Below are positions 1-64,000 of a DNA stretch of 64,000 bases, in pieces. Numbering within the stretch: the first letter of the stretch is position 1; each line of letters starts with the position of its first letter. Source of the DNA: Lutibacter sp. (GTDB taxonomy: Bacteria > Bacteroidota > Bacteroidia > Flavobacteriales > Flavobacteriaceae); the NCBI GenBank assembly GCA_027449025.1, contig DAIDMK010000005.1, positions 62,001 to 126,000 of the forward strand, read 5' to 3'. The position numbers were made by a program, and so were the translations under genes. Below the pieces are notes generated by a model. The model did not search any database, was not told the origin of the DNA, and worked only from the letters and a program-made list of their open reading frames with translations.

Positions 1-49
1 CAATTTTTTATATATTTGTATAAACCATAAATATTAAAAATCGTATAAT

Positions 50-1189
50 ATGCTTCAAATAGACCGAAAACTAAAGGAAAATTTGGTGGATAAATGGAAT
101 TCGGGCAAAGTATTAATTGTAATTGGTCCTAGGCAAGTTGGAAAAACCACGCTGTTTAAATCACTTTGTGAAACAGAAGGAAATTATCTTTTTATAAATG
201 GCGACGACCCAGAAGATAGAATATTGCTTGAAAACGCTGGTGAAAACAAATTGAGAAACATCATCGGAAATCATAAAACTGTCTTTTTTGATGAAGCACA
301 ACGCATTAAAAATATCGGAATTATTCTCAAAATTATACACGATCAAATTACGGGAATTCGTGTGGTAGTTAGTGGTTCTTCAGCCTTAGAAATTTCCAAC
401 GAACTTAACGAACCTTTAACAGGCAGAAAATGGGAATTCAATTTATTTCCCTTTACTTACGGTGAGCTTCAACATCACTTTGGCTATGTAAATAACACTA
501 AGAATTTGTTGAGATATATGATTTATGGTATGTATCCAGAGGTCATCACAAATTATGAAAATGCTGAAGGCACTTTAAAACAAATTTCTGGCAGTTATCT
601 TTATAAGGATTTATTGCAATATCAAGGAATCCGTAAACCCGAAATATTGGATAAATTATTATTGGCCTTGGCTTTGCAATTGGGCTCGGAAGTAAATTAT
701 AACGAGCTTTCACAAACTGTTGGTGCTGATAGAGCAACCATTGAACAGTATATTTCCTTATTGGAAAAAGCATTTGTGGTTTTTAGATTAAATCCTTTAA
801 GCAGAAATGTTCGCAATGAAATAAACACCTCTCGTAAAATATATTTTTATGATAATGGCATTAGAAACGCTGTTGTCGGAAATTTTAAATCTCTTGAGTT
901 TCGTCAAGATACAGGCGCATTATGGGAAAATTTTATGGTTTCAGAGCGATTGAAAATATTGAATTATAACCAATGGCACGGACGATTTTATTTTTGGAGA
1001 ACCTATCAGCAACAAGAAATTGATTGGATTGAAGAAATTGACGGATCATTTTCCGCTTACGAATTTAAGTGGAATTCTAAAAAAACAAGGAGATTTTTTC
1101 CCAAAACCTTCCTCAATAATTATCCTATTTCTAAAACTTTAGTGGTTACGCCAGAGCAAATTGATGAATTTTTAACCAACTCATTTTAA
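50..1189 (+). CDS. AAA-type ATPase with C-terminal DUF4143 domain
   Basis: A 379-residue P-loop ATPase of the AAA_14 plus DUF4143 type. The Walker A motif GPRQVGKTT lies at about residues 26-34 and a Walker B-like VFFDEAQ at about 78-84. SGSSALEI (about 108-115) resembles sensor 1 of the family. The C-terminal half contains the DUF4143 features, including a winged-helix-like stretch and WENFMVSERLK near residue 290, followed by EIDWIEE, which recalls a degenerate nuclease-like fold. These proteins are widespread and often sit in accessory regions; the cellular role is not established. It stands alone, with 172 bases before the next gene. No signal peptide or membrane segment is seen. Family assignment is firm, function unknown. 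Confidence 0.85.
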   Translation: MLQIDRKLKENLVDKWNSGKVLIVIGPRQVGKTTLFKSLCETEGNYLFINGDDPEDRILLENAGENKLRNIIGNHKTVFFDEAQRIKNIGIILKIIHDQITGIRVVVSGSSALEISNELNEPLTGRKWEFNLFPFTYGELQHHFGYVNNTKNLLRYMIYGMYPEVITNYENAEGTLKQISGSYLYKDLLQYQGIRKPEILDKLLLALALQLGSEVNYNELSQTVGADRATIEQYISLLEKAFVVFRLNPLSRNVRNEINTSRKIYFYDNGIRNAVVGNFKSLEFRQDTGALWENFMVSERLKILNYNQWHGRFYFWRTYQQQEIDWIEEIDGSFSAYEFKWNSKKTRRFFPKTFLNNYPISKTLVVTPEQIDEFLTNSF

Positions 1190-1361
1190 AAGAACAATTA
1201 AAAGAGTAAGTACAATTATGGCTTTATTAATTTAAAGATAAATTGTATTTTTGAACTCCTAAAACATTACTCATAAAATGAGCATAACGGAAATAAGGAG
1301 CAAATACCAATTCAGCTATGCGAATTACATATGACCAATAAAAAACAATAAATATCTTTGT

Positions 1362-2468
1362 ATGAAATTAAAATTGACCATCCTATTTTTATCAGCCCTT
1401 TTTGTAGGCTGTAAATCATCCCAACATAAAACTGCTTACGACGGAAAATCGGGCGCCACAAAAATTGTGAACACCATCCATTATCCGCAGGAAAAACATT
1501 TAAAAAATATAAAACAACTCACTTTTGGTGGTGACAATGCCGAAGCTTACTGGAGTTTCGACAATACCAAACTTACTTTTCAGGCAAACACGAAAGCCTG
1601 GGGATTGGGGTGTGACCAAATATTTACCATGAATATTAACGACGATTTGAGCAAAGGGCAAATTCCGCAAATGATAAGCACAGGAGAAGGAAGAACCACT
1701 TGCAGTTATTTTTTGCCGGGAGATTCCACCATCATATATTCCTCCACCCATATGGCTGATAAAGCGTGTCCGCCCGTTCCAAACAAAGAAGATTATGGTA
1801 ATAAATATATCTGGCCTGTTTATGAAGGTTTCGATATTTTTGTGGCCGACACCAAAGGCAATCAGCTAAAACAGCTCACATTTGAACCAGGTTATGATGC
1901 CGAACCAACCGTTTCGCCAAAAGGTGATAAAATTGTGTTCACCTCAACAAGAACAGGTGATTTAGAATTGTTTACGATGAATATCGACGGATCCGACGTA
2001 AAACAGGTAACTTTTGAATTGGGTTACGACGGCGGGGCTTTCTTTTCACCCGATGGTACAAAATTAATATTCCGTTCCTCTCGTCCGAAAACAGAATCAG
2101 CAATAAAAGAGTACAAAGATTTATTGGCTGAAGGATTGGTACAACCAACAAATATGGAATTATATACCTGCAATGTTGACGGTAGCGAATTAACCAAAAT
2201 TACCGATTTGGGAAATGCCAACTGGGCACCGTTTTTTCACCCATCAGGTAAGAAAGTTATTTTCTCTTCCAACCATAAAACGAAACATAGCTTTAATTTA
2301 TTTATGATTAATGTGGATGGAACCGGCTTGGAACAGATTACATACGACACTGTTTTTGATGCTTTTCCGATGTTTTCTCCTGATGGAAAGAAAATTGTTT
2401 TTTCATCCAACAGAAATAATAACGGCACACACGATACCAATTTATTTATTGCCGACTGGGTAGAATAG
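1362..2468 (+). CDS. PD40/TolB-like beta-propeller lipoprotein
   Basis: A 368-residue protein with a lipoprotein signal peptide: charged MKLK, a hydrophobic stretch, then the lipobox FVGC with Cys at residue 17. The mature part carries repeated PD40 (WD40-like) blades with the recurrent pattern SPDGKKIVFSS, for example near residues 185-200, 230-240, 290-300 and 340-350. That fits a TolB-type six-bladed propeller at the periplasmic face of a membrane. The family binds proteins or peptides and in Bacteroidota often accompanies peptidases; no partner is evident here. A TAnnTTTG match ends one base before the ATG, too close for a normal leader, so the promoter is unclear. A diverged copy of the gene's last 30-odd bases lies about 185 bases downstream. 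Confidence 0.8.
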   Translation: MKLKLTILFLSALFVGCKSSQHKTAYDGKSGATKIVNTIHYPQEKHLKNIKQLTFGGDNAEAYWSFDNTKLTFQANTKAWGLGCDQIFTMNINDDLSKGQIPQMISTGEGRTTCSYFLPGDSTIIYSSTHMADKACPPVPNKEDYGNKYIWPVYEGFDIFVADTKGNQLKQLTFEPGYDAEPTVSPKGDKIVFTSTRTGDLELFTMNIDGSDVKQVTFELGYDGGAFFSPDGTKLIFRSSRPKTESAIKEYKDLLAEGLVQPTNMELYTCNVDGSELTKITDLGNANWAPFFHPSGKKVIFSSNHKTKHSFNLFMINVDGTGLEQITYDTVFDAFPMFSPDGKKIVFSSNRNNNGTHDTNLFIADWVE

Positions 2469-2659
2469 CAAATATCGATTTTTGAGTAAAATTTAATTGT
2501 ACTATTTTTCAATTATTAGTTGGATTTGCGTTAAGGTTAGAGCGGCCTGTTTGAGCTCTCCCGTTTTTACGGGAAGCGAGTAGCGATAGCCTGACCCAAA
2601 GGGGAACGCCCGCCAAAAAATTAAAATTTATTTATTGCCGACCGGGCTGAATCGCAAAC
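2438..2659 (+). repeat. Imperfect duplication of the PD40 gene tail
   Basis: The 3' end of the PD40 gene (about 2438-2475, including its stop codon) is repeated at about 2624-2661 downstream of a dispersed intergenic repeat. Both copies share AATTTATTTATTGCCGAC followed by a GGG, a GAAT and a GCAAA block, with about five differences over 38 bases. The second copy is not part of any gene. It looks like a small tandem duplication later interrupted by, or produced together with, the repeat element in between. Confidence 0.6.
2524..2614. repeat. Dispersed structured intergenic repeat, copy 1
   Basis: This GC-richer block begins with ATTTGCGTTAAGG, contains AGCGGC, a hairpin (TCCCGT, loop TTTT, ACGGGA), then AGCGATAGCCTGACCC and GGGGAACGCCC. 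The same order of landmarks recurs at 37391-37530. From memory, elements of this kind are scattered between genes in many Flavobacteriaceae; function unknown. It sits between the PD40 gene and lepA. Confidence 0.6.
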
Positions 2660-2694
2660 ATTTAAACTTGTGTGTTTTCAAACCCTTATTTCGT

Positions 2695-2702
2695 TATATT
2701 TG
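2695..2702 (+). promoter_or_regulatory. Probable -7 element of lepA promoter
   Basis: TATATTTG matches the Bacteroidota -7 consensus TAnnTTTG. The likely transcript start would lie about 25 bases before the lepA ATG at 2732. No good -33 TTTG is seen at the expected distance; a TTG sits 24 bases upstream. Confidence 0.5.
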
Positions 2703-2731
2703 CGCAAATTAAAGAGAAAGGAATACGACGT

Positions 2732-4528
2732 ATGAAAAACATTCGAAATTTTTGCATCATTGCACATATTGACCACGGTAAAAGCACCCTGGCCGACAGG
2801 TTATTAAGTTTTACCGGAACCACTACGGCGCGTGAAGAACAAGCGCAGCTGCTAGACAGCATGGATTTGGAGCGCGAACGCGGCATTACCATAAAAAGCC
2901 ACGCCATCCAAATGGAATATATGTATGAAGGCGAAAATTATATCTTAAACTTAATTGACACACCGGGTCACGTAGATTTTTCTTACGAAGTTTCCCGGTC
3001 AATTGCTGCCTGTGAAGGCGCTTTGTTAATTGTTGATGCCGCACAAAGCATTCAGGCGCAAACAATTTCCAATTTATATTTGGCATTAGAACACGATTTA
3101 GAAATAATTCCAATATTAAATAAAGTCGATTTGCCAAGTGCCAATCCGGATGAAGTTACTGATGATATTGTTGACTTGCTGGGTTGTGAACCAGAAGACG
3201 TGATTCATGCAAGCGGAAAATCGGGTTTTGGCGTTGAAAATATTTTAAAAGCCATTATTGAAAAAATTCCTGCCCCAAAAGGCGATGTGAATGCGCCATT
3301 ACAGGCATTAATTTTTGACTCGGTGTACAATTCATACCGCGGTGTGGAAACTTATTTCAGGGTTTTTAACGGAGAAATTAAAAAAGGGCAGCGCATTAAA
3401 TTCATGGCAACCAAAAATGAATACAATGCCGATGAAGTGGGTACCTTAAAATTGAGACAAATTGCAAAACAAAGCATAAAAGCTGGCGATGTAGGTTATT
3501 TAATTACCGGTGTTAAAACTGCCGTTGAAATTAAAGTCGGCGACACCATTACCGATGCCTTAAACCCGACCCAACATAGAATTGATGGTTTTGAAGATGT
3601 GAAACCGATGGTATTTGCAGGTATTTATCCGGTTGATACCGATGAATATGAAGAACTTCGATCTTCTATGGAAAAATTACAGTTGAATGATGCTTCTTTG
3701 GTGTTTGTTCCCGAAAGTTCCGCTGCATTGGGATTTGGTTTCCGTTGCGGATTCTTAGGAATGCTCCATTTGGAAATTATTCAGGAAAGGTTGGAACGCG
3801 AGTTTGATATGACTGTAATTACCACCGTACCAAACGTATCCTACCACGCTTTTAGCAATAAAAATCCGGATGTTCCTATTTTAGTGAACAATCCAACTGA
3901 TTTGCCCGAACCTTCAAAATTAAACAGGGTTGAAGAACCTTTTATAAAAGCGAGCATTATTACCAAATCCGATTTTATTGGACAGGTGATGAGTTTGTGC
4001 ATTGAAAAACGCGGACAAATAACAAATCAGACTTATTTAACGCCAGAGCGTGTTGAACTTACTTTTGAAATGCCTTTGGCTGAAATAGTTTTTGATTTTT
4101 ACGACCGATTAAAAACTGTTTCTAAAGGATACGCCTCTTTTGATTATCATCCTATTGGCTTGAAAACTTCAAGATTGGTTAGACTTGATATTTTATTGAA
4201 CGGCACCGTTGTAGATGCACTTTCTTCCTTAATTCATACAGACAGCGCATATCATATTGGTAAAAAAATGTGTGAAAAACTGCGCCAGTTAATTCCACGC
4301 CAACAATTTGACATTCCGATTCAGGCTGCAATAGGCGCTAAAATTATTTCGCGTGAAACCGTAAAAGCGCTTAGAAAAGATGTTACTGCAAAATGTTATG
4401 GTGGCGATATTTCTCGTAAACGAAAACTTTTGGAAAAACAAAAGAAAGGTAAAAAACGTATGCGCCAAGTGGGAAATGTTGAAATTCCGCAAGAAGCATT
4501 TATGGCTGTTTTAAAATTGAATGATTAA
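2732..4528 (+). CDS. lepA: Elongation factor 4 (LepA), ribosome back-translocase GTPase
   Basis: A translational GTPase of 598 residues from this start, the usual length of the family. G1 is AHIDHGKST at residues 10-18, G3 is DTPGH and G4 is NKVD. The C-terminal LepA-specific domain ends in a Lys/Arg-rich segment ([20 protein letters not shown]) followed by [13 protein letters not shown], typical of EF4. It acts on the ribosome in the cytoplasm under stress. The start at 2732 ([17 protein letters not shown]) is preferred: an in-frame GTG at 2672 would add 20 residues foreign to the family and would place the promoter inside the gene. A strong bidirectional terminator follows. Confidence 0.95.
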
Positions 4529-4536
4529 ATTCGCCC

Positions 4537-4566
4537 ATCCCCGGCCCTTCCCGAAGGGAAGGGAGA
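4537..4566. repeat. GC-rich intergenic palindrome (CCCTTCCC type)
   Basis: CCCTTCCC, GAA, GGGAAGGG forms an 8-bp perfect hairpin just after lepA. Related short C-run/G-run hairpins occur at 50476-50498 and 51950-51982, all in the 3' spacer of a plus-strand gene. Confidence 0.5.
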
Positions 4567-4618
4567 TAAAGGCTTTCGCAAGCTCATGCATTTGTGAGGT
4601 CGGGAAAAAATATAAACT

Positions 4619-4648
4619 AAAAAAGCACCGTGAAAACGGTGCTTTTTT
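4619..4648. terminator. Bidirectional terminator between lepA and fdx
   Basis: AAAAAAGCACCGT and ACGGTGCTTTTTT form a perfect 13-bp stem closed by a GAAA tetraloop at 4632-4635. The A and T runs make it a rho-independent terminator on both strands, serving the convergent lepA (+) and ferredoxin (-) genes. Confidence 0.9.
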
Positions 4649-4664
4649 ATGAATTTTGAAGAAA

Positions 4665-5015
4665 TTATTCTCCGTGCATCCATTCTTTTTTTCCCATTAA
4701 TTGTTCTTCAGTTTCTACATGGTCTTCATCTAGAATACAACAATCAACTGGACAAACTGAAGCACATTGTGGTTCGTCATGAAAACCTTTACACTCTGTA
4801 CATTTATCAGTTACAATAAAATAGAATTCATCAGATAATGGTTCATTTCTTTTATCGGCATCAACTTGTTTACCTTTAGGCAAAGTTACCGTACCTTTTA
4901 AGGAAGTTCCATCTGAATATGCCCAATCTCCATCTGGTTCGTATATTGCATTATTTGGACATTCTGAAATACATGCATCACAATTAATGCATTCGTCTGT
5001 TATTCTAATAGCCAT
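4665..5015 (-). CDS. Dicluster 4Fe-4S ferredoxin
   Basis: A 116-residue acidic 2[4Fe-4S] ferredoxin. The first cluster motif is CINCDACISECP at about residues 10-21. The second is split by an insertion: CTECKGFHDEPQCASVCP at about residues 73-90. Between them is a linker of about 50 residues, longer than in clostridial ferredoxins. There is no membrane segment, so it should be a soluble low-potential carrier. It is divergent from korA across a 182-base spacer with promoter elements for both, which makes it a strong candidate electron acceptor of KorAB. Transcription ends at the strong terminator at 4619-4648. Direct docking to complex I is inference. Confidence 0.88.
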   Translation of the reverse strand: MAIRITDECINCDACISECPNNAIYEPDGDWAYSDGTSLKGTVTLPKGKQVDADKRNEPLSDEFYFIVTDKCTECKGFHDEPQCASVCPVDCCILDEDHVETEEQLMGKKEWMHGE

Positions 5016-5067
5016 GATTTGTAATTTTTATTATTTAATTATTTGACAAAATTATATAAAATTTATA

Positions 5068-5102
5068 CAAATCTATGTGATAAAAGTCATTTCCTTTTCA
5101 AA
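5068..5102 (-). promoter_or_regulatory. Predicted promoter of the ferredoxin gene
   Basis: On the minus strand TAGATTTG (5068-5075) matches TAnnTTTG, with TTTG at 5099-5102 twenty-three bases upstream. A second -7 match (TAATTTTG) lies at 5047-5054, closer to the gene. The -33 box falls inside the korA promoter spacer. Confidence 0.5.
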
Positions 5103-5120
5103 AAAGTAAACATACCTTTG
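5090..5120 (+). promoter_or_regulatory. Predicted promoter of korAB
   Basis: TACCTTTG at 5113-5120 matches the -7 consensus, with TTTC at 5090-5093 as a near -33 box and 19-base spacing. The leader would be about 70 bases. It overlaps the divergent ferredoxin promoter, so both could be controlled together. Confidence 0.6.
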
Positions 5121-5197
5121 AGGCTTTATATTGAACTTACAATAATTTTAAATAATTTTCAATAAATTTAAACAATTTTTTTTAATTTACATTAATT

Positions 5198-7051
5198 ATG
5201 ATTACAACTAAAACAATTCTTCAACCTGAGGTACTGGAAGCAGTAGTTGTCAGGTTTGTTGGGGATTCTGGAGACGGAATGCAGTTAACTGGAACTCAGT
5301 TTACTGATACCTCGGCAATGTTTGGTAATGATATCGCAACTTTTCCAAATTACCCTTCTGAAATTAGAGCCCCTCAAGGAAGTTTATATGGTGTTTCTGG
5401 ATTTCAGGTACACATTGGAAGCGTAGAAATAAGTACACCGGGAGACAATGTAGATTTGTTGGTTGCAATGAACCCTGCTGCGTTAAAAACCAATTTATAT
5501 GCCGTAAAGCCGGGTCACACAATTATTGTGGACACGGACTCCTTTACAAAGAAAAACTTAGACAAAGCGGAATATAAAACCAATCCGTTAGAAGATGGAA
5601 GTTTAGAAAACTACCGAGTTATTCAGGTTGATATGACCACGATGACCAAAGAAGCATTGAAAGATGTGGAAGGATTGGACAATAAATCGATTACTCGAAG
5701 TAAAAACATGTTTGCTTTAGGAATGGTTTATTGGATGTACAATCGCCCAAAAGATCATACAGTTGATTTTTTTAATAAAAAATTTAAGGGAAAACAACAT
5801 TTAATTGAAGCAAATACTAAGGTGTTAAATGCTGGTTATTATTTTGCGGAAACTTTGGAATTGATTCCAAATGCCTATACAATTTCCCCAGCTAAAATGA
5901 TTCCGGGAACCTATAGAATTATCGGTGGAAATACCGCTACCGCATGGGGATTGTTGGCAGCTGCAGAGAAATCTGGTTTAGAACTGTTTTTAGGTTCTTA
6001 CCCTATTACCCCAGCTACTGATATTTTACATGAATTGGTAAAACACAAACATTTTGGTGTAAAAGCTTTTCAGGCAGAAGACGAAATTGCTGGAGTTACT
6101 TCAGCCATTGGTGCTGCATTTGCTGGCGATTTAGCGATTACAACAACATCCGGACCTGGTTTGGCATTAAAAGGCGAAGCAATAGGTTTGGCTATGATGG
6201 TTGAACTGCCTTTGGTTATTATCAATGTACAACGTGGCGGACCTTCAACAGGATTGCCTACAAAAACAGAACAATCGGATTTAATGCAAGCAATGTATGG
6301 AAGAAACGGTGAAAGCCCAGTAATTGTAATTGCAGCAAGTACACCTTCCAATTGCTTTAATTTTGCTTATGAAGCTGCCCGTCTTGCTTTAGAACATATG
6401 ACTCCAGTAATATTATTGACAGACGGATACATTGCAAACGGTTCAGCACCTTGGAAAATTAAATCTACTGCTGATATGCCTGCAATTAAAAATCACAAAA
6501 TTGCAAAAATCAAAGAAAATTGGAGTCCTTATGACAGAGACGAAAAAACTCTGGCACGTAACTGGCCAGTTCCTGGAACACCCGGTTTAGAACATAGAAT
6601 TGGTGGTTTAGAAAAAGACCGTGTAACGGGGAATATTTCTTATGAACCTATTAACCATGAAGAAATGACTCGTATTAGAGCCGAAAAAGTGAGATTGGTT
6701 GAAAATAATATTCCTGAATTAAAAACAGAATTTGCAGATTCAGGTGATTTATTGGTAATTGGATGGGGAGGAACCTATGGCTCTTTACATTCTGCAGTAA
6801 AACAGATAAGTGACGAAGGCTATAAAAATATTGGATTTGCGCATTTCAATTATATCAATCCAATGCCTAAAAACACGGAAGAAATTTTATCTAAATACAA
6901 AAAAATAATTGTTTGTGAATTAAATGCCGGTCAATTTGTTTCTATCTTAAAAACTAGATTCACAAAATTTGAATTTTCTCAACACAACAAAATTCAAGGA
7001 TTGCCATTTTCTAACGACGAACTAATTCAACATTTTAAACAATTGGTATAA
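5198..7051 (+). CDS. korA: 2-oxoacid:ferredoxin oxidoreductase, fused gamma-alpha subunit (KorA-type)
   Basis: A 617-residue subunit. Residues of about 15-195 form the gamma domain (VRFVGDSGDGMQLTG at the start). The rest is the alpha part, beginning GGNTATAWGLLAAAE and containing SYPITPATDILHEL at about residue 268, the hallmark of the pyrimidine-binding domain. ERGGPSTGLPT-like RGGPSTGLPTKTEQSD follows near residue 347. With KorB it decarboxylates a 2-oxoacid, probably 2-oxoglutarate, to the acyl-CoA and reduces ferredoxin. The fused length is normal for KorA. korB starts 2 bases after the stop. Substrate cannot be fixed from sequence alone. Confidence 0.9.
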   Translation: MITTKTILQPEVLEAVVVRFVGDSGDGMQLTGTQFTDTSAMFGNDIATFPNYPSEIRAPQGSLYGVSGFQVHIGSVEISTPGDNVDLLVAMNPAALKTNLYAVKPGHTIIVDTDSFTKKNLDKAEYKTNPLEDGSLENYRVIQVDMTTMTKEALKDVEGLDNKSITRSKNMFALGMVYWMYNRPKDHTVDFFNKKFKGKQHLIEANTKVLNAGYYFAETLELIPNAYTISPAKMIPGTYRIIGGNTATAWGLLAAAEKSGLELFLGSYPITPATDILHELVKHKHFGVKAFQAEDEIAGVTSAIGAAFAGDLAITTTSGPGLALKGEAIGLAMMVELPLVIINVQRGGPSTGLPTKTEQSDLMQAMYGRNGESPVIVIAASTPSNCFNFAYEAARLALEHMTPVILLTDGYIANGSAPWKIKSTADMPAIKNHKIAKIKENWSPYDRDEKTLARNWPVPGTPGLEHRIGGLEKDRVTGNISYEPINHEEMTRIRAEKVRLVENNIPELKTEFADSGDLLVIGWGGTYGSLHSAVKQISDEGYKNIGFAHFNYINPMPKNTEEILSKYKKIIVCELNAGQFVSILKTRFTKFEFSQHNKIQGLPFSNDELIQHFKQLV

Positions 7052-7053
7052 TT

Positions 7054-8070
7054 ATGGAAACTACAACAGCTGTAAAAAAATATACATTTAAAGATTTTAC
7101 AAGTGATCAAGAAGTTAGATGGTGTCCTGGTTGCGATGATTACGTGATTTTGCGCTCTATGCAAAAAGCGCTTCCTGAAATGGGCGTTAACAAAGAAGAC
7201 GTAGTGTTTATTTCAGGTATTGGATGCTCATCACGTTTTCCTTATTATATGAGTACCTACGGTATGCATACTATTCATGGTAGAGCACCCGGAATTGCTT
7301 CAGGGGTAAAATTGGCAAATCCCAACTTAAGTGTTTGGGTTATGACTGGTGACGGGGATTCAATGGCTATCGGAGGAAATCATTTTATTCATTTATTGAG
7401 AAGAAACATCGATTTAAATATGGTCATGTTTAACAATGAAATTTATGGTTTAACCAAAGGACAATTTTCTCCAACTTCAATTATAGGTCAAAAAACAAAA
7501 TCATCTCCTTACGGAAACACACAACCTCCTTTTTCTCCAGGTGAATTGGCATTGGGTGCCAATGCACGATTCTTTGCAAGAATTGGTGGTAACAATCCGA
7601 AAGACATGACGCAAATTTTTATTGATGCACATAAATTTAAAGGAACTTCCTTAATTGAAGTACTTCAAAACTGTGTGATTTTCAACGATGGGTGTTTTGA
7701 CGAAGTAACCGATAAAGAGGTGAAAGAAGATAAACAAATTTTTCTTGAACACGGCAAACCTATGATTTTTGGCAAAAACAATGACAAAGGATTGGTGTTA
7801 AATAAGTTGAAATTGGAAGTGGTGACTATTGGTGAAAACGGCATAACGCAAGAAGATATTTTGGTACATAATGCCAAAGAAGAAGATAAAACGCTTCATC
7901 AAATGCTTGTAAGATTGGAATATCCATTAGCTACAGGTGTTATCAGAAGTTTTACCGATGTTACCTTAGAAGAAAGAGAAGATGCACTAACCGCACAGGT
8001 TAAATCAAACTCAAAATTCAAGAAAGCAGATGACCTTTTCTTTTCAGGAGAAACATACGAGGTTAAGTAG
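7054..8070 (+). CDS. korB: 2-oxoacid:ferredoxin oxidoreductase, beta subunit (KorB-type, TPP-binding)
   Basis: A 338-residue catalytic subunit. The thiamine-diphosphate/Mg motif is GDGDSMAIGGNH (about residues 98-109) with MFNNEIYGLTKGQ completing it (about 126-138). Cysteines for the internal 4Fe-4S cluster are visible as WCPGCDD (about 23-29) and GIGCSS (about 55-60), with a later Cys in LQNCVIFNDGCFD. No separate delta (ferredoxin-like) subunit is encoded, as usual for two-subunit Kor enzymes, so an external ferredoxin is required, and one is encoded divergently upstream. A terminator follows before nuoA, so korAB and nuo are neighbours with separate promoters. Confidence 0.9.
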   Translation: METTTAVKKYTFKDFTSDQEVRWCPGCDDYVILRSMQKALPEMGVNKEDVVFISGIGCSSRFPYYMSTYGMHTIHGRAPGIASGVKLANPNLSVWVMTGDGDSMAIGGNHFIHLLRRNIDLNMVMFNNEIYGLTKGQFSPTSIIGQKTKSSPYGNTQPPFSPGELALGANARFFARIGGNNPKDMTQIFIDAHKFKGTSLIEVLQNCVIFNDGCFDEVTDKEVKEDKQIFLEHGKPMIFGKNNDKGLVLNKLKLEVVTIGENGITQEDILVHNAKEEDKTLHQMLVRLEYPLATGVIRSFTDVTLEEREDALTAQVKSNSKFKKADDLFFSGETYEVK

Positions 8071-8086
8071 TAAATATAAAGAAAAT

Positions 8087-8115
8087 AGCTGATTTATGTC
8101 AGCTGTTTTTTTTTT
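8087..8115 (+). terminator. Rho-independent terminator after korB
   Basis: AGCTGA (8087-8092), a 6-base loop, TCAGCT (8099-8104), then G and ten T residues (8106-8115). The stem is short, so some read-through into nuo is possible. Confidence 0.75.
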
Positions 8116-8124
8116 ATAAAATCA

Positions 8125-8132
8125 TAATTTTG
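8125..8132 (+). promoter_or_regulatory. Probable -7 element of the nuo operon
   Basis: TAATTTTG matches TAnnTTTG and lies 26 bases before the nuoA ATG. The region about 20 bases upstream is the T tract of the korB terminator rather than a clear TTTG. Confidence 0.5.
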
Positions 8133-8158
8133 TCCACGAATTAAAAAGTATATAAAAA

Positions 8159-8509
8159 ATGGGTTCAGAAGCCATCATTGTATTTTTACTTGCAGCCATT
8201 GTTTTGGTTGCCGGCGCAAACTTTTTATCAAATTTAATTTCACATAAATCTGATAATCCTCAAAAAAGAGAACCTTATGAATGCGGTATACCAACCATCG
8301 GTCCAACCTGGATTCAATTTAAAGTAGGGTATTATCTTTTTGCCATTCTTTTCCTGATTTTTGATGTTGAAGTTGCATTTTTAGTGCCTTGGGCAGTAGT
8401 TTATAAAGAAGTTGGCACTGTTGCTTTAGTAGAAATTATTGTATTCCTTTTCATATTGGGATTAGGATTATTATACGCATATAAAAAACGAGCTTTACAA
8501 TGGGAGTAG
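8159..8509 (+). CDS. nuoA: Complex I subunit A (NuoA)
   Basis: A 116-residue inner-membrane protein with three hydrophobic segments (about residues 5-25, 56-78, 84-106). The conserved loop [23 protein letters not shown], near residues 37-59, includes the Cys of the TM1-2 loop and is typical of NuoA. It helps hold the quinone-site interface together with NuoH, NuoB and NuoD. First gene of the eleven-gene nuo set; the last 10 bases overlap nuoB, suggesting translational coupling. Confidence 0.95.
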
Positions 8510-9096
8510 AAAAAAAACGATATTTAAACCAGCTTGAAGAAGAGGGCTTAAAACAAGTTGTTCCTGCCGATTTTCCAGGAAAAATAATCCCTGGCGGCAA
8601 TGGAGGAAACATTGTTGTTACCACCTTAGACAGCGTTATCAATTGGGGACGCGCAAATTCACTTTGGTCCTTATATTTTGGCACAAGCTGTTGCGCAATA
8701 GAAATGATGCAAACAGGTGCCGCAAAACACGATTATTCAAGATTTGGTTTTGAGGTTGCAAGACCTTCAGCGCGCCAAGCAGATTTAATCATTATTGCCG
8801 GAACCATTGTGAACAAAATGGGACCTGTGTTGCGACGATTGTATGATCAAATGGCCGAACCAAAATATGTAATTGCAATGGGTGCTTGCGCTATTTCTGG
8901 CGGACCGTTTTACTACAATTCCTATTCGGTAATTAAAGGTGCTGACCATGTAATTCCAGTAGATGTATATGTTCCTGGATGCCCTCCAAGACCAGAAGCC
9001 TTATTGGAAGGAATGATTATGCTTCAACAAAAAATTAAAACTGAAAACATGACCAAAAAGGTAAATCCTATAGATGGTTTTGATGAAGGAAAATAA
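8500..9096 (+). CDS. nuoB: Complex I subunit B (NuoB), cluster N2 ligand subunit
   Basis: A 198-residue peripheral-arm subunit carrying the terminal 4Fe-4S cluster N2. The four ligands are visible: the tandem cysteines in [11 protein letters not shown] (about residues 63-64), the Cys in GACAISGG (about 128), and that in VPGCPPRPE (about 159). It passes electrons from NuoI to quinone. The N-terminus is about 40 residues of basic lead-in before the conserved core. It starts inside nuoA (10-base overlap). Confidence 0.96.
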
Positions 9097-9118
9097 TTTG
9101 TATTAAATCATAAAGAGC

Positions 9119-9580
9119 ATGACAAACGAAGATTTACAAAATATAATTACCGGTTTGGGAACCGATTTGGAATTTACAACTGAAGGTTCTGAATTTTTAA
9201 ATGTAATCGTTCCCAAAGAACAGCTTCACAGTATTTGCAGCCAGTTAAAATCGCATCCCGAATTAAAATTTGATTATGCATTTTGCATAACCGGTATGGA
9301 TTGGGTTCCAGCATTGGGTGTTATTTACCATTTAAATTCAACTGAATTTAAACATGAAATTGTTGTAAAAGTAATGGTTGATGACCGAGAAAATCCAACA
9401 TTGGATTCCGTGCATGACATATGGCAAACAGCAGACTTTCACGAACTTGAAATATTCGATTTTTTCGGCATAAAATTCAACAACCATCCAAAACTAAGAC
9501 GCATTTTTTTAACGCCTGAGTGGGAAGGTTTTCCGTTGAGAAAAGATTATGTTGATGAAGCAAATATGATTATTAAATAG
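9119..9580 (+). CDS. nuoC: Complex I subunit C (NuoC, 30 kDa)
   Basis: A 153-residue peripheral-arm subunit. The family signature region is seen as WQTADFHELEIFDFFGIKF and then HPKLRRIFLTPEWEGFPLRKDY near the C-terminus. It is not fused to NuoD, unlike Bacteroides-type NuoCD. It stabilises the Q-module with NuoD. Spacing of 22 bases from nuoB and 4 bases to nuoD indicates one transcript. Confidence 0.93.
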   Translation: MTNEDLQNIITGLGTDLEFTTEGSEFLNVIVPKEQLHSICSQLKSHPELKFDYAFCITGMDWVPALGVIYHLNSTEFKHEIVVKVMVDDRENPTLDSVHDIWQTADFHELEIFDFFGIKFNNHPKLRRIFLTPEWEGFPLRKDYVDEANMIIK

Positions 9581-9584
9581 CCTT

Positions 9585-10709
9585 ATGATGACGGACCAAC
9601 AAGTACAAAATAAAATAAAAACTGAAGAGTATTTTATTAACATGGGACCGCAGCACCCGGCAGCTCATGGGGTGTTACGATTAATTTTAACCATTGACGG
9701 CGAAATCATAAAAAATGTTGAACCCGATTTAGGTTACATACACCGTTCTATCGAAAAAATGTGTGAACGCGATAGTTACCAGCAAATCGTTCATTTAACG
9801 GACAGAATGGATTATTTGTCGTCACACATTAATAACGAAGCGGTTTGTTTAACGGTTGAAAAAGGTCTTGAAATAGAAGTTTCAGACAGGGTTAAAGTAA
9901 TCAGAACTATTATAGCTGAGTTAACCCGTATTGCTTCTCACTGCTTATGGTGGGGTGTTATGGGAATGGATTTAGGTGCATTAACCACCTATTTTTATGC
10001 TTTTAGGGATCGTGAAATGATCAATGATATTTTTGAAGAAACCTGCGGTGCCCGTTTAACCATGAACTACAATGTTCCGGGCGGATTAATGTTCGATATT
10101 CACCCTAATTTTGTAAAACGCACCAAAGATTTTATTGCTCAGTTTAAAACCAAGATTCCAGAATACAATCGTTTACTGACAGACAATGTGATTTTTCATA
10201 AAAGAACAAAAGGTGTTGGTATCCTTACCAGAGAAGATGCTATTTCTTTTGGGGTTTCAGGACCAGTTGCAAGAGGGTCAGGATTTTCAAGTGACGTGAG
10301 AAAACACCATCCTTACAGTGCTTATGACCGTGTTGATTTTAAAGAAATTTTATTTACTGAAGGCGACACCTTTGCACGTTATCAAGTTAGAATGATGGAA
10401 TTGTGGGAATCCGTTTCAATTATTGAACAATTGATTGACAACATTCCTGAAGGTGAAATAAAAGCAGCCACAAAAGCAGTCATAAAATTACCGAAAGGTG
10501 AATTTTACCAAAGAGTTGAAACAGCAAGAGGTGAACTTGGCGTTTATATAAACAGTACCGGAAACAAAAACCCATATCGCGTAAAATTCCGCTCACCAGG
10601 ATTTTCTAATTTATCTATTTTAAATCACATTTCAAAAGACGTATTGATAGCCGATTTAGTGGCTACAATGGCATCGTTTGATTTTGTAATTCCAGATATA
10701 GATCGTTAA
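9585..10709 (+). CDS. nuoD: Complex I subunit D (NuoD, 49 kDa)
   Basis: A 374-residue Q-module subunit. NMGPQHPAAHGVLRL near residue 20 is the quinone-cavity loop, with the conserved His. Further family landmarks are GYIHRSIEKM, the C-terminal PGFSNL and the terminal DFVIPDIDR. It lacks the nickel-binding cysteines of its hydrogenase relatives at both ends, as true complex I members do. Two start codons in tandem (ATGATG) lie four bases after nuoC. Confidence 0.95.
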   Translation: MMTDQQVQNKIKTEEYFINMGPQHPAAHGVLRLILTIDGEIIKNVEPDLGYIHRSIEKMCERDSYQQIVHLTDRMDYLSSHINNEAVCLTVEKGLEIEVSDRVKVIRTIIAELTRIASHCLWWGVMGMDLGALTTYFYAFRDREMINDIFEETCGARLTMNYNVPGGLMFDIHPNFVKRTKDFIAQFKTKIPEYNRLLTDNVIFHKRTKGVGILTREDAISFGVSGPVARGSGFSSDVRKHHPYSAYDRVDFKEILFTEGDTFARYQVRMMELWESVSIIEQLIDNIPEGEIKAATKAVIKLPKGEFYQRVETARGELGVYINSTGNKNPYRVKFRSPGFSNLSILNHISKDVLIADLVATMASFDFVIPDIDR

Positions 10710-10718
10710 TCAAAGACC

Positions 10719-11798
10719 ATGAATTTTATACAAATGATTATTCCTTTAAACATCACAAAAACAATCTCAGATTGGATTTCTTCAATAATGCCTGAAACTG
10801 CTGCAAATTACACCATTATGGTTGTAATTGCAGTTGCTTATTTGGTCTTATTCGCTGTAGCAGGTTTGTATTTAGTGCTTTTAGAACGTAAAGTTGCCGC
10901 TTGGTTTCAATTGCGTATAGGACCGAACAGGGTTGGCCCTTGGGGGCTTTTGCAAACGATGGCAGATGCTTTGAAACTTGTTTCAAAAGAGTTGACAAGC
11001 ACCATCAAAATCGACAAGTTTTTATACAATTTAGCGCCTTATTTTGTGATTGTTGCGGCATTAATGGCTATGGCAGTTTTTCCGTTCTCAAAGCAATTTC
11101 AAGCATTCGACATTAATATTGGTGTCTTTTTCTTAATTGCAATTTCATCAATTGGCGTTATCGGAATTTTGTTGGCAGGCTGGTCAAGCAATAACAAATT
11201 CGCTTTGATTGGGGCTATGAGAAGTGGTTTGCAAACCATAAGTTATGAATTATCGGTTGGACTTTCCATCTTAACAATGGTCTTGTTAACGGGTTCTTTA
11301 CAACTCTCAGAAATAGTGGAAGCACAACGCACCGGAGGATGGCTTATTTTACAAGGCCATGTTCCTTCCATCATCGCTTTCATGATTTTTATGATTGCAG
11401 GCACCGCAGAAACCAACAGGGCACCTTTTGATTTGGTGGAAGCTGAATCGGAATTGGGAGCGGGTTTCCATACCGAATACTCGGGAATGAAATTCGCTTA
11501 TTTCTTCTTGGCTGAATTTATAAACATGTTTATAATTTCCTCCATTGCCGTGGTATTATTTTTTGGAGGTTGGCTATCCCCTTTTGGAATTACTGATAAT
11601 ATTACTTGGTTTCCTGAAGTAATCTGGTTTATCATTAAAGTTGTAGGTCTCATCTTTTTGATGATGTGGTTTAGATGGACTTTCCCTAGATTAAGAGTCG
11701 ACCAATTATTAACCCTTGAATGGAAATATTTATTGCCTTTAAATTTGATGAATTTAATGTTAATGGCAATAATAATATGGCTGAATTGGACAATTTAA
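10719..11798 (+). CDS. nuoH: Complex I subunit H (NuoH)
   Basis: A 359-residue inner-membrane subunit with about eight hydrophobic segments, linking the Q-module to the proton-pumping arm. The signature LLERKVAAWFQLRIGPNRVG (about residues 55-74) and the acidic loop AETNRAPFDLVEAESELGAG (about 228-247) are intact. In an ordinary operon nuoEFG would lie between nuoD and nuoH; here nuoH starts 9 bases after nuoD, so those genes are absent from this locus. Confidence 0.95.
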   Translation: MNFIQMIIPLNITKTISDWISSIMPETAANYTIMVVIAVAYLVLFAVAGLYLVLLERKVAAWFQLRIGPNRVGPWGLLQTMADALKLVSKELTSTIKIDKFLYNLAPYFVIVAALMAMAVFPFSKQFQAFDINIGVFFLIAISSIGVIGILLAGWSSNNKFALIGAMRSGLQTISYELSVGLSILTMVLLTGSLQLSEIVEAQRTGGWLILQGHVPSIIAFMIFMIAGTAETNRAPFDLVEAESELGAGFHTEYSGMKFAYFFLAEFINMFIISSIAVVLFFGGWLSPFGITDNITWFPEVIWFIIKVVGLIFLMMWFRWTFPRLRVDQLLTLEWKYLLPLNLMNLMLMAIIIWLNWTI

Positions 11799-11817
11799 TA
11801 AATGAAATGCACCTAAA

Positions 11818-12294
11818 ATGAGTTATTTTTCAGATATATATAAAGGAATAAAAACCTTGCTGACAGGGATGTCGGTTACAGGAAATTATTTTATTCACGC
11901 ACGAAAAGGGGCTATTACACAAGAATACCCAGACAATAGAGAAACGCTTAAAATGTTTGATCGTTTCAGGGGTGAAGTCGTCATGCCTCATACAGATGAC
12001 AATCGTCATCGTTGTACGGGTTGCCAGTCTTGTGAAATCGCTTGTCCGAATGGATCCATAGAAATTATTTGGGACAGGGCCGTTGACCCGGAAACAGGAA
12101 AAAAGAAGAAGAAAATTGACAAGCATATTTACCATTTATCCATGTGCACCATGTGCGGATTGTGTATTGAAGCTTGTCCGACCGATGCCATTGTTTGGGC
12201 GCAGAATTTTGAAAATTCTGTATACGACAGGAGTAAATTAACTAAAATTTTAAACCAACCAGGTTCATCTGTTTTAGACGGAATAGAAGATTAA
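11818..12294 (+). CDS. nuoI: Complex I subunit I (NuoI), two 4Fe-4S clusters N6a/N6b
   Basis: A 158-residue ferredoxin-like subunit with two four-cysteine motifs: CTGCQSCEIACPNGSI at about residues 61-76 and CTMCGLCIEACPTDAI at about 104-119. In a complex without NuoEFG it is the likely entry point for electrons delivered by an external donor such as ferredoxin (inference by analogy with eleven-subunit complexes of plastids, cyanobacteria and archaea). The insert between the motifs is Lys-rich (KKKKKIDKH), a plausible docking patch for an acidic ferredoxin. Confidence 0.94.
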   Translation: MSYFSDIYKGIKTLLTGMSVTGNYFIHARKGAITQEYPDNRETLKMFDRFRGEVVMPHTDDNRHRCTGCQSCEIACPNGSIEIIWDRAVDPETGKKKKKIDKHIYHLSMCTMCGLCIEACPTDAIVWAQNFENSVYDRSKLTKILNQPGSSVLDGIED

Positions 12295-12298
12295 TATT

Positions 12299-12814
12299 AT
12301 GGAAAGAATTATATTTTATATACTCGCTGCGGTTATTATTTTATTCGCCGTTGCTTCAGTTACCAGCAGAAAAATTTTAAGGGCAGTTATTTACTTACTT
12401 TTTGTGTTGATTGGCATAGCCGGACTTTATTTTTTAGTTGATTACAACTTTTTAGCGGCTATTCAGCTTACTGTTTATGGCGGTGGTATTATTGTACTGT
12501 TCATTTTTGCTGTGTTGCTAATTCACCATGTTGAGCTTGAATTGGAAAAAACAGCTTTAAAGAAAAAACTCATTGCCGGCGCTCTAAGCGCTGCGGGTTT
12601 AGCTGTTACGATTTGGGCAATTTCAACTTATCCATTCCCAGAAACAACCTCAACTTATACTTCTGTAGAAGTTGTTGATATAGGCCGAATTTTATTGAGT
12701 TATGAAGATGGCGGATTTATATTGCCTTTTGAAGTAATTAGTGTGCTGTTGGTAGCCGTAATGATTGGCGCTATTGTAGTGGCGAAAGGAAAAAAATTAA
12801 CTGAAAATAACTAA
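12299..12814 (+). CDS. nuoJ: Complex I subunit J (NuoJ)
   Basis: A 171-residue protein with five predicted membrane helices. LRAVIYLLFVLIGIAGLYFL and the following AAIQLTVYGGGIIVLFIFAVLL, which contains the conserved Tyr-Gly-Gly break in TM3, are typical. It sits at the junction of the E-channel with NuoA, NuoH and NuoK. Four bases after nuoI and five before nuoK. Confidence 0.93.
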   Translation: MERIIFYILAAVIILFAVASVTSRKILRAVIYLLFVLIGIAGLYFLVDYNFLAAIQLTVYGGGIIVLFIFAVLLIHHVELELEKTALKKKLIAGALSAAGLAVTIWAISTYPFPETTSTYTSVEVVDIGRILLSYEDGGFILPFEVISVLLVAVMIGAIVVAKGKKLTENN

Positions 12815-12819
12815 TCAAG

Positions 12820-13137
12820 ATGATTGCAGGTATTAGCATTTACGAAATTTTAACCCTCACAAGTATCTTATTTTTTATAGGTGTTTACGGGTTTTTCACA
12901 AGAGAGAACTTAATAACGGTATTAATGTCGGTTGAGCTGATTTTAAATGCCTCAGCCGTAAATTTTGTGTTAATCAACACTTATTTGTATCCAGATTTAC
13001 TTCAGGGAGCCGTATTTTCAATTTTTATTATTGCATTGGCTGCTGCTGAAACAGCGTTGGCCATTGCTATTATTATCAATTTGTACAAACTCATTTACTC
13101 TGTTGAAGTGAAGGATACAGAAATCATGAAATATTAA
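12820..13137 (+). CDS. nuoK: Complex I subunit K (NuoK)
   Basis: A 105-residue three-helix membrane subunit related to MrpC. The acidic residues buried in the helices are present: the Glu in MSVELILNA (about residue 38) and the Glu in AAAETALAIAI (about 76). It forms part of the proton path between NuoJ and NuoN. Confidence 0.95.
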   Translation: MIAGISIYEILTLTSILFFIGVYGFFTRENLITVLMSVELILNASAVNFVLINTYLYPDLLQGAVFSIFIIALAAAETALAIAIIINLYKLIYSVEVKDTEIMKY

Positions 13138-13164
13138 ATAGACAAAAAATTTAAACTATAAAAA

Positions 13165-15084
13165 ATGGATTTTAGTTATACCATATTAATTCCTCTGATT
13201 CCTTTAGCAATGTTTGTCGTTTTAGGGATATTCAGCAAAAAGATACCGGCTTCAATTTCGGGTTGGTTAGGATCATTGGGTTTAGGAACCTCGTTTGTAT
13301 TGTCATTATATACTGCCTACCATTATTTTTTAGAAGGAAAATTAAATGGGGTTTATCAAACATTTATTTACAAACAAACCTGGCTCGTTTTTACAGATAA
13401 ATTGCATATAGATTTAGGTGTACTGATTGACCCAATCTCTGTAATGATGATGGTAGTTGTAACTACCGTTTCATTTATGGTTCATTTATACAGTAGGGGG
13501 TATATGCATGGGGATGATGGCTACACACGCTTTTTTTCGTACTTGGCCTTATTCAGTTTTTCAATGCTAGGATTGGTGTTGGCAACAAACTTATTTCAAA
13601 TGTATATTTTTTGGGAATTGGTTGGGGCTTCTTCCTTTTTATTGATAGGTTATTATTACACAAAACCTTCTGCAGTGGCTGCCGCAAAGAAAGCATTTAT
13701 TGTAACGCGTTTTGCTGACTTGGGTTTCTTAATAGGAATTCTTTTAATTAGTTATTATACGGGTACTTTTGATTTTCAAGATTTAACCAGTGAAGAAGGA
13801 TTGCTAATTACCGGTTGGGGCGCTTCCGCTTCCTTTATGGGACTGTCTGTATTCACTTGGGGATTGATCTTAATTTATATGGGTGGTGTCGGTAAGTCGG
13901 CAATGCTTCCTTTTCACATTTGGTTACCAGATGCTATGGAAGGTCCAACACCTGTTTCTGCCTTAATTCACGCAGCTACAATGGTAGTTGCCGGTGTATA
14001 TTTAGTGGCGCGGTTATTTCCAGCCTACTATTTTGTGGATGAAGGATTCGCCTTGCAAGTCGTTGCTTATGTGGGTGCTATTTCTTCCTTGGCTGCGGCT
14101 TTAATTGCCATAACCCAAACCGACATAAAACGTGTTTTAGCATTTTCTACGATGTCTCAAATTGGTTATATGATGCTGGCCTTAGGTGTTTCAAAATACG
14201 AAGGTCACGAAGGAGTTGGATATATGGCCTCTATGTTCCATTTATTTACACACGCGATGTTTAAAGCCTTGTTATTCTTAGCTGCTGGTTCTGTAATTCA
14301 CGCAGTTCACAGCAACTATATGAAAGATATGGGTGGCTTGAGAAAATATATGCCAATTACGCACATTACTTTTTTAATTGCATCACTTTCAATTGCAGGT
14401 TTTCCTGGATTTGCAGGGTTTTTTAGTAAAGATGAAATTTTAGTTGCGGCTTTTGAAAGCAATAAACTCATTTATTTTAGCAGTGTTTTTGTGGCAGGTT
14501 TAACAGCATTTTATATGTTCCGTTTGTATTTTAACATTTTTTGGGGCGAAGACAGGAAATACAAACACACGCCTCATGAATCTCCGCTATCAATGACAAT
14601 TCCGCTTATATTTTTAGCATTTATGAGTATTTTTGCCGGTTATATACCTTTTAGTCAATTTGTAACAGCCGATCTTACCCCTTTTGACGCACATTTAAAT
14701 CTGCCTTTGGCAGCAATCGCTTCATCAGTAGGAATTATTGGAATTATTATAGCGTTTATATTCTATAAAAAACCAAATGATTTGCCTGAAAGATTTGCAA
14801 AAGCTTTTGGCTTCATTTATAAGTGGCTTTACAACAAACTTTATTTTGACGAATTATACATTTTTGTAACCAAGAAAATACTTTTTGGAGTTGTGGCTTT
14901 TTCTGCTTCATGGTTCGATAAAAACGTTGTAGATGGTTCAATGATCGGAATTGGAAATGTAACTGTTTCGGTTTCAAATAAAATTAAGGGAATGCAATCA
15001 GGTAAATTACAAGATTACGGAATGTCATTTGTTGGTGGTATTGTTGTAATCGCGATGATTGTTTTTTATATATGGATAAATTAA
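13165..15084 (+). CDS. nuoL: Complex I antiporter-like subunit L (NuoL)
   Basis: A 639-residue distal pump subunit with about 16 hydrophobic segments and the long C-terminal lateral-helix region. Key membrane residues are intact: the Glu in FWELVGASSF (TM5) and the Lys in GGVGKSAMLPFHIWLPDAM (TM7), then GPTPVSALIHAATMVVAGVY. The C-terminal part contains YKWLYNKLYFDELY typical of NuoL ends. Ten bases before nuoM. Confidence 0.96.
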   Translation: MDFSYTILIPLIPLAMFVVLGIFSKKIPASISGWLGSLGLGTSFVLSLYTAYHYFLEGKLNGVYQTFIYKQTWLVFTDKLHIDLGVLIDPISVMMMVVVTTVSFMVHLYSRGYMHGDDGYTRFFSYLALFSFSMLGLVLATNLFQMYIFWELVGASSFLLIGYYYTKPSAVAAAKKAFIVTRFADLGFLIGILLISYYTGTFDFQDLTSEEGLLITGWGASASFMGLSVFTWGLILIYMGGVGKSAMLPFHIWLPDAMEGPTPVSALIHAATMVVAGVYLVARLFPAYYFVDEGFALQVVAYVGAISSLAAALIAITQTDIKRVLAFSTMSQIGYMMLALGVSKYEGHEGVGYMASMFHLFTHAMFKALLFLAAGSVIHAVHSNYMKDMGGLRKYMPITHITFLIASLSIAGFPGFAGFFSKDEILVAAFESNKLIYFSSVFVAGLTAFYMFRLYFNIFWGEDRKYKHTPHESPLSMTIPLIFLAFMSIFAGYIPFSQFVTADLTPFDAHLNLPLAAIASSVGIIGIIIAFIFYKKPNDLPERFAKAFGFIYKWLYNKLYFDELYIFVTKKILFGVVAFSASWFDKNVVDGSMIGIGNVTVSVSNKIKGMQSGKLQDYGMSFVGGIVVIAMIVFYIWIN

Positions 15085-15093
15085 TTTAATACA

Positions 15094-16584
15094 ATGGATA
15101 TTTTATCACTTTTTGTAATAGTACCGATTTTAATTGTTTTGGCTTTAACATTTTTTGCTAAAGACCTAAAACAGGCAAGACTCATATCGGTAGTAGGAAT
15201 GGGAATTCAGTTTGCCATGTCTATAAATTTAATATTTGCTTACTTAAAAGAGCGCGCAACTAATACAGACATTATGGTTTTTACCAAAGATGTTGTTTGG
15301 TACGAAACTTTTAATATTCATTATAGTATTGGTGTTGATGCCATTTCGGTGGTGATGATTGCCTTAACAGCTATTGTGCTATTGGCAGGTGTATTTATTT
15401 CCTGGAAAATAGATGATTTGCCTAAAGAATTTTTTATATCGCTGATCGCTTTGTCATCGGGAGTTTTTGGGTTCTTTATTTCAACCGACTTGTTTACCAT
15501 GTTTGTGTTTTATGAAATAGCTGTAATACCGATGTATCTCTTAATAGGTATTTGGGGCTCGGGACCAAGAGAACATTCGGCCATGAAATTAACATTGATG
15601 TTAATGGGTGCTTCCGCAGTTTTATCCGTAGGGATTTTAGGTATTTATTTTAATTCCAATGCCGATGGAGGTCCTTTAACCTTTAACATCTTTGAAATTG
15701 CACAAGTCAACATACCTGTAGCGGCACAAAACATATTTTATCCAATGACCTTTATTGGTTTTGCAGTAATCGGAGCTTTATTTCCATTTCATACTTGGTC
15801 ACCTTCAGGTCACGCTTCTGCGCCAACAGCTGTTTCAATGTTACACGCAGGGGTGCTTATGAAATTAGGTGGTTATGGCGTATTCAGAATCGCGATGTAC
15901 TTGTTGCCAGAAGGTGCTTTAAACTGGGCTGATTTTTTCTTAATCTTGTCCGCTTTCGGAGTTATCTATGGAGCCTTTGGTGCAGTAATGCAAAAAGATT
16001 TAAAATATGTGAATGCTTATGCCTCAGTGAGCCATTTGTCGCTGGTTTTATTCGCCTTGTTAATGTTTAATAAAACAGCTTGGACTGGCGCGATCCTTCA
16101 ATCCTTATCACACGGATTGTTAACGGCAATGTTCTTTGCTTTAATCGGAATGGTTTACGGAAGAACGCATACGCGTGAAATCTCAAAATTAGGCGGTATT
16201 ATGAAAATATTGCCTTTTATTGGTGCCATTTATGTAATTACTGGTTTGGCTTATTTAGGTTTGCCAGGATTCAGTGGATTTGTGGCTGAAATGACCGTGT
16301 TTGTAGGCGCCTTTCAACATCCTGATATGTTCCGCAGAATATTAACCATTGTGGTGGTTTCTTCCATTGTGGTAACGGCCGTTTATATATTAAGAATGGT
16401 TGGTAAAATTATGATGGGACCTTTATCAAATGAGGAATATAAAGATTTACCAAAAGCAACCTGGTTTGAAAAAACTGGATTGATTTTATTGCTGATACCG
16501 GTTATTTTAATTGGTGTTTTGCCATTGGGATTAAGTGAAATGATAAAAGATAGTCTTCAACCATTTCTTGAACGATTATTATAA
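15094..16584 (+). CDS. nuoM: Complex I antiporter-like subunit M (NuoM), with altered TM7
   Basis: A 496-residue antiporter-like subunit with about 14 hydrophobic segments. The TM5 Glu is present (FYEIAVIPMYL), as is the TM8 Lys (LHAGVLMKLGGYG). The TM7 segment reads FAVIGALFPFHTWSPSGHAS. In E. coli NuoM, as I recall it, the same place reads FAVKMPVVPLHGWLPDAHSQ, with the conserved lysine 234. Here that position is Ile, and the Leu-Pro-Asp-Ala loop is Ser-Pro-Ser-Gly. NuoL and NuoN in this operon keep their TM7 lysines. Identity as NuoM is secure; the pumping consequence is inference. Confidence 0.94.
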   Translation: MDILSLFVIVPILIVLALTFFAKDLKQARLISVVGMGIQFAMSINLIFAYLKERATNTDIMVFTKDVVWYETFNIHYSIGVDAISVVMIALTAIVLLAGVFISWKIDDLPKEFFISLIALSSGVFGFFISTDLFTMFVFYEIAVIPMYLLIGIWGSGPREHSAMKLTLMLMGASAVLSVGILGIYFNSNADGGPLTFNIFEIAQVNIPVAAQNIFYPMTFIGFAVIGALFPFHTWSPSGHASAPTAVSMLHAGVLMKLGGYGVFRIAMYLLPEGALNWADFFLILSAFGVIYGAFGAVMQKDLKYVNAYASVSHLSLVLFALLMFNKTAWTGAILQSLSHGLLTAMFFALIGMVYGRTHTREISKLGGIMKILPFIGAIYVITGLAYLGLPGFSGFVAEMTVFVGAFQHPDMFRRILTIVVVSSIVVTAVYILRMVGKIMMGPLSNEEYKDLPKATWFEKTGLILLLIPVILIGVLPLGLSEMIKDSLQPFLERLL

Positions 16585-16596
16585 AAATAAAATAAC

Positions 16597-18027
16597 ATGA
16601 ATTTAGAAAGTTTTCTATTAATGCGCTCGGAAATAGGATTATTGGCAATTTTATTATTGCTAATCATATTCGAAATATTTTCTAACAAAAAACAAAAAGC
16701 AGCGGTCATTCCATTTGCTATAATATTATTGGCCATCAATACCGCCCTAGGATTTTTACCGCAAGAATCAGGTGAATTATTTGGCGGCATGTTTAGAACA
16801 AATGCGCTATTATATTTCTTTAAAACAACCTTAAGTTTCGGTGTTTTAATTTTATTGTTACAATCGGCCGACTGGCTGAAGGCAAAAGTAGTCGATGAAA
16901 ATAAAGCACCAGAATTTTTTATGTTGATTATTTCATCCTTGCTTGGAGCTTATTTTATGATTTCTGCAGGTGATTTTTTAATGTTTTACATTGGTTTAGA
17001 ATTGACAACACTTCCTGTTACTGCTTTGGTGGCTTATGATACCTATAAAAGAATCTCTGCCGAAGGCGCTGTTAAATATATTTTATCTTCGGCCTTGGCT
17101 TCTGGAGCCGCTTTATTTGGTGTTTCCTTATTGTATGCAACCACCGGAACTATTTATTTTGATTCGATGGCAGAAATTTTAACAAGTTCTAATTTATCGA
17201 TTTTAGCATTTGTGTTTTTCTTTTCAGGATTGGCATTTAAAACCTCCTTGGTGCCCTTTCATTTTTGGACTGCGGATGTTTATGAAGGCGCACCCATTAA
17301 TGTTGCTTCCTATTTATCGGTAATTTCAAAAGGAGCGGCAGTCCTTATTTTAACGATTCTGTTGTTTACCGTGTTTAAATCGCTAATGCCGGCTTGGAAC
17401 AAAATAATTTATATTGTTACTATTGCCACTATGTTTATTGGTAACCTATTTGCGCTACGACAACAAAATATGAAACGTTTCTTAGCCTATTCATCAATTG
17501 CACAGGCTGGTTTTATATTGTTGGGCTTAATGTCGGTTGACCAATTAGGAATCACCACAATCATTTATTTTGTAGCAATTTATATCTTCTCAAATTTAGC
17601 TGCTTTTGGTGTTGTACAGGCAATTTCTTCGTTTTCAGACAAGGAAAATATCGACGATTACGAAGGTCTTTACAGAACGAATCCTAAATTAAGCTTGTTA
17701 ATGATGTTGGCCTTATTTTCATTGGCTGGTATTCCGCCATTGGCTGGTTTTTTTGGTAAATTCTTTTTATATACCGCAGCAGCAAGTCAAGGTTATTACA
17801 TCCTTGTATTTATTGCGGTGGTAAACGCCACAATTTCCTTATACTACTATTTATTGGTGGTAAGAGCAATGTTTTTAAGACAAAGTGATTCAGCAATTCC
17901 TTATTTTAGAAGCCCGTTTTATATGCGATTGGGATTGATTTTGGCAGCCATCGGTATTTTAGTGATTGGAGTTTACAGCCCAATTTATGATTATATATTT
18001 TCAATTAGTAATAGTTTTTTAAATTAA
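16597..18027 (+). CDS. nuoN: Complex I antiporter-like subunit N (NuoN)
   Basis: A 476-residue antiporter-like subunit next to NuoK in the complex, with about 14 hydrophobic segments. TM5 Glu is seen in FYIGLELTTLPVTALVAYD and TM7 Lys in GLAFKTSLVPFHFWTADVYE, followed by GAPINVASYLSVISKGAAVL. Last recognised structural gene of the operon; a small unknown gene starts 6 bases after its stop. Confidence 0.94.
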   Translation: MNLESFLLMRSEIGLLAILLLLIIFEIFSNKKQKAAVIPFAIILLAINTALGFLPQESGELFGGMFRTNALLYFFKTTLSFGVLILLLQSADWLKAKVVDENKAPEFFMLIISSLLGAYFMISAGDFLMFYIGLELTTLPVTALVAYDTYKRISAEGAVKYILSSALASGAALFGVSLLYATTGTIYFDSMAEILTSSNLSILAFVFFFSGLAFKTSLVPFHFWTADVYEGAPINVASYLSVISKGAAVLILTILLFTVFKSLMPAWNKIIYIVTIATMFIGNLFALRQQNMKRFLAYSSIAQAGFILLGLMSVDQLGITTIIYFVAIYIFSNLAAFGVVQAISSFSDKENIDDYEGLYRTNPKLSLLMMLALFSLAGIPPLAGFFGKFFLYTAAASQGYYILVFIAVVNATISLYYYLLVVRAMFLRQSDSAIPYFRSPFYMRLGLILAAIGILVIGVYSPIYDYIFSISNSFLN

Positions 18028-18033
18028 TTTAAT

Positions 18034-18360
18034 ATGGCACTTGGAGGAAATCATTTATTTGGAAGCATTGGAGAAACAAGAGTTACTTTTGTTGAAAAAG
18101 GGGTGGATGAAAACCGTAGGGATTTTTTAAAAAACCTATTGGAAGTAAACGGCTTTGAAGTTGTGATTGATGAAGATAAAATAAAAACAGAAGGCGATCC
18201 GCAAATGTACACCGTTGCTGTAACTGATATGACTTTTAATCCGACCGTTTGGGTTTTTCAACGCAGACTAAATACTCAAGACGGCAGAAAAGTAACGCAA
18301 GATTATTGGAACCAAAAAACCGAAGAAACAAATCCAAGATATTGGAAAAACGAGAAATGA
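18034..18360 (+). CDS. Unknown 108-residue soluble protein at the end of the nuo operon
   Basis: I do not recognise this family. The product is 108 residues, without cysteine, signal peptide or membrane segment, and is rich in charged residues. A central stretch GFEVVIDEDKIKTEGDPQMY and the following TVAVTDMTFNPTVWVFQRRL look like a small alpha/beta domain, and the C-terminus is aromatic and polar (DYWNQKTEETNPRYWKNEK). It starts 6 bases after nuoN, so it is almost certainly co-transcribed with complex I. An accessory subunit, assembly factor or donor-docking protein are all possible; none is shown. It is real by spacing, frame and composition. Confidence 0.75.
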   Translation: MALGGNHLFGSIGETRVTFVEKGVDENRRDFLKNLLEVNGFEVVIDEDKIKTEGDPQMYTVAVTDMTFNPTVWVFQRRLNTQDGRKVTQDYWNQKTEETNPRYWKNEK

Positions 18361-18707
18361 TTTTAGATTGTAACAACATAATAGTTACAGTAGGTTAACA
18401 ATCATTTTTAGCATCATATCTTTAACGTTGGGGTTGCTTTCTATCATTAAAGTTACGGTCACTAAAGTACTGTTTGTGATAGTTTTTTTGAACAAATAAA
18501 ATTTAAAGATAGAAAAAGAGCTGGGTTGCTAAAAACAATCCCCTTTTTTCTTAATTTTTTCTTTTTATGACACTTATTTTTTTTGATTAAGTTTTGTATT
18601 CAAAACAGGAAATAAGTTTATATGGCTCTTAAAATAGTGAAAAATAAGAGCCATTAAAACAGGTGTTTTAGTTCCAAAAACTAAATGAAATTGAATTAAA
18701 GTAGCAA
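18361..18707. other. 347-base spacer between nuo operon and pgi ends
   Basis: No coding sequence is seen. It holds a candidate operon terminator at 18523-18549, a weaker nested inverted repeat just after the last gene (GATTGT...ACAATC, about 18366-18407), and a perfect 10-bp inverted repeat ATGGCTCTTA/TAAGAGCCAT (18622-18631 and 18645-18654) without a T tract on either side. Confidence 0.6.
18523..18549 (+). terminator. Candidate terminator of the nuo operon
   Basis: GGGTTG (18523-18528), a 7-base loop, CAATCCC with one bulged T, then CTTTTTT. It is imperfect and 160 bases from the last stop codon. Confidence 0.4.
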
Positions 18708-20276
18708 TTATTTCTTAAGATATCTGTTGGCCAATTCTTTTCCCAATTCAACCCCAAATTGGTCAAAACTAAAAATGTTCCAAATAATTCCCTGAACAAA
18801 TATTTTTTGCTCATAAAAGGCTATTAAACTTCCTAAAGTTTTAGGCGTAAGTTTATTTATTAAAATGGTGGTACTTGGTTTGTTTCCTTCAAAAACTTTA
18901 TAAGGCAACAAGGTTTCTATTTCATTCATTTTACCTTGCATTTTTAAATCTAAGTGTGCTTCTTCTTTTGTTTTTCCCTCGGCCAAGGCTTGGGTTTGCC
19001 CGAAAAAATTAGCCATCAATTTGGTGTGGTGTTCGGTGTTTCCATATAGTGATTCTCTAAACCCAATAAAATCGGCAGGAATTAATTTGGTACCCTGATG
19101 CAATAATTGCATAAAAGCATGTTGGGAATTTGTGCCTGTGCTTCCCCAAATAATATTCCCTGTTTGGTAACAAACCCTTTTTCCGTTTCTGTCAACGCTT
19201 TTACCATTGCTTTCCATTATGGCTTGTTGTAGATATGGTGCAAATTTGCTGAGATATTGTGTGTATGGTAAAATAACTTCGGTTTCGGCATTAAAAAAGT
19301 TGGTGTACCAAATGCCTATCAAACTTAAAATTACGGGAGCATTGTTTTCAAAAGGCGTATTTTTAAAATGTTCATCCATTTCATAAGCGCCAACTAACAA
19401 TTCTTTAAAATTATTGAAACCAACAGCCAAACTTATGGTTAATCCAACAGTGCTCCATAAGGAAAATCGGCCGCCAACCCAGTCCCACATGGTAAAAATA
19501 TTTTCTGTGGCAATGCCGAAGTTATTCGCTGCTGTTAAGTTTGTAGATACAGCCACAAAATGTTTTGCAATGTCATTTTCAGAAGCTGTTTGCAAAAACC
19601 ATTTTTTAATGGTTGTCGAATTTGTAAGAGTTTCTTGGGTAGTAAAGGTTTTTGAAACGATTACAAATAAGGTAGTTTCCGGATTTAATTTTTTAATAAC
19701 TTCCTGTACGTGGTCTCCGTCAATGTTCGAAACAAAATGAATATTTAAATGGTTTTTATAATATTTTAGGGATTCAACTACCATATCCGGACCTAAATCC
19801 GAGCCGCCGATACCGATATTTACCACATCAGTAATCGATTTATTAGTGTAACCTTTCCATTCACCAGAAACTACTTTATTGGTAAAAGATTCCATTTTAT
19901 TTAAGGTCTCTTTTACGTCAATCATAATATTTTTTCCTTCAATAATCACAGGTTCATCTGACTGATTTCTTAAAGCTGTGTGCAATACCGCCCTATTTTC
20001 GGTTTTATTGATTTTTGCTCCCGAAAAATAAGCCTTTATGGCGCTCTCCAAATCAACTTCATGAGCCAAATCCAGTAAATATTTCAGGGTTTCTTCAGTA
20101 ATCCTGTTTTTTGAATAATCAAATTCAAAGTCATTAAAATTAATGGTAAAATTCTTTTTTCGATCCAAATCACTAGTAAACAAAGATTTTAAATGAATTG
20201 ATTCTATGGTTTTATAGTGAGAAGTAAGTGCTTTCCAAGCTTTTGTTTCAGTTGGGTTTATATTCTTCATGGTCAT
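18708..20276 (-). CDS. pgi: Glucose-6-phosphate isomerase
   Basis: A 522-residue cytoplasmic enzyme interconverting glucose 6-phosphate and fructose 6-phosphate. Landmarks: [11 protein letters not shown] (about residues 153-163), [12 protein letters not shown] (about 208-219), [10 protein letters not shown] (signature 1, about 265-274), IMESNGKS with the catalytic Glu (about 355), the His in [11 protein letters not shown], and the C-terminal [13 protein letters not shown] (signature 2). It starts 28 bases after the end of the M23 gene and appears to be the last gene of a DUF3108-M23-pgi unit. An ATG two codons downstream of the chosen start is equally plausible. Confidence 0.96.
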
Positions 20277-20304
20277 GATCTGAAAATTTAGTGTTTTTTT
20301 TATG

Positions 20305-21540
20305 TTAAAATAAAATATTATTATGAGGATATGCTATGGAATCCAATTGGATTTTAATTGGTTCAATATATTTTTTGTAAGCTGGTATTTTATTTTTATT
20401 CATAGGTTCAGCGTTGGGTAATTTTTCTTTTAACGGGTCAATTTGCACGCCGTTTTTCCAAAAACGATAACATACATGAGGTCCCGCGGTATTTCCCGTC
20501 ATCCCAATATAACCAATAACCTGTCCTTGTTTTACGTAATCCCCAACTTTAACAGCGCGTTTGCTCATATGCAAGTATTGCGTACTGTAAGTGCCGTTAT
20601 GACGAATTTTAACATAATTTCCATTGCCTCCTGCATAACGAGATTCTATTACGGTGCCATTTGCGGTAGCTTCAATTGGCGTTCCAATTGGTGCTGCATA
20701 ATCGGTGCCTTTATGAGGTCTAATTTTGTTTCCATAATAGGCAATGCGCCTTTTTAAATTGTATTTTGAGGAAATTCTACTGAATTTTACAGGCATTTTT
20801 AAAAATTGTCGACGCAACACATTGGCTTTATCATCAAAATAATCAGAAGCTTTGTGGGTTGAATCTACCATATAATTAAATGCATAAAAAGGCACATCAT
20901 TATGTTCAAAATAAGCGGCCTTTATTTTTCCTATTCCAACCGGAATGGTATCTTCTATATAAAACTGTTCGTAGATAAGTCTGAATTTATCATTTTTTTG
21001 AAGTTTGGAAAAATCAATAGACCAGGCAAAAATATCATCGGCCATTTTATAGGTTAAATAAGGATTTAATCCCTGACTTTTTATAGCATGAGAAAGATGG
21101 GTTGTAATAATGCCTGATGCTGTTTTAATTACAGTTTTTACTTGCTTCTTTCCATTATGTACGATAATTGTTGAATCCTTGAAATCTATAATTGTATATT
21201 CAATTTTGGAACGCCTGTAAATAAATACTTGCGCTTGTTGGGTAGAATCTTTTTTTGCCAAAATAGTGTAAGGCTTTCCGGCTCTAAGACTTCTTATATT
21301 GAAAGAGTCTTTTGTTTTAGTGACAATTTCATATATTTTTGAATAGTCAACTTTGTTTTTTGTTAATATTTCACTAAAATTTTCGCCGGATTTAATGGTG
21401 TCATTTATGACCTTATAATCGTTTAATTTATAACCAAATTCATAAACAATTTTTTCAGGTATTATTAAAGGTTCTTCAGGTTTTTCATTTTTACAGGCAA
21501 TACTTAAAACAACGAATAAGAGGGCGAATAATTTTTTCAA
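20305..21540 (-). CDS. M23-family peptidoglycan peptidase lipoprotein with HxC in place of HxH
   Basis: A 411-residue exported protein: [16 protein letters not shown] gives a lipobox Cys at residue 16. An N-terminal region of about 200 residues precedes the LytM domain at about residues 275-375. The first metal motif is HKGTDYAAP. Where LytM enzymes have a GPHLHFE-type motif, this one reads GPHVCYRF, so the second His, a zinc ligand in the family, is Cys. Cys can bind zinc, so activity may remain; I recall the same change in related Bacteroidota proteins. Likely role: cell-wall cross-bridge hydrolysis or its regulation. Operon with DUF3108 upstream and pgi downstream. Confidence 0.85.
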
Positions 21541-21601
21541 AAGAGGCTATTTTTACAATTAATTTGATTCAACAGATGAATTGCGAAAATACAATTTAAT
21601 T

Positions 21602-22432
21602 TCAAAAAATTATGTTAAAAGGGTGGGCTAAACCTTTATATTGGTCTAAATCTGCTCTCAAAGAACCTACAGCAAGTGAAGCTTTAATAAGCAGTGGAAT
21701 TTTATTTTCATCATCACTAATCCAAATTGTCAAACTTTCTTGTTCTTTAAAAACACGACCGGCTTGCACCATTGGCCTAAATTTTAAGGCATTAACTTTT
21801 CCGAATTTCGTTTTCACCACTTCTTTTCCTAAAAAATGAAGTTTAAAACTGGTAATTTCTTTATCAATAAACATTTTTAACTCAATTTTGTCACCGGCTT
21901 CTAAATTGGATAAATTTTGATTTCTTAAATAATATAATGATGATAAAAGGTCTTGAATATCTTCACCAATTGGATGCTTGTCAACAGTATTGTGTTTATA
22001 GTTTTTTACAATAGCTTCATTTTTATCGTGATTGAATAAAATTTCTTCATCTTTGGTATAGCCTCCTTCGTCAATTTTTCTGATAAAACGATAGGGCAAC
22101 AAAGATTCTTTATACATATAGGTTTGATAATCATCTTTTACATTAAAAAATAAACTTACTATTCCTGTAGATTTTCCTTTTCCTAGAATATGGAACGCCT
22201 CTTTTTGGTTATTTGTAGTTTCCCTTACTTCCATTGTTGAAAAGCCCGCATTTAAAAAATTGCTATAACTCATTTTAAACTTTAGCCATTCTCCCTTTTG
22301 AAAAGCGAAAGTTTGTATGGGATTATTAGTTTTTACAACCGATCCATTCGGTTTATCATTTAATTTTTGAATAGATTGCCCAATTGAAGTAAAAGTAATT
22401 AAAGAAATATATAGTAGTAGTATGTTTTTCAT
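21602..22432 (-). CDS. DUF3108 domain-containing exported protein
   Basis: A 276-residue protein with a Sec signal peptide (MKNILLLYISLITFTSIGQS). The mature part fits DUF3108: GEWLKFKMSYSNFLNAGFST near the start, an acidic and aromatic beta-rich middle, and KFRPMVQAGRVFKEQESLTI followed by WISDDENKIPLLIKASLAVG near the end. It is probably periplasmic; function unknown. It is the first gene of the group leading to the M23 peptidase (61 bases downstream) and pgi. No clear -7 element is seen upstream. Confidence 0.78.
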   Translation of the reverse strand: MKNILLLYISLITFTSIGQSIQKLNDKPNGSVVKTNNPIQTFAFQKGEWLKFKMSYSNFLNAGFSTMEVRETTNNQKEAFHILGKGKSTGIVSLFFNVKDDYQTYMYKESLLPYRFIRKIDEGGYTKDEEILFNHDKNEAIVKNYKHNTVDKHPIGEDIQDLLSSLYYLRNQNLSNLEAGDKIELKMFIDKEITSFKLHFLGKEVVKTKFGKVNALKFRPMVQAGRVFKEQESLTIWISDDENKIPLLIKASLAVGSLRADLDQYKGLAHPFNIIF

Positions 22433-22535
22433 TTATTGATTTTATAACGGGTTATTATTCCTAAATTACAATTATCACGCCAAAAATAATAAAAGCTTCA
22501 CACATATGCCGTTAACTTTTTATTAATAATTAGAA

Positions 22536-23693
22536 TTACAATGTTCCTCTTCGTGCTTGTTCAGATTCAATTGATTCAAACAAAGCTTTAAAATTTCCTT
22601 TGCCGAAGGATTGCGCTCCTTTCCTCTGAATTATTTCAAAAAAAAGTGTTGGCCTGTCAGTTACAGGTTTGGTGAAAATTTGCAATAAATAACCTTCATC
22701 ATCTCTGTCAACCAGTATGCCAAGATCTTTTAATGCTGCCAAATCTTCATCAATTTCACCAACCCTGTCCAATACTGTGTCGTAATATGAGCCTGGAACA
22801 TACAAAAATTCGACGCCTCGTTGTGTTAATGTTTTTACGGTTTCTAAAATATTGTTGGTAGCAACCGCAATGTGTTGAATGCCAGGACCATTGTAAAAGT
22901 CTAAATATTCTTCAATTTGTGATTTTTTCACGCCTTCTGCGGGCTCATTAATTGGGAACTTCACACGACCGTTGCCGTTGGTCATCACTTTGCTCATTAA
23001 TGCCGTATATTTTGTTGAAATATCTTTATCATCAAAAGTAATCAGGTTGGCAAATCCCATAACCTCATTGTAAAATTTTGACCAAATGTTCATTTCGTTC
23101 CAGCCCACATTACCAACCATATGGTCAATATATCTCAAACCAACATCGGTTGGATTATGACTTGAGTTCCATTTTATAAATTTTGGTAAAAACAGACCGT
23201 TGTAATTTTTTCGTTCCACAAAAATGTGAACAGTATCACCGTAAGTATGTATTCCGGAACGAATAACTTCACCATTTTCATCGCTTTCTTTGGTTGGTTC
23301 CATATACGATTTCGCGCCTCTTTTGGTAGTTTCTTTCCATGCATTTGTAGCATCTTCAACCCAAAGCGCCACCACTTTTACACCATCACCATGTTTTTCG
23401 ATGTGGTTAAAAATTTCTTGGTTTTTTTTGTTCGGCATGGGTGTGGTTAACACCAGTTTAATTTTATCCTGGATTAAAACATAACTTGTCCTGTCGGTTA
23501 ACCCAGTTTCCAATCCGGCATAAGCCAACGACTGAAATCCAAATGCTGTTTTGTAGTAATGTGCAGCCTGTTTGGCATTTCCAACATACATTTCCACATA
23601 ATCAGTTCCCAATAATGGCAAGAAATCTTGTGCTTCCGGAAATATTTTTTCCAATCCGTAATTGAAATTTTGTTTATCTTTTAGATTGCTCAT
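22536..23693 (-). CDS. hppD: 4-hydroxyphenylpyruvate dioxygenase
   Basis: A 385-residue non-haem iron enzyme that makes homogentisate from 4-hydroxyphenylpyruvate and O2 in tyrosine breakdown. It has two vicinal-oxygen-chelate halves. Likely iron ligands are the His in YIDHMVGNVGW, the His in GPGIQHIAVAT and the Glu in TLFFEIIQRKG. The C-terminal GAQSFGKGNFKALFESIE is characteristic. The neighbouring hmgA carries out the next step; a small four-helix-bundle gene lies between them, all on the minus strand. Confidence 0.95.
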   Translation of the reverse strand: MSNLKDKQNFNYGLEKIFPEAQDFLPLLGTDYVEMYVGNAKQAAHYYKTAFGFQSLAYAGLETGLTDRTSYVLIQDKIKLVLTTPMPNKKNQEIFNHIEKHGDGVKVVALWVEDATNAWKETTKRGAKSYMEPTKESDENGEVIRSGIHTYGDTVHIFVERKNYNGLFLPKFIKWNSSHNPTDVGLRYIDHMVGNVGWNEMNIWSKFYNEVMGFANLITFDDKDISTKYTALMSKVMTNGNGRVKFPINEPAEGVKKSQIEEYLDFYNGPGIQHIAVATNNILETVKTLTQRGVEFLYVPGSYYDTVLDRVGEIDEDLAALKDLGILVDRDDEGYLLQIFTKPVTDRPTLFFEIIQRKGAQSFGKGNFKALFESIESEQARRGTL

Positions 23694-23716
23694 AATTCTG
23701 TCATTTGATAAGCCAA

Positions 23717-24118
23717 TTAGGCAATTAAATTTATGTTATTAATATTTGATGATTTTGTTAGGTTTGCTGAAGAAATAATTTTATTTAAAATTTTTCTAAT
23801 TGCAGTCAATTTTTCAATTAAATAATCAGCATTTTCATAGGTTTCTATTTCATTGCAAATAAATAGCCAATATTCTAATTCATCTGCTTCTTTTAATGAA
23901 ATTTTTAATTTATGAATAAAATCTCTTTTGCTTTTTGCATTTTGAGCTTCTTTCACATTTGCGCCAATTGAAGTACCCGATCGTAAAATTTGCTTGGCAA
24001 TTATATACTTTTGTTTTGAATCTAACTTTTCAGAATATAAAACAATGTCAACAGCAAACTCAAATGTAAGTTTAAGAATGACATTGTCTTTATATTTAGC
24101 ACTATCGGTAAATTTCAT
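23717..24118 (-). CDS. Four-helix-bundle protein (S23/IVS type)
   Basis: A 133-residue, mostly helical protein of the family first found in 23S rRNA intervening sequences. Landmarks are FAVDIVLYSEKL, AKQILRSGTSIGANVKEAQ (about residues 44-62) and FIHKLKISLKEADELEYWL (about 68-86). The family's function is unresolved; members occur as single scattered genes and are often gained or lost. Here it interrupts hppD and hmgA, 24 bases from the former and 61 from the latter, suggesting insertion into an older pair. Similar AT-rich composition gives no sign of recent transfer. Confidence 0.85.
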   Translation of the reverse strand: MKFTDSAKYKDNVILKLTFEFAVDIVLYSEKLDSKQKYIIAKQILRSGTSIGANVKEAQNAKSKRDFIHKLKISLKEADELEYWLFICNEIETYENADYLIEKLTAIRKILNKIISSANLTKSSNINNINLIA

Positions 24119-24179
24119 AATACAATAGTAAATTTAATGATCAATTGGCATATTGTCTAATTAACTCATTGGCTAATTA

Positions 24180-25337
24180 CTAAAGGATCCAAGATTTATA
24201 ATAATCATCCACCTGCAAATTCATGGCTTCTTCGGTAATCATCACTGGTTTAAAAGGGTCAATCATCACCGCCAATTCTTCTGTGAATTTTTTCCCAACA
24301 CTTCTTTCAATCGCTCCCGGATGTGGGCCGTGTGGAATTCCTCCTGGATGCAAGGTTATTTGTCCTTTTTCAATGTTATTTCGACTCATAAAATCACCAT
24401 CTACATAATACAAAATCTCTTCAGAATCGATATTGCTGTGGTGGTAAGGTGCTGGAACCGATTTTGGATGGTAATCGTACATTCTTGGTACAAATGAGCA
24501 AACCACAAAGCCTGAGGCTTCCCAAGTTTGGTGAATTGGGGGTGGCATATGAATGCGACCGGTAATTGGTTCAAAATCGTGAATGGAGAAGGTGTAAGGA
24601 TAATTAAATCCGTCCCAACCAACAGCATCAAAGGGGTGGTTTTTGTAATTATATTCCCACAAAACATCCTGTTTTTTAATAAATATTTTAAAGTTGCCCT
24701 TCTCATCATAGGTTTGCAAATTGGTTGGCAATTTAAAATCGCGCTCGCAAAATGGGGAATGTTCCAACAATTGTCCGAAGTTATTTCGATAGCGTTTTGG
24801 TGTTACAATAGGGCTAAACGATTCAATATACAGCAATCGGTTTTCCTGCGTGTCAAAGTCAATTTGATACACTGTTCCTCTTGGAATAATCACATAATCG
24901 CCATATTTAAAAGCGATATTTCCATACATCGTTTTTAAAGTACCCGAACCAAGGTGTACAAATAGCATTTCATCAGCATCAGCATTTTTATAAAAGTAGG
25001 CTGAAGAAAATTCTTTTGGCGCGGCAAGACCAATATGCAAATCGCTGTTTACAAAAACAGTTTTTCGGCTTTCCAGATAATCGGCTTCTGGTTTTAAGGA
25101 GAATCCTTTAAAACTAAGCGCTTTCATATTTTTGTTGATGGCAATTTTTGGTGTCATATCTTTCACCTTTTTGATTTCCGTAACCACGGTGGGTGGATTC
25201 AAATGATAGATTAATGAGGACATTCCAGCAAAACCTGCGGTTCCAAAAAGTTCTTCCTGATACAATCCGCCTGCAGGTTTTTCAAAAGTAGTGTGACGTT
25301 TTGGCGGAATTTTACCTAATGAATAATATCTAGGCAT
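24180..25337 (-). CDS. hmgA: Homogentisate 1,2-dioxygenase
   Basis: A 385-residue cupin-type iron dioxygenase that opens the ring of homogentisate to maleylacetoacetate. The N-terminus MPRYYSLGKIPPKRHTTFEK is typical of the bacterial enzyme. The iron-site region reads PYHHSNIDSEEILYYVDGDF and later TLHPGGIPHGPHPG, supplying the His, Glu, His set. It is upstream of the four-helix gene and hppD in the same orientation. The 296-base region before it holds the nfu terminator and no gene. Confidence 0.94.
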   Translation of the reverse strand: MPRYYSLGKIPPKRHTTFEKPAGGLYQEELFGTAGFAGMSSLIYHLNPPTVVTEIKKVKDMTPKIAINKNMKALSFKGFSLKPEADYLESRKTVFVNSDLHIGLAAPKEFSSAYFYKNADADEMLFVHLGSGTLKTMYGNIAFKYGDYVIIPRGTVYQIDFDTQENRLLYIESFSPIVTPKRYRNNFGQLLEHSPFCERDFKLPTNLQTYDEKGNFKIFIKKQDVLWEYNYKNHPFDAVGWDGFNYPYTFSIHDFEPITGRIHMPPPIHQTWEASGFVVCSFVPRMYDYHPKSVPAPYHHSNIDSEEILYYVDGDFMSRNNIEKGQITLHPGGIPHGPHPGAIERSVGKKFTEELAVMIDPFKPVMITEEAMNLQVDDYYKSWIL

Positions 25338-25589
25338 AGTAGTAGTTTTTTAGTTATAAATTCCTTAAAAAGGATTAGTAGTTTTTTTATGAATTTCAAT
25401 CCAAATGATTTTCATTATTTTAGGATTGAATCATGAGCATTAAAGGTACAAAATTTTAGCTTGCAACTTTAACCATGAATAATTTCACTCAAGATTTCTC
25501 TTGATTGAGAACTTTAGAAGTATTTATAATTCTGCCCAAGCTGCTTGCATACTTTACAAATATAATTTTTTTTGAATGTTTAATGAAAT

Positions 25590-25619
25590 AAAAAAGAACA
25601 CGTTATGTGCTCTTTTTTA
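25590..25619 (-). terminator. Terminator after nfu
   Basis: On the minus strand AAAAAAGAGCAC pairs, with one mismatch, across ATAAC with GTGTTCTTTTTT and ends in a T run. It lies 14 bases after the stop codon of the minus-strand nfu gene. Confidence 0.8.
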
Positions 25620-25633
25620 TTTCGTTTTTCAAG

Positions 25634-25882
25634 CTAAAAAGTAGTTCCATTCACTTCAATTACTTGTAAAATTTGAGGAGCGTGCCTTTTTATGGTGGCT
25701 TCAACCCCGTTTTTTAAAGTCATCTGGTTTACGGAGCAACCCAAACAATTGCCTTCAAGTTGGACACTAACAATATTGTTGTGTATATCAACCAATGAAA
25801 TGTTTCCGCCGTCAGCCTGTAAATAAGGTCTGATTTCTTGTAACGCATTTTCAACAATAATTTTGAGTTCTTCCGCTTCCAT
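25634..25882 (-). CDS. NifU C-terminal-domain Fe-S scaffold (Nfu type)
   Basis: An 82-residue protein consisting only of the NifU C-terminal domain. IRPYLQADGGNISLVDI is the family start, and GNCLGCSVNQMTLKNGVE supplies the CxxC that binds a shared 4Fe-4S cluster as dimer. It delivers clusters to target enzymes. It starts 6 bases after mrp, so the two are co-transcribed, and a terminator follows. In this window its likely clients include NuoB, NuoI, KorB and the ferredoxin (inference). Confidence 0.92.
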   Translation of the reverse strand: MEAEELKIIVENALQEIRPYLQADGGNISLVDIHNNIVSVQLEGNCLGCSVNQMTLKNGVEATIKRHAPQILQVIEVNGTTF

Positions 25883-25888
25883 AGTTTT

Positions 25889-27016
25889 TTATTTTTTTGT
25901 GCTGCACCCGCTCATTGTGGTAATTCTAACAATTTCTGTTGGTGGTAAATCATTGTTTCTTTTTACCAATTGAGACAGGGCATTTTTAGTAATTTCTGAA
26001 AAGGCATTTTCTAAGGGCGAATTCTCTTGAAGAGCCACTGGATGTCCAACATCACCAGATTCCCGAATACTTTGTACCAAAGGAATTTCACCTAAAAAGG
26101 CAACATTAATGTCTTTTGCCAAGTTTTTTGCGCCATCTTGCCCAAAAATATAGTATTTGTTATCAGGAAGTTCTGCTGGTGTGAAATAGCTCATGTTTTC
26201 AACAATACCTAAAACGGGAACATTGATACTTTCTTGTTGGAACATCGCCACACCTTTTTTAGCATCGGCCAAAGCAATATTTTGTGGTGTGCTCACAATG
26301 ATGGCACCAGTTACTGGAACTGCCTGTACAATTGATAGGTGAATATCACCTGTTCCAGGAGGTAAATCAATCAATAAAAAATCGAGTTCGCCCCAATGTG
26401 AATCAAAAATTAATTGATTTAGTGCTTTGCCCGCCATTGCACCACGCCAAATAACGGCCTGATTGGCATCGACAAAGAAACCTAAGGACAATATTTTTAC
26501 GCCATAGCTTTCAATAGGCTGCATTTTTGAGCTGCCATCAATTTCAATCGACAATGGTTTTGCGCGTGCCACATCAAACATTAAGTGAATCGACGGTCCG
26601 TAAACATCGGCGTCTAAAATACCCACTTTAAATCCCATTTTTTGTAATGAAATGGCAATATTTGCGGTAATGGTAGATTTTCCTACGCCACCTTTTCCTG
26701 AAGCAACTGCAATAATATTTTGAATTCCTGGAACTTTAGGTTTAGACTTTTCTGTTGGGTTTTCAGAAACGATAGTGGTTACATTTACTTTTACGTCGGC
26801 TTTTACATCCACATGTTGGTGAATTGCTTTCATAATTTCAACTTCAATTTTCTTTTTTGCCTGTAACGTTGGGTTTCCAATAGTTACATCAACAATAACT
26901 TCTTTGTCAAAAGTTACAATATTTTTAACCGAGCCGCTTTCAATTAAATTTGTTCCTTCTCCAGGAGCGGTAATGGTTTCGAGTGCTTTTGAGATATCTT
27001 TTTTTGTATATGCCAT
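25889..27016 (-). CDS. Mrp/ApbC-type P-loop Fe-S carrier lacking the CPxC motif
   Basis: A 375-residue protein. Residues 1-90 form the MIP18/DUF59-like domain. The ATPase follows with the deviant Walker A GKGGVGKST (about 110-118), DADVYGPSIHLMF and LLIDLPPGTGD. In many ApbC/NBP35 proteins VENMS is followed by a CPxC pair holding the bridging cluster. Here it reads VENMSYFTPAELPDNKYYIF with no Cys. The only Cys in the protein is in the C-terminal MSGCSTKK. It may bind a cluster differently or act as a partner of the Nfu protein encoded 6 bases downstream. I recall the same motif in other Bacteroidota. Confidence 0.9.
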   Translation of the reverse strand: MAYTKKDISKALETITAPGEGTNLIESGSVKNIVTFDKEVIVDVTIGNPTLQAKKKIEVEIMKAIHQHVDVKADVKVNVTTIVSENPTEKSKPKVPGIQNIIAVASGKGGVGKSTITANIAISLQKMGFKVGILDADVYGPSIHLMFDVARAKPLSIEIDGSSKMQPIESYGVKILSLGFFVDANQAVIWRGAMAGKALNQLIFDSHWGELDFLLIDLPPGTGDIHLSIVQAVPVTGAIIVSTPQNIALADAKKGVAMFQQESINVPVLGIVENMSYFTPAELPDNKYYIFGQDGAKNLAKDINVAFLGEIPLVQSIRESGDVGHPVALQENSPLENAFSEITKNALSQLVKRNNDLPPTEIVRITTMSGCSTKK

Positions 27017-27044
27017 GTTGTTTATATAAAATCATTCTAAACAA

Positions 27045-27075
27045 CAAAGATACAGAGTTCAAATGAATTCACAAA
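27045..27075 (-). promoter_or_regulatory. Consensus promoter of mrp-nfu
   Basis: On the minus strand TTTG (27072-27075), 19 bases, TATCTTTG (27045-27052): a full match to the Bacteroidota TTTG-N19-TAnnTTTG promoter. It lies about 30 bases before the mrp ATG. Confidence 0.75.
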
Positions 27076-27248
27076 GTTACAAAGTTGCAAAAGCCACTTA
27101 ACCCCCGAAGGGCAAACAAAAAAAATTAAAATTTAAAGTAAAAGCTCAAAGTAAAGCGTAAAAGGGCGATACATTTGGAGCTAGAGTAGTGTTATTCTAT
27201 GGCATGAAAACAAAATAAATCTAGATACTTGATATCAAATACAAAATA

Positions 27249-27581
27249 CTACAATAATTCCTTAAATGGATCCCAAAAAACATCATTGTAGTTTTGAATT
27301 TGATTTTCCTTTACAACAATTCCCTCATTTTCCAGCAGTTGTTGCATTAGATTGGTACCGTCAAAATGAAATTTTCCTGTTAACAATCCGCTTCTGTTTA
27401 CCACCCTATGTGCTGGAATATCGGCATCATTGTGAGAAGCATTCAAGGCCCAACCTACCATTCTTGCCGATTTTGCGGCTCCTAAATATGTTGCTATGGC
27501 GCCATAGCTGGTAACCCTACCAAAAGGAATTTTTTTTACGACTTCATGCACTTTTTTAAAAAAATTATCAGAATTTTCCAT
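27249..27581 (-). CDS. Alkyltransferase-like protein (MGMT family, no reactive Cys)
   Basis: A 110-residue protein from the start at 27581 (MENSDNFFKKVHEVVKKIPF). It aligns with the DNA-binding domain of O6-alkylguanine-DNA alkyltransferases: GRVTSYGAIATYLGAAKSAR, then VGWALNASHNDADIPAHRVV. The active-site motif PCHRV is PAHRV, and the protein contains no cysteine at all, so it cannot accept an alkyl group. Alkyltransferase-like proteins bind O6-alkylguanine and direct it to nucleotide excision repair. A longer reading from 27656 adds 25 residues without similarity; the shorter start fits the family length. Confidence 0.88.
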   Translation of the reverse strand: MENSDNFFKKVHEVVKKIPFGRVTSYGAIATYLGAAKSARMVGWALNASHNDADIPAHRVVNRSGLLTGKFHFDGTNLMQQLLENEGIVVKENQIQNYNDVFWDPFKELL

Positions 27582-27676
27582 TTGGAATAAAAGTATAAAA
27601 TCTAAAATTAAAAGTTGATGAGGCTGAATAACTTTATCCGAATTATAAATTCCCACTGCAGGGTTAAGTGGCTTTT

Positions 27677-28348
27677 TTAATATCGAAGTCTAAACTTAAT
27701 ATAAGTAATTGGTTTGTCTTTTTCTAAATATTGGCTTTCATAAAAAGTTTGTGTTGAAGTCACTTCTTCTGGCGCGTGAAAATTTTTATAAATATCGTGG
27801 TGCGCATAAATAATTTCATGACCTTCGCCGTGAAGTAAACCTAAGGTATAACCATGCATAAATTCACTATCTGTTTTTAAATGAACGATGCCTTCAGGTA
27901 TTAGAATATGCTGGTATTTTTTTAAGAAATCAGTATTGGTAAGTCTGTGTTTGGTGCGCGTGTATTTAATTTGAGGGTCAGGAAAAGTGATCCATATTTC
28001 AGAGACCTCGCTCTTATTAAAAAGCAAGTCGATGAGCTCAATTTGAGATCTTAAAAAAGCCACATTGGATAAATTTTCTTCTAAAGCTATTTTGGCCCCG
28101 CGCCAAAAACGCGCTCCTTTTATATCTACACCAATATAATTAATGTTTGTGTTTTTACGCGCAAGGGCGATGGTGTATTCGCCTTTTCCGCAGCCTAGCT
28201 CAAGCACAATAGGATTGCTGTTGTTAAAAAGTGTGTGCCAATTTCCTTTTAGGGAAAAACCTTCAATAACTTCTTCTCGTGTTGGTTGAATGACATTGGA
28301 AAATGTTTCGTTTTCACGAAATCTTTTGAGTTTATTTTTGCTCCCCAC
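27677..28348 (-). CDS. trmB: tRNA (guanine-N7)-methyltransferase
   Basis: A 223-residue SAM-dependent enzyme that methylates G46 of tRNA. The SAM-binding motif is LELGCGKGEYTIALA (about residues 48-62), followed by YIGVDIKGARFWRGAK and the family-specific WITFPDPQIKYTRTKHRLT (about 119-137). The C-terminal YESQYLEKDKPITYIKFR is also typical. It stands between the alkyltransferase-like gene and the DUF6341 gene, all minus strand, with gaps of 95 and 42 bases. Confidence 0.94.
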   Translation of the reverse strand: MGSKNKLKRFRENETFSNVIQPTREEVIEGFSLKGNWHTLFNNSNPIVLELGCGKGEYTIALARKNTNINYIGVDIKGARFWRGAKIALEENLSNVAFLRSQIELIDLLFNKSEVSEIWITFPDPQIKYTRTKHRLTNTDFLKKYQHILIPEGIVHLKTDSEFMHGYTLGLLHGEGHEIIYAHHDIYKNFHAPEEVTSTQTFYESQYLEKDKPITYIKFRLRY

Positions 28349-28390
28349 CAGATCTGCTTTTTTGTTAAAAAAATGAAATTATATAAGAAA

Positions 28391-28588
28391 TTATTTGCTT
28401 TCTAATTTTTTGTATTTTTTTAACTGGCCTAGCCAATAGAATAAAGCAATAAATAAAATAGTAATAAAAATCCAACTTACGCTATTTTGAAGCCACCAAT
28501 TGTGCATAGACCGGATGCTATCGTAAGGCACAAATAAAATGTTTTGACAAAATTCACCTATCGCTTTAAAAATATTGTTTGCAATCAT
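28391..28588 (-). CDS. DUF6341-like small membrane protein
   Basis: A 65-residue protein with one clear membrane helix (about residues 38-54). The pattern ILFVPYDSIR, WW, WIF and YWLGQLKKY matches the Flavobacteriia-specific DUF6341 family as I remember it. Function unknown. It is divergent from the DUF6427 gene by 40 bases and close to upp; this grouping recurs in flavobacteria to my recollection. Confidence 0.75.
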   Translation of the reverse strand: MIANNIFKAIGEFCQNILFVPYDSIRSMHNWWLQNSVSWIFITILFIALFYWLGQLKKYKKLESK

Positions 28589-28608
28589 AACTTATTTATA
28601 TTTACAGG

Positions 28609-28616
28609 CAAAAGTA
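28609..28616 (-). promoter_or_regulatory. Probable -7 element of the DUF6341 gene
   Basis: TACTTTTG on the minus strand matches TAnnTTTG, 20 bases before the start codon. No clear counterpart is seen for the divergent plus-strand gene. Confidence 0.45.
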
Positions 28617-28628
28617 TAAAATATAGCA

Positions 28629-29552
28629 ATGATAGCAAATTTTTTCAATAAAACTAAACCAGCAATTGTTTTTAGTGTTGCTGTACTGCTATTTGTCTAT
28701 TATTTTATGGCCACTTTTTTGCTTCATTCCAATCAAATATCGATTTCTTTTTTGATTAAAAAGACAGGATTTTTCTTGTTGCTGGTTTTGTTTTTGCTGA
28801 TTGTAAATTTTATTGTCAAAAAAAACAAGTTGACAAAGGACAATTCATACGGATTGCTTTTAATGGTATTTTTATTGGGAACTTTTCCTGAGGCCATGTT
28901 TTCAACTAACATCATTTTTGCAAATTTTGCATTGATGCTTGGATTTCGGAAAATTTATAGTTTAAAATCTGGTGTTGATACCCACTTGAAGCTTTTTGAC
29001 GCCAGCTTTTGGATTGGTATTGCTACACTTTTTTATTGGTGGAGTATCTTTTTTATATTGTTATTGTATGTAAGCATAATTATATATAAAAAACTTTCGG
29101 CTAAAAATTTATTTATTCCTGTTGTAGGTTTTTTAACGCCAATGCTAATTTATTTCACATATTGCCTTTATTTTGAAAGCATTCCTTTTTTTTACAATAA
29201 TTTTAACTATGAAATTAATTTGGATTTTAATTCGTACGCTTCATTAAAATTATTAATTCCGCTTTTATTTTTAGCAATGGTGTTGGTTTGGAGTCTTTTT
29301 AAGGTGACCCCAAAAGTAGTATCTGTCAGAAATAATTTTAAATTGTCTTGGGAAGTATTAATCAATCATTTGTTAATTTCGGCGGTAATTGTTGTTTTGA
29401 CACCAATTAAAAATGGTTCGGAATTGTTTTTTCTTATTTTTCCTTCTGCAGTGATGGTTGCAAATTTAATGCATCAAATTAAATCTAAAATTATAAAAAA
29501 TACAATTTTATATACCTTTATGCTGATTTCGGTTGTTGTCTATTTTTTATAG
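28629..29552 (+). CDS. DUF6427-like polytopic membrane protein
   Basis: A 307-residue inner-membrane protein with about nine hydrophobic segments and very few charged residues outside the loops. The N-terminus MIANFFNKTKPAIVFSV and the motif FANFALMLGFRKIYSL resemble the flavobacterial DUF6427 family as I remember it. Function unknown. The last 6 bases overlap the end of the convergent upp gene. Its N-terminal MIAN is shared with the divergent small membrane protein. Confidence 0.7.
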   Translation: MIANFFNKTKPAIVFSVAVLLFVYYFMATFLLHSNQISISFLIKKTGFFLLLVLFLLIVNFIVKKNKLTKDNSYGLLLMVFLLGTFPEAMFSTNIIFANFALMLGFRKIYSLKSGVDTHLKLFDASFWIGIATLFYWWSIFFILLLYVSIIIYKKLSAKNLFIPVVGFLTPMLIYFTYCLYFESIPFFYNNFNYEINLDFNSYASLKLLIPLLFLAMVLVWSLFKVTPKVVSVRNNFKLSWEVLINHLLISAVIVVLTPIKNGSELFFLIFPSAVMVANLMHQIKSKIIKNTILYTFMLISVVVYFL

Positions 29553-30197
29553 TTTAATACCAAAAGACAAATCTCCGGCATCACCCAAACCAGGGACAAT
29601 GTATCCTTTTTCGTTTAAATGCTCATCAACTGTGGCAATCCACAATTTGGTTGTTGGCGGGAAGTGATTTTTAATATATTCTATTCCTGGTTTTGCGCCA
29701 ACAACACATGCCAGATGAATCTCTTTTGGTTTTCCATGTTTTTTTAATCCTTCATAAACCGCAGCAATAGATTGGCCAGTTGCCAACATTGGATCGGCTA
29801 AAATCAATGTTTTGCCATCTAAATTTGGTGAAGCGAAATATTCCACTTTAATTTCAAATTCAGCTCCGCTAATGTGTTTTCGATACGCGGATATAAATGC
29901 GTTTTCCGCATCATCAAAATAGTTTAAAAGTCCTGTGTGCAATGGCAAACCCGCTCTTAAAATAGAACACACAACAATATCTTTTTGTGGAATAGGCACT
30001 ATTTTGGTGCCTAAAGGCGTAGAAACAATTTTTTTTTGAAAATCCAACGTTTGACTTATTTCATAGGCTAAAATCTCACCAATTCTTTCAATATTTCGAC
30101 GAAATCGCATGCTATCTTTTTGAATTTCAGTATCTCTAATTTCCGAAATGAACTTATTTAATATGGAATTTTTTTGGTCTAAAACGTTGACAATCAT
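29547..30197 (-). CDS. upp: Uracil phosphoribosyltransferase
   Basis: A 216-residue cytoplasmic salvage enzyme making UMP from uracil and PRPP. The PRPP loop reads ILADPMLATGQS (about residues 131-142), preceded by VCSILRAGLP, and the C-terminal uracil-binding region reads GYIVPGLGDAGDLSFG. Length is normal for the family. It ends convergently with the DUF6427 gene. Confidence 0.95.
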   Translation of the reverse strand: MIVNVLDQKNSILNKFISEIRDTEIQKDSMRFRRNIERIGEILAYEISQTLDFQKKIVSTPLGTKIVPIPQKDIVVCSILRAGLPLHTGLLNYFDDAENAFISAYRKHISGAEFEIKVEYFASPNLDGKTLILADPMLATGQSIAAVYEGLKKHGKPKEIHLACVVGAKPGIEYIKNHFPPTTKLWIATVDEHLNEKGYIVPGLGDAGDLSFGIKL

Positions 30198-30213
30198 AGG
30201 AGGATATTTTTTG

Positions 30214-30221
30214 CAAAAATA
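30214..30221 (-). promoter_or_regulatory. Probable -7 element of upp
   Basis: TATTTTTG on the minus strand matches TAnnTTTG and lies 16 bases before the upp ATG, giving a very short leader. Confidence 0.45.
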
Positions 30222-30291
30222 GGATATAATAATTATAAAATGGGAAAGTTTTGGAGTAAATTTTCAATTATGGAAAGAGGTAAATCAACCA

Positions 30292-31326
30292 TCAACTTAA
30301 AGTTTCCAAAACTTTTTCAATAATTGTTTTTGAGGGAATACTCTGCATAACATCATTATAACCATCACAAACTTTATTGCCATAAATGGAACAGGGAATG
30401 TTTGGGTATTTTTTCAGATCGGGTAAAATGGCATTTTCAAGGGGCTGGCTAAAAGGTGCGAAGCCAGCAAATGGATGGGTAATTCCCCAAATGGTGATGG
30501 TATTTATTCCCAGCATCGCAGCAAAATGGGCGTTTCCTGAATCCATGCTTACCATAACTTCTAAATTCGAAATAAGGCTTAGCTCTTGGTTTAATTTAAG
30601 TTTCCCTGCAACATTTATAGTGTTTTCAAACTTATATGCCAAATTTTCCAAAAGTTCAATTTCTTTTTTACCGCCGCCAAAAAGTATTATTTTGAAGTTT
30701 TGTTTCGACAATTCGTCAATAACTTTTTCCATTAAGTCCAAAGGGTACATTTTAGATTTGTAAGTTGCAAAAGGCGCAATGCCAATCCATTTTGTGTTTT
30801 TTACACCAGTTATTTCGAGAATTTCTGGAGTTAATTCTTTTTTTGCCTGAAATTCTGGAGATGAAAGATCCAAATTAAATCCTAGATTTCTAAAAACATC
30901 GGCATATCTTTCGTGGGTAGATTTTAGTTGTTTAAAAACCTTATTGTTGGTTTGGGTCAAGGCACGCTTTTCACTTCTGCCTTTATCAACAAAAGCTACT
31001 TTTGCCAAGGTCAATTTAAAAAAAGTTCTTAAAACTTTAGAGCGCAAAACGTTATGTAAATCGGCTACAGCATCTATATTTAACGATTTTAATTCCTTGA
31101 AAAGTTTGTAGATACCAAAAAAGCCTTTGTGTTTCCCGTCAACTTCAGCAGCATAAAAAGTAACATTTTTTAATCCATCAAACAAAGGTTTCAAAAAAGG
31201 TTTTGAAAGCACGGTAATTTTTAGGTTTGGATGTTGTTTTTCCAGAGCGTTTAAAACGGGAACCGCCATAGCAACATCGCCCATTGCCGAAAGTCTGATT
31301 ACTAATAAATGCTGTGTATATTCCAA
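30292..31326 (-). CDS. Family 9 glycosyltransferase (heptosyltransferase-like)
   Basis: A 344-residue GT-B fold enzyme of lipopolysaccharide core synthesis type. The N-terminal HLLVIRLSAMGDVAMAVPVL is the GT9 start with the conserved GD. The C-terminal half contains IGIAPFATYKSKMYPLDLM, then MVSMDSGNAHFAAMLGINTI and TIWGITHPFAGFAPFSQP, which form the donor site. It is cytoplasmic, acting at the inner membrane. DUF4254, usually seen beside such enzymes to my recollection, is encoded 11 kb away here. A -7 element TACTTTTG lies at 31356-31363 on the minus strand. Confidence 0.88.
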   Translation of the reverse strand: MEYTQHLLVIRLSAMGDVAMAVPVLNALEKQHPNLKITVLSKPFLKPLFDGLKNVTFYAAEVDGKHKGFFGIYKLFKELKSLNIDAVADLHNVLRSKVLRTFFKLTLAKVAFVDKGRSEKRALTQTNNKVFKQLKSTHERYADVFRNLGFNLDLSSPEFQAKKELTPEILEITGVKNTKWIGIAPFATYKSKMYPLDLMEKVIDELSKQNFKIILFGGGKKEIELLENLAYKFENTINVAGKLKLNQELSLISNLEVMVSMDSGNAHFAAMLGINTITIWGITHPFAGFAPFSQPLENAILPDLKKYPNIPCSIYGNKVCDGYNDVMQSIPSKTIIEKVLETLS

Positions 31327-31355
31327 GATTAAATTGAATTGTCGGTTATTTTATA

Positions 31356-31381
31356 CAAAAGTACTATAGTTTTAGTACAAA
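31356..31381 (-). promoter_or_regulatory. Probable promoter of the GT9 gene
   Basis: TACTTTTG at 31356-31363 on the minus strand, with TTTG at 31378-31381; the spacing of 14 is shorter than the usual 17-23. Confidence 0.4.
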
Positions 31382-31431
31382 AAAGGCATACCAATAGTAT
31401 TAAAAATTCATACTTTAAACCATAAAATGCT

Positions 31432-31439
31432 TAAATTTG
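31432..31439 (+). promoter_or_regulatory. Probable -7 element of yicC-gmk-nadD
   Basis: TAAATTTG matches TAnnTTTG, 18 bases before the yicC ATG. The upstream TTTA is only 14 bases away. Confidence 0.45.
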
Positions 31440-31457
31440 CTTAAATATTATTTTTAG

Positions 31458-32315
31458 ATGATACATTCGATGACCGGTTACGGTAAAACAATACTGCAAC
31501 TTCCAACAAAAAAAATTACGATTGAACTGAAATCGTTAAACAGCAAAAACTTAGATTTAAACATACGTGTTCCTGGTGCTTACAGAGAAAAAGAGTTAGA
31601 TATTCGCAAGCAACTGGCTACTGAACTGGTTAGGGGGAAAATTGATTTCTCTATTTATATTGAAGACAATGGAGGGGAATATTCGTCACAAATCAATGAA
31701 GATATGGTGAAAGAATACATGAACCAATTGCGGAATATTGTGGATTCTGATGAAATTGAATTGCTGAAAATGGCCATTCGCCTGCCCGATTCCTTTAAAT
31801 CTCAACGCGAGGAACTCGACGAGCAGGAATGGAAACAAATTGAGAACGGTATTTTAGAAACCATTGAAAAAATTAATGAATACCGTATTGATGAAGGAAA
31901 AGTACTGTATGATGATTTTGTATTGCGTATTTCTATCATTGAAATATTGTTGGAAAGAGTTGTTGAGTTAGATCCGTTACGCATAGAACAGGTTAAGGGA
32001 AAACTTAGAAAATCAATTGCCGAACTTGAAACAAAAATAGATGAGAGCCGATTTGAGCAGGAGCTCATTTATTATATTGAAAAACTCGATATCACCGAAG
32101 AAAAAGTGCGTTTAAAAAATCATTTGGAATATTTTATCAAAGAACTGAATGAGGATGTTTCTAACGGTAAAAAATTGGCGTTTATTACACAGGAAATTGG
32201 TAGGGAAATTAACACCATCGGCTCAAAATCCAATTTGGCGAATATGCAAAAATTGGTCGTTCAAATGAAAGACGAACTTGAAAAAATAAAGGAACAAAAC
32301 TTAAATGTATTGTAA
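31458..32315 (+). CDS. YicC-family endoribonuclease
   Basis: A 285-residue YicC-type protein. The N-terminus MIHSMTGYGK is the family signature, followed by ITIELKSLNSKNLDLNIRVP. The C-terminal DUF1732 part ends in EIGREINTIGSKSNLANMQK and VVQMKDELEKIKEQNLNVL, highly typical. Members cut RNA, and E. coli YicC has been linked to RyhB turnover. It is followed by gmk, a common pairing. Coiled-coil content is high in the middle. Confidence 0.92.
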   Translation: MIHSMTGYGKTILQLPTKKITIELKSLNSKNLDLNIRVPGAYREKELDIRKQLATELVRGKIDFSIYIEDNGGEYSSQINEDMVKEYMNQLRNIVDSDEIELLKMAIRLPDSFKSQREELDEQEWKQIENGILETIEKINEYRIDEGKVLYDDFVLRISIIEILLERVVELDPLRIEQVKGKLRKSIAELETKIDESRFEQELIYYIEKLDITEEKVRLKNHLEYFIKELNEDVSNGKKLAFITQEIGREINTIGSKSNLANMQKLVVQMKDELEKIKEQNLNVL

Positions 32316-32353
32316 ATAAACAGGAAATCAACAACCTATAAAACCTAAAATCA

Positions 32354-32926
32354 TTGAAAAAAGAGGGGAAACTTATTGTTTTTTCGGCTCCTTCAGGCTC
32401 TGGTAAAACAACAATTGTACATCATTTATTAAGAAAATCCGAATTGAATTTGGATTTCTCTATTTCTGCAACATCACGTGAAAAAAGGGGAAAGGAAATA
32501 GACGGAAAGGATTATTATTTTATTTCTCTGGAAGAATTTCAAAAGCACGTTAAAAAAGGTGATTTTATAGAATGGGAGGAGGTTTACGAAAATAATTATT
32601 ATGGTACCTTAAGAAAGGAAGTTGAGAGAATTTGGGCCTCAGGGAAAAATGTGATTTTTGATATAGATGTTATTGGAGGCTTGAGCATAAAAAACATATT
32701 TCCCGAGCAAACATTGGCTATTTTTGTTAAAAGTCCGTCGATTGACGAAATGGAGCGCCGCCTTAGAAACCGAAATACGGATCGTGAAGAAAAAATTAAA
32801 GAACGTGTTAAAAAGGCAGAAAAGGAATTGAAATTTGCCAAAGATTTTGATGTTATTTTGGTGAATGACAATTTAGGAAAAGCGCAGGAAGAAGCCTATA
32901 ATTTGGTGAAAGAGTTTGTAGGCTAG
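32354..32926 (+). CDS. gmk: Guanylate kinase, TTG start
   Basis: A 190-residue enzyme phosphorylating GMP. P-loop FSAPSGSGKTT is at about residues 10-20. GMP-binding residues lie in SISATSREKRGKEIDGKDY and in FIEWEEVYENNYYGT. Start: the only possible initiator between the in-frame stop TAA at 32339-32341 and the P-loop is TTG at 32354 (TTGAAAAAAGAGG); no ATG or GTG is available. Translation from TTG gives MKKEGKLIVFSAPSGSGKTT, the right N-terminus for the family. It lies 38 bases after yicC and 46 before nadD. Confidence 0.95.
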   Translation: MKKEGKLIVFSAPSGSGKTTIVHHLLRKSELNLDFSISATSREKRGKEIDGKDYYFISLEEFQKHVKKGDFIEWEEVYENNYYGTLRKEVERIWASGKNVIFDIDVIGGLSIKNIFPEQTLAIFVKSPSIDEMERRLRNRNTDREEKIKERVKKAEKELKFAKDFDVILVNDNLGKAQEEAYNLVKEFVG

Positions 32927-32972
32927 ATTTATGATTTATGAATTTTTATTTAACTTTTCTAATTAAACAAAA

Positions 32973-33551
32973 ATGAAAATCGGATTATTTTTTGGCACTT
33001 TTAATCCAATTCATATCGGGCATATGATTATTGCCAATTATATGGTTGAATTTTCTGATTTGGATGAAGTTTGGTTTGTAATAACACCTCGAAGTCCGTT
33101 TAAGTTAAAACAGACTTTGTTAAGCAATCACCACAGGCTGGCTTTGGCAACTATTGCCGTTGAAAATTACCCAAAATTAAAAACATCCGACATAGAATTT
33201 AATCTTCCCGAACCAAATTACACCATCAATACGCTTATACATATAGAAGAGAAATTCCCAGATCACCAATTTTGTTTATTGTTGGGAGAAGATAATTTGA
33301 AGGGATTTCAAAAGTGGAAAAATTACGAAACCATTTTAAAAAATTACGAGTTGTACGTTTATCCAAGAATTTCAAAAGAAAATGTAGATTCACAATTTTT
33401 GAATCACACCAAAATTCATAGGGTAGATGCGCCAATTGTTGAAATTTCATCAACATTTATTCGTAAAGCAATAAGGGATAAAAAGGATATCAGTACTATG
33501 TTGCTACCCCAAGTTTGGAAGTACATCGATGAGATGAACTTTTATAAATAG
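32973..33551 (+). CDS. nadD: Nicotinate-nucleotide adenylyltransferase
   Basis: A 192-residue enzyme of NAD synthesis that joins ATP and nicotinate mononucleotide. GLFFGTFNPIHIGHMIIANY carries the (H/T)xGH nucleotidyltransferase motif near residue 16. WFVITPRSPFKLKQTLLSNH follows, and the C-terminal VEISSTFIRKAIRDKKDIST is the second nucleotide motif. Third gene of yicC-gmk-nadD. Confidence 0.94.
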   Translation: MKIGLFFGTFNPIHIGHMIIANYMVEFSDLDEVWFVITPRSPFKLKQTLLSNHHRLALATIAVENYPKLKTSDIEFNLPEPNYTINTLIHIEEKFPDHQFCLLLGEDNLKGFQKWKNYETILKNYELYVYPRISKENVDSQFLNHTKIHRVDAPIVEISSTFIRKAIRDKKDISTMLLPQVWKYIDEMNFYK

Positions 33552-33639
33552 TAACTTTATAAAAGTTTTAACATGGCTAAACAGATAGTTTAAAATTATT
33601 TATATAAAATTCGCTTTTATTTTATTTTGAAGCATCATT

Positions 33640-34509
33640 ATGGCGATAAACCCAAGAAAAAAGGTCAAATTCAGACAGAAATTAGTTAATAAATACCGAT
33701 TGGTAGTTTTAAATGAAGATACTTTTGAGGAAAAATTATCATTTAAGCTAACCCGACTGAATGTATTTATTTTTGGAACGCTCTTTTCCGTTTTACTTAT
33801 TGTAAGCACCATTTTTTTAATTGCATTTACTTCTTTAAGAGAATATATTCCGGGTTATTCTTCAACAAAATTAAAAAGGGAAGCCACGCAATTGGTCTAT
33901 AAAGTTGATTCCTTAAATCAGGTATTGGAAGTAAACAATATTTATATTCAAAAGGTAAAAGAATTATTGACCGGTGAGATAAAGGAAGTGCAATTCGATA
34001 AGGATTCTGTTTTGAATGTAGTGAAATTTAACAAAGATTCTATGAATTTTGATCCTTCAAGTATAGATTTGGAATTTAGAATGGATGTGGAAAGCGCCGA
34101 CAGATTTAGTATTTTTAACGAAGCAAAAAAAAATACCGATATCGTATTTTTTTCTCCGGTTAAAGGGATTGTGACCGATGGATACAGTCTTAAAAACAAG
34201 CATTTTGCCATTGATATTGCTGTTAAAAAGGGAACACCGGTAAAATCGGTTGCCGACGGAACCATTATTTTTGCAGAATGGACTATGGAAACGGGTTATG
34301 TTGTAATTATTGAACATAGCAAAGGATTTATTTCCGTTTACAAACACAATACCGCACTGCACAAACAACAAGGCGATTTGGTAAAATCGGGTGAAGTGAT
34401 TGCTTCGGCAGGTGATCTGGGCGAATTAAGCACTGGGCCACATTTGCATTTTGAGCTATGGAACGAAGGCTATCCGGTGAATCCAGTTAATTATATAGAT
34501 TTCGAATAA
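33640..34509 (+). CDS. Membrane-anchored M23 peptidase
   Basis: A 289-residue protein with a basic cytoplasmic N-terminus (about 45 residues), one membrane helix (VFIFGTLFSVLLIVSTIFLI, about 47-66), a linker with coiled-coil character, and a C-terminal LytM domain at about 185-285. The metal motif is KHFAIDIAV, where the family has HxxxD, and GPHLHFELW keeps the canonical HxH. It probably cleaves or senses peptidoglycan. The stop codon overlaps the start of the GH3 gene by one base. The overlapping M23-GH3-MOSC order implies a single mRNA. Confidence 0.9.
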   Translation: MAINPRKKVKFRQKLVNKYRLVVLNEDTFEEKLSFKLTRLNVFIFGTLFSVLLIVSTIFLIAFTSLREYIPGYSSTKLKREATQLVYKVDSLNQVLEVNNIYIQKVKELLTGEIKEVQFDKDSVLNVVKFNKDSMNFDPSSIDLEFRMDVESADRFSIFNEAKKNTDIVFFSPVKGIVTDGYSLKNKHFAIDIAVKKGTPVKSVADGTIIFAEWTMETGYVVIIEHSKGFISVYKHNTALHKQQGDLVKSGEVIASAGDLGELSTGPHLHFELWNEGYPVNPVNYIDFE

Positions 34510-36008
34510 TGATAAACATAAAATCGATTTTAGCAAAACCATTCGCAAAGCGCATCGCTGTAAAAATTTATAAACAAAGCAAGAACGCCGTCAAGGTTCA
34601 GGAAAACCTATTAAAAGACCTTGTTTCACAAGCCCAAAACACCACTTTTGGCAAAGACCATAATTTTAGCAAAATCAAATCTTATACGGATTTTAAGAAG
34701 CAAGTTCCCGTTCGTGATTATGAGGCATTAAAACCATATATAGAAAAGGTTGTTGCAGGAGAATCAGATGTTTTATGGAAAGGAAAACCACTTTATTTTG
34801 CAAAAACTTCCGGTACCACATCAGGCGTAAAATACATTCCACTTAGCAAAGAATCGATGCCTATGCACATCAGTGCAGCGCGAAACGCCTTGCTAATGTA
34901 TATTGCCGAAACCAAAAAAGCCGATTTTGTAAATGGAAAAATGATTTTTTTGCAGGGCAGTCCTGAAATGGATGAAAAAAATGGCATAAAAACCGGAAGG
35001 TTATCTGGAATAGCAGCGCATTATGTGCCCAACTATTTAACCAAAAACCGATTGCCAAGCTGGGAAACCAATTGCATTGAAGACTGGGAAACAAAAATTG
35101 AAGCCATTGTTGATGAAACCATCAATGAAAACATGACTTTGATTAGCGGAATTCCTTCATGGGTACAAATGTATTTTGAAAAATTGGTGGAGCGCACTGG
35201 AAAAAAAGTGGGGGATATTTTCCCAAATTTTAACCTGTTTGTTTATGGTGGGGTGAATTTTGAACCGTATCGCAATAAGTTTGAAGATTTAATCGGAAGA
35301 AAAGTGGATACTATTGAGTTGTTTCCTGCTTCCGAAGGGTTTTTTGCTTATCAGGATTCCCAAAATGAAAAGGGAATGTTGTTGTTGGTTGATAACGGAA
35401 TGTTTTATGAATTTATTCCTTCAGATGAATTTTTTGAAGAAAATCCGACCAGAATTTCTTTGGCGGATGTTAAAATTGGCGTTAACTATGTGCTTATTTT
35501 AAATACAAATGCCGGACTTTGGGGCTACGATATTGGCGACACTATTGAGTTTGTTTCCATAAATCCGCACCGAATTAAAGTTACTGGAAGAATCAAGCAT
35601 TTTATTTCTGCATTTGGGGAACACGTGATTGGCAGTGAAGTGGAAAACGCCATAAATAGCCAAACCTCAGGCACAGCAATTGCCATAAATGAATTTACAG
35701 TAGCGCCACAAATTACGCCAAAAAGCGGATTGCCTTATCATGAATGGTTTGTTGAATTTGACAATAAGCCCAATGATTTAGATGATTTTGCAAGAAAGGT
35801 GGACCTTGCTTTGCAACATCAAAACAGTTATTACTTCGATTTAATCAGCGGAAAAATATTGCGACCTTTAAAAATTACTTTGATTGAAAAGGGAGGATTT
35901 AATAAATACATGAAGTCGATTGGGAAATTGGGCGGACAAAATAAAGTGCCACGCTTGTCAAACGACCGAAAAATTGCAAAGGAACTTATAAAATTTGAAG
36001 AAAAATGA
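34509..36008 (+). CDS. GH3-family acyl-adenylate ligase-like protein
   Basis: A 499-residue member of the GH3 family, ANL-like enzymes best known from plants for linking amino acids to hormones. The AMP-binding region reads YFAKTSGTTSGVKYIPLSKE (about residues 96-115), and LFPASEGFFAYQDSQ (about 267-281) with the later GYDIGDTIEFVSINPHRIKV (about 341-360) supply the other ATP-site motifs. Bacteroidota carry GH3 genes whose substrate is unknown. It overlaps the M23 gene by 1 base and the MOSC gene by 4 bases. Confidence 0.88.
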   Translation: MINIKSILAKPFAKRIAVKIYKQSKNAVKVQENLLKDLVSQAQNTTFGKDHNFSKIKSYTDFKKQVPVRDYEALKPYIEKVVAGESDVLWKGKPLYFAKTSGTTSGVKYIPLSKESMPMHISAARNALLMYIAETKKADFVNGKMIFLQGSPEMDEKNGIKTGRLSGIAAHYVPNYLTKNRLPSWETNCIEDWETKIEAIVDETINENMTLISGIPSWVQMYFEKLVERTGKKVGDIFPNFNLFVYGGVNFEPYRNKFEDLIGRKVDTIELFPASEGFFAYQDSQNEKGMLLLVDNGMFYEFIPSDEFFEENPTRISLADVKIGVNYVLILNTNAGLWGYDIGDTIEFVSINPHRIKVTGRIKHFISAFGEHVIGSEVENAINSQTSGTAIAINEFTVAPQITPKSGLPYHEWFVEFDNKPNDLDDFARKVDLALQHQNSYYFDLISGKILRPLKITLIEKGGFNKYMKSIGKLGGQNKVPRLSNDRKIAKELIKFEEK

Positions 36009-36553
36009 GGGTAATTTCTGTCAATATAGGCGAGCGAAAAGTAATGAATTACAAGGGGAAAATTGTTGAAACGGGTATTTTTAAATTCCCTGTAAACCAG
36101 CCCATATTTTTGGGCGCTGAAGATGTTGAAAATGATGCTGTCATAGACAGAAGATACCACGGAGGAGTTGAGAAAGCGGTTTACGGATATTCTCAAAATC
36201 ATTATGCATATTGGAAGGAATTATATCCGAATTTAGACTGGAGTTATGGCATGTTGGGTGAGAATTTAACCATTTCAAATTTGGAAGAAACCAAAATATT
36301 TGTAGGCAATATTTATAAATTAGGTGAAGCCTTGTTGGAAGTAACCAAGCCAAGAGAACCATGTTATAAGCTTGGAATTCGTTTTGGAACTCAGGAAATA
36401 CTAAAACAATATTGGAATTCGACGAAAAGCGGTATTTATTTTAAAGTGCTTCAAACCGGAAATGTAACCGTTGGAGATGAACTGATTCTTGTGAATAAAG
36501 CTGAAAATTCGCCAACAATAGCCAAAGTTTACGACACGAAAAAGGGCAAGTAA
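36005..36553 (+). CDS. MOSC domain protein (YiiM-like)
   Basis: A 182-residue protein. VDRRYHGG-type DRRYHGGVEKAVYGYSQNHY (about residues 44-63) and LDWSYGMLGENLTISNL are typical of MOSC proteins, as are EVTKPREPCYKLGIRFG with the conserved Cys (about 120) that could carry sulfur for molybdenum-cofactor-dependent chemistry. It is cytoplasmic; the substrate is unknown. It starts at an ATGA overlap with the GH3 gene and ends just before a MITE-like element. Confidence 0.9.
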   Translation: MRVISVNIGERKVMNYKGKIVETGIFKFPVNQPIFLGAEDVENDAVIDRRYHGGVEKAVYGYSQNHYAYWKELYPNLDWSYGMLGENLTISNLEETKIFVGNIYKLGEALLEVTKPREPCYKLGIRFGTQEILKQYWNSTKSGIYFKVLQTGNVTVGDELILVNKAENSPTIAKVYDTKKGK

Positions 36554-36558
36554 AAAAA

Positions 36559-36737
36559 TAGGCTGTTTAAAAAAGCATTCATTTTTTAACCGCAAGGGGC
36601 GCTAGGTTTTACGCAAGGAACGCAAAAGAACAGTTTAAAAACTTAAAATTTTGCGAACATTGCGCCTTCTTAGCGAGCTTTGCGGTTAAACCGACTTTTT
36701 AGACCAATTAAATGTTTAAATGGTATTAGACAGCCTA
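36559..36737. mobile_element. MITE-like element with terminal inverted repeats
   Basis: A 179-base non-coding block bounded by TAGGCTGT (36559-36566) and ACAGCCTA (36730-36737), with a second inner inverted repeat AACCGCAAGG (36588-36597) against CTTTGCGGTT (36678-36687). The inside is rich in repeated ACGCAA/GCGCTA words. The element ends two bases before the stop codon of mscL. Related inner sequence is found at 62340-62436. Mobility is inference; no transposase is linked. Confidence 0.5.
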
Positions 36738-36739
36738 GT

Positions 36740-37150
36740 CTATTTTTTTGCCAACAAATCTCTTATTTGAAGTAATAATTCTTCTTGAGTTGGTCCTTTT
36801 GGCGCTTCAGGGGCAGGCACTTCTTTCTTTTTCGTTTTGTTAATTCCTTTAATCAACATAAACATTACGGCTGCAACGATAATAAAATCGATAAGATTTG
36901 TTAAAAAATCTCCGTAAAGTACGGCAACTTCACCAACTACCTCGCCAGCTTCATTGGCAACACCTTCGTTGATAATCCATTTAAGCCCTTTGAAATCTGA
37001 TTGAAAAATTAATCCAACCAAAGGAGAAACAATTCCGCCAGTAAATGACGATACAATTTTGTTGAAAGCGGCACCCATTACAAAACCTACTGCAATGTCA
37101 ACCAGGTTACCTTTCATTGCAAATTCCTTGAATTCTTTTAACATTCCCAT
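36740..37150 (-). CDS. mscL: Large-conductance mechanosensitive channel
   Basis: A 136-residue two-helix inner-membrane channel that opens under turgor stress. The N-terminal LKEFKEFAMKGNLVDIAVGF and VMGAAFNKIVSSFTGGIVSP (about residues 4-43) match MscL TM1. The second helix is LIDFIIVAAVMFMLIKGINK. The C-terminal amphipathic helix follows a Pro/Ala/Lys linker. The periplasmic loop is of normal length. The gene's 3' end abuts the MITE-like element. Confidence 0.95.
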   Translation of the reverse strand: MGMLKEFKEFAMKGNLVDIAVGFVMGAAFNKIVSSFTGGIVSPLVGLIFQSDFKGLKWIINEGVANEAGEVVGEVAVLYGDFLTNLIDFIIVAAVMFMLIKGINKTKKKEVPAPEAPKGPTQEELLLQIRDLLAKK

Positions 37151-37570
37151 ATTATTAGCTGTTTTAGTTAAAGATTAGTTGAGCTAATATAATAAAAAAT
37201 AATTCGATTTAGGATTTATATTGTTCTATAATTCAAGTATTTATAGAATATGGTGAAAAAGGCAAGGGGGAATTATAAAAATTAACAGGTAAATTTATAT
37301 ATGCAAATCCCAACAAGTTTTTAAAAATTTATTATGATTATTAGTCTGATTTTAAATTTACAGATGAAACGATTGTTATTATTTGTATCTAATTTGCATT
37401 AGGGGTTGCAGCGGAAATCCCGGCTTTGCGAGTTTGTGAAACACATCGTTCAATAGACTGCCATGCGCTGCTCGCCAAGACGGATTGCAGCGAAAAACCC
37501 GACCCCGCCTTTTCGGCGGGGGAATGCCCAAACTATTATTTTTAATGGAATTGTGTTACAATTGTTAAGG
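37151..37570. other. 420-base spacer between mscL and alr
   Basis: No gene is seen. The mscL-proximal 240 bases are AT-rich and featureless. The rest is the structured repeat at 37391-37530. Confidence 0.6.
37391..37530. repeat. Dispersed structured intergenic repeat, copy 2
   Basis: It shares landmarks with the copy at 2524-2614: AATTTGCATTAGGGG, GCAGCGG, then a variable middle, AGCGAAAAACCCGACCCC and GGGGGAATGCCC. The end forms a strong hairpin: CCCCGCC, loop TTTTC, GGCGGGG (37502-37520). The variable middle is longer here than in copy 1. Confidence 0.6.
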
Positions 37571-38674
37571 CTATTTTACCACTCTTTTTACGCGCTGTGA
37601 GATGGCGGTTAGCAATTCGTACGGAATGGTATTTGTTCTTTTTGCCAAATCTTCTAGGTGTATTTGGTCTTTGAAAATGAGGACTTCATCACCTTCCTGG
37701 CAGTTGATTTCAGTGACATTAACCATAACCATATCCATACAAACATTGCCAACAATGGGCGCTTTTTTGTTGTTGATGTAAACATAACCAACGCCATTTC
37801 CGAAATGTCGTGAAATTCCGTCGGTATGACCAATAGGAATGGTGGCGGTTTTAACGGTTTCCGTAGCTTTAAAAGCGCGATTGTAACCCACGGTTTCGCC
37901 CTTTTCAATGGTTTGAATTTGTGAAATAACAGATTTTAGGGTAATTACATTTTTTAGTTTTGCAGTTTCGGCTTGATCGTTTGCGAATCCATACAAGCCA
38001 ATTCCCAAACGCACCATATCAAACTGTGCTTCGGAAGCATAATTAATAATTCCGGAAGTGTTTAACATATGCCGAAAAGGTTTTGTTGGAAGTTGGGGAA
38101 TAAGATGGTTTGAAATTTTTTTAAACGTGTTGATTTGCTGCAAAGTAAACTCGCGTTCATTTAAATCTTCACTTGCTGCAATATGTGAAAAAATGGAAGC
38201 GATAACAACTTCTTTTTGATTTTTAACCAAGGTTAAAATTTCGGGAATGTCTTTTTTTGTGAAACCCAATCGGTTTAAGCCGGTGTTGAATTTTATATGA
38301 ATCGGATAATTTTGAACTTTTAAACTTTTTGCTGATTCAATAACTGCTTTTAGTAAAGAGATTGAATAAATATTAGGCTCTAAGTTCAATTTAATTATTT
38401 CTTCCAAATCGATTTTTTGCGGATGAAGCACCAAAATGGGTGTTTTAATTCCGGCTTCTCTTAAAGGAGCACCTTCATCCAAATATGCCACGGCAAAATA
38501 GGCGACTTTTGGCTCCAGAAACTTCGCAATTTCAACGGAACTGCTGCCGTAACCATATGCCTTAACAACTGCCAATACTTTTGTTTGGGGAAGCAATTTT
38601 AATTTAAACACGTTTAAATTGTGTTCAAGGGCATTTAAATTTATTTCGAGCACAGTTACGTGACTATTTCCCAT
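37571..38674 (-). CDS. alr: Alanine racemase
   Basis: A 367-residue PLP enzyme making D-alanine for peptidoglycan. The PLP lysine lies in [20 protein letters not shown] (about residues 32-51). The second catalytic Tyr lies in [12 protein letters not shown] (about 261-272), and [14 protein letters not shown] is the conserved C-terminal domain motif. It starts 11 bases inside the tdk gene, so the two are translationally coupled. Product is cytoplasmic and single-domain; it is not fused to MurF as in some Bacteroidota. Confidence 0.95.
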
Positions 38675-39278
38675 TTTTATCTTCGGATTTTTTGAGTTTT
38701 TCTTCCATCATAGCTTTATAGTAGGCAGAACGGCTTAGAGGCTCGTATTCCTGGGTTTCGCCTAGTAAGACAAGTTCTTCGCTGGCGGCAGTTCTATGAC
38801 TGTAATGTGCTAAATTTCCTGTTCTTGTGCAAACTGCATGAACTTTGGTCACATATTCTGCAGTTGCCATAAGAGCTGGCATTGGACCAAACGGATTTCC
38901 TTTAAAATCCATATCCAAACCAGCCACAATAACACGTACGCCTCTATTTGCCAAATCGTTGCAAACTGCCACAATTTCATCATCAAAAAACTGGGCTTCA
39001 TCAATCCCAACAACATCAACATCACTTGCTAAAAGTCTTATATTTCCTGATGAAGGAACCGGTGTAGACCTTATTTCATTGGCATCATGCGATACTACTT
39101 TTTCCACATCATATCGCACATCTATGGTGGGTTTAAAAATCTCCACTTTTTGTTTTGCAAATTGGGCTCTTTTGAGTCTGCGAATTAGTTCTTCCGTTTT
39201 TCCGGAAAACATAGAGCCGCAAATTACTTCGATCCAGCCAAATTGTTCGTTATGATTTACTGTATTTTCAAGAAACAT
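38664..39278 (-). CDS. tdk: Thymidine kinase (type II), zinc cysteines lost
   Basis: A 204-residue salvage enzyme. P-loop [19 protein letters not shown] is at about residues 20-38; DEAQFFDDE (about 92-100) holds the catalytic Glu region. In E. coli the structural zinc is held by four cysteines (two CxxC-like pairs). Here the first site reads [17 protein letters not shown] with one Cys, and the second reads [11 protein letters not shown] with none, so the zinc site is absent. I recall this as typical of Bacteroidota. The substrate lasso region is otherwise intact. Overlaps alr by 11 bases. Confidence 0.94.
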
Positions 39279-39439
39279 TTTGTAATTTCACGCTTGAAAG
39301 GTTATTGTATTTTTTTTTAAAATAAATGCAATGAAAATATTGTTATATTTTTTACATTCGTTTATGTAAAATCATTTCATATTTTATGATACAAATTTAT
39401 TAAAAATTAAAAAGCAACGCTCATTTAACACGTCAACTT

Positions 39440-40213
39440 ATGCACAAAAAATTAGAAGCCGAATTGGTAAGTCTGGCAAACAGTATTTTACAAATGAAAA
39501 ATATGGATAATGTAAGCTCATTGCATAAAAAAGCACGTGATATTTATGAAAAACTCACCGTATTGCGATTTGTGGAAGATTATGTTGATAAAATACCAGC
39601 CTTTTCTGATATGGAAGAAGAAACTGAAAGCACAATGCAACAGCAAGGGTTTGAAGCCGTGGAATTTGAAAGTAAAATGATTGTTGACGAGGTTAAATTT
39701 GATAGTAAAATGGCCGTTGAAAGCAGCATAGAAGATGAAGAAAAGGAAGCACTTTTGGAGTCTAAAATGGAAGAATTATTCAATGCGGGAGATACCATTG
39801 TGGAAGAGACGACTAAAGAAAGTTATTCGCTTCAAATTTCTTTGGAGGACGAGTTTAAAGATGCCATTTCAGCTGATATTGCAACCAACTTGTTTGAAAG
39901 AGCCACCAAAGAAAATCCGGTAATTGAGGAAAAATCAGCAGAAAAACAGGAAAACAAACGGCGTTCACTAAACGATGCTTTGTTTAAAAATAACATTCAG
40001 GTTGGTCTAAATGATCGTATTGCTTTTGTAAACCAACTATTTGATGGAAGTCAGCAGGATTTTAACAGGGTTGTGTCTCAGTTAAATTCCTTTAAAACAG
40101 AAGAGGAAGCAAAAAATTTCATCGAGGAATTTGTAAAACCAGATTACGACTGGAGTGCGAAAGAAGAATTTGAACAACGATTAATGGAATTAATTGAGCG
40201 TAAATTTTTGTAA
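39440..40213 (+). CDS. Unknown acidic protein with conserved C-terminal segment
   Basis: A 257-residue cytoplasmic protein I cannot assign. The N-terminal 60 residues are helical (LEAELVSLANSILQMKNMDN). The middle, about 65-170, is very acidic and looks disordered. The C-terminal 70 residues, starting at LNDRIAFVNQLFDGSQQDFN and ending in EEFEQRLMELIERKFL, resemble a segment conserved in Bacteroidota hypothetical proteins as I remember it. No membrane or export signal. It is preceded by tdk on the opposite strand. Confidence 0.75.
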   Translation: MHKKLEAELVSLANSILQMKNMDNVSSLHKKARDIYEKLTVLRFVEDYVDKIPAFSDMEEETESTMQQQGFEAVEFESKMIVDEVKFDSKMAVESSIEDEEKEALLESKMEELFNAGDTIVEETTKESYSLQISLEDEFKDAISADIATNLFERATKENPVIEEKSAEKQENKRRSLNDALFKNNIQVGLNDRIAFVNQLFDGSQQDFNRVVSQLNSFKTEEEAKNFIEEFVKPDYDWSAKEEFEQRLMELIERKFL

Positions 40214-40218
40214 TTTTC

Positions 40219-40325
40219 GTCATTGTGAAAATTTTTTCGAGTTGAAGCAATCTCTTTGACGTGCACACAATTAATTTAATTAACATTGTGACAATAATAA
40301 GAGGCAGATTGCTTCATTTCACTGC
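40219..40325. repeat. GAAGCAATCT/AGATTGCTTC inverted-repeat element
   Basis: Perfect 10-base arms at 40244-40253 and 40306-40315, preceded by CGTCATTGTG. It resembles the widespread element containing CGTCATTGCGAG and GAAGCAATCT, much decayed. Its right arm lies just before the -7 element at 40328-40335. Confidence 0.55.
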
Positions 40326-40327
40326 CT

Positions 40328-40335
40328 TACATTTG
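40328..40335 (+). promoter_or_regulatory. Probable -7 element for the 40390 gene
   Basis: TACATTTG matches TAnnTTTG about 55 bases before the ATG; an ATTG 16 bases upstream (40308-40311) lies inside the repeat arm. Confidence 0.4.
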
Positions 40336-40389
40336 CAAAGATGTTTTGTTATTGGATATCACAACAATCTGTTCATATAATCGTACGCT

Positions 40390-41025
40390 ATGAATTATCT
40401 TTTGCTGGAAGAAGAACTTAAAAAAAGAACAGAACTCAACTACTTTTGGGGTAGAAAGCAGGACGATGAATTTGACAAACAGACAAATTTTATTTACAAA
40501 ATCAACTCATTTGAGCTTCTTTTGGCAACCATTAAATATGCCTTTAAAGACAATACCCAATATGATGATTTAAAGAATTACGCTTTAAACAGGTGGTTTA
40601 ATTTTTGGTCGGCAAAAGGTGTTGAAAGCATTTTTTGCGAACACAAAAATGTAAAACCCCATTTAGATTCCTTCAACAAATTCACCGATTTTTATATCCA
40701 AAACATTCCGTTTGATCATAAAACCACCATTTTTCCAAAAAGGTTTGGAAAATCGGTTCCCTATGGAATTTTGCATAAGAGTGAATTAATTGCATGGTTG
40801 TATAAAAACCAAAGTCAGCAACAAAGAAAACATCACAAAAACAGACTTTTTATTGTTTTGGTAAATTATCAAGAAGAAGATGGACATTGGAAATTAAAAG
40901 CAGAAATTGGCTGGCTTAAGGAAATAGTTTCAGCTTATTTGCTTAATTTTGACCAGTCAAAGCTTCACAGCTTTACTTTTGAAAACAACATTGTTTATGC
41001 CGATATTATTTGGGCAATTAAATAA
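40390..41025 (+). CDS. Unknown protein upstream of a DNA methyltransferase
   Basis: A 211-residue soluble protein, family not recognised. It is rich in aromatic and basic residues: ELNYFWGRKQDDEFDKQTNF near the start, then a central AWLYKNQSQQQRKHHKNRLF (about residues 136-155) and IVLVNYQEEDGHWKLKAEIG. No cysteine pairs, signal peptide or membrane segment. It is followed 61 bases later, across a palindromic repeat, by a D12-class DNA adenine methyltransferase. A restriction endonuclease partner is possible by position, and conserved acidic and lysine residues exist, but no PD-(D/E)xK motif can be defined with confidence. Confidence 0.7.
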   Translation: MNYLLLEEELKKRTELNYFWGRKQDDEFDKQTNFIYKINSFELLLATIKYAFKDNTQYDDLKNYALNRWFNFWSAKGVESIFCEHKNVKPHLDSFNKFTDFYIQNIPFDHKTTIFPKRFGKSVPYGILHKSELIAWLYKNQSQQQRKHHKNRLFIVLVNYQEEDGHWKLKAEIGWLKEIVSAYLLNFDQSKLHSFTFENNIVYADIIWAIK

Positions 41026-41032
41026 AAAAGTA

Positions 41033-41057
41033 GGGACGGGTCGCGACCTGTCCGTTC
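41033..41057. repeat. GGTCGCGACC palindromic repeat, copy 1
   Basis: GGACGGGTCGCGACCTGTCC with one mismatch in the arms, followed by GTTC and an A run. The same unit is a perfect palindrome at 50437-50464. It separates the unknown gene from the methyltransferase gene. Confidence 0.7.
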
Positions 41058-41086
41058 AAAAAAATCGTACATCGTAAATCAAAACC

Positions 41087-42088
41087 GTGAATTATATAGG
41101 TTCTAAACACAAGCTTTCTTCTTTTTTAAAAGATGCCATCATCAACACAGTTGGGAGCGATTTGTCGAACTTGGTATTTTGTGATTTATTTGCCGGAACC
41201 GGCAGTGTTGGACGAACTTTTAAGCCTATTGTAAAGCAAGTTATTGCCAATGATGTTGAATTTTACAGTTATGTGCTCAATCGGAATTATATAGGAAATC
41301 ATCAATCGTTGAGGTTTGAAGAGCACCTCAGTTTTTTAAATAATTTAAAGGAATTGGAAGGATTTGTGTTCCACCATTACAGTGAGAATGGCGCTGAGGG
41401 ACGACTGTATTTTTCTTCAGAAAACGGAAAAAAAATTGATGCCATTCGGCAGCAAATTGAAAGCTGGAAAAATACTGATGAAATCACAGAAGACGCCTAT
41501 TTTTTTTTACTGGCAACCTTAATTGAAAGTGCTGACAAAGTGGCTAATACGGCATCGGTTTATGGCGCTTATTTAAAAAAAATCAAAAAATCAGCTCAAA
41601 AAGAAATGATTTTAAAACCTGCGCTATTTTCGCTAAATAGTAACAAACATCAGGTTTTTAATACCGATAGCAACGAATTGATTAAAGAAATAAAAGGGGA
41701 TATCTTATATTTGGATCCGCCTTATAATGAGCGGCAATATGGGTCAAATTATCATTTGTTAAATACCATTGCAAAATATGATTCATTTGAACCACAAGGA
41801 AAAACGGGTTTACGAACCTATTACCGTTCTTCGTATTGCAAAAAAAACGAAGTCAAAAATTCTTTTGAGGAATTGATAAAAAACGCTAACTTTAAATACA
41901 TATTTTTAAGTTACAACAATGAGGGTTTAATGACGGAAGACGAAGTGAAAAACGTGATGTCAACCTACGGAAAATACAGTTTGAAAACAACCAATTATCA
42001 GCGATTTAAAGCTGATAAAACAGAAAATAGAAACCATAAAGCAACTTCAACAGTTGAATATTTACACATTTTAGAAAAACAATTATGA
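41087..42088 (+). CDS. D12-class DNA adenine N6-methyltransferase, GTG start
   Basis: A 333-residue SAM-dependent DNA methyltransferase of the Dam/D12 class. NYIGSKHKLSSFL opens the protein, DLFAGTGSVGRTF (about residues 33-45) is the SAM motif, and LYLDPPYNERQYGSNYH (about 207-223) contains the catalytic DPPY. NTASVYGAYLKKIKKSAQKE lies between. Start: GTG at 41087 is the only initiator after an in-frame TAA at 41075-41077. The recognition site cannot be read from sequence. It overlaps DUF4254 by 4 bases (ATGA). No recognised restriction gene accompanies it; the 211-residue neighbour is the only candidate. Confidence 0.9.
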   Translation: MNYIGSKHKLSSFLKDAIINTVGSDLSNLVFCDLFAGTGSVGRTFKPIVKQVIANDVEFYSYVLNRNYIGNHQSLRFEEHLSFLNNLKELEGFVFHHYSENGAEGRLYFSSENGKKIDAIRQQIESWKNTDEITEDAYFFLLATLIESADKVANTASVYGAYLKKIKKSAQKEMILKPALFSLNSNKHQVFNTDSNELIKEIKGDILYLDPPYNERQYGSNYHLLNTIAKYDSFEPQGKTGLRTYYRSSYCKKNEVKNSFEELIKNANFKYIFLSYNNEGLMTEDEVKNVMSTYGKYSLKTTNYQRFKADKTENRNHKATSTVEYLHILEKQL

Positions 42089-42684
42089 GCGCAGCCCAAT
42101 ACAACCAGCTTTTTGATGAAGTAATTAAAAAATACCATATTATTGATGAGGTTGATCAGCCATTTGAAAATCCGTTTGATCCTACTACTTTTGAGCATTT
42201 ATTGTACAGAAAAAACTGGATTGATACCGTACAATGGCATTATGAAGACATTATCCGTTTGCCCAATATTGATCCGATAGAGGCTTTGGCATTAAAGAGA
42301 AAAATTGATGCTTCCAATCAGGACAGAACCGATATGGTTGAATATATCGACAGTTATTTTTTGAATAAATTCAAAAATGTAACTGTAAAAGTAGGTGCTA
42401 AAATTAACTCCGAAACACCTGCTTGGGCTATTGACCGACTTTCTATTTTAGCTTTAAAAATTTATCATATGCGAGAAGAAGCCACACGTGAAACGGCTTC
42501 TGTAGAACATAGAGGGAAATGTCAGGAAAAACTAAATGTTTTGTTGGAACAAAGAGTGGATTTATCCACCGCAATTGACGATTTATTAAACGATTTTGCC
42601 ACAGGCGAAAAATACGTAAAAGTATATAAACAGATGAAAATGTATAATGATGCGGATACAAATCCTATGTTATATAAAAAATAA
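42085..42684 (+). CDS. DUF4254 domain-containing protein
   Basis: A 199-residue helical protein. NPFDPTTFEHLLYRKNWIDT (about residues 28-47), WHYEDIIRLPNIDPIEALAL and KRKIDASNQDRTDMVEYIDS are the family landmarks. Function unknown. In flavobacteria, as I recall, DUF4254 genes are normally next to glycosyltransferase family 9 genes; here it is translationally coupled by an ATGA overlap to a DNA methyltransferase, 11 kb from the GT9 gene. Cytoplasmic by sequence. Confidence 0.82.
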   Translation: MSAAQYNQLFDEVIKKYHIIDEVDQPFENPFDPTTFEHLLYRKNWIDTVQWHYEDIIRLPNIDPIEALALKRKIDASNQDRTDMVEYIDSYFLNKFKNVTVKVGAKINSETPAWAIDRLSILALKIYHMREEATRETASVEHRGKCQEKLNVLLEQRVDLSTAIDDLLNDFATGEKYVKVYKQMKMYNDADTNPMLYKK

Positions 42685-43732
42685 TAGGCTTGTTAAAAAG
42701 CACTTGATCGGAATTAAAACAGCCTTGTTTATTTTATTGCTTGTTGTTTTAAGTAGCTGTAAAAGTGGTATGGTGCCTGTTTTTTCTTCCCAGCAACAAC
42801 CTGCATCACCAAATTATGACAATGTGATATCTTGGGCTGTTTTACCAGATTCATATCCAGAAAATTTAAAACATTGGCAAACAAATTCAGAGGTTTTAGA
42901 AGCAGATGTCTTCTATATTTATCCGACCTTAAATAATGAAAAAAAAGATTTAAGGTGGAACGTTCCTGTAACGGATTCCATCCAAAATAGTGAGGTGATT
43001 AATAAAGCAGTTTATTTTCAGGCATCTGCATTTTTAAATGCCGGGAAATTGTATGTTCCTTATTACAGGCAGGCACATTTAAGATCTTATTCTCATTTTG
43101 AAAAAGGAGGAAAAGAAGCTTTAAATTTGGCTTATGGCGATGTTAAAGAAGCTTTTAAAACCTATTTGGAAAAGTACAATCATGGAAGACCAATAATTAT
43201 TGCTTCCCATAGTCAGGGAACCACTCATGCCATTCGGCTTTTGAAAGAGTTTTTTGATGGGAAACCTTTACAAAACCAACTGGTAGCCGCTTATATTCCG
43301 GGAATTGGCATCAAGAAAAACACCTTTGAAACCATTCAAATTATGACAAATCCGACACAAACCAATGGATTTGTAACTTGGAATACCTTTAAAAAGAATT
43401 ATTATCCAAAAATGTATAACCAATGGTTTAAAGGTGCGGAAGTTTCCAACCCCATTGATTGGGATAATAGCAATGAATCTGAGCGTGCAGAACATAAAGG
43501 ATTTTTATTTACCAACGATAAATTATATACTCAAGCATTACAAGTGTATGTAAAAAATGGGTTATTGTGGATTAGCTTGCCTCATTTTCCATATAGGTTA
43601 TTGGTTTTTGGAAAAAAGAGCTATCACGAAGGCGACATCAATTTATTTTGGGAAGATATTAGGGAAAATGCTTCTTTACGTGTAGAATCGTACTTAAAAA
43701 CTCACAGTATATTGACTGAAAATAAGAATTGA
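42647..43732 (+). CDS. DUF3089 alpha/beta-hydrolase-like lipoprotein
   Basis: A 361-residue exported protein. The hydrophobic stretch IGIKTALFILLLVVLSSC ends in a lipobox Cys. The body matches DUF3089, a lipase/esterase-like fold: ADVFYIYPTLN, YVPYYRQAHLRSYSHF and IIASHSQGTTHAIRLL, where SHSQG is the likely nucleophile elbow. Start is uncertain: ATG at 42647 (or 42650) lies inside the DUF4254 gene, whereas TTG at 42704 would begin directly before the signal peptide and avoid the overlap. Possibly co-transcribed with the methyltransferase and DUF4254. Confidence 0.83.
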   Translation: MMRIQILCYIKNNRLVKKHLIGIKTALFILLLVVLSSCKSGMVPVFSSQQQPASPNYDNVISWAVLPDSYPENLKHWQTNSEVLEADVFYIYPTLNNEKKDLRWNVPVTDSIQNSEVINKAVYFQASAFLNAGKLYVPYYRQAHLRSYSHFEKGGKEALNLAYGDVKEAFKTYLEKYNHGRPIIIASHSQGTTHAIRLLKEFFDGKPLQNQLVAAYIPGIGIKKNTFETIQIMTNPTQTNGFVTWNTFKKNYYPKMYNQWFKGAEVSNPIDWDNSNESERAEHKGFLFTNDKLYTQALQVYVKNGLLWISLPHFPYRLLVFGKKSYHEGDINLFWEDIRENASLRVESYLKTHSILTENKN

Positions 43733-44249
43733 ATTTTTTGATGGACATTTTTTTAATGGAGCTATATTTAAAAAAGCAATTTAAATGAATCCATTTAAGA
43801 TGTTAATAATAATGTTACAAAAAGGTATTTAATCGTTATTGATTGAATATCTTTTCTTAATAAATGTCAAAAATATATTTCATTGAAAATCAGCAAAATA
43901 AGAAATTTTAAATTGAAATAAAAGACTGATATCCATTATGTTAGATAATTGTTGCTTTATAACTTTTATAATGAAGAACACAAATTTTGAATATAAGGAT
44001 TCAGCTTTATGCAAAATGAAGACAATCAATTACAATAGACTGGCCTATGAATTTGACACAAAAGCAGGTAAAAACACTTCTTACAGGCGATTCCAATGAT
44101 TTATGAAGGAATTTGATTTTCCTATGACAATAGTTTTTTTGTTGATATTCAGCTTGTTGCTTTTTAAAGATGATTTGACACTGGTGTTAGAGAGAACCAA
44201 TTGGAAATATCATTTTTAAAAAAATATTTTCTAAAAAACAACTCCTACT
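43733..44249. other. 517-base spacer with two possible very short ORFs
   Basis: No recognisable gene. Two adjacent plus-strand ORFs are present: 43971-44099 (42 residues, polar and basic) and 44103-44219 (38 residues, with the hydrophobic segment MTIVFLLIFSLLLF). Neither has a clear promoter. They could be chance, a small two-peptide unit, or the decayed remains of one gene. Confidence 0.4.
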
Positions 44250-46853
44250 TTATTGCTTCTTCTTGAACAAATTTTTCAAAGCATTTTGGACAAGGCTGTC
44301 TTTTGTCTTATTTATTGGCGTTTTAATTGGCGCTGCCGTTTTTGTGGTGTCAACACTTTTAGTTTTTGAGGTATCCACTTTCGTTTTTCCAGGGATTAAA
44401 TTGCCCAATGCCTCGGTTGCCTGATTGATTAATTTTCCTTTTTGCATATCAACCAATTGTGTAATTACGTTGGTGGTAGCCTTTTGCAAGTCGGTTGAAA
44501 CCTTCGGATTTGCAAAGGTTCCTGTTAACATAGCATTTATAGGGAAATTCTCAATTTTTGCGGCATCGGCTGGTGTTAATTTAGAAATTAATTTATTGAC
44601 TTCAGCACCTAAATATTTTGCCGGAACATCAAATTTTAGGTTATATGCCATATTTTGGTCAAAACCATGTGAACCTGCAACTTCAATATTAATATCTTGA
44701 TATTTTAACGTAAATGGATTGATTTCAACTTTCCCGTCTTTAAAAGATAAAATCATTTTTAAATTGTCCAAATTTAACTTTTCAAGATCAATAAATTTTA
44801 TGTTTGAAGCCAAAGAAGCCAGTAGTTGTGAGTTGGTAGGACTTACTTTTGAGTCCAACAATTGACCGATCAAATTTCCTGAAATTGTTTTAAGATCTGG
44901 TGTTAAATCATCGGTTAAATTCCCCGATAATTTGATGGTTGAATTTAATTTTCCCATTATGGCGTTAGCTATTGGGGCAATGGCTTTTAACATGGCCAAT
45001 TGTGTAAAAGATTCAGAAATGTTCAAGGAATTTAATCCTAAATTCATTTCAAATTTTGGTGTTTTTTCTTTGGTTGAAACCATTCCGCTTAAGGCTATTT
45101 GTCCGCCAAAAACATTCATTTTTAAATTGCTCAATGTTACTGCTTCATCTTTAATGATCAAATTCCCCGAAACTTCTTTTAAATTTAAATTGTCGTAAAC
45201 CACCGTTGTGGCTTTGGCCGTGATGATAACATCTAAAAATGAGGGGATTTTTAATGCTTCTTTAGTGGTTTTAGTTGCAGTGGTTTCGGTTTTAGTTTCC
45301 ATAAAATCGGCAACTTCAAATTGCTGGGAAGTCATATTAAAATTACCTTTTAGCACCTGATTTTTAAAAATAAACCCATAAAAATTATCTAAATTTCCCG
45401 TCACCTGAAAATCGGAATTTCCAGTTTCCGCATCAAACTTATTCAAACGAATGTCTTTTGGGTTGAAGGCAATGGCAGCTTGCTTAATTTTAAAAGGTTT
45501 TGCCATTTCTTCACTTTCATAATTAAAATCGGTTACCGTAATAGTACCCGAATTTTGTATATTTTGATACTGGCTTGCCTCAACCGATTTCATGTCAAAA
45601 CGCGTTACCACATCTGCTTTTAAGATTCCTGTTAAAGGTTTTTCTAATTTTACTGGATATGCTTTGGACACATTTGCCAAATTTATAATACCTTTAAGTT
45701 CTGCATTTATTAACGGATTTTCGGCAATATTTTTGATGGTTGCTTTTGCGTTAAACACATCCTGATCAATGGTAAACGACAGCTTATTAAGATCAATGTA
45801 TGTATCATTAAATATTCCGGTTTTGTTTACAATACGAGAATCTATCACAATATTTTTTACAGATTTGGGTAAATTAGGATATTGAAACGAAGCATTGTTT
45901 GAAGCAATTTCAACATCAAAAGCAGGAATACTAGCATCAGAATAAGTGCCTTTTACAAGACCGTTTACCTTAAAATCACCAGATGTTTTTACGCCATCCA
46001 ACTTTCCTGAATACATTTCGGGGATCAATCCCAAAAAGTTTTTAAAGTCGGATGTTGGTGTTTTAAATGTCATGTCATAAACTTGTCCTTCGTCTGTCAT
46101 CTGAATAAATCCATCAAAGGCAATTGGCAACAAATTAACCAAAGCTTCATTTTCCTTAAAAGTGTATTTTAGATTTTCCAAATCCAATCCCAAAACGGCA
46201 TCAAGAGAAAGTGCCACATTTTTTAAATAGTTTATTTTATCAATAGAAACAACCAATTTGGCCGTAGATTTTGTTTTTAAATCCAGTATTTTATTTTTAA
46301 AATCACCACTGCCTTCGTGGTTAACACTGTCTAAAATAACACTCATTTTAGAGGCTGCATCAAAATAAGTAAAGCGAAGGTTTTTTATGATGTAATTCTC
46401 AAAATTTAGCGCAAATTCATCGTTTTTAGTAGGCTCTTTTTCATCCTTATCTTTTAAGGCAATGTCATAATTTGACAAACCATTTTCATTGAAAATAATA
46501 TTCACTTTTGCATTTTCACTGCTAAAAGCTTCTATGCTCATAGGTTCTCCTTTTCCTTTAAAAAGCGCTGTAACACTCATTTTAAGGGTAAAAGTTTCTG
46601 AATAAAATAAGGTGTCCTTTTCAAAAGGAGCCTTGTTAATAATACTTAAATCATCAATTATAACAGTAGCTTTCGGAAAGTTTTTAAACAAACTCAAATC
46701 AACATCATTAAAAGCCACTACCGCATCAACATTTTTATTGATGGATTTTAGCACCAATTCCTTTATTTTTCCCTTAAAAATAAAAGGTGTAGCGACAAGA
46801 ACAATAGCTAAAACCAATAAGGTGATTCCAATTATTTTAAATGCTTTTTTCAT
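44250..46853 (-). CDS. AsmA-family envelope protein
   Basis: An 867-residue protein with one N-terminal membrane helix (IIGITLLVLAIVLVATPFIF) and a long periplasmic beta-rich body. AsmA features: KIKELVLKSINKNVDAVVAF after the helix, repeated DLKNLKYTF-like beta strands through the middle, and a C-terminal AsmA_2-like region (LSGMVSTKEKTPKFEMNLGL, MGKLNSTIKLSGNLTDDLTP). The family is linked to lipid transport and outer-membrane integrity. The C-terminal tail is Lys/Thr-rich and ends KNLFKKKQ. Single gene on the minus strand between spacers of 517 and 454 bases. Confidence 0.88.
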   Translation of the reverse strand: MKKAFKIIGITLLVLAIVLVATPFIFKGKIKELVLKSINKNVDAVVAFNDVDLSLFKNFPKATVIIDDLSIINKAPFEKDTLFYSETFTLKMSVTALFKGKGEPMSIEAFSSENAKVNIIFNENGLSNYDIALKDKDEKEPTKNDEFALNFENYIIKNLRFTYFDAASKMSVILDSVNHEGSGDFKNKILDLKTKSTAKLVVSIDKINYLKNVALSLDAVLGLDLENLKYTFKENEALVNLLPIAFDGFIQMTDEGQVYDMTFKTPTSDFKNFLGLIPEMYSGKLDGVKTSGDFKVNGLVKGTYSDASIPAFDVEIASNNASFQYPNLPKSVKNIVIDSRIVNKTGIFNDTYIDLNKLSFTIDQDVFNAKATIKNIAENPLINAELKGIINLANVSKAYPVKLEKPLTGILKADVVTRFDMKSVEASQYQNIQNSGTITVTDFNYESEEMAKPFKIKQAAIAFNPKDIRLNKFDAETGNSDFQVTGNLDNFYGFIFKNQVLKGNFNMTSQQFEVADFMETKTETTATKTTKEALKIPSFLDVIITAKATTVVYDNLNLKEVSGNLIIKDEAVTLSNLKMNVFGGQIALSGMVSTKEKTPKFEMNLGLNSLNISESFTQLAMLKAIAPIANAIMGKLNSTIKLSGNLTDDLTPDLKTISGNLIGQLLDSKVSPTNSQLLASLASNIKFIDLEKLNLDNLKMILSFKDGKVEINPFTLKYQDINIEVAGSHGFDQNMAYNLKFDVPAKYLGAEVNKLISKLTPADAAKIENFPINAMLTGTFANPKVSTDLQKATTNVITQLVDMQKGKLINQATEALGNLIPGKTKVDTSKTKSVDTTKTAAPIKTPINKTKDSLVQNALKNLFKKKQ

Positions 46854-47049
46854 GATTCAAATATATTTTACTGATGAAATTTTGTTTTGATAGCATTGTA
46901 ATCTTTTTTAGCAAATTTATCATGAAAGTAAAGGTAATAAAAAATAGAAAAGAGAATAGAGAAAAGAGACGGAGAGAAAAGATTATAAAATAAATATATT
47001 TCAACCTACCACTGGCACAATGTCATGATGTTAAGCGTTTATTTCATTT

Positions 47050-47144
47050 TTTTGCCATTCCGAGGTACAAGGTATCTCATTATGCTGTGCTAGTTTGTTG
47101 AGATTCCTCCTTTGTGGGACACGAATTGGCGAGGGAATGACAAA
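47050..47144. repeat. CATTCCGAGG-type inverted-repeat element
   Basis: The block begins TTTGCCATTCCGAGG and ends GAGGGAATGACAAA, with an inner GGTATCTC/GAGATTCC pair. This resembles a dispersed Bacteroidota repeat carrying TTTGTCATTCCGAGG ends. The copy is imperfect. Confidence 0.5.
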
Positions 47145-47256
47145 TATTTCCTTAGCCTGATGATATTGACCTTTGGCGAACAGCCAAACTTTCCAAAAAT
47201 AAGGGAGCTGGTCTTAATTCAAAGAAACGCATTGACGATTAAATGAGTTAACTACC

Positions 47257-47285
47257 AAAAAAAAGCCGCAAAAAATGCGGCTTTT
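47257..47285 (-). terminator. Terminator after trxA
   Basis: AAAAGCCGCA (47261-47270) and TGCGGCTTTT (47276-47285) with a five-base loop; on the minus strand it is followed by a T run. It lies 22 bases after the trxA stop. Confidence 0.85.
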
Positions 47286-47307
47286 CCAATTGGGATTTTC
47301 TTGGGAT

Positions 47308-47667
47308 TTATTTTGAAACTTTTAAAACATCTCCAATAATTTTTTCTAAATCATGTTTTGGCATGGCACCTTGCGCCATTTGTGGTTCTGAACCTTTAGG
47401 AACAAACAACATAGAAGGAATGCTTCTAATGCCAAATGCCGCGGCTAATTCCTGTTCAACTTCAGTATCCACTTTATAAATATTTAATTTTCCTTTGTAT
47501 TCATTGCTCAATTCTTCTAAAACTGGCGCCACCATTTTACAGGGACCGCACCAATCAGCATAAAAATCAATAATACAAGGGACATCTCCTTCAAATTTCC
47601 ATTCTTTATTTTTTTCGAAATTAAAAACTTTTTCTAAAAAAGTTTCTTTTGTAAGTAATTCTGTCAT
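47308..47667 (-). CDS. trxA: Thioredoxin
   Basis: A 119-residue thioredoxin from the start at 47667 (MTELLTKETFLEKVFNFEKN). The active site is FYADWCGPCKMVAPVLEEL (about residues 34-52), and the cis-Pro loop is GIRSIPSMLFVPKG. An in-frame start at 47748 would add 27 residues without thioredoxin similarity, so the internal Met is chosen. The N-terminus is about ten residues longer than E. coli TrxA. Divergent from the DoxX gene. Confidence 0.92.
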   Translation of the reverse strand: MTELLTKETFLEKVFNFEKNKEWKFEGDVPCIIDFYADWCGPCKMVAPVLEELSNEYKGKLNIYKVDTEVEQELAAAFGIRSIPSMLFVPKGSEPQMAQGAMPKHDLEKIIGDVLKVSK

Positions 47668-47831
47668 TTTTTTTAATTTTAATACTTGTAAAACAGCAAT
47701 TTCTATGCCGTTGTTATTTGCGTGCAAAGTGACGTAAAAAAGTGGCATTTTTTAGTAACTTAGGTTACTTTTAAAAATGTTTTGTATCTTAACCTTTTAA
47801 ATAGCAATTTTTTAACTAAAACTTAAAAATT

Positions 47832-48203
47832 ATGAATGCAAAATTAATTATGGCACTCCGATTGCTTTTGGCACTTATCTTATTGGTAATGGGAAGCAAT
47901 AAATTCTTTCAATTTTTGCCAATGCCACCAATGGAAGGACCTCCCGCGGATTTTATGGGGGCATTATTTGCAACAGGTTATATGTTTCCGCTTATTGCCT
48001 TAACTGAAATTAGTGCTGGTGTGCTCTTGTTGATTAATAAATGGACTGGTCTTGCATTGATTTTCGCTTCAATTATGTCGGTAAACATAATTTTATTTCA
48101 TTTAGCGCTTAATCCTGAAGGAATTGCTTTAGGTGCCATGGTCGCAATTTTAAATGTGGTGTTAATTTATGCCAACTGGAAAAAATTTAAAACCTTATTT
48201 TAA
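47832..48203 (+). CDS. DoxX-family membrane protein
   Basis: A 123-residue four-helix inner-membrane protein. IMALRLLLALILLVMGSNKF with FFQFLP (about residues 5-29) is the family start, followed by GALFATGYMFPLIALTEISA and GVLLLINKWTGLALIFASIM. DoxX-like proteins are tied to redox or quinone-linked functions, mostly undefined. It lies next to and divergent from trxA, with a terminator at 48226-48257. Confidence 0.85.
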   Translation: MNAKLIMALRLLLALILLVMGSNKFFQFLPMPPMEGPPADFMGALFATGYMFPLIALTEISAGVLLLINKWTGLALIFASIMSVNIILFHLALNPEGIALGAMVAILNVVLIYANWKKFKTLF

Positions 48204-48225
48204 TCATTGCTTTAAAGTATTATTA

Positions 48226-48257
48226 AAAGACATATTCAATTGGATATGTCTTTTTTT
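48226..48257 (+). terminator. Terminator after the DoxX gene
   Basis: AAAGACATAT (48226-48235), loop TCAATTGG, ATATGTCTTT (48244-48253) and further T residues: a perfect 10-bp stem with T tail. Confidence 0.88.
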
Positions 48258-48260
48258 GAT

Positions 48261-48268
48261 TAATTTTG
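48261..48268 (+). promoter_or_regulatory. Probable -7 element of the prolyl oligopeptidase gene
   Basis: TAATTTTG matches TAnnTTTG directly after the DoxX terminator, 27 bases before the ATG. Confidence 0.5.
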
Positions 48269-48295
48269 TTAATTGACTAAAAATCCAAAAAAATA

Positions 48296-50428
48296 ATGAA
48301 GCCATTTTCTATTTTAACTTTGATTTGCATTTTAATTATTTCCTGCAAAAATGCTGAATCTCAAAAAAACAATACAAGCTTGAATTATCCAACCACAAAA
48401 AAAGTTGACACTGTCACCAATTATTTCGGAACAGAGGTTAAAGATCCATATCGCTGGCTGGAAGATGATATGTCTGCAGAAAAAGCCGCTTGGGTTATTG
48501 CCCAAAACAAAGTAACTTTTGATTATCTGTCAAAAATTTCTTATCGCGAAACCCTAAAAAATCGCTTGGAAAAACTATGGAATTATGAAAAAATTGGCGC
48601 CCCATTTAAAGAAGGCGACTATCACTATTTTTATAAAAATAACGGATTGCAAAATCAGTATGTGCTGTATCGTCAAAAAAATGAAGAAACGCCCGAAGTT
48701 TTTTTAGATCCAAATACTTTTTCTGATGATGGAACCACTTCTTTGGGAGAACTATCTTTTTCAAAAGATGGAAATATAGTAGCCTACTCCATTTCTGAAG
48801 GCGGATCGGACTGGCGAAAAATTATTGTAATGGATGCCATTTCAAAACAAATTATTGAAGACACCATAATTGATGTTAAGTTTAGTGGCATTTCCTGGAA
48901 AGTTAACGAAGGATTTTATTATTCGAGTTATGAAAAACCAAAAGGAAGTGAGCTTTCTGCAAAAACCGATCAACATCGTTTATTTTATCACAAATTGGGA
49001 ACTTCGCAAAAAAATGATCCTATTGTTTTTGGCGAAACTCAAAAACGCAGATACGTTAGTGGAAATGTAACTAATGATGGAAAATATTTGCTGATTCGCG
49101 CTTCCGTTTCAACCTCTGGAAACGAACTGTATCTTAAAGATTTATCCAAACAAAACAGTCCGATTGTTACAATCTTGGATAATTTTAATTCTGAAACCAC
49201 ACTGCTGGACAACAAAGATGAAACTTTGTTTTTTGTCACCAATTTAAATGCGCCAAACAAACGGGTGGTTAAAGTAAGTGCTAAAAATCCTGTTCCTAAA
49301 AATTGGGTTGACCTTATTCCTGAAACTGGCAATGTGCTTTCTCCCTCAACTGCAAGCGGATTTATTTTCGCAAATTATATGGTTGATGCGGTTTCAAAAA
49401 TAAAACAATACGATTACGATGGAAAATTAATTCGTGAGATTGAATTGCCGGGTGTTGGAACCTCTGCCGGTTTTAGCGATAAAAAAGAAGCTTCAATAAT
49501 TTATTATTCTTTTTCAAATTATATCAACCCGGGCTCCATTTATTCCTTTGAACCTATAAATGGGATTTCAAAATTATACAACAAACCAGCCATCGATTTT
49601 AATCCGGAAAATTTCGAAACAAAACAAGTTTTTTACAATTCAAAAGATGGCACTAAAATTCCGATGATTATTTCCTATAAAAAAGGAACACAATTAAACG
49701 GCAAAAACCCAACTATTTTATATGGTTATGGAGGTTTCAACATCAGCTTAACACCAAGTTTTAGCATTCCCAATGCCGTTTGGATGGAACAAGGCGGAAT
49801 TTATGCAGTACCAAACTTACGTGGCGGTGGTGAATATGGTGAAGCTTGGCACAAAGCAGGAATAAAAATGAAAAAACAAAATGTTTTCGATGATTTTATT
49901 GCGGCTGCTGAATATTTAATTAAAAACAATTATACTTCATCAAATTATTTGGCAATTAGCGGACGATCAAACGGTGGCTTGTTGGTGGGTGCGGTTATGA
50001 CACAACGACCAGCTTTGATGAAAGTGGCTTTACCGGGAGTTGGCGTTATGGATATGCTGCGCTATCATACTTTTACAGCAGGTGCTGGCTGGGCTTATGA
50101 TTATGGTACTGCTGAAGATTCAAAAGAAATGTTCAACTATTTAAAAGGCTATTCTCCCGTTCACAATGTAAAAACAGGTCTTGAATACCCTGCAACTTTA
50201 ATCACAACAGGCGATCACGATGACCGAGTTGTACCATCACATTCATTTAAATTTGCTGCTGAATTACAGGAAAAACAAACAGGTAACAACCCAACATTAA
50301 TTCGTATTGAAGCCAATGCTGGACACGGTGCAGGAACGCCTGTTTCCAAAACCATCGAACAATATGCTGATATTTTTGGCTTTACCTTATACAATATGGG
50401 TTTTAAGGAATTGCCGAAAGCATTATAA
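48296..50428 (+). CDS. Prolyl oligopeptidase (S9A) lipoprotein
   Basis: A 710-residue serine peptidase cleaving after proline in peptides. The lipoprotein signal MKPFSILTLICILIISC puts the acylated Cys at residue 17, so it is likely anchored in the envelope. An N-terminal beta-propeller (about residues 30-430) covers the C-terminal hydrolase. The triad is visible: Ser in AISGRSNGGLLVGAVM (about 562), Asp in TTGDHDDRVVPSHSF (about 645), His in ANAGHGAGTP (about 682). NPTILYGYGGFNISLTPSFS opens the catalytic domain. The mRNA probably ends at the palindrome 50437-50470. Confidence 0.94.
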   Translation: MKPFSILTLICILIISCKNAESQKNNTSLNYPTTKKVDTVTNYFGTEVKDPYRWLEDDMSAEKAAWVIAQNKVTFDYLSKISYRETLKNRLEKLWNYEKIGAPFKEGDYHYFYKNNGLQNQYVLYRQKNEETPEVFLDPNTFSDDGTTSLGELSFSKDGNIVAYSISEGGSDWRKIIVMDAISKQIIEDTIIDVKFSGISWKVNEGFYYSSYEKPKGSELSAKTDQHRLFYHKLGTSQKNDPIVFGETQKRRYVSGNVTNDGKYLLIRASVSTSGNELYLKDLSKQNSPIVTILDNFNSETTLLDNKDETLFFVTNLNAPNKRVVKVSAKNPVPKNWVDLIPETGNVLSPSTASGFIFANYMVDAVSKIKQYDYDGKLIREIELPGVGTSAGFSDKKEASIIYYSFSNYINPGSIYSFEPINGISKLYNKPAIDFNPENFETKQVFYNSKDGTKIPMIISYKKGTQLNGKNPTILYGYGGFNISLTPSFSIPNAVWMEQGGIYAVPNLRGGGEYGEAWHKAGIKMKKQNVFDDFIAAAEYLIKNNYTSSNYLAISGRSNGGLLVGAVMTQRPALMKVALPGVGVMDMLRYHTFTAGAGWAYDYGTAEDSKEMFNYLKGYSPVHNVKTGLEYPATLITTGDHDDRVVPSHSFKFAAELQEKQTGNNPTLIRIEANAGHGAGTPVSKTIEQYADIFGFTLYNMGFKELPKAL

Positions 50429-50436
50429 TGTTGCGT

Positions 50437-50470
50437 GAACGGACAGGTCGCGACCTGTCCGTTCTTTTTT
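50437..50470 (+). terminator. GGTCGCGACC palindrome copy 2, acting as terminator
   Basis: GAACGGACAGGTCG followed by its exact reverse complement CGACCTGTCCGTTC makes a perfect 28-base palindrome (50437-50464), followed by six T residues. It is a second copy of the repeat at 41033-41057 and lies 9 bases after the prolyl oligopeptidase stop. Confidence 0.75.
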
Positions 50471-50475
50471 AAATT

Positions 50476-50498
50476 CCCCCTTCGGGGGCTAGGGGGCT
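50476..50498. repeat. GC-rich intergenic palindrome (CCCCCTTCGGGGG)
   Basis: CCCCC, TTC, GGGGG, then CTAGGGGGC: a short hairpin of the same style as those near 4545 and 51960, just upstream of the helicase gene. Confidence 0.5.
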
Positions 50499-50504
50499 TT
50501 TGCG

Positions 50505-50512
50505 TATCTTTG
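50505..50512 (+). promoter_or_regulatory. Probable -7 element of the RhlE-type gene
   Basis: TATCTTTG matches TAnnTTTG, 23 bases before the ATG; no -33 box is seen because the GC-rich repeat occupies that position. Confidence 0.45.
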
Positions 50513-50535
50513 CAAAATCTTGTTAAACAAAACCT

Positions 50536-51771
50536 ATGCAATTTAAAGACTTACAGCTAAACAAACATATTTTAAGGGCAATTTCAGAAAAAGGATACAA
50601 CATCCCTACGCCTGTTCAAGTGCAAACCGTCCCTTTAATGCTGGCAAAAAATGATGTGATTGCCTCAGCCCAAACCGGAACAGGAAAAACAGCAGCATTT
50701 GCCTTGCCAATTTTACAATTGCTATTCGATAAACAAGATCCTTCAAAAAAGGGAAAAAAAATACGTGCGTTGGTGGTTAGTCCAACCCGCGAATTGGCCA
50801 TTCAAATTGAAGAAAGTTTTAGAGATTATGGCAAATACACCAATTTAAAAACTACCGTTATTTTTGGAGGAACAGCCATTGACCCACAAGTAACGATGCT
50901 AAAAAATGGGGTAGATATTTTAATTGCCACGCCGGGCAGGTTATTGGATTTGCACAAACAGGAACTTGTGAACTTATCTTTTATTGAAACGTTAGTTTTG
51001 GATGAGGCCGATTTAATGTTGGATATGGGTTTTATAGACGATGTTAAAAAAATTGAACGCTTATGTCCTAAAAGCAAACAAATTGCTTTGTTTTCGGCTA
51101 CGATGCCGCATAAAGTTATTGAATTGGCGCAAACCATTTTAAACAAACCCGAAAAAGTGGAAGTAACGCCCCAATATGCTACAGCACAAGGCGTAAACCA
51201 AGTATTGTATTTTGTACCCAAAACAAAAAAAATGGAATTGTGCCTTCACCTATTAAGAAACACCATAAAAGGTGATATTCTAATTTTTAGGCGCACCAAA
51301 TTTGGTGTGGACAAATTAGAGAAAATGTTGCGCAAAAATAGCTTTAGCGTGGCCAGTATTCACGGCGATAAAACACAAGCCGACAGAGAAGAAGCCTTAA
51401 ACAGATTCAAAAATAAGGCTGTTTCCATTTTAATAGCCACCGATGTTGCTTCTCGCGGGCTTGACATAGACAATTTAGACGCCGTTATAAATTTTGATAT
51501 CCCAAACATCCCAGAGTCTTATGTACACCGCATTGGTAGGACAGGTAGGGCAGGGAATACAGGCACCTCGTATTCATTTTGCGCTGCCGATGAAAAAATA
51601 TATATACAGGGTATTCAAAATTTTATAAATATCACAATTCCTGTGGTAGAAGACCATCCGTATCCTTTGGATCCAAACGCAAAACCAGAAATCTATAGAA
51701 AACTTGGGGTTAAACCCAAAAAAGGGCGAAAATCAGACGCTTCCAAAAAAAACAAAAAACGTTGGTATTAA
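50536..51771 (+). CDS. DEAD-box RNA helicase, RhlE type
   Basis: A 411-residue cytoplasmic RNA helicase. All motifs are present: Q motif region FKDLQLNKHILRAISEKGYN with PTPVQ, motif I ASAQTGTGKTAAFALP (about residues 44-59), PTRELA (Ia), TPGR (Ib), LDEADLMLDMGF (II), FSATMP (III), then VASRGLDID (V) and YVHRIGRTGRAG (VI). The short basic tail KPKKGRKSDASKKNKKRWY is RhlE-like. Likely roles are ribosome assembly or RNA decay. A possible structured RNA lies 40 bases after its stop. Confidence 0.93.
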   Translation: MQFKDLQLNKHILRAISEKGYNIPTPVQVQTVPLMLAKNDVIASAQTGTGKTAAFALPILQLLFDKQDPSKKGKKIRALVVSPTRELAIQIEESFRDYGKYTNLKTTVIFGGTAIDPQVTMLKNGVDILIATPGRLLDLHKQELVNLSFIETLVLDEADLMLDMGFIDDVKKIERLCPKSKQIALFSATMPHKVIELAQTILNKPEKVEVTPQYATAQGVNQVLYFVPKTKKMELCLHLLRNTIKGDILIFRRTKFGVDKLEKMLRKNSFSVASIHGDKTQADREEALNRFKNKAVSILIATDVASRGLDIDNLDAVINFDIPNIPESYVHRIGRTGRAGNTGTSYSFCAADEKIYIQGIQNFINITIPVVEDHPYPLDPNAKPEIYRKLGVKPKKGRKSDASKKNKKRWY

Positions 51772-51810
51772 TAGGTTGGTAGTAATAAGAAGGTGTAGAA
51801 AGTTGAAATT

Positions 51811-51895
51811 TAAGGGTTCATTGTTGCAAATTAAATACTTTTTTAGTTTCAAATCAAACTCGCTTTCCTGGGAAAATGAACCCTTCGAAAGCGAG
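51811..51895 (+). other. Possible H-type pseudoknot RNA after the RhlE gene
   Basis: Two perfect stems interleave. AAGGGTTCATT (51812-51822) pairs with AATGAACCCTT (51875-51885), and CTCGCTTTC (51859-51867) pairs with GAAAGCGAG (51887-51895). The 5' arm of the second stem lies inside the loop of the first, and its 3' arm lies outside, which defines a pseudoknot topology. It may be a 3' UTR structure or the relic of a repeat; no family is recognised. Confidence 0.4.
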
Positions 51896-52075
51896 AGTGT
51901 TGGAACAATAATTCTAAAATCGTAAATTCTAAATAGAAAATCAATTCAAACTCCTTTCCCTTTCGAAAGGGCTGGGGATAGGAATTAATTTTTGTCTCAT
52001 TTCACCAATTTATTTTCCAATAACAACAATTAAATATGATATTTCAACCTAAAATTTATTATAATTTATCATAAT

Positions 52076-52097
52076 TTTATCATAATTTTATGATAAA
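52076..52097. promoter_or_regulatory. AT-rich 22-base palindrome, possible operator
   Basis: TTTATCATAA, TT, TTATGATAAA, overlapping a tandem TCATAATTTTA repeat. It lies about 260 bases upstream of the promoter of the next gene. A protein-binding site is possible but unproven. Confidence 0.3.
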
Positions 52098-52332
52098 TGT
52101 TAGCTTTTCTAGACCAAACAACGCCTTTTCATCCTAATAAACTTGCCAAAAACCGCCAAAAAAGTATTGAATTTTCGTTTAACTTGGTAGAAAACATCAA
52201 TTTTAAGTACAAATAAAAAAATAAAAATAAAAATTTCTTAATTCTAACTACTTATTTTTTAGTGTTTTATATTGAAATAATGAAAAATATTATTATTTTA
52301 GCATTAAAATTAGGTGGTTTTGGTGAATCAAT

Positions 52333-52365
52333 TATTGCATAATCTAAATTATATATGTAGTTTTG
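52333..52365 (+). promoter_or_regulatory. Predicted promoter of the large lipoprotein gene
   Basis: TAGTTTTG at 52358-52365 matches the -7 consensus, with TATTG at 52333-52337 as an approximate -33 box and 20-base spacing. The leader is about 70 bases. Confidence 0.5.
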
Positions 52366-52437
52366 TTTATACTTGTGTGGAGCACAAGTACATTAACCTA
52401 TTTAAATCTAAAAGAATATTAATTAAAAAGTTACAAA

Positions 52438-55368
52438 ATGAGACATTTAAAAAAATTGTCGGTAGCCCTTATGCTGACTACCCTATTTAGTGTGACCTTC
52501 ACGTCTTGTATAGATGATGGAGTTTCGCCAATTGTTGAAGCCATTTATGAGGCTCAAGCAAATTTAATTACTGCACAAGCAAATGTGCAAAATGCTGAGG
52601 CTACCAAGTTACAAGCCGAAGCATCTTATCAACTGGCTTTGGCTGCTATGGCCAATGCAGATGCTGCTTATACGCTTCAGGAAGTTGAAGGATTAAGAAT
52701 TGATAATGCAAACGCGCAACTTGAATTAGATTTGGCTACAGCCGAATTTAACATTACAATGGTTGACCTTCTTGCTCAATTGGATGAGGCTGGTGCTCAA
52801 GTAGCCCTAGACTATGCCTTAAAGTACAGGTTGTATGCGAATGCCGCAACTAATTTACTTGATGACAAAGCAGGTGCCGTTTATGATTTAGCTTATGCGC
52901 AAGCTCAAGCAAATTCTTCTTATCCTCTTTATGCTATCCAAGCATTAGAAACTGTTGTTGCTAATGCAAAATTTCAGGTAGAAGTTAACGAAGGTAAAAT
53001 TGCCGCATTACAAGCTCTAATTGACAATCCTAATTCATTGCCTGCACAAGTTAGTGCTTGGGAAGCTGAACAAGCTGCTTTGGCTATTGAAAGAGATCTT
53101 AAACAAGCTGAAGCTGATGCTAAATATGCTGAAAGAGATAACCTTGTTGCTGGTTGGGATGGTGAAGATGACGTAAGAGATAACTTTATTAAATTGTATG
53201 AAACTTATGAAAAAGAAGCAGATACATTAAATAATGCAACTATTGCATCTCAAGATTTTGGATATAAAATCTGGGTTTTACAAAATAATATAGATGCATG
53301 GACTGCTGCATTAGCTACTTACGCTGCTGATTTAGCTGCGGCAGAAGCTGCTTTAACTGCTTCTGAAACTGCTTATGACGCTGCTTGGACTGCTTTAGGT
53401 GAAAAAGACTCTCAAGGTACTTCTATTGCATACCCTAATTATTTTATGTATGACGCTAAAACAACTTCAGCAGTTGCAATTGCTGCAGGTGGTACAAAAT
53501 ACACAACTCCTGCAAACTTACAACAAGCTTATGTAAATGCAAGGATTAATGTTTTTGACGCTACTGCTGAATTATCTGATTACCAAGCTGATTTTGACGC
53601 TCTTGTAGCTACTTACAATGCCGCTGCCAATCAATTAGCTGCTGCACAATTGGCATTTGACACTAATAATTATGCTGGAGACTTACTTACAGCACAAAAT
53701 GCAGTAACTACATCACTAGCTACTGGTGGAAATTTCAAAAATGCTCAGGATGCGTATGCTGCTGCTAAAACTGCTTTTGAATTAGACCCTACTGGTTTTA
53801 CTACTACTGATGGTCTGGGATTACATCTAGGTGATAATTTTGATTTTGGTAACACAGGTATATCTGGTGATGGTTTCACAAGAACTTTCATGCGTGTGGG
53901 CTCAGTTGGTGAAGTATCAGTTGGAAGCTTAACTTATGAAGTTAAATCATTGTTACCAACAAAATATATTTATAGCCAATTAGCTGGTGTAGCAGCAGGT
54001 TTAACAATTGCTAATACTGACGCCTATATATGGGAAGATGTTGCTGGTGGTATGCCTATTACTGATTTAGCTGCTACAGTTTATGATTCTGATGTTCATA
54101 CTAAGAATCTTCAAACCACTCCTGGCGGAATTGGTTTCGTGACTGCTATTGATAATGGAACAAAAATTTTATTTGTTGAAGTAGAGGCTGATGACACGAG
54201 TGTTTCAAAACTATTCACTTTCAATAAAGCAACTAACAAGTTAGGTACAAACAACTTCTCAGCTAGACCATTTTTTACTTCTGGAACAGGTACTGTTGGG
54301 GATCCATATACTTTCAATGCTACACTTACATTTGGTGATACAGATGCTGGTTATGATACTGCTTGGGATGGAGATACTGGAAATGCACAAACTTATAATG
54401 CATTAACTGCTCATGCTGCATTATGGAATTTAAAACGAGCTGAGTTTATAGCACAAAATAACTTTGACCTAGGTAATGATCTTATAGTTGCTGCGCAAGC
54501 TGCTTACGATTACCAAAAAGAATTATTTGACAATGGTGTTGATAACCTAGAGGCTCTTACCCTTGCTAAGGATAATGCAATAATTGCCCAAACTGCTGCT
54601 AAAAAAGCTGTGGACAATGCTTGGACTGCTTTAGGTACTGAAATTCCTGCAGGTAGCGATGGAGATAATCTGAAATGGTTTAAAACTAAAACTGGATATG
54701 CTGATATTAGCGCAAGCTATGGTTATGATTCTGACTTTACAGCACCGCTTGTAAGTGACAAAGTAACTAAAAATGTTGCGGTATTTAATGCTGAAGTAAT
54801 GTTGGCTGACTTAGAACTTTGTGATGCTGCTTGCTTACAAGGTAAAATTGATGTTGCACAACATGATATTGACCTAATGCAACCAGCTTTAGATTTCAGA
54901 TTGGCGAAAATGGTAGAAATGCAAGCACAGTATGATATGTATATGGCAACTTATGTTCCAGGATCATCAACTAGCTATGCTAATTTAGATGCAGATTTAA
55001 AAGTAAAATATGACACACTTTCTTTTGCAATCTTCCAATTAGAGCAAGAGTTAGATGCTTTAGATGCACAATACGATTATGTATCTTATATGTTATCTTG
55101 GAGTGGTGGTACAAATTTAAGTGATGTGTCTTTACAAATTGAATTGGCCATTTTATATGACAATTCTCAAGGCAGTTACTTAGATTCATTAAATGATTTA
55201 GAAGATGCAGAAGATGCATTAGCAGCTGCTTTAGCTAGCAATGCTCAAGGCACTGTTTATATTGCATATCTTCAATCTGCTGTAGATGTATTAACCCAAA
55301 GATATCTTAATGCTACTGCGCTAGCCGCTAAATACAAAGCGTTAATGGACGCTGCATTGGCATCTTAA
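52438..55368 (+). CDS. Large alanine-rich coiled-coil lipoprotein
   Basis: A 976-residue exported protein, family not recognised. Signal peptide MRHLKKLSVALMLTTLFSVT, then FTSC gives the lipobox Cys near residue 24. Residues of about 30-350 are alanine- and glutamine-rich heptad-like helices (IYEAQANLITAQANVQNAEA). A non-helical central domain (about 450-650) is rich in Gly, Thr and Asp, and a second helical half follows. AAWTALGEKDSQGTS (about 314-328) and NAWTALGTEIPAGSD (about 727-741) suggest an internal duplication. Codon use is strongly biased to GCT and AAT, as in highly expressed genes. The next gene encodes an outer-membrane barrel, so a surface or periplasm-spanning scaffold is a reasonable guess. 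Confidence 0.85.
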   Translation: MRHLKKLSVALMLTTLFSVTFTSCIDDGVSPIVEAIYEAQANLITAQANVQNAEATKLQAEASYQLALAAMANADAAYTLQEVEGLRIDNANAQLELDLATAEFNITMVDLLAQLDEAGAQVALDYALKYRLYANAATNLLDDKAGAVYDLAYAQAQANSSYPLYAIQALETVVANAKFQVEVNEGKIAALQALIDNPNSLPAQVSAWEAEQAALAIERDLKQAEADAKYAERDNLVAGWDGEDDVRDNFIKLYETYEKEADTLNNATIASQDFGYKIWVLQNNIDAWTAALATYAADLAAAEAALTASETAYDAAWTALGEKDSQGTSIAYPNYFMYDAKTTSAVAIAAGGTKYTTPANLQQAYVNARINVFDATAELSDYQADFDALVATYNAAANQLAAAQLAFDTNNYAGDLLTAQNAVTTSLATGGNFKNAQDAYAAAKTAFELDPTGFTTTDGLGLHLGDNFDFGNTGISGDGFTRTFMRVGSVGEVSVGSLTYEVKSLLPTKYIYSQLAGVAAGLTIANTDAYIWEDVAGGMPITDLAATVYDSDVHTKNLQTTPGGIGFVTAIDNGTKILFVEVEADDTSVSKLFTFNKATNKLGTNNFSARPFFTSGTGTVGDPYTFNATLTFGDTDAGYDTAWDGDTGNAQTYNALTAHAALWNLKRAEFIAQNNFDLGNDLIVAAQAAYDYQKELFDNGVDNLEALTLAKDNAIIAQTAAKKAVDNAWTALGTEIPAGSDGDNLKWFKTKTGYADISASYGYDSDFTAPLVSDKVTKNVAVFNAEVMLADLELCDAACLQGKIDVAQHDIDLMQPALDFRLAKMVEMQAQYDMYMATYVPGSSTSYANLDADLKVKYDTLSFAIFQLEQELDALDAQYDYVSYMLSWSGGTNLSDVSLQIELAILYDNSQGSYLDSLNDLEDAEDALAAALASNAQGTVYIAYLQSAVDVLTQRYLNATALAAKYKALMDAALAS

Positions 55369-55386
55369 TTCTTTAAGAAAATAAAT

Positions 55387-55413
55387 AAAGGGCTGCCAAA
55401 CAGCAGCCCTTTT
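55387..55413 (+). terminator. Hairpin between lipoprotein and barrel genes
   Basis: AAAGGGCTGC (55387-55396), loop CAAACA, GCAGCCCTTT (55403-55412) and one more T. With only four T residues it may act as a partial terminator or mRNA stabiliser between two genes of one transcript. Confidence 0.65.
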
Positions 55414-55448
55414 AAAACAAAATTTTAACTCTTAAAGAACTAAAACAT

Positions 55449-56273
55449 ATGAAAAAATATTTAATTTTATGCTTTATCTTAGTCATTTCACTTACCAGTG
55501 CAAATGCACAGGATAGAGATTCAGACTACCACCACCACTATAGAGGTGATACTTGTAATGTTGGGCCGAGATTCGCCCCACAAGCAGGTGACTTTACGGC
55601 GGCTATGGTATTTGGACAAGGAGCATATCTAAATGACGGTTTGGTTGTACCTAGTTCTTATTCATCCGTAAGCGGTGATGCACCGTATGCAAATGATGTA
55701 AATACTAATGACAACAGCATTACCAATATGGTTGGTGCTGAAGGAAGATATTATGTTTCAAATAGATTTGCCATTACCTTAACGGGTGGCGCTATATGGA
55801 GAAATACACCTTCTAAACTTGCTATGCCAGGTATTCCTGACACAGATATTCCTGCTTACGATGCAGTTGTTGCAGACGAACGCGTTGATTTAACCGTCTC
55901 AGTTGGCGGACAATGGTTGTTCAATACCAAAAATGATCGCTTATTTCCTTATTTAGGATTTGCGTTACCTTTTGACTATGCAAGAAGGTCACAATATGAC
56001 CCAACAGTAATTGTTGAAGATAATAATGATGTTACAATTGTAGATTTAGGTGCACGTCACGTTGACATTACCGCTTTTGGCGTACAGGCAGTTGCCGGTA
56101 TTGATTATTACTTTGCTAAAGATGTTTTCTTTGGTTTTGATATTAAGCCAGTTTCTTATACTTATGCTTATAGCGTTAAAGTGCCGGGTCCAGGGTTATA
56201 TGGCCTTGAAGCCGACACGAATACAATATCATTTTTTGCTCAATTTTCCTTTAAAGTTGGGTTTAAATTTTAA
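55449..56273 (+). CDS. Outer-membrane beta-barrel protein
   Basis: A 274-residue exported protein. Signal peptide MKKYLILCFILVISLTSANA precedes a His-rich mature start (DRDSDYHHHYRGDTCNVGPR). The body is alternating strands with aromatic girdles (VGAEGRYYVSNRFAITLTGG, VSVGGQWLFNTKNDRLFPYL) and ends in FKVGFKF, the C-terminal Phe typical of barrels recognised by BamA. About 8-10 strands are possible. It follows the coiled-coil lipoprotein gene by 80 bases, probably sharing its transcript. Exact role unknown. Confidence 0.83.
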   Translation: MKKYLILCFILVISLTSANAQDRDSDYHHHYRGDTCNVGPRFAPQAGDFTAAMVFGQGAYLNDGLVVPSSYSSVSGDAPYANDVNTNDNSITNMVGAEGRYYVSNRFAITLTGGAIWRNTPSKLAMPGIPDTDIPAYDAVVADERVDLTVSVGGQWLFNTKNDRLFPYLGFALPFDYARRSQYDPTVIVEDNNDVTIVDLGARHVDITAFGVQAVAGIDYYFAKDVFFGFDIKPVSYTYAYSVKVPGPGLYGLEADTNTISFFAQFSFKVGFKF

Positions 56274-56298
56274 TTTGTAGGTTAATAAATTGATAAGG

Positions 56299-56325
56299 AA
56301 GGGTTGCTTTGCAACCCTTTTTTTT
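56299..56325 (+). terminator. Terminator after the barrel gene
   Basis: AAGGGTTGC (56299-56307), loop TTT, GCAACCCTT (56311-56319) and a run of T residues to 56325: a strong rho-independent terminator. Confidence 0.9.
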
Positions 56326-56783
56326 ATGCTAAACTTGTTTCAAGATCTATTATATAGATGAGTTAACCACAAATTTTTTACAACATCAGAGAAAGTCACA
56401 CATATTGGTATCACAGTCATAAGCGTGATATTTGTGTTAGGTTTTAAAACCTGATTTTGCTCAAAAAATAACTGACCAAGCTATCTATATTTATAACAAT
56501 TTAAGAACACATTTTAGCCTCGATTTAAGAAAACCTTTTGAAGTTCATAACAATCCCAATATCAAATATAAATCGTGTCGAAAAAATAAGCTAAATTTAC
56601 CTGAACTTAAAATTTAAAAACAAACCTAGTTCAAACTATTTTATTGCTTTCTAAACGGCTGAAAAAAATCTTTTAAACAGTATAAATTAAACAATAGAAG
56701 GTCAACCCATATCCGTATAATACATAGTTTTTTGTGAATTTAAGTTAATTTTAAGGGAAGATTGTAACTATATTTTAAATAAA

Positions 56784-56806
56784 AAGCCCCTTAAAAAGGA
56801 GCTTCT
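56784..56806 (-). terminator. Terminator after the CoA-transferase gene
   Basis: AAGCCCCTT and AAGGAGCTT pair with one mismatch around an A-rich loop; reading the minus strand, T residues follow. It lies 30 bases after the stop codon. Confidence 0.6.
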
Positions 56807-56836
56807 TACATTCACTATTATATATTAACCAAACTA

Positions 56837-58363
56837 TTATAATGCTACTTCAACCAATTTTTTCATGGTGCCTTGCGTTTTTAAATCGAGATGCCAGCTA
56901 AATACTTTTTCCATTACATGTGGCGTTTGACCTCCACGTTTTAGTGCTTCTTCAACATAATCTCGCATTTGCTCTTTGTATTCCGGATGCATGCAATTGT
57001 CTATGATTACTTGCGCGCGTTCTTTTGGCGCCAATCCTCTTAAATCGGCCAATCCTTGTTCCGTTACCAATATATCAACGTCATGTTCTGTATGGTCATG
57101 ATGTGAAACCATTGGAACAATGTGGGAAATTGTATTGTTTTTGGATGATGATGGACAAACAAAAATGCTTAAGTAGGCGCTTCTGGCAAAATCCCCAGAT
57201 CCGCCAATCCCATTCATCATATTTGTGCCGCCTAAATGTGTAGAATTCACGTTTCCGTAAATATCAAACTCAATGGCGGTGTTTATCGCAATAATCCCCA
57301 ATCTTCTAATTACTTCGGCTGCATTACTGATGTTTTGAGGTCTTAACACGATTTTGTTTTTATAATCTTTAAAATTTCCTATGAAATTTTTATAACATTC
57401 TTCCGAAACTGTAATGGATGATGCCGAAGCAAATACCATTTTCCCTGCGTCAATCAATTCAAAAGTGCTGTCTTGCAATACTTCAGAATACATAGTCAAA
57501 TTCTCAAAAGGACTGTTTACAAAACCAGACAATACCGAATTTGCTATTTTTCCGATACCAACCTGAATAGGCAATAAAGAACTTGATAACCTTCCTTCTA
57601 CCACTTCATTTTCCAGAAAATTAAGAATGTGCTGCGCAATGGCAGTGGTGTTTTCATCGGGCATCGAGATTTTTGCAGGGCTGTCTGGTCTATCAGTAAA
57701 GACAACTGCGATTACCTTTTTCGGATCGATTTTTATATATTCAGTTCCTATTCGGGTCTCAGGATTTGTAATTCCGACGATATTCCTGTTCGGATATGGT
57801 TTTGGGATAAATACATCATGAATTCCTTTAAAAGATAATGGGATTGATACATTTATTTCAATAATAATTTCATCGGCTAAATCTGCAAAAGTTGCTGAAT
57901 TACCTACAGATGTAGTAGGGATTATATAACCATTTGCATCAATGTAAGTTGCTTCAATAATGGCTAAATTAACTTTTGGCAGATGCTGGTTGTGCAACAT
58001 TTCTGCTGTTTCGCTTAAATGCTGATCTACATACAATACCTCAGCTGTATTGATTGATTTTCGCAAAGTAGGATCGGCCTGAAAAGGCATTCTTTTATAA
58101 ATGGCATGGTTTTTTGCCAAATCGGCATCGGTATCATATCCAAGAGAAGCGCCGCTTAAAAGGGTAATCTTCAAATCTTCTGTCTCTGCACGTTTTGCAA
58201 ATGCAGGCAAAACGGATTTGCTGTCTCCAGCTTTTGTAAAACCACTAACTCCAACAATTGAATTATTTTTAATAAACTTGGCAGCTTCATCAGGGGTGAA
58301 AATTATATTCTTATAATTTTCGAATAAAATTCGCTCCATTCTTACTTCTTTGTTGTATTTCAT
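56837..58363 (-). CDS. Acetyl-CoA hydrolase/transferase family protein (succinate CoA-transferase type)
   Basis: A 508-residue class I CoA-transferase. VGVSGFTKAGDSKSVLPAFA lies near the N-terminus. VGIGKIANSVLSGFVNSPFE and then MYSEVLQDSTFELI contain the catalytic Glu (about residue 296). GGSGDFARSAYLSIFVCPSS (about 397-416) and VTEQGLADLRGLAPKERAQV (about 441-460) complete the pattern. It likely moves CoA between succinyl-CoA and acetate or a related pair, or hydrolyses acetyl-CoA. A Met at residue 9 (start 58339) is an alternative N-terminus. A divergent AraC-type gene is the probable regulator. Confidence 0.92.
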   Translation of the reverse strand: MKYNKEVRMERILFENYKNIIFTPDEAAKFIKNNSIVGVSGFTKAGDSKSVLPAFAKRAETEDLKITLLSGASLGYDTDADLAKNHAIYKRMPFQADPTLRKSINTAEVLYVDQHLSETAEMLHNQHLPKVNLAIIEATYIDANGYIIPTTSVGNSATFADLADEIIIEINVSIPLSFKGIHDVFIPKPYPNRNIVGITNPETRIGTEYIKIDPKKVIAVVFTDRPDSPAKISMPDENTTAIAQHILNFLENEVVEGRLSSSLLPIQVGIGKIANSVLSGFVNSPFENLTMYSEVLQDSTFELIDAGKMVFASASSITVSEECYKNFIGNFKDYKNKIVLRPQNISNAAEVIRRLGIIAINTAIEFDIYGNVNSTHLGGTNMMNGIGGSGDFARSAYLSIFVCPSSSKNNTISHIVPMVSHHDHTEHDVDILVTEQGLADLRGLAPKERAQVIIDNCMHPEYKEQMRDYVEEALKRGGQTPHVMEKVFSWHLDLKTQGTMKKLVEVAL

Positions 58364-58497
58364 ATGATTTATTTAAAAAAATTAACATTAATTTGCTAAA
58401 ATAAAAATGTTACCTCAGTCATTTAAGGTTGCAATGTAGCGATTCTATATATTAACCTTATATTTAAAATGGTCAATGATTTATTCAAATCTGTCAA

Positions 58498-59316
58498 ATG
58501 AAGAAAAACAGGCATAAAGAGAAATATTATTTAACTGAAGTTGATAAAATTGCGGACAGCATATACTGCCATCATGATTTGATGGGCGAGGTTTTTATTG
58601 ATACACATTCTCATAAAAAAGGGCAATTTATTTATACTGAAGGAGGAATTGTTTACATAAAAACAGGTACGAAAACACACTTTTTGCCTGCCAGGCATTA
58701 TATGTGGATTCCTCCCAATGTTGAACATGCCATTTATCCAAGTAAGCCTGAAGTAATTATGCGCAACTTGTATTTTCCTGTACAAAAAACCGATGCGCCA
58801 TTTTACCAAACAGAAGGCATTTATCCGGTGAATGAGTTATTATGGCATTTATTATGTTATACTCAAAAATGGGATGGTGATATTTATGAAGCTGACGAAA
58901 TAAAATTCCCGATAGTAAAATCTTTTAAAGTATTGTTAGCGCAAATTTCAACAGTTCCTTTGGTGCTGACGCTTCCGCGCCCGAAAGATCCTAGACTGGA
59001 AAAAACCCTTGTATATTTAAAAGACAATTTAGAGAGAAAAATTTCTTTGACAGAAATCGCTTCTAATTTGGCCATGAGCGAAAGCTCGCTTCACAGATTG
59101 TATAAAAGTGATGTTAAAATGACTTTTATTCACTATTATACTTTGCTTCGAATGTTTAAAGCGCTGGAATATGTGCTTGAGAAGAAATACACCATCGGTG
59201 AAATTGCCATGATGGTTGGTTACAGCAGTTTGCCCACTTTCAGCAATACTTTTTTAAAGATTTTAGGAAAAAGACCTTCTGACTATTTGCAGGGAAACAG
59301 AATTTATGTGAAATAG
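58498..59316 (+). CDS. AraC-family transcriptional regulator with cupin sensor
   Basis: A 272-residue regulator. The N-terminal half is a cupin: HSHKKGQFIYTEGGIVYI and then ARHYMWIPPNVEHAIYPS (about residues 35-85). The C-terminal AraC domain has two helix-turn-helix units: SLTEIASNLAMSESSLHRLY (about 182-201) and YTIGEIAMMVGYSSLPTF (about 231-248), followed by FLKILGKRPSDYL. It is divergent from the CoA-transferase gene with 134 bases between, so it probably controls that gene and itself. The ligand is unknown; short-chain acids or acyl-CoAs would fit the context (inference). Confidence 0.92.
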   Translation: MKKNRHKEKYYLTEVDKIADSIYCHHDLMGEVFIDTHSHKKGQFIYTEGGIVYIKTGTKTHFLPARHYMWIPPNVEHAIYPSKPEVIMRNLYFPVQKTDAPFYQTEGIYPVNELLWHLLCYTQKWDGDIYEADEIKFPIVKSFKVLLAQISTVPLVLTLPRPKDPRLEKTLVYLKDNLERKISLTEIASNLAMSESSLHRLYKSDVKMTFIHYYTLLRMFKALEYVLEKKYTIGEIAMMVGYSSLPTFSNTFLKILGKRPSDYLQGNRIYVK

Positions 59317-59675
59317 AAAAAGCCAAGTTATTACTTAAATCTATCATTGGTTTTTGTTGTGTAGACAATGGGAGTTTCTCCCCAAGCCCTGCACAGAATC
59401 ATACGTGGCAGTTTTCCCTCACAAGGCTCTTGTTATATAAACCTAAACGTATGTAAGAAGGAATTTATCGGGTCAATTAAGAGCTTATTATTACTAAAAA
59501 AAAAGTGTTATCTGTCTTTGTAAAGATTCGATCCCATGTTTAGCTGCTATTTTTAACTCATTAATTTTCTGCAACACCTAAAATTAAATAACACGACAAC
59601 ATGTGTGTTGATTGTCAATTGTTTAATGGTGTATCGCAAAAATAGTACGGAAAACAAAATGGAGAATGATTTGAT
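59317..59675. other. 359-base spacer with a group II intron relic
   Basis: No gene. The AraC-proximal part carries the intron domain V/VI relic (59352-59432). The remaining 240 bases show no coding frame and no second intron domain. Confidence 0.6.
59352..59432 (-). mobile_element. Orphan group II intron 3' end (domains V and VI), degenerate
   Basis: On the minus strand, 59429 down to 59396 gives exactly 34 bases that start GAGCC and end ATTC, the length and ends of group II intron domain V. The AGC catalytic triad is kept, and the tip GGGAAAACT is GNRA-like but shifted. Three lower-stem positions differ from the consensus (a G to T, C to T and G to A). It is followed by the domain VI-like hairpin GGGAG, AAA, CTCCC (59382-59370) and TTGTCTAC. 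No reverse transcriptase or 5' intron domains are present, so it is a fragment. Confidence 0.65.
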
Positions 59676-60470
59676 TTAGTTTACTGCCAATTTTCGAATT
59701 ATTTTTGACAGCAATTTAGGGAAAAACCGCTTTATATAAACAGCTAATTTTTCTTTAAATCCGCCAATATAAACTTCTTGTTTTTCTTGCCGAACCGTTT
59801 TTAATAATTTTTCGGCAAACTCTTCAGGCATTAATCCTTTTTTGGTGGCACTGTCCATTTTATTATAATGCGTTCCATCGGCGGTTAATGCATTTAAGGA
59901 TACATTGGTCTGCACAAATCCCGGACAAACAAGCGTCACTTTAATATTGTATTGGTATACTTCAGCTCGTAAACTGTCGAAAAATCCATGTAAGGCGTGT
60001 TTTGAAGCGGCGTAAGAAGAACGCAAGGGAGTTCCAATTTTCCCCACAATGCTGGTAATAACCACAAAATGACCTTTATTTTTTTTAATAAAATGAGGCA
60101 GAAGCGCCTTAGTCAAGGCCACAGTTCCTAAATAATTCACATCCATAATGCGTTTATCTACCGCCAATGCAGTGTCTTTTACAAAGGACCGCTGACTAAT
60201 ACCACCATTGTTAAACAATATATCAACACCGCCAAATAATAACAAAGCTTCCTCAACTTTTGCTGCTAAACTAGTATGATTTTCCAAATCGAGAGGCAAA
60301 ATCATCACATTTTCAGGATGTTCACAAGCATTTTTTACTGCATTTAACTCCTTTTCATTGCGCGATGAAAGAATTAATTGTGTTTTTTGTTTTGAGAGTA
60401 TAATAGCCAGAGATTTTCCAATGCCCGATGACGCACCAGTTATCCAAATTATTTTATGGTCAAAATTCAT
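59676..60470 (-). CDS. Short-chain dehydrogenase/reductase
   Basis: A 264-residue SDR. The NAD(P) motif is WITGASSGIGKSLAIIL (about residues 9-25), NNGG lies in DILFNNGGISQRSF, and the catalytic Ser-Tyr-Lys is seen in VVITSIVGKIGTPLRSSYAA with YAASKHALHGFFDSL (about 152-166). The family resembles DHRS7-type enzymes (LVCPGFVQTNVSLNAL). The C-terminal Lys/Arg-rich end may associate with membranes. Substrate unknown. Divergent from the TlpA-like gene by 76 bases. Confidence 0.9.
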   Translation of the reverse strand: MNFDHKIIWITGASSGIGKSLAIILSKQKTQLILSSRNEKELNAVKNACEHPENVMILPLDLENHTSLAAKVEEALLLFGGVDILFNNGGISQRSFVKDTALAVDKRIMDVNYLGTVALTKALLPHFIKKNKGHFVVITSIVGKIGTPLRSSYAASKHALHGFFDSLRAEVYQYNIKVTLVCPGFVQTNVSLNALTADGTHYNKMDSATKKGLMPEEFAEKLLKTVRQEKQEVYIGGFKEKLAVYIKRFFPKLLSKIIRKLAVN

Positions 60471-60501
60471 GAGTTTAGGTTTATTAAAACATAAAAATAG
60501 T

Positions 60502-60509
60502 TACTTTTG
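60502..60509 (+). promoter_or_regulatory. Probable -7 element of the TlpA-like gene
   Basis: TACTTTTG matches TAnnTTTG, 37 bases before the ATG. Confidence 0.5.
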
Positions 60510-60546
60510 GCGTGATTAATGAGTAAATAATTCAAAAAAAGAGAAG

Positions 60547-61893
60547 ATGTTTAAAAAATTATTGATTGCGTTTTTATTTATTTCTGTAGGTGTTCAAAGT
60601 CAGCACTCAATTACCGGAACGGTGAGTCCGAAAAACGATTTGGTAACCCGGGTCATTTTATACCAGTTAAAAGGAGCCAAGCAAGTATATATTTCAAATT
60701 CAAAGATAGACAACAGCCAGTTTAAATTGGAAATTCCACAGGGAACTAATTCAGGAATGTACCGATTGGCTTTTAATCCTGAAATTTTTGGTTTTGTCGA
60801 TTTTCTTTTTAGCCAAGAAAATATTTCACTGAAATTTAATCCGCTCAACGTTTCAAATCCCATAGAATTTTTAACATCTGAAGAAAATAAAACCTATGCC
60901 AATTATTTGGTTGAAACAATGAATTTACAACATAAATTGGATTCTTTGCAAATTGTATTTTTTGGCTTGAAGGACAAAAAGCAAGATGAACTTACGATTG
61001 ATTTGTATGTAAAAACTTTAAGTGATTATACCAATATCCAAAATCAATATGAGCAAAACACGGAAGGTAAATTGTCAAATCATTTTATAAAAGCAACCCG
61101 TAAATATTTTGCGCCAACGCTTTTTGTTTCACCGCAAGAATATTTAAACAGCGTAAAAAAGCACTATTTTGATTTTATAAATTTTGAAGAAGAAGCCTTG
61201 AAAAACGCAACATTTTTTAGTGAAAAGACCATTGAATATGTTTTTTATTTAAATGCTTCCGATGATATTCAAGTTCAAAATACCTTGTACAAAAATGCCA
61301 TAGGTGAAGTATTACAAAAAGTTGGAGAAAACAATGAGGTGAAAAGCGATATTTTAATATCCCTGATTTACGCGTTTGAGCAATTTGAAAATATGGTGAT
61401 GGCAGGTTATTTGATTGATGAATTTTACAACAAATTGCCTGCAAATTTCATAGATGAAGCAGTTGTTGATGAAATGCAATCAAAAATAAAATTGGCTATT
61501 GGCAATAAGGCGCCCGAAATTACTTGGGAAGAAAAAGGTGTTCAAAAGAAATTAAGTGAATTGAAAGGTGCTGAAAAGTATGTGTTGGTGTTTTGGAGCA
61601 CCACTTGTTCTCATTGTTTGATGGAAATTCCGAAATTATATGAATTCACGAATGGAAACACCAAAACACACGTGGTTGCAGTGGCTTTGGAAGACAATAA
61701 AACGAACTTTGCAGAGTATGCTTCAAAATTTACAAAGTGGACAAATATTTTAGGATTGAAAAAATGGGAAAATAACATCGCCAAAGAATATAAAATCATT
61801 GCAACGCCTACTTATTTTGTTCTTGATAAGGATAAAAAGATTATTGCAAAACCAGAACATTTGGAAGATGTAAAGGCTTATTTTGAAAATTAA
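60547..61893 (+). CDS. TlpA-like thioredoxin-fold exported protein
   Basis: A 448-residue protein with a Sec signal peptide (MFKKLLIAFLFISVGVQSQ). The N-terminal about 300 residues are a helical and beta region of the kind seen in Bacteroidota thioredoxin-domain proteins (possibly DUF4369/DUF5106-like). The C-terminal 130 residues form a TlpA fold: GNKAPEITWEEKGVQKKLSE, then YVLVFWSTTCSHCLMEIPKL with CSHC (about residues 356-359) and IIATPTYFVLDKDKKI with the cis-Pro. A likely periplasmic disulfide reductase. Its stop overlaps the end of convergent yraN by 4 bases. Confidence 0.87.
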   Translation: MFKKLLIAFLFISVGVQSQHSITGTVSPKNDLVTRVILYQLKGAKQVYISNSKIDNSQFKLEIPQGTNSGMYRLAFNPEIFGFVDFLFSQENISLKFNPLNVSNPIEFLTSEENKTYANYLVETMNLQHKLDSLQIVFFGLKDKKQDELTIDLYVKTLSDYTNIQNQYEQNTEGKLSNHFIKATRKYFAPTLFVSPQEYLNSVKKHYFDFINFEEEALKNATFFSEKTIEYVFYLNASDDIQVQNTLYKNAIGEVLQKVGENNEVKSDILISLIYAFEQFENMVMAGYLIDEFYNKLPANFIDEAVVDEMQSKIKLAIGNKAPEITWEEKGVQKKLSELKGAEKYVLVFWSTTCSHCLMEIPKLYEFTNGNTKTHVVAVALEDNKTNFAEYASKFTKWTNILGLKKWENNIAKEYKIIATPTYFVLDKDKKIIAKPEHLEDVKAYFEN

Positions 61894-62249
61894 AAGTGGA
61901 AAAAGGCATCTTCAAGATGTTCAAGAGTAAGTTTGTTTTGGTTGATGATGATGGCAATAATGTCAAAGCGAACTTCAACATCCAAATCTTTTGAAACCAC
62001 ATATTCATTCACGGCCTCTACCAGCATTTTAATTTTTTTTGAACTCACAAAATCTTGCGGGTTTCCTATATAATCAGATGAACGCGTTTTCACCTCAACA
62101 ATGGCCAAAACCTCATTTTTTCTGGCGATGATGTCAATTTCTGCTTTTTTATAACGCCAATTGCGTTCAACAATTTCATAGCCGTTTTTTTCGAGTTCTT
62201 CCACGGCAAGATCTTCGCCCAATTCTCCTAATTCGTTGTGTTTAGCCAT
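61890..62249 (-). CDS. YraN-family (UPF0102) endonuclease-like protein
   Basis: A 119-residue protein from the start at 62249 (MAKHNELGELGEDLAVEELE). A Holliday-junction-resolvase-like core is seen: GYEIVERNWRYKKAEIDIIA, then VLAIVEVKTRSSDYIGNPQD with the E-x-K motif (about residues 52-54). A longer reading from 62315 adds 22 basic residues encoded by a copy of the GCGC-type repeat, which supports the internal start. Confidence 0.9.
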   Translation of the reverse strand: MAKHNELGELGEDLAVEELEKNGYEIVERNWRYKKAEIDIIARKNEVLAIVEVKTRSSDYIGNPQDFVSSKKIKMLVEAVNEYVVSKDLDVEVRFDIIAIIINQNKLTLEHLEDAFFHF

Positions 62250-62261
62250 TTTTTTAAATTT

Positions 62262-62436
62262 CTTGCACCCAGTGCGCTTTTCTTTGCGTTTATTTGATTT
62301 TATCAAAGATGACAATTTGATATCAATAAATTACGTGTTTTAATCGCAAGTTTCGCAAAGCACGGGATGTGTTTCTTATTAGTTTTTAAAATTACTTGCG
62401 CCCATTGCGCTCTTTCCTTGCGTTGTTTGCGGTTAA
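62262..62436. repeat. ACGCAA/GCGC-type repeats upstream of yraN
   Basis: A unit reading CTTGCACCCAGTGCGC at 62262-62290 recurs at 62395-62424 as CTTGCGCCCATTGCGC with about five differences. The second copy is part of an inverted repeat: TTAATCGCAA (62340-62349) against TTGCGGTTAA (62427-62436). The same inner words occur in the MITE-like element at 36559-36737. Confidence 0.55.
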
Positions 62437-62482
62437 GTTATTTTGCTGATTTATGATGTTTTAATTCAAAAACTATTATTTT

Positions 62483-63379
62483 TTATTGAAATGAAACCTT
62501 CGTTTTAGTTCCCTCAACATCCAAAGTTGCCTTTCTCCCTAAAATCAGCGCCCGGTTATCATCCAAATGACCTGTTGGAAAATTAAAAACCACCGGAAAA
62601 TTATATTCCGAAACACAATCTAAAATAATTTCTTCGGCAGTTTTCCCAAAAGGAACTTCATTGTCGTGCATATTGGTCATCCCTCCAACTACCAAACCTT
62701 TTAAATTATCAAAATAACCGTTTCGTTTCAGGTTCATACACATTCTGTCGATATGGTATAAATATTCATCTAAATCTTCTATAAAAAGTATTTTACCTGC
62801 AGTTTTTATAGAAGATTTACTTCCCAATAAGCTATATAAAACCGATAAATTTCCACCCACAAATTCTCCTGTTGCATTTCCCTTTTTGTTTATTTTCGAA
62901 GAATTAAATTCATAGGATAATTTTTTTCCGAAGAGACCTTTTTTTAAAGTTTCTAAAGCTTGCTTGCTGTTATTCTCAAGATTTATTGGCATGGTTGCAT
63001 GCAATGTTTCTATGCCTAAATTATGGATGTGGCTGTGTAAAACTGTAATATCAGAATAACCAATAATCCATTTTGGTTGTTTTTTTAATGCGGAAAAATT
63101 AAGTTTGTCTATTAGTCGAACCGTTCCGTAACCACCACGCGCGCACCAAATTGCTTTAACTTTTGGGTTGTTTAATAGTTGTTGAAAATCTGCTATTCTT
63201 TTTTCATCCGAAGCAGCAAATTGATTTTCTCCTGAACCAACAGTATCTCCAATAATTATATTTAGTTCCCACTTTTCTAATAATTTAATGGCAGGAATTA
63301 TTTTATCAGATGAAATTTTTCCTGCGGGGGCAACAATGGCAACAGTATCGCCTTTTTGCAAATAGTTGGGTTGCTTCAT
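62483..63379 (-). CDS. LD-carboxypeptidase (S66)
   Basis: A 298-residue serine peptidase that trims the terminal D-alanine of murein tetrapeptides during recycling. DTVAIVAPAGKISSDKIIPA opens it, AIWCARGGYGTVRLIDKL follows, and the nucleophile Ser lies in IIGYSDITVLHSH (about residue 107). The Glu lies in ILFIEDLDEY and the His in FNFPTGHLDDNRAL near the C-terminus. The start at 63379 (MKQPNYLQKGDTVAI) is preferred over 63406, whose extra nine residues are hydrophobic and unlike the family. Divergent from metG. Confidence 0.92.
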   Translation of the reverse strand: MKQPNYLQKGDTVAIVAPAGKISSDKIIPAIKLLEKWELNIIIGDTVGSGENQFAASDEKRIADFQQLLNNPKVKAIWCARGGYGTVRLIDKLNFSALKKQPKWIIGYSDITVLHSHIHNLGIETLHATMPINLENNSKQALETLKKGLFGKKLSYEFNSSKINKKGNATGEFVGGNLSVLYSLLGSKSSIKTAGKILFIEDLDEYLYHIDRMCMNLKRNGYFDNLKGLVVGGMTNMHDNEVPFGKTAEEIILDCVSEYNFPVVFNFPTGHLDDNRALILGRKATLDVEGTKTKVSFQ

Positions 63380-63452
63380 ACATTTAATAAATAAAATATA
63401 ATGCAAATTACGAAAACCGAATCAACTATCCACTTTTCTAGGAAACAATCCT

Positions 63453-63460
63453 TATTTTTG
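63453..63460 (+). promoter_or_regulatory. Probable -7 element of metG
   Basis: TATTTTTG matches TAnnTTTG, 20 bases before the metG ATG. Confidence 0.5.
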
Positions 63461-63480
63461 TGCTACTTAAATAAATTTTG

Positions 63481-64000
63481 ATGAGCAATTCAAAAAAACC
63501 TGCCGCTAAGGCAACAAGATATACCATTACAGCAGCGCTGCCTTACACCAACGGACCAGTTCATATTGGTCATTTGGCGGGTGTTTATGTTCCAGCCGAT
63601 ATATATGCGCGTTATTTACGCCTTACAGGCAACGATGCAATTTTTATTTGCGGATCAGATGAACATGGTGTGCCTATTACGATTAAAGCAAAAAAAGAAG
63701 GTGTTTCTCCGCAAGATGTGGTGGATAAATACCACGCTATTATAAAAAAATCTTTTCAGGATTTTGGAATTTCTTTCGATAATTATTCACGTACATCAGC
63801 TGAAATTCACCATAAAACAGCTTCGGAGTTTTTCAGGAAACTGTATGATGAAGGAAAATTTATTGAAGAAACCAACGAGCAATTGTATGATGAAGAAGCG
63901 AATCAGTTTTTAGCCGACAGATTTGTGGTTGGCACTTGTCCGAAATGCGGCAATGAAGAAAGTTACGGCGATCAATGCGAAAAATGCGGAACTAGCCATA
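63481..64000 (+). CDS. metG: Methionyl-tRNA synthetase, N-terminal part (runs off the window)
   Basis: The first 173 codons of a class I synthetase that charges tRNA-Met. [20 protein letters not shown] contains the HIGH motif. [19 protein letters not shown] follows, and the zinc knuckle reads [18 protein letters not shown] near the end of the visible part. The ATG at 63481 gives [20 protein letters not shown], a short basic lead-in before the conserved core. The frame is open to the last base, and the gene continues beyond 64000. Confidence 0.95.

What the first reader, a model, noticed from the sequence alone, without database searches (positions are those of the whole stretch)
4665..18360. 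Ferredoxin, KorAB and an eleven-gene complex I without nuoEFG form one bioenergetic cluster in an aerobe
The nuo genes run A-B-C-D-H-I-J-K-L-M-N with only 9 bases between nuoD and nuoH, so the NADH module (E, F, G) was never or is no longer part of the locus. Directly upstream are a 2-oxoacid:ferredoxin oxidoreductase that needs an external ferredoxin, and a divergent dicluster ferredoxin. Eleven-subunit complexes elsewhere (cyanobacterial and plastid NDH-1, some archaea) use ferredoxin or other donors. NuoI here has a Lys-rich insert between its clusters and the ferredoxin is acidic, which would suit docking. The same window encodes O2-dependent hppD and hmgA. Together this suggests 2-oxoacid to ferredoxin to complex I to quinone electron flow in an aerobic flavobacterium.
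Basis: partly seen in the sequence, partly recalled or inferred. Interest (0 to 1): 0.8.

Follow-up and report, generated by a model that had tools for sequence, protein, structure and literature searches.

The report
Ferredoxin-fed headless respiratory complex I
A marine bacterium carries a respiratory proton pump that lacks the part that takes electrons from NADH, and its genes sit beside a ferredoxin and the enzyme that charges that ferredoxin, an arrangement kept in many relatives, which points to the missing electron donor of such "headless" complexes.

Summary
In detail: fdx (divergent), korA, korB, nuoABCDHIJKLMN, no nuoEFG. The genome, a Lutibacter relative, has two NuoF-like proteins, both under the NuoF equivalog cut-off, one in a NiFe-hydrogenase locus and one with a formate dehydrogenase. 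Of 149 family genomes, 17 carry this headless nuo; all 17 have the long KorA, adjacent in 16; 7 of 17 have no NuoF-family protein. Six KorA genomes without nuo have Rnf-like genes, in three of them exactly at korB's end. NqrF is present in all 26 KorA genomes. Ferredoxin is the best-supported donor; nothing biochemical was tested. "Aerobe" is overstated; OGDH is also present; the NuoI "insert" is not an insert. Headless complex I in Bacteroidetes is known, donor unknown (PMC7002350); this new variant makes the donor directly testable.

The parts
4665..5015 (-). fdx: 2[4Fe-4S] ferredoxin of the YfhL/Allochromatium type, 116 aa, acidic (26 D+E, 10 K+R), divergent from korA
   Evidence: NF033683 95.5 bits, cut-off 86; best PDB relatives 2fgo, 3exy, 1blu; upstream of korA in Nuo-type loci and in 4 of 5 fetched Rnf-type loci; charge count
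5198..7051 (+). korA: fused gamma-alpha subunit of 2-oxoacid:ferredoxin oxidoreductase, 617 aa
   Evidence: TIGR03710 645.6 bits, cut-off 482.75; best PDB match 6n2n, E 3.9e-70, the Magnetococcus 2-oxoglutarate enzyme by recall
7054..8070 (+). korB: beta subunit with TPP domain and CPGC motif, 338 aa; no ferredoxin domain found
   Evidence: TIGR02177 243 bits, under its cut-off 261.9; Pfam TPP_enzyme_C; PDB 5b46, 6n2n
8071..8158 (+). 88-bp korB-nuoA gap: terminator-like hairpin, T run, TAnnTTTG box 34 bp before nuoA
   Evidence: such a hairpin in 32 of 82 gaps, the box in 48 of 82. The general scan lists a stem here on the minus strand only
8159..8509 (+). nuoA
   Evidence: PF00507
8500..9096 (+). 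nuoB; cysteines for cluster N2 present by reading
   Evidence: TIGR01957 over cut-off; sequence
9119..9580 (+). nuoC
   Evidence: PF00329; TIGR01961 slightly under cut-off
9585..10709 (+). nuoD; best PDB match NdhH of NDH-1 (6hum)
   Evidence: NF004739 over cut-off
10719..11798 (+). nuoH
   Evidence: NF004741 over cut-off
11818..12294 (+). nuoI, two 4Fe-4S motifs and a Lys-rich inter-cluster segment; likely docking end (inferred)
   Evidence: (TIGR01971 under cut-off)
12299..12814 (+). nuoJ
   Evidence: NF005168 E 1.4e-27, under cut-off
12820..13137 (+). nuoK
   Evidence: NF004320 over cut-off
13165..15084 (+). nuoL, TM7 Lys and TM5 Glu kept
   Evidence: TIGR01974 over cut-off
15094..16584 (+). 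nuoM, TM7 Lys replaced by Ile, new His in TM8; TM5 Glu, TM8 Lys, two central His and TM12 Glu kept
   Evidence: TIGR01972 over cut-off
16597..18027 (+). nuoN, TM7 Lys kept
   Evidence: TIGR01770 over cut-off
18034..18360 (+). orfX: 108-aa protein of undescribed family, after nuoN in comparable loci
   Evidence: no Pfam hit (two relatives likewise); alignment A1 of 16 with 32 invariant positions; position

Best explanation
The locus encodes a 2-oxoacid-to-quinone electron path. KorAB oxidises a 2-oxoacid (probably 2-oxoglutarate) with CoA and passes electrons to the divergently encoded dicluster ferredoxin. Reduced ferredoxin docks near NuoI on the NuoBCDI stub, and electrons run through the NuoI and NuoB clusters to menaquinone; the drop from ferredoxin to menaquinone drives proton pumping by NuoHAJKLMN. 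NADH is handled separately by Na+-NQR. OrfX is proposed to be a twelfth subunit, perhaps capping the exposed end of the Q-module. In NuoM the channel base normally held by the TM7 Lys has moved to a TM8 His. Shown here: the genes, no complex-I NuoF found, the conserved linkage, Rnf in the same place in some relatives, the NqrF pattern, and the residue changes. Inferred: electron direction, ferredoxin docking, quinone type, substrate, OrfX role, pumping.
For: [quoted passage not shown] 7 of 17 headless genomes have none, including G125, one contig. (2) KorA in 17 of 17 headless genomes and 9 of the other 132 (Fisher p 3e-16, not corrected for relatedness); adjacent to nuo in 16 of 17 (coordinates read by eye). 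(3) Six of the nine KorA genomes without nuo have RnfC-like frames; in L025, L027, L028 the rnf operon ends beside korB, where nuo begins elsewhere, and 5 of 80 named loci have rnf after korB (one of them, L121, has the same KorB and contig length as L028). 23 of 26 KorA genomes have headless nuo or RnfC-like frames, against 5 of 123 others (p 4e-19; 4 of 123, which left out G117). (4) NqrF over cut-off in 26 of 27 tested genomes, the exception being the one with a 14-gene nuo. (5) Four genomes of another family hold a headless nuo+orfX and a separate nuo with EFG; in a NuoB+D+H+I tree these copies fall on opposite sides and the 14-gene loci group with support 99. (6) B. fragilis headless NUO showed no NADH:quinone contribution, donor unknown (PMC7002350, passages). 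(7) Ferredoxin input to NDH-1 with PFOR under oxic conditions is argued from mutants in Synechocystis (PMC8887894, abstract and passages).
Against: No direct evidence of electron transfer. Linkage may reflect shared regulation, and a terminator-like hairpin separates korB from nuoA in the window and near relatives. Four f4 genomes have headless nuo with korA elsewhere; two of these have a flavin reductase gene directly before nuoA instead. G128 has korAB and nuo on different contigs. G462 has a headless-type nuo without long KorA or any NuoF family match. In B. fragilis kor1AB and nuo lie far apart by locus tag (PMC11304471, passages). Three KorA genomes (G033, G104, G147; the last 73% complete) have neither pump; 9 of 80 named loci have neither next to korB (one, L089, a scaffold gap). 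Four or five KorA-less genomes have RnfC-like frames, so Rnf does not need KorAB.
Confidence: 0.74

Rival explanations
1. The complex runs backwards: proton-motive force drives electrons from menaquinol up to ferredoxin, and KorAB uses them to carboxylate succinyl-CoA. Same parts, reverse direction.
For: KorA's best solved relative is 6n2n, an enzyme recalled as working in a reductive TCA cycle; OGDH is present for the oxidative direction, leaving KorAB free for the reductive one.
Against: Rnf in the same place usually carries ferredoxin electrons to NAD (recalled); five KorA genomes lack an OGDH match (G003, G116, G128, G146, G147; three of them at most 90% complete), where an oxidative role would be needed.
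Confidence: 0.1
2. An NADH diaphorase made elsewhere (the NuoE/F-like subunit of the hydrogenase or of the formate dehydrogenase) docks on the Nuo stub and restores NADH input.
For: The own genome has both; HoxEFU feeding NDH-1 has been proposed in cyanobacteria (PMC9414918, start of abstract in a listing).
Against: 7 of 17 headless genomes have no NuoF-family match; both loci carry their own catalytic subunits; NQR is present for NADH.
Confidence: 0.07
3. The complex has another soluble donor (flavodoxin, an FNR-type flavoprotein) and the korAB neighbourhood is a shared regulon of low-oxygen genes.
For: A PF00175/PF00970 flavoprotein gene directly precedes nuoA in two f4 loci; korAB is not always adjacent.
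Against: korAB is the redox neighbour in 16 of 17 family genomes; Rnf, a ferredoxin enzyme, takes the same place in some.
Confidence: 0.07
4. The headless complex works as an Mrp-like Na+/H+ exchanger, as raised for Prevotella (PMC6560451, passages).
For: NuoL, M, N are antiporter relatives.
Against: NuoB, NuoD and NuoI are kept with cluster cysteines and long alignments to NdhH and NuoI.
Confidence: 0.02

Closest known systems
Headless (11-subunit) NUO of Bacteroides fragilis and Prevotella
   Same: Same 11 genes, no nuoEFG, NQR present. The two f11 loci with fused nuoCD (taken to be this type from gene layout; B. fragilis is written NuoABC/DHIJKLMN in PMC11304471) are the nearest branch in the tree and also lack the NuoM TM7 Lys. 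Reported not to oxidise NADH in B. fragilis (PMC7002350).
   Different: nuoC and nuoD separate here; orfX absent in the two f11 loci; fdx-korAB linked here; donor 'unknown' in that paper.
Photosynthetic NDH-1 (cyanobacteria, plastids)
   Same: No NuoEFG; ferredoxin donor; best PDB match of NuoD is its NdhH and of NuoM its NdhD.
   Different: NDH-1 has extra subunits (NdhS and others, recalled), not searched here; the OrfX profile has no PDB relative (best E 0.37). The two NdhD-type chains aligned keep the TM7 Lys.
[quoted passage not shown]
   Same: Headless; PFOR and ferredoxin proposed as donors from co-expression (PMC11238625, passages).
   Different: There neither candidate ferredoxin gene is near PFOR or the hydrogenase; here fdx and a 2-oxoacid:ferredoxin oxidoreductase sit beside nuo.
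KorAB of Mycobacterium tuberculosis
   Same: Two-subunit KOR with fused alpha/gamma in an oxygen-using organism, reported stable in air (PMC2773412, abstract and passages).
   Different: No complex I link seen in the passages; OGDH is present here.
Rnf complex
   Same: Ferredoxin-oxidising ion pump found beside korAB in related genera that lack this nuo.
   Different: Unrelated subunits; electrons go to NAD, not quinone (recalled).

Membership tests
Complex I superfamily, headless (11-gene) NUO | nuoA, B, C, D, H, I, J, K, L, M, N present | tested here: met
Complex I superfamily, headless (11-gene) NUO | no nuoE, F, G in the locus and no complex-I nuoF elsewhere | tested here: met
   9-bp nuoD-nuoH gap; only two NuoF-family matches, with hydrogenase and formate dehydrogenase, under the NuoF cut-off
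Complex I superfamily, headless (11-gene) NUO | no separate nuoE or nuoG elsewhere in the genome | not tested
   PF01257 and PF10588 were not searched genome-wide
Complex I superfamily, headless (11-gene) NUO | quinone reductase core (NuoB/D) and clusters in NuoB, NuoI intact | tested here: met
   by sequence:
Canonical 14-subunit NADH:quinone oxidoreductase | NADH module | tested here: not met
   tree
Canonical proton-pump architecture of complex I | Glu-Lys pair (TM5/TM7) in all three antiporter-like subunits | tested here: not met
   NuoM TM7 Lys absent in 67 of 68 headless rows; kept in NuoL and NuoN
Photosynthetic NDH-1 | additional subunits such as NdhS | not tested
   no NdhS-type search; OrfX profile has no PDB match and its fold prediction never returned
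2-oxoacid:ferredoxin oxidoreductase, KorAB type | fused gamma-alpha KorA, TPP-binding KorB, external ferredoxin | tested here: met
2-oxoacid:ferredoxin oxidoreductase, KorAB type | 2-oxoglutarate as substrate | not testable with these tools
   hints only: best PDB relative 6n2n; SucB/SucA-like ORFs about 70 bp from korB in L113 and about 5 kb away in L061
YfhL / Allochromatium-type 2[4Fe-4S] ferredoxin | two cluster motifs, family score over cut-off | tested here: met
   NF033683 95.5 vs cut-off 86, where about 35 extra residues separate the two halves
Ferredoxin:quinone oxidoreductase (function) | reduced ferredoxin reduces quinone | not testable with these tools
   genomic inference only

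The most novel reading that the evidence does not exclude
Bacteroidia carry a distinct 12-subunit ferredoxin:menaquinone oxidoreductase: a headless complex I with its own subunit OrfX, fed by KorAB/PFOR ferredoxin, and with a rewired NuoM proton channel in which the lysine reported essential in other complexes I has been given up and its charge re-sited, as a TM8 histidine (63 of 63 rows) or a TM5 lysine (4 of 4).
Probability: 0.45. Interest if true: 0.82.

Novelty: new variant of a known kind. Interest (0 to 1): 0.66.

Why it matters
The electron donor of headless complex I is an open question in print (PMC11238625: no common donor found; PMC7002350: unknown donor). A lineage in which donor enzyme, ferredoxin and complex are encoded side by side, with Rnf as a natural stand-in, makes the question testable in culturable strains. 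The NuoM change is a natural experiment on complex I coupling: a residue reported essential for catalysis (K232 in P. denitrificans, PMC9802314) is missing through a clade, with a matched new protonatable residue elsewhere. Annotation may be affected: the L. profundi genome paper lists an NADH-dehydrogenase complex I beside Na+-NQR (PMC5219744, passage); I did not inspect that genome.

Tried and rejected
Structure prediction of OrfX was polled 33 times (last) and never finished, so no fold search was run; the second prediction job was not used. The OrfX profile against PDB sequences gave E 0.37 and worse (uL30 and others), treated as noise. I rejected 'recent loss of nuoEFG in this genome': headless copies group together and four f4 genomes hold both forms; the tree is unrooted, so ancestral absence versus old loss is not decided. 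I rejected KorAB as the sole 2-oxoglutarate route (OGDH present). The Lys-rich NuoI stretch is also present where korAB is not adjacent, so I give it little weight. PMC12361115 was searched for six terms and had nothing on 11-subunit or Bacteroidota complexes. Literature searches listed no paper on the korAB-nuo link in this family, on orfX or on NuoM lysine loss; I saw capped listings, starts of abstracts and passages, from an open-access library only.

Limits of the counts. KorA-NuoD distances were read by eye. Fisher values ignore phylogeny. RnfC-like means a PF01512 match of about 440 bases in a 406-460-aa frame; 10 of the 15 genomes so counted were confirmed by neighbouring rnf genes in fetched loci, the other five (G034, G110, G116, G121, G146) were not; G117 (423 aa) was left out and added. 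The two samples overlap: L014 and L094 are identical in NuoM and KorB, L028 and L121 in KorB; L108/L109 and L118/L119 also share KorB. In one search, five rows without orfX but with room (L020, L086, L093, L103, L125) were left out by hand because searches show no nuoN there. The L005 ferredoxin starts at the first base of the fetched contig and its C-terminal half is not a real alignment. One search scored presence of nuo or rnf genes in the locus; adjacency of nuoA to korB rests.
Full report
1. What is there. The window is contig C5, 62001-126000, of a 3.34 Mb, 136-contig genome rated 100% complete. KorB is 97% identical to that of a Lutibacter MAG (L052), so this is a Lutibacter or near relative. 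A further ORF, here called orfX (18034-18360, 108 aa), ends the cluster and has no Pfam match.

2. Is the NADH module elsewhere? The NuoF family PF01512 has two matches in the genome. One is a fused NuoE/NuoF-like protein followed by a fusion of a NuoG/HoxU-like part and a hydrogenase-small-subunit-like part, a NiFe hydrogenase large subunit, and a 150-aa ORF that reads like a maturation protease. The other sits beside a formate dehydrogenase alpha (TIGR01591 over cut-off) and an FdhD-like ORF. Both score 330-337 bits against a NuoF equivalog cut-off of 559. NuoE and NuoG families were not searched genome-wide on their own. No RnfC-like match exists in the genome, and the NuoD model finds this locus plus a weak match to a 580-aa frame, so by these two searches this is the only candidate ferredoxin-oxidising pump.

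3. Linkage across the family. In 149 evenly drawn family genomes (148 genera), the long KorA (TIGR03710 over cut-off) occurs in 26, the headless-type NuoD in 17, a NuoD with NuoF about 1 kb away in 1 (G127), and PF01512 in 36. All 17 headless genomes have KorA against 9 of the other 132. KorA lies about 2.5-3 kb upstream of NuoD on the same strand in 16 of 17; G128 has them on different contigs. Fetched loci show fdx(<-) korA korB nuoABCDHIJKLMN orfX in the same order (fdx is missing at a contig end in L010, nuoN and orfX in L020). Seven of the 17 genomes (G007, G037, G103, G106, G125, G128, G133) have no PF01512 match, which speaks against a NuoF-type input there within the completeness of the assemblies.

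4. Rnf takes the same seat. Nine KorA genomes lack nuo; six have RnfC-like frames (G048, G061, G062, G126, G134, G143), three have neither (G033, G104, G147). In L025 the operon rnfBCDGEA ends 32 bases from the korB stop, convergent to it, and L027 and L028 are alike; in L026 rnf lies upstream of korA, in L029 about 4 kb from korB, and in G048 on another contig. fdx is upstream of korA in four of these five loci (not L026). In several loci of both types a PFOR gene lies near fdx. In a second, named sample, the best 80 of 220 KorB relatives found by pattern in GTDB species genomes, two or more nuo genes are in 60, rnf in 5, neither in 9 (one, L089, is a scaffold gap inside nuoA), and 6 are cut by contig ends; fdx is upstream in 60 of the 65 loci with at least 700 bp there. 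nuoA starts 2-503 bp after korB in all 82 loci of both samples where both were found. The samples overlap in at least two genomes. Two unrelated ferredoxin-oxidising pumps at one site beside the same KorAB and ferredoxin is the strongest genomic argument that ferredoxin is what the headless complex takes.

5. NADH has another door. NqrF is over its cut-off in 26 of 27 tested genomes; the exception is G127, the 14-gene genome. An OGDH E1 match is present in 142 of 149 genomes including the own one; five of the seven without it carry KorA (G003, G116, G128, G146, G147; 80, 96, 99, 90 and 73% complete). KorAB is thus an addition to OGDH here and perhaps a substitute in a few relatives. A SucB-like ORF lies about 70 bp from korB in Aquimarina (L113) and a SucA-like ORF about 5 kb away in Lutibacter sp. 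B1 (L061) (names by reading), a hint that 2-oxoglutarate is the substrate.

6. A class-wide headless isozyme. A profile of orfX found 11 of 345 genomes across the phylum sample, all in the same class. In the eight of these newly fetched, orfX follows nuoN in all; korAB precedes nuoA in the two f8 and two f1 loci, not in the four f4 loci. The four f4 genomes also hold a separate nuo cluster with nuoEFG (L138-L141). A maximum-likelihood tree of NuoB+D+H+I (39 rows, LG+G4, 1000 ultrafast bootstraps) groups all 14-gene loci with support 99; the f4 headless and 14-gene copies fall on opposite sides; the two Bacteroidales-type loci (L147, L148; fused nuoCD, no orfX) join the orfX clade against all else with support 100; the odd headless locus L146 lies between. 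The tree is unrooted.

7. OrfX. Of 50 rows with a nuoN-like hit, 31 have orfX (30 within 114 bp of nuoN, one, L016, at 953 bp); 14 of the other 19 have at most 61 bp of sequence left, and 5 have no real nuoN. Sixteen sequences share 32 invariant positions. It occurs without adjacent korAB (L018, L046-L049), so it follows nuo rather than korAB. It is absent from the headless loci L146, L147 and L148 and from the 14-gene G127. A role as extra subunit is inference from position and conservation; the fold prediction did not return.

8. NuoM. In antiporter-like subunits a TM5 Glu pairs with a TM7 Lys (E. coli NuoM E144/K234, PMC13073174 passage; P. denitrificans E141/K232, reported essential for catalysis, PMC9802314 passage). 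In the window NuoM the Lys position holds Ile. Of 73 aligned rows, 68 are headless: Ile or Leu in 63, Phe in 4, Lys in 1 (L146). Three 14-gene rows have Lys (L021, L138, L139), a fourth (L141) is truncated there, and one row is a hydrogenase-like paralogue with Glu. NuoL and NuoN keep their Lys in 81 of 82 and 62 of 65 rows; the exceptions are two such paralogues and two truncated ends. The three solved NuoM/NdhD chains aligned have Lys. Where Lys is lost, a His stands in TM8 six residues before the TM8 Lys in 63 of 63 (f1, f8, Bacteroidales-type) or a Lys six residues after the TM5 Glu in 4 of 4 (f4); the Lys-bearing rows have neither. TM numbers are by homology to the papers' residues. This looks like re-siting of a protonatable group rather than decay, but relatedness means it may be only two events. 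NdhD keeps its Lys, so ferredoxin use alone does not explain it.

9. Mechanism. KorAB (CPGC motif, no ferredoxin domain found) needs an external carrier; the divergent Fdx is acidic (26 D+E, 10 K+R). NuoI's inter-cluster segment is Lys-rich and slightly less negative than in the two 14-gene NuoI compared, but not longer (32 vs 34 aa). NuoD aligns best with NdhH. Electron flow 2-oxoacid, KorAB, Fdx, NuoI-NuoB, menaquinone, with pumping, is the best reading. The direction could be reversed under high proton-motive force.

10. Prior knowledge. Headless NUO in Bacteroides and Prevotella is described (PMC7002350, PMC6560451, passages), with NADH excluded in B. fragilis and the donor unknown; there kor1AB and nuo are far apart by locus tag (PMC11304471, passages). 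PMC11238625 (passages) says an attempt to find a common donor for 11-subunit enzymes failed and proposes PFOR-ferredoxin, among others, in Desulfitobacterium from co-expression. Ferredoxin input to NDH-1 with PFOR in oxic Synechocystis is argued in PMC8887894 (abstract, passages). My searches listed no paper on the korAB-nuo link in Flavobacteriaceae, on orfX, or on NuoM lysine loss.

11. Verdict.

Noticed in passing
L003:6569-11560 (own genome, contig C6): NiFe hydrogenase locus with a fused NuoE/NuoF-like subunit and a fused HoxU-like/small-subunit-like gene; permease-like genes follow.
   Followed up: partly
L004 (own genome, contig C68): Formate dehydrogenase alpha over cut-off, with a fused NuoE/NuoF-like subunit and an FdhD-like ORF.
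   Followed up: partly
own genome C40:19119-21496, C39:14570-16768, C15:62954-63940: Three further 2-oxoacid:ferredoxin-oxidoreductase-like loci: VOR/KOR-like and IOR-like by size and profile, and a PFOR 76% identical to a relative's; a strong anaerobic side to a flavobacterium.
   Followed up: no
L034, L035, L036 (G128, G116, G146): A second nuoB/C/D/H/L-like cluster in three headless genomes, with Glu at the TM7 Lys position of some antiporter-like subunits; may be an Ech/Mbh-type complex.
   Followed up: no
L046:6770-7489 and L048:6386-7087: FAD/NAD-binding reductase (PF00970/PF00175) directly before nuoA of headless nuo in two f4 genomes: an alternative donor candidate.
   Followed up: partly
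L142:4378-9321 (G132): A 1647-aa ORF 23% identical to PFOR over part of its length, directly upstream of rnfCDGEA.
   Followed up: no
L146 (G462): Headless-type nuo split by unrelated ORFs between nuoD and nuoH, in a genome with no NuoF family match and no long KorA; keeps the NuoM Lys.
   Followed up: partly
window 22536-25337: hppD (TIGR01263, 440 bits) and an HgmA_N-domain protein, with a 23S rRNA-intervening-sequence-type protein gene between them.
   Followed up: no
window 56837-58363: Succinyl-CoA:acetate CoA-transferase (NF053853, 738 bits) in the same window; could take up the succinyl-CoA made by KorAB.
   Followed up: no
window 4618-4649: Strong terminator-like hairpin (14 pairs, both strands) between the upstream 618-aa translation-factor-like ORF and fdx.
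   Followed up: no
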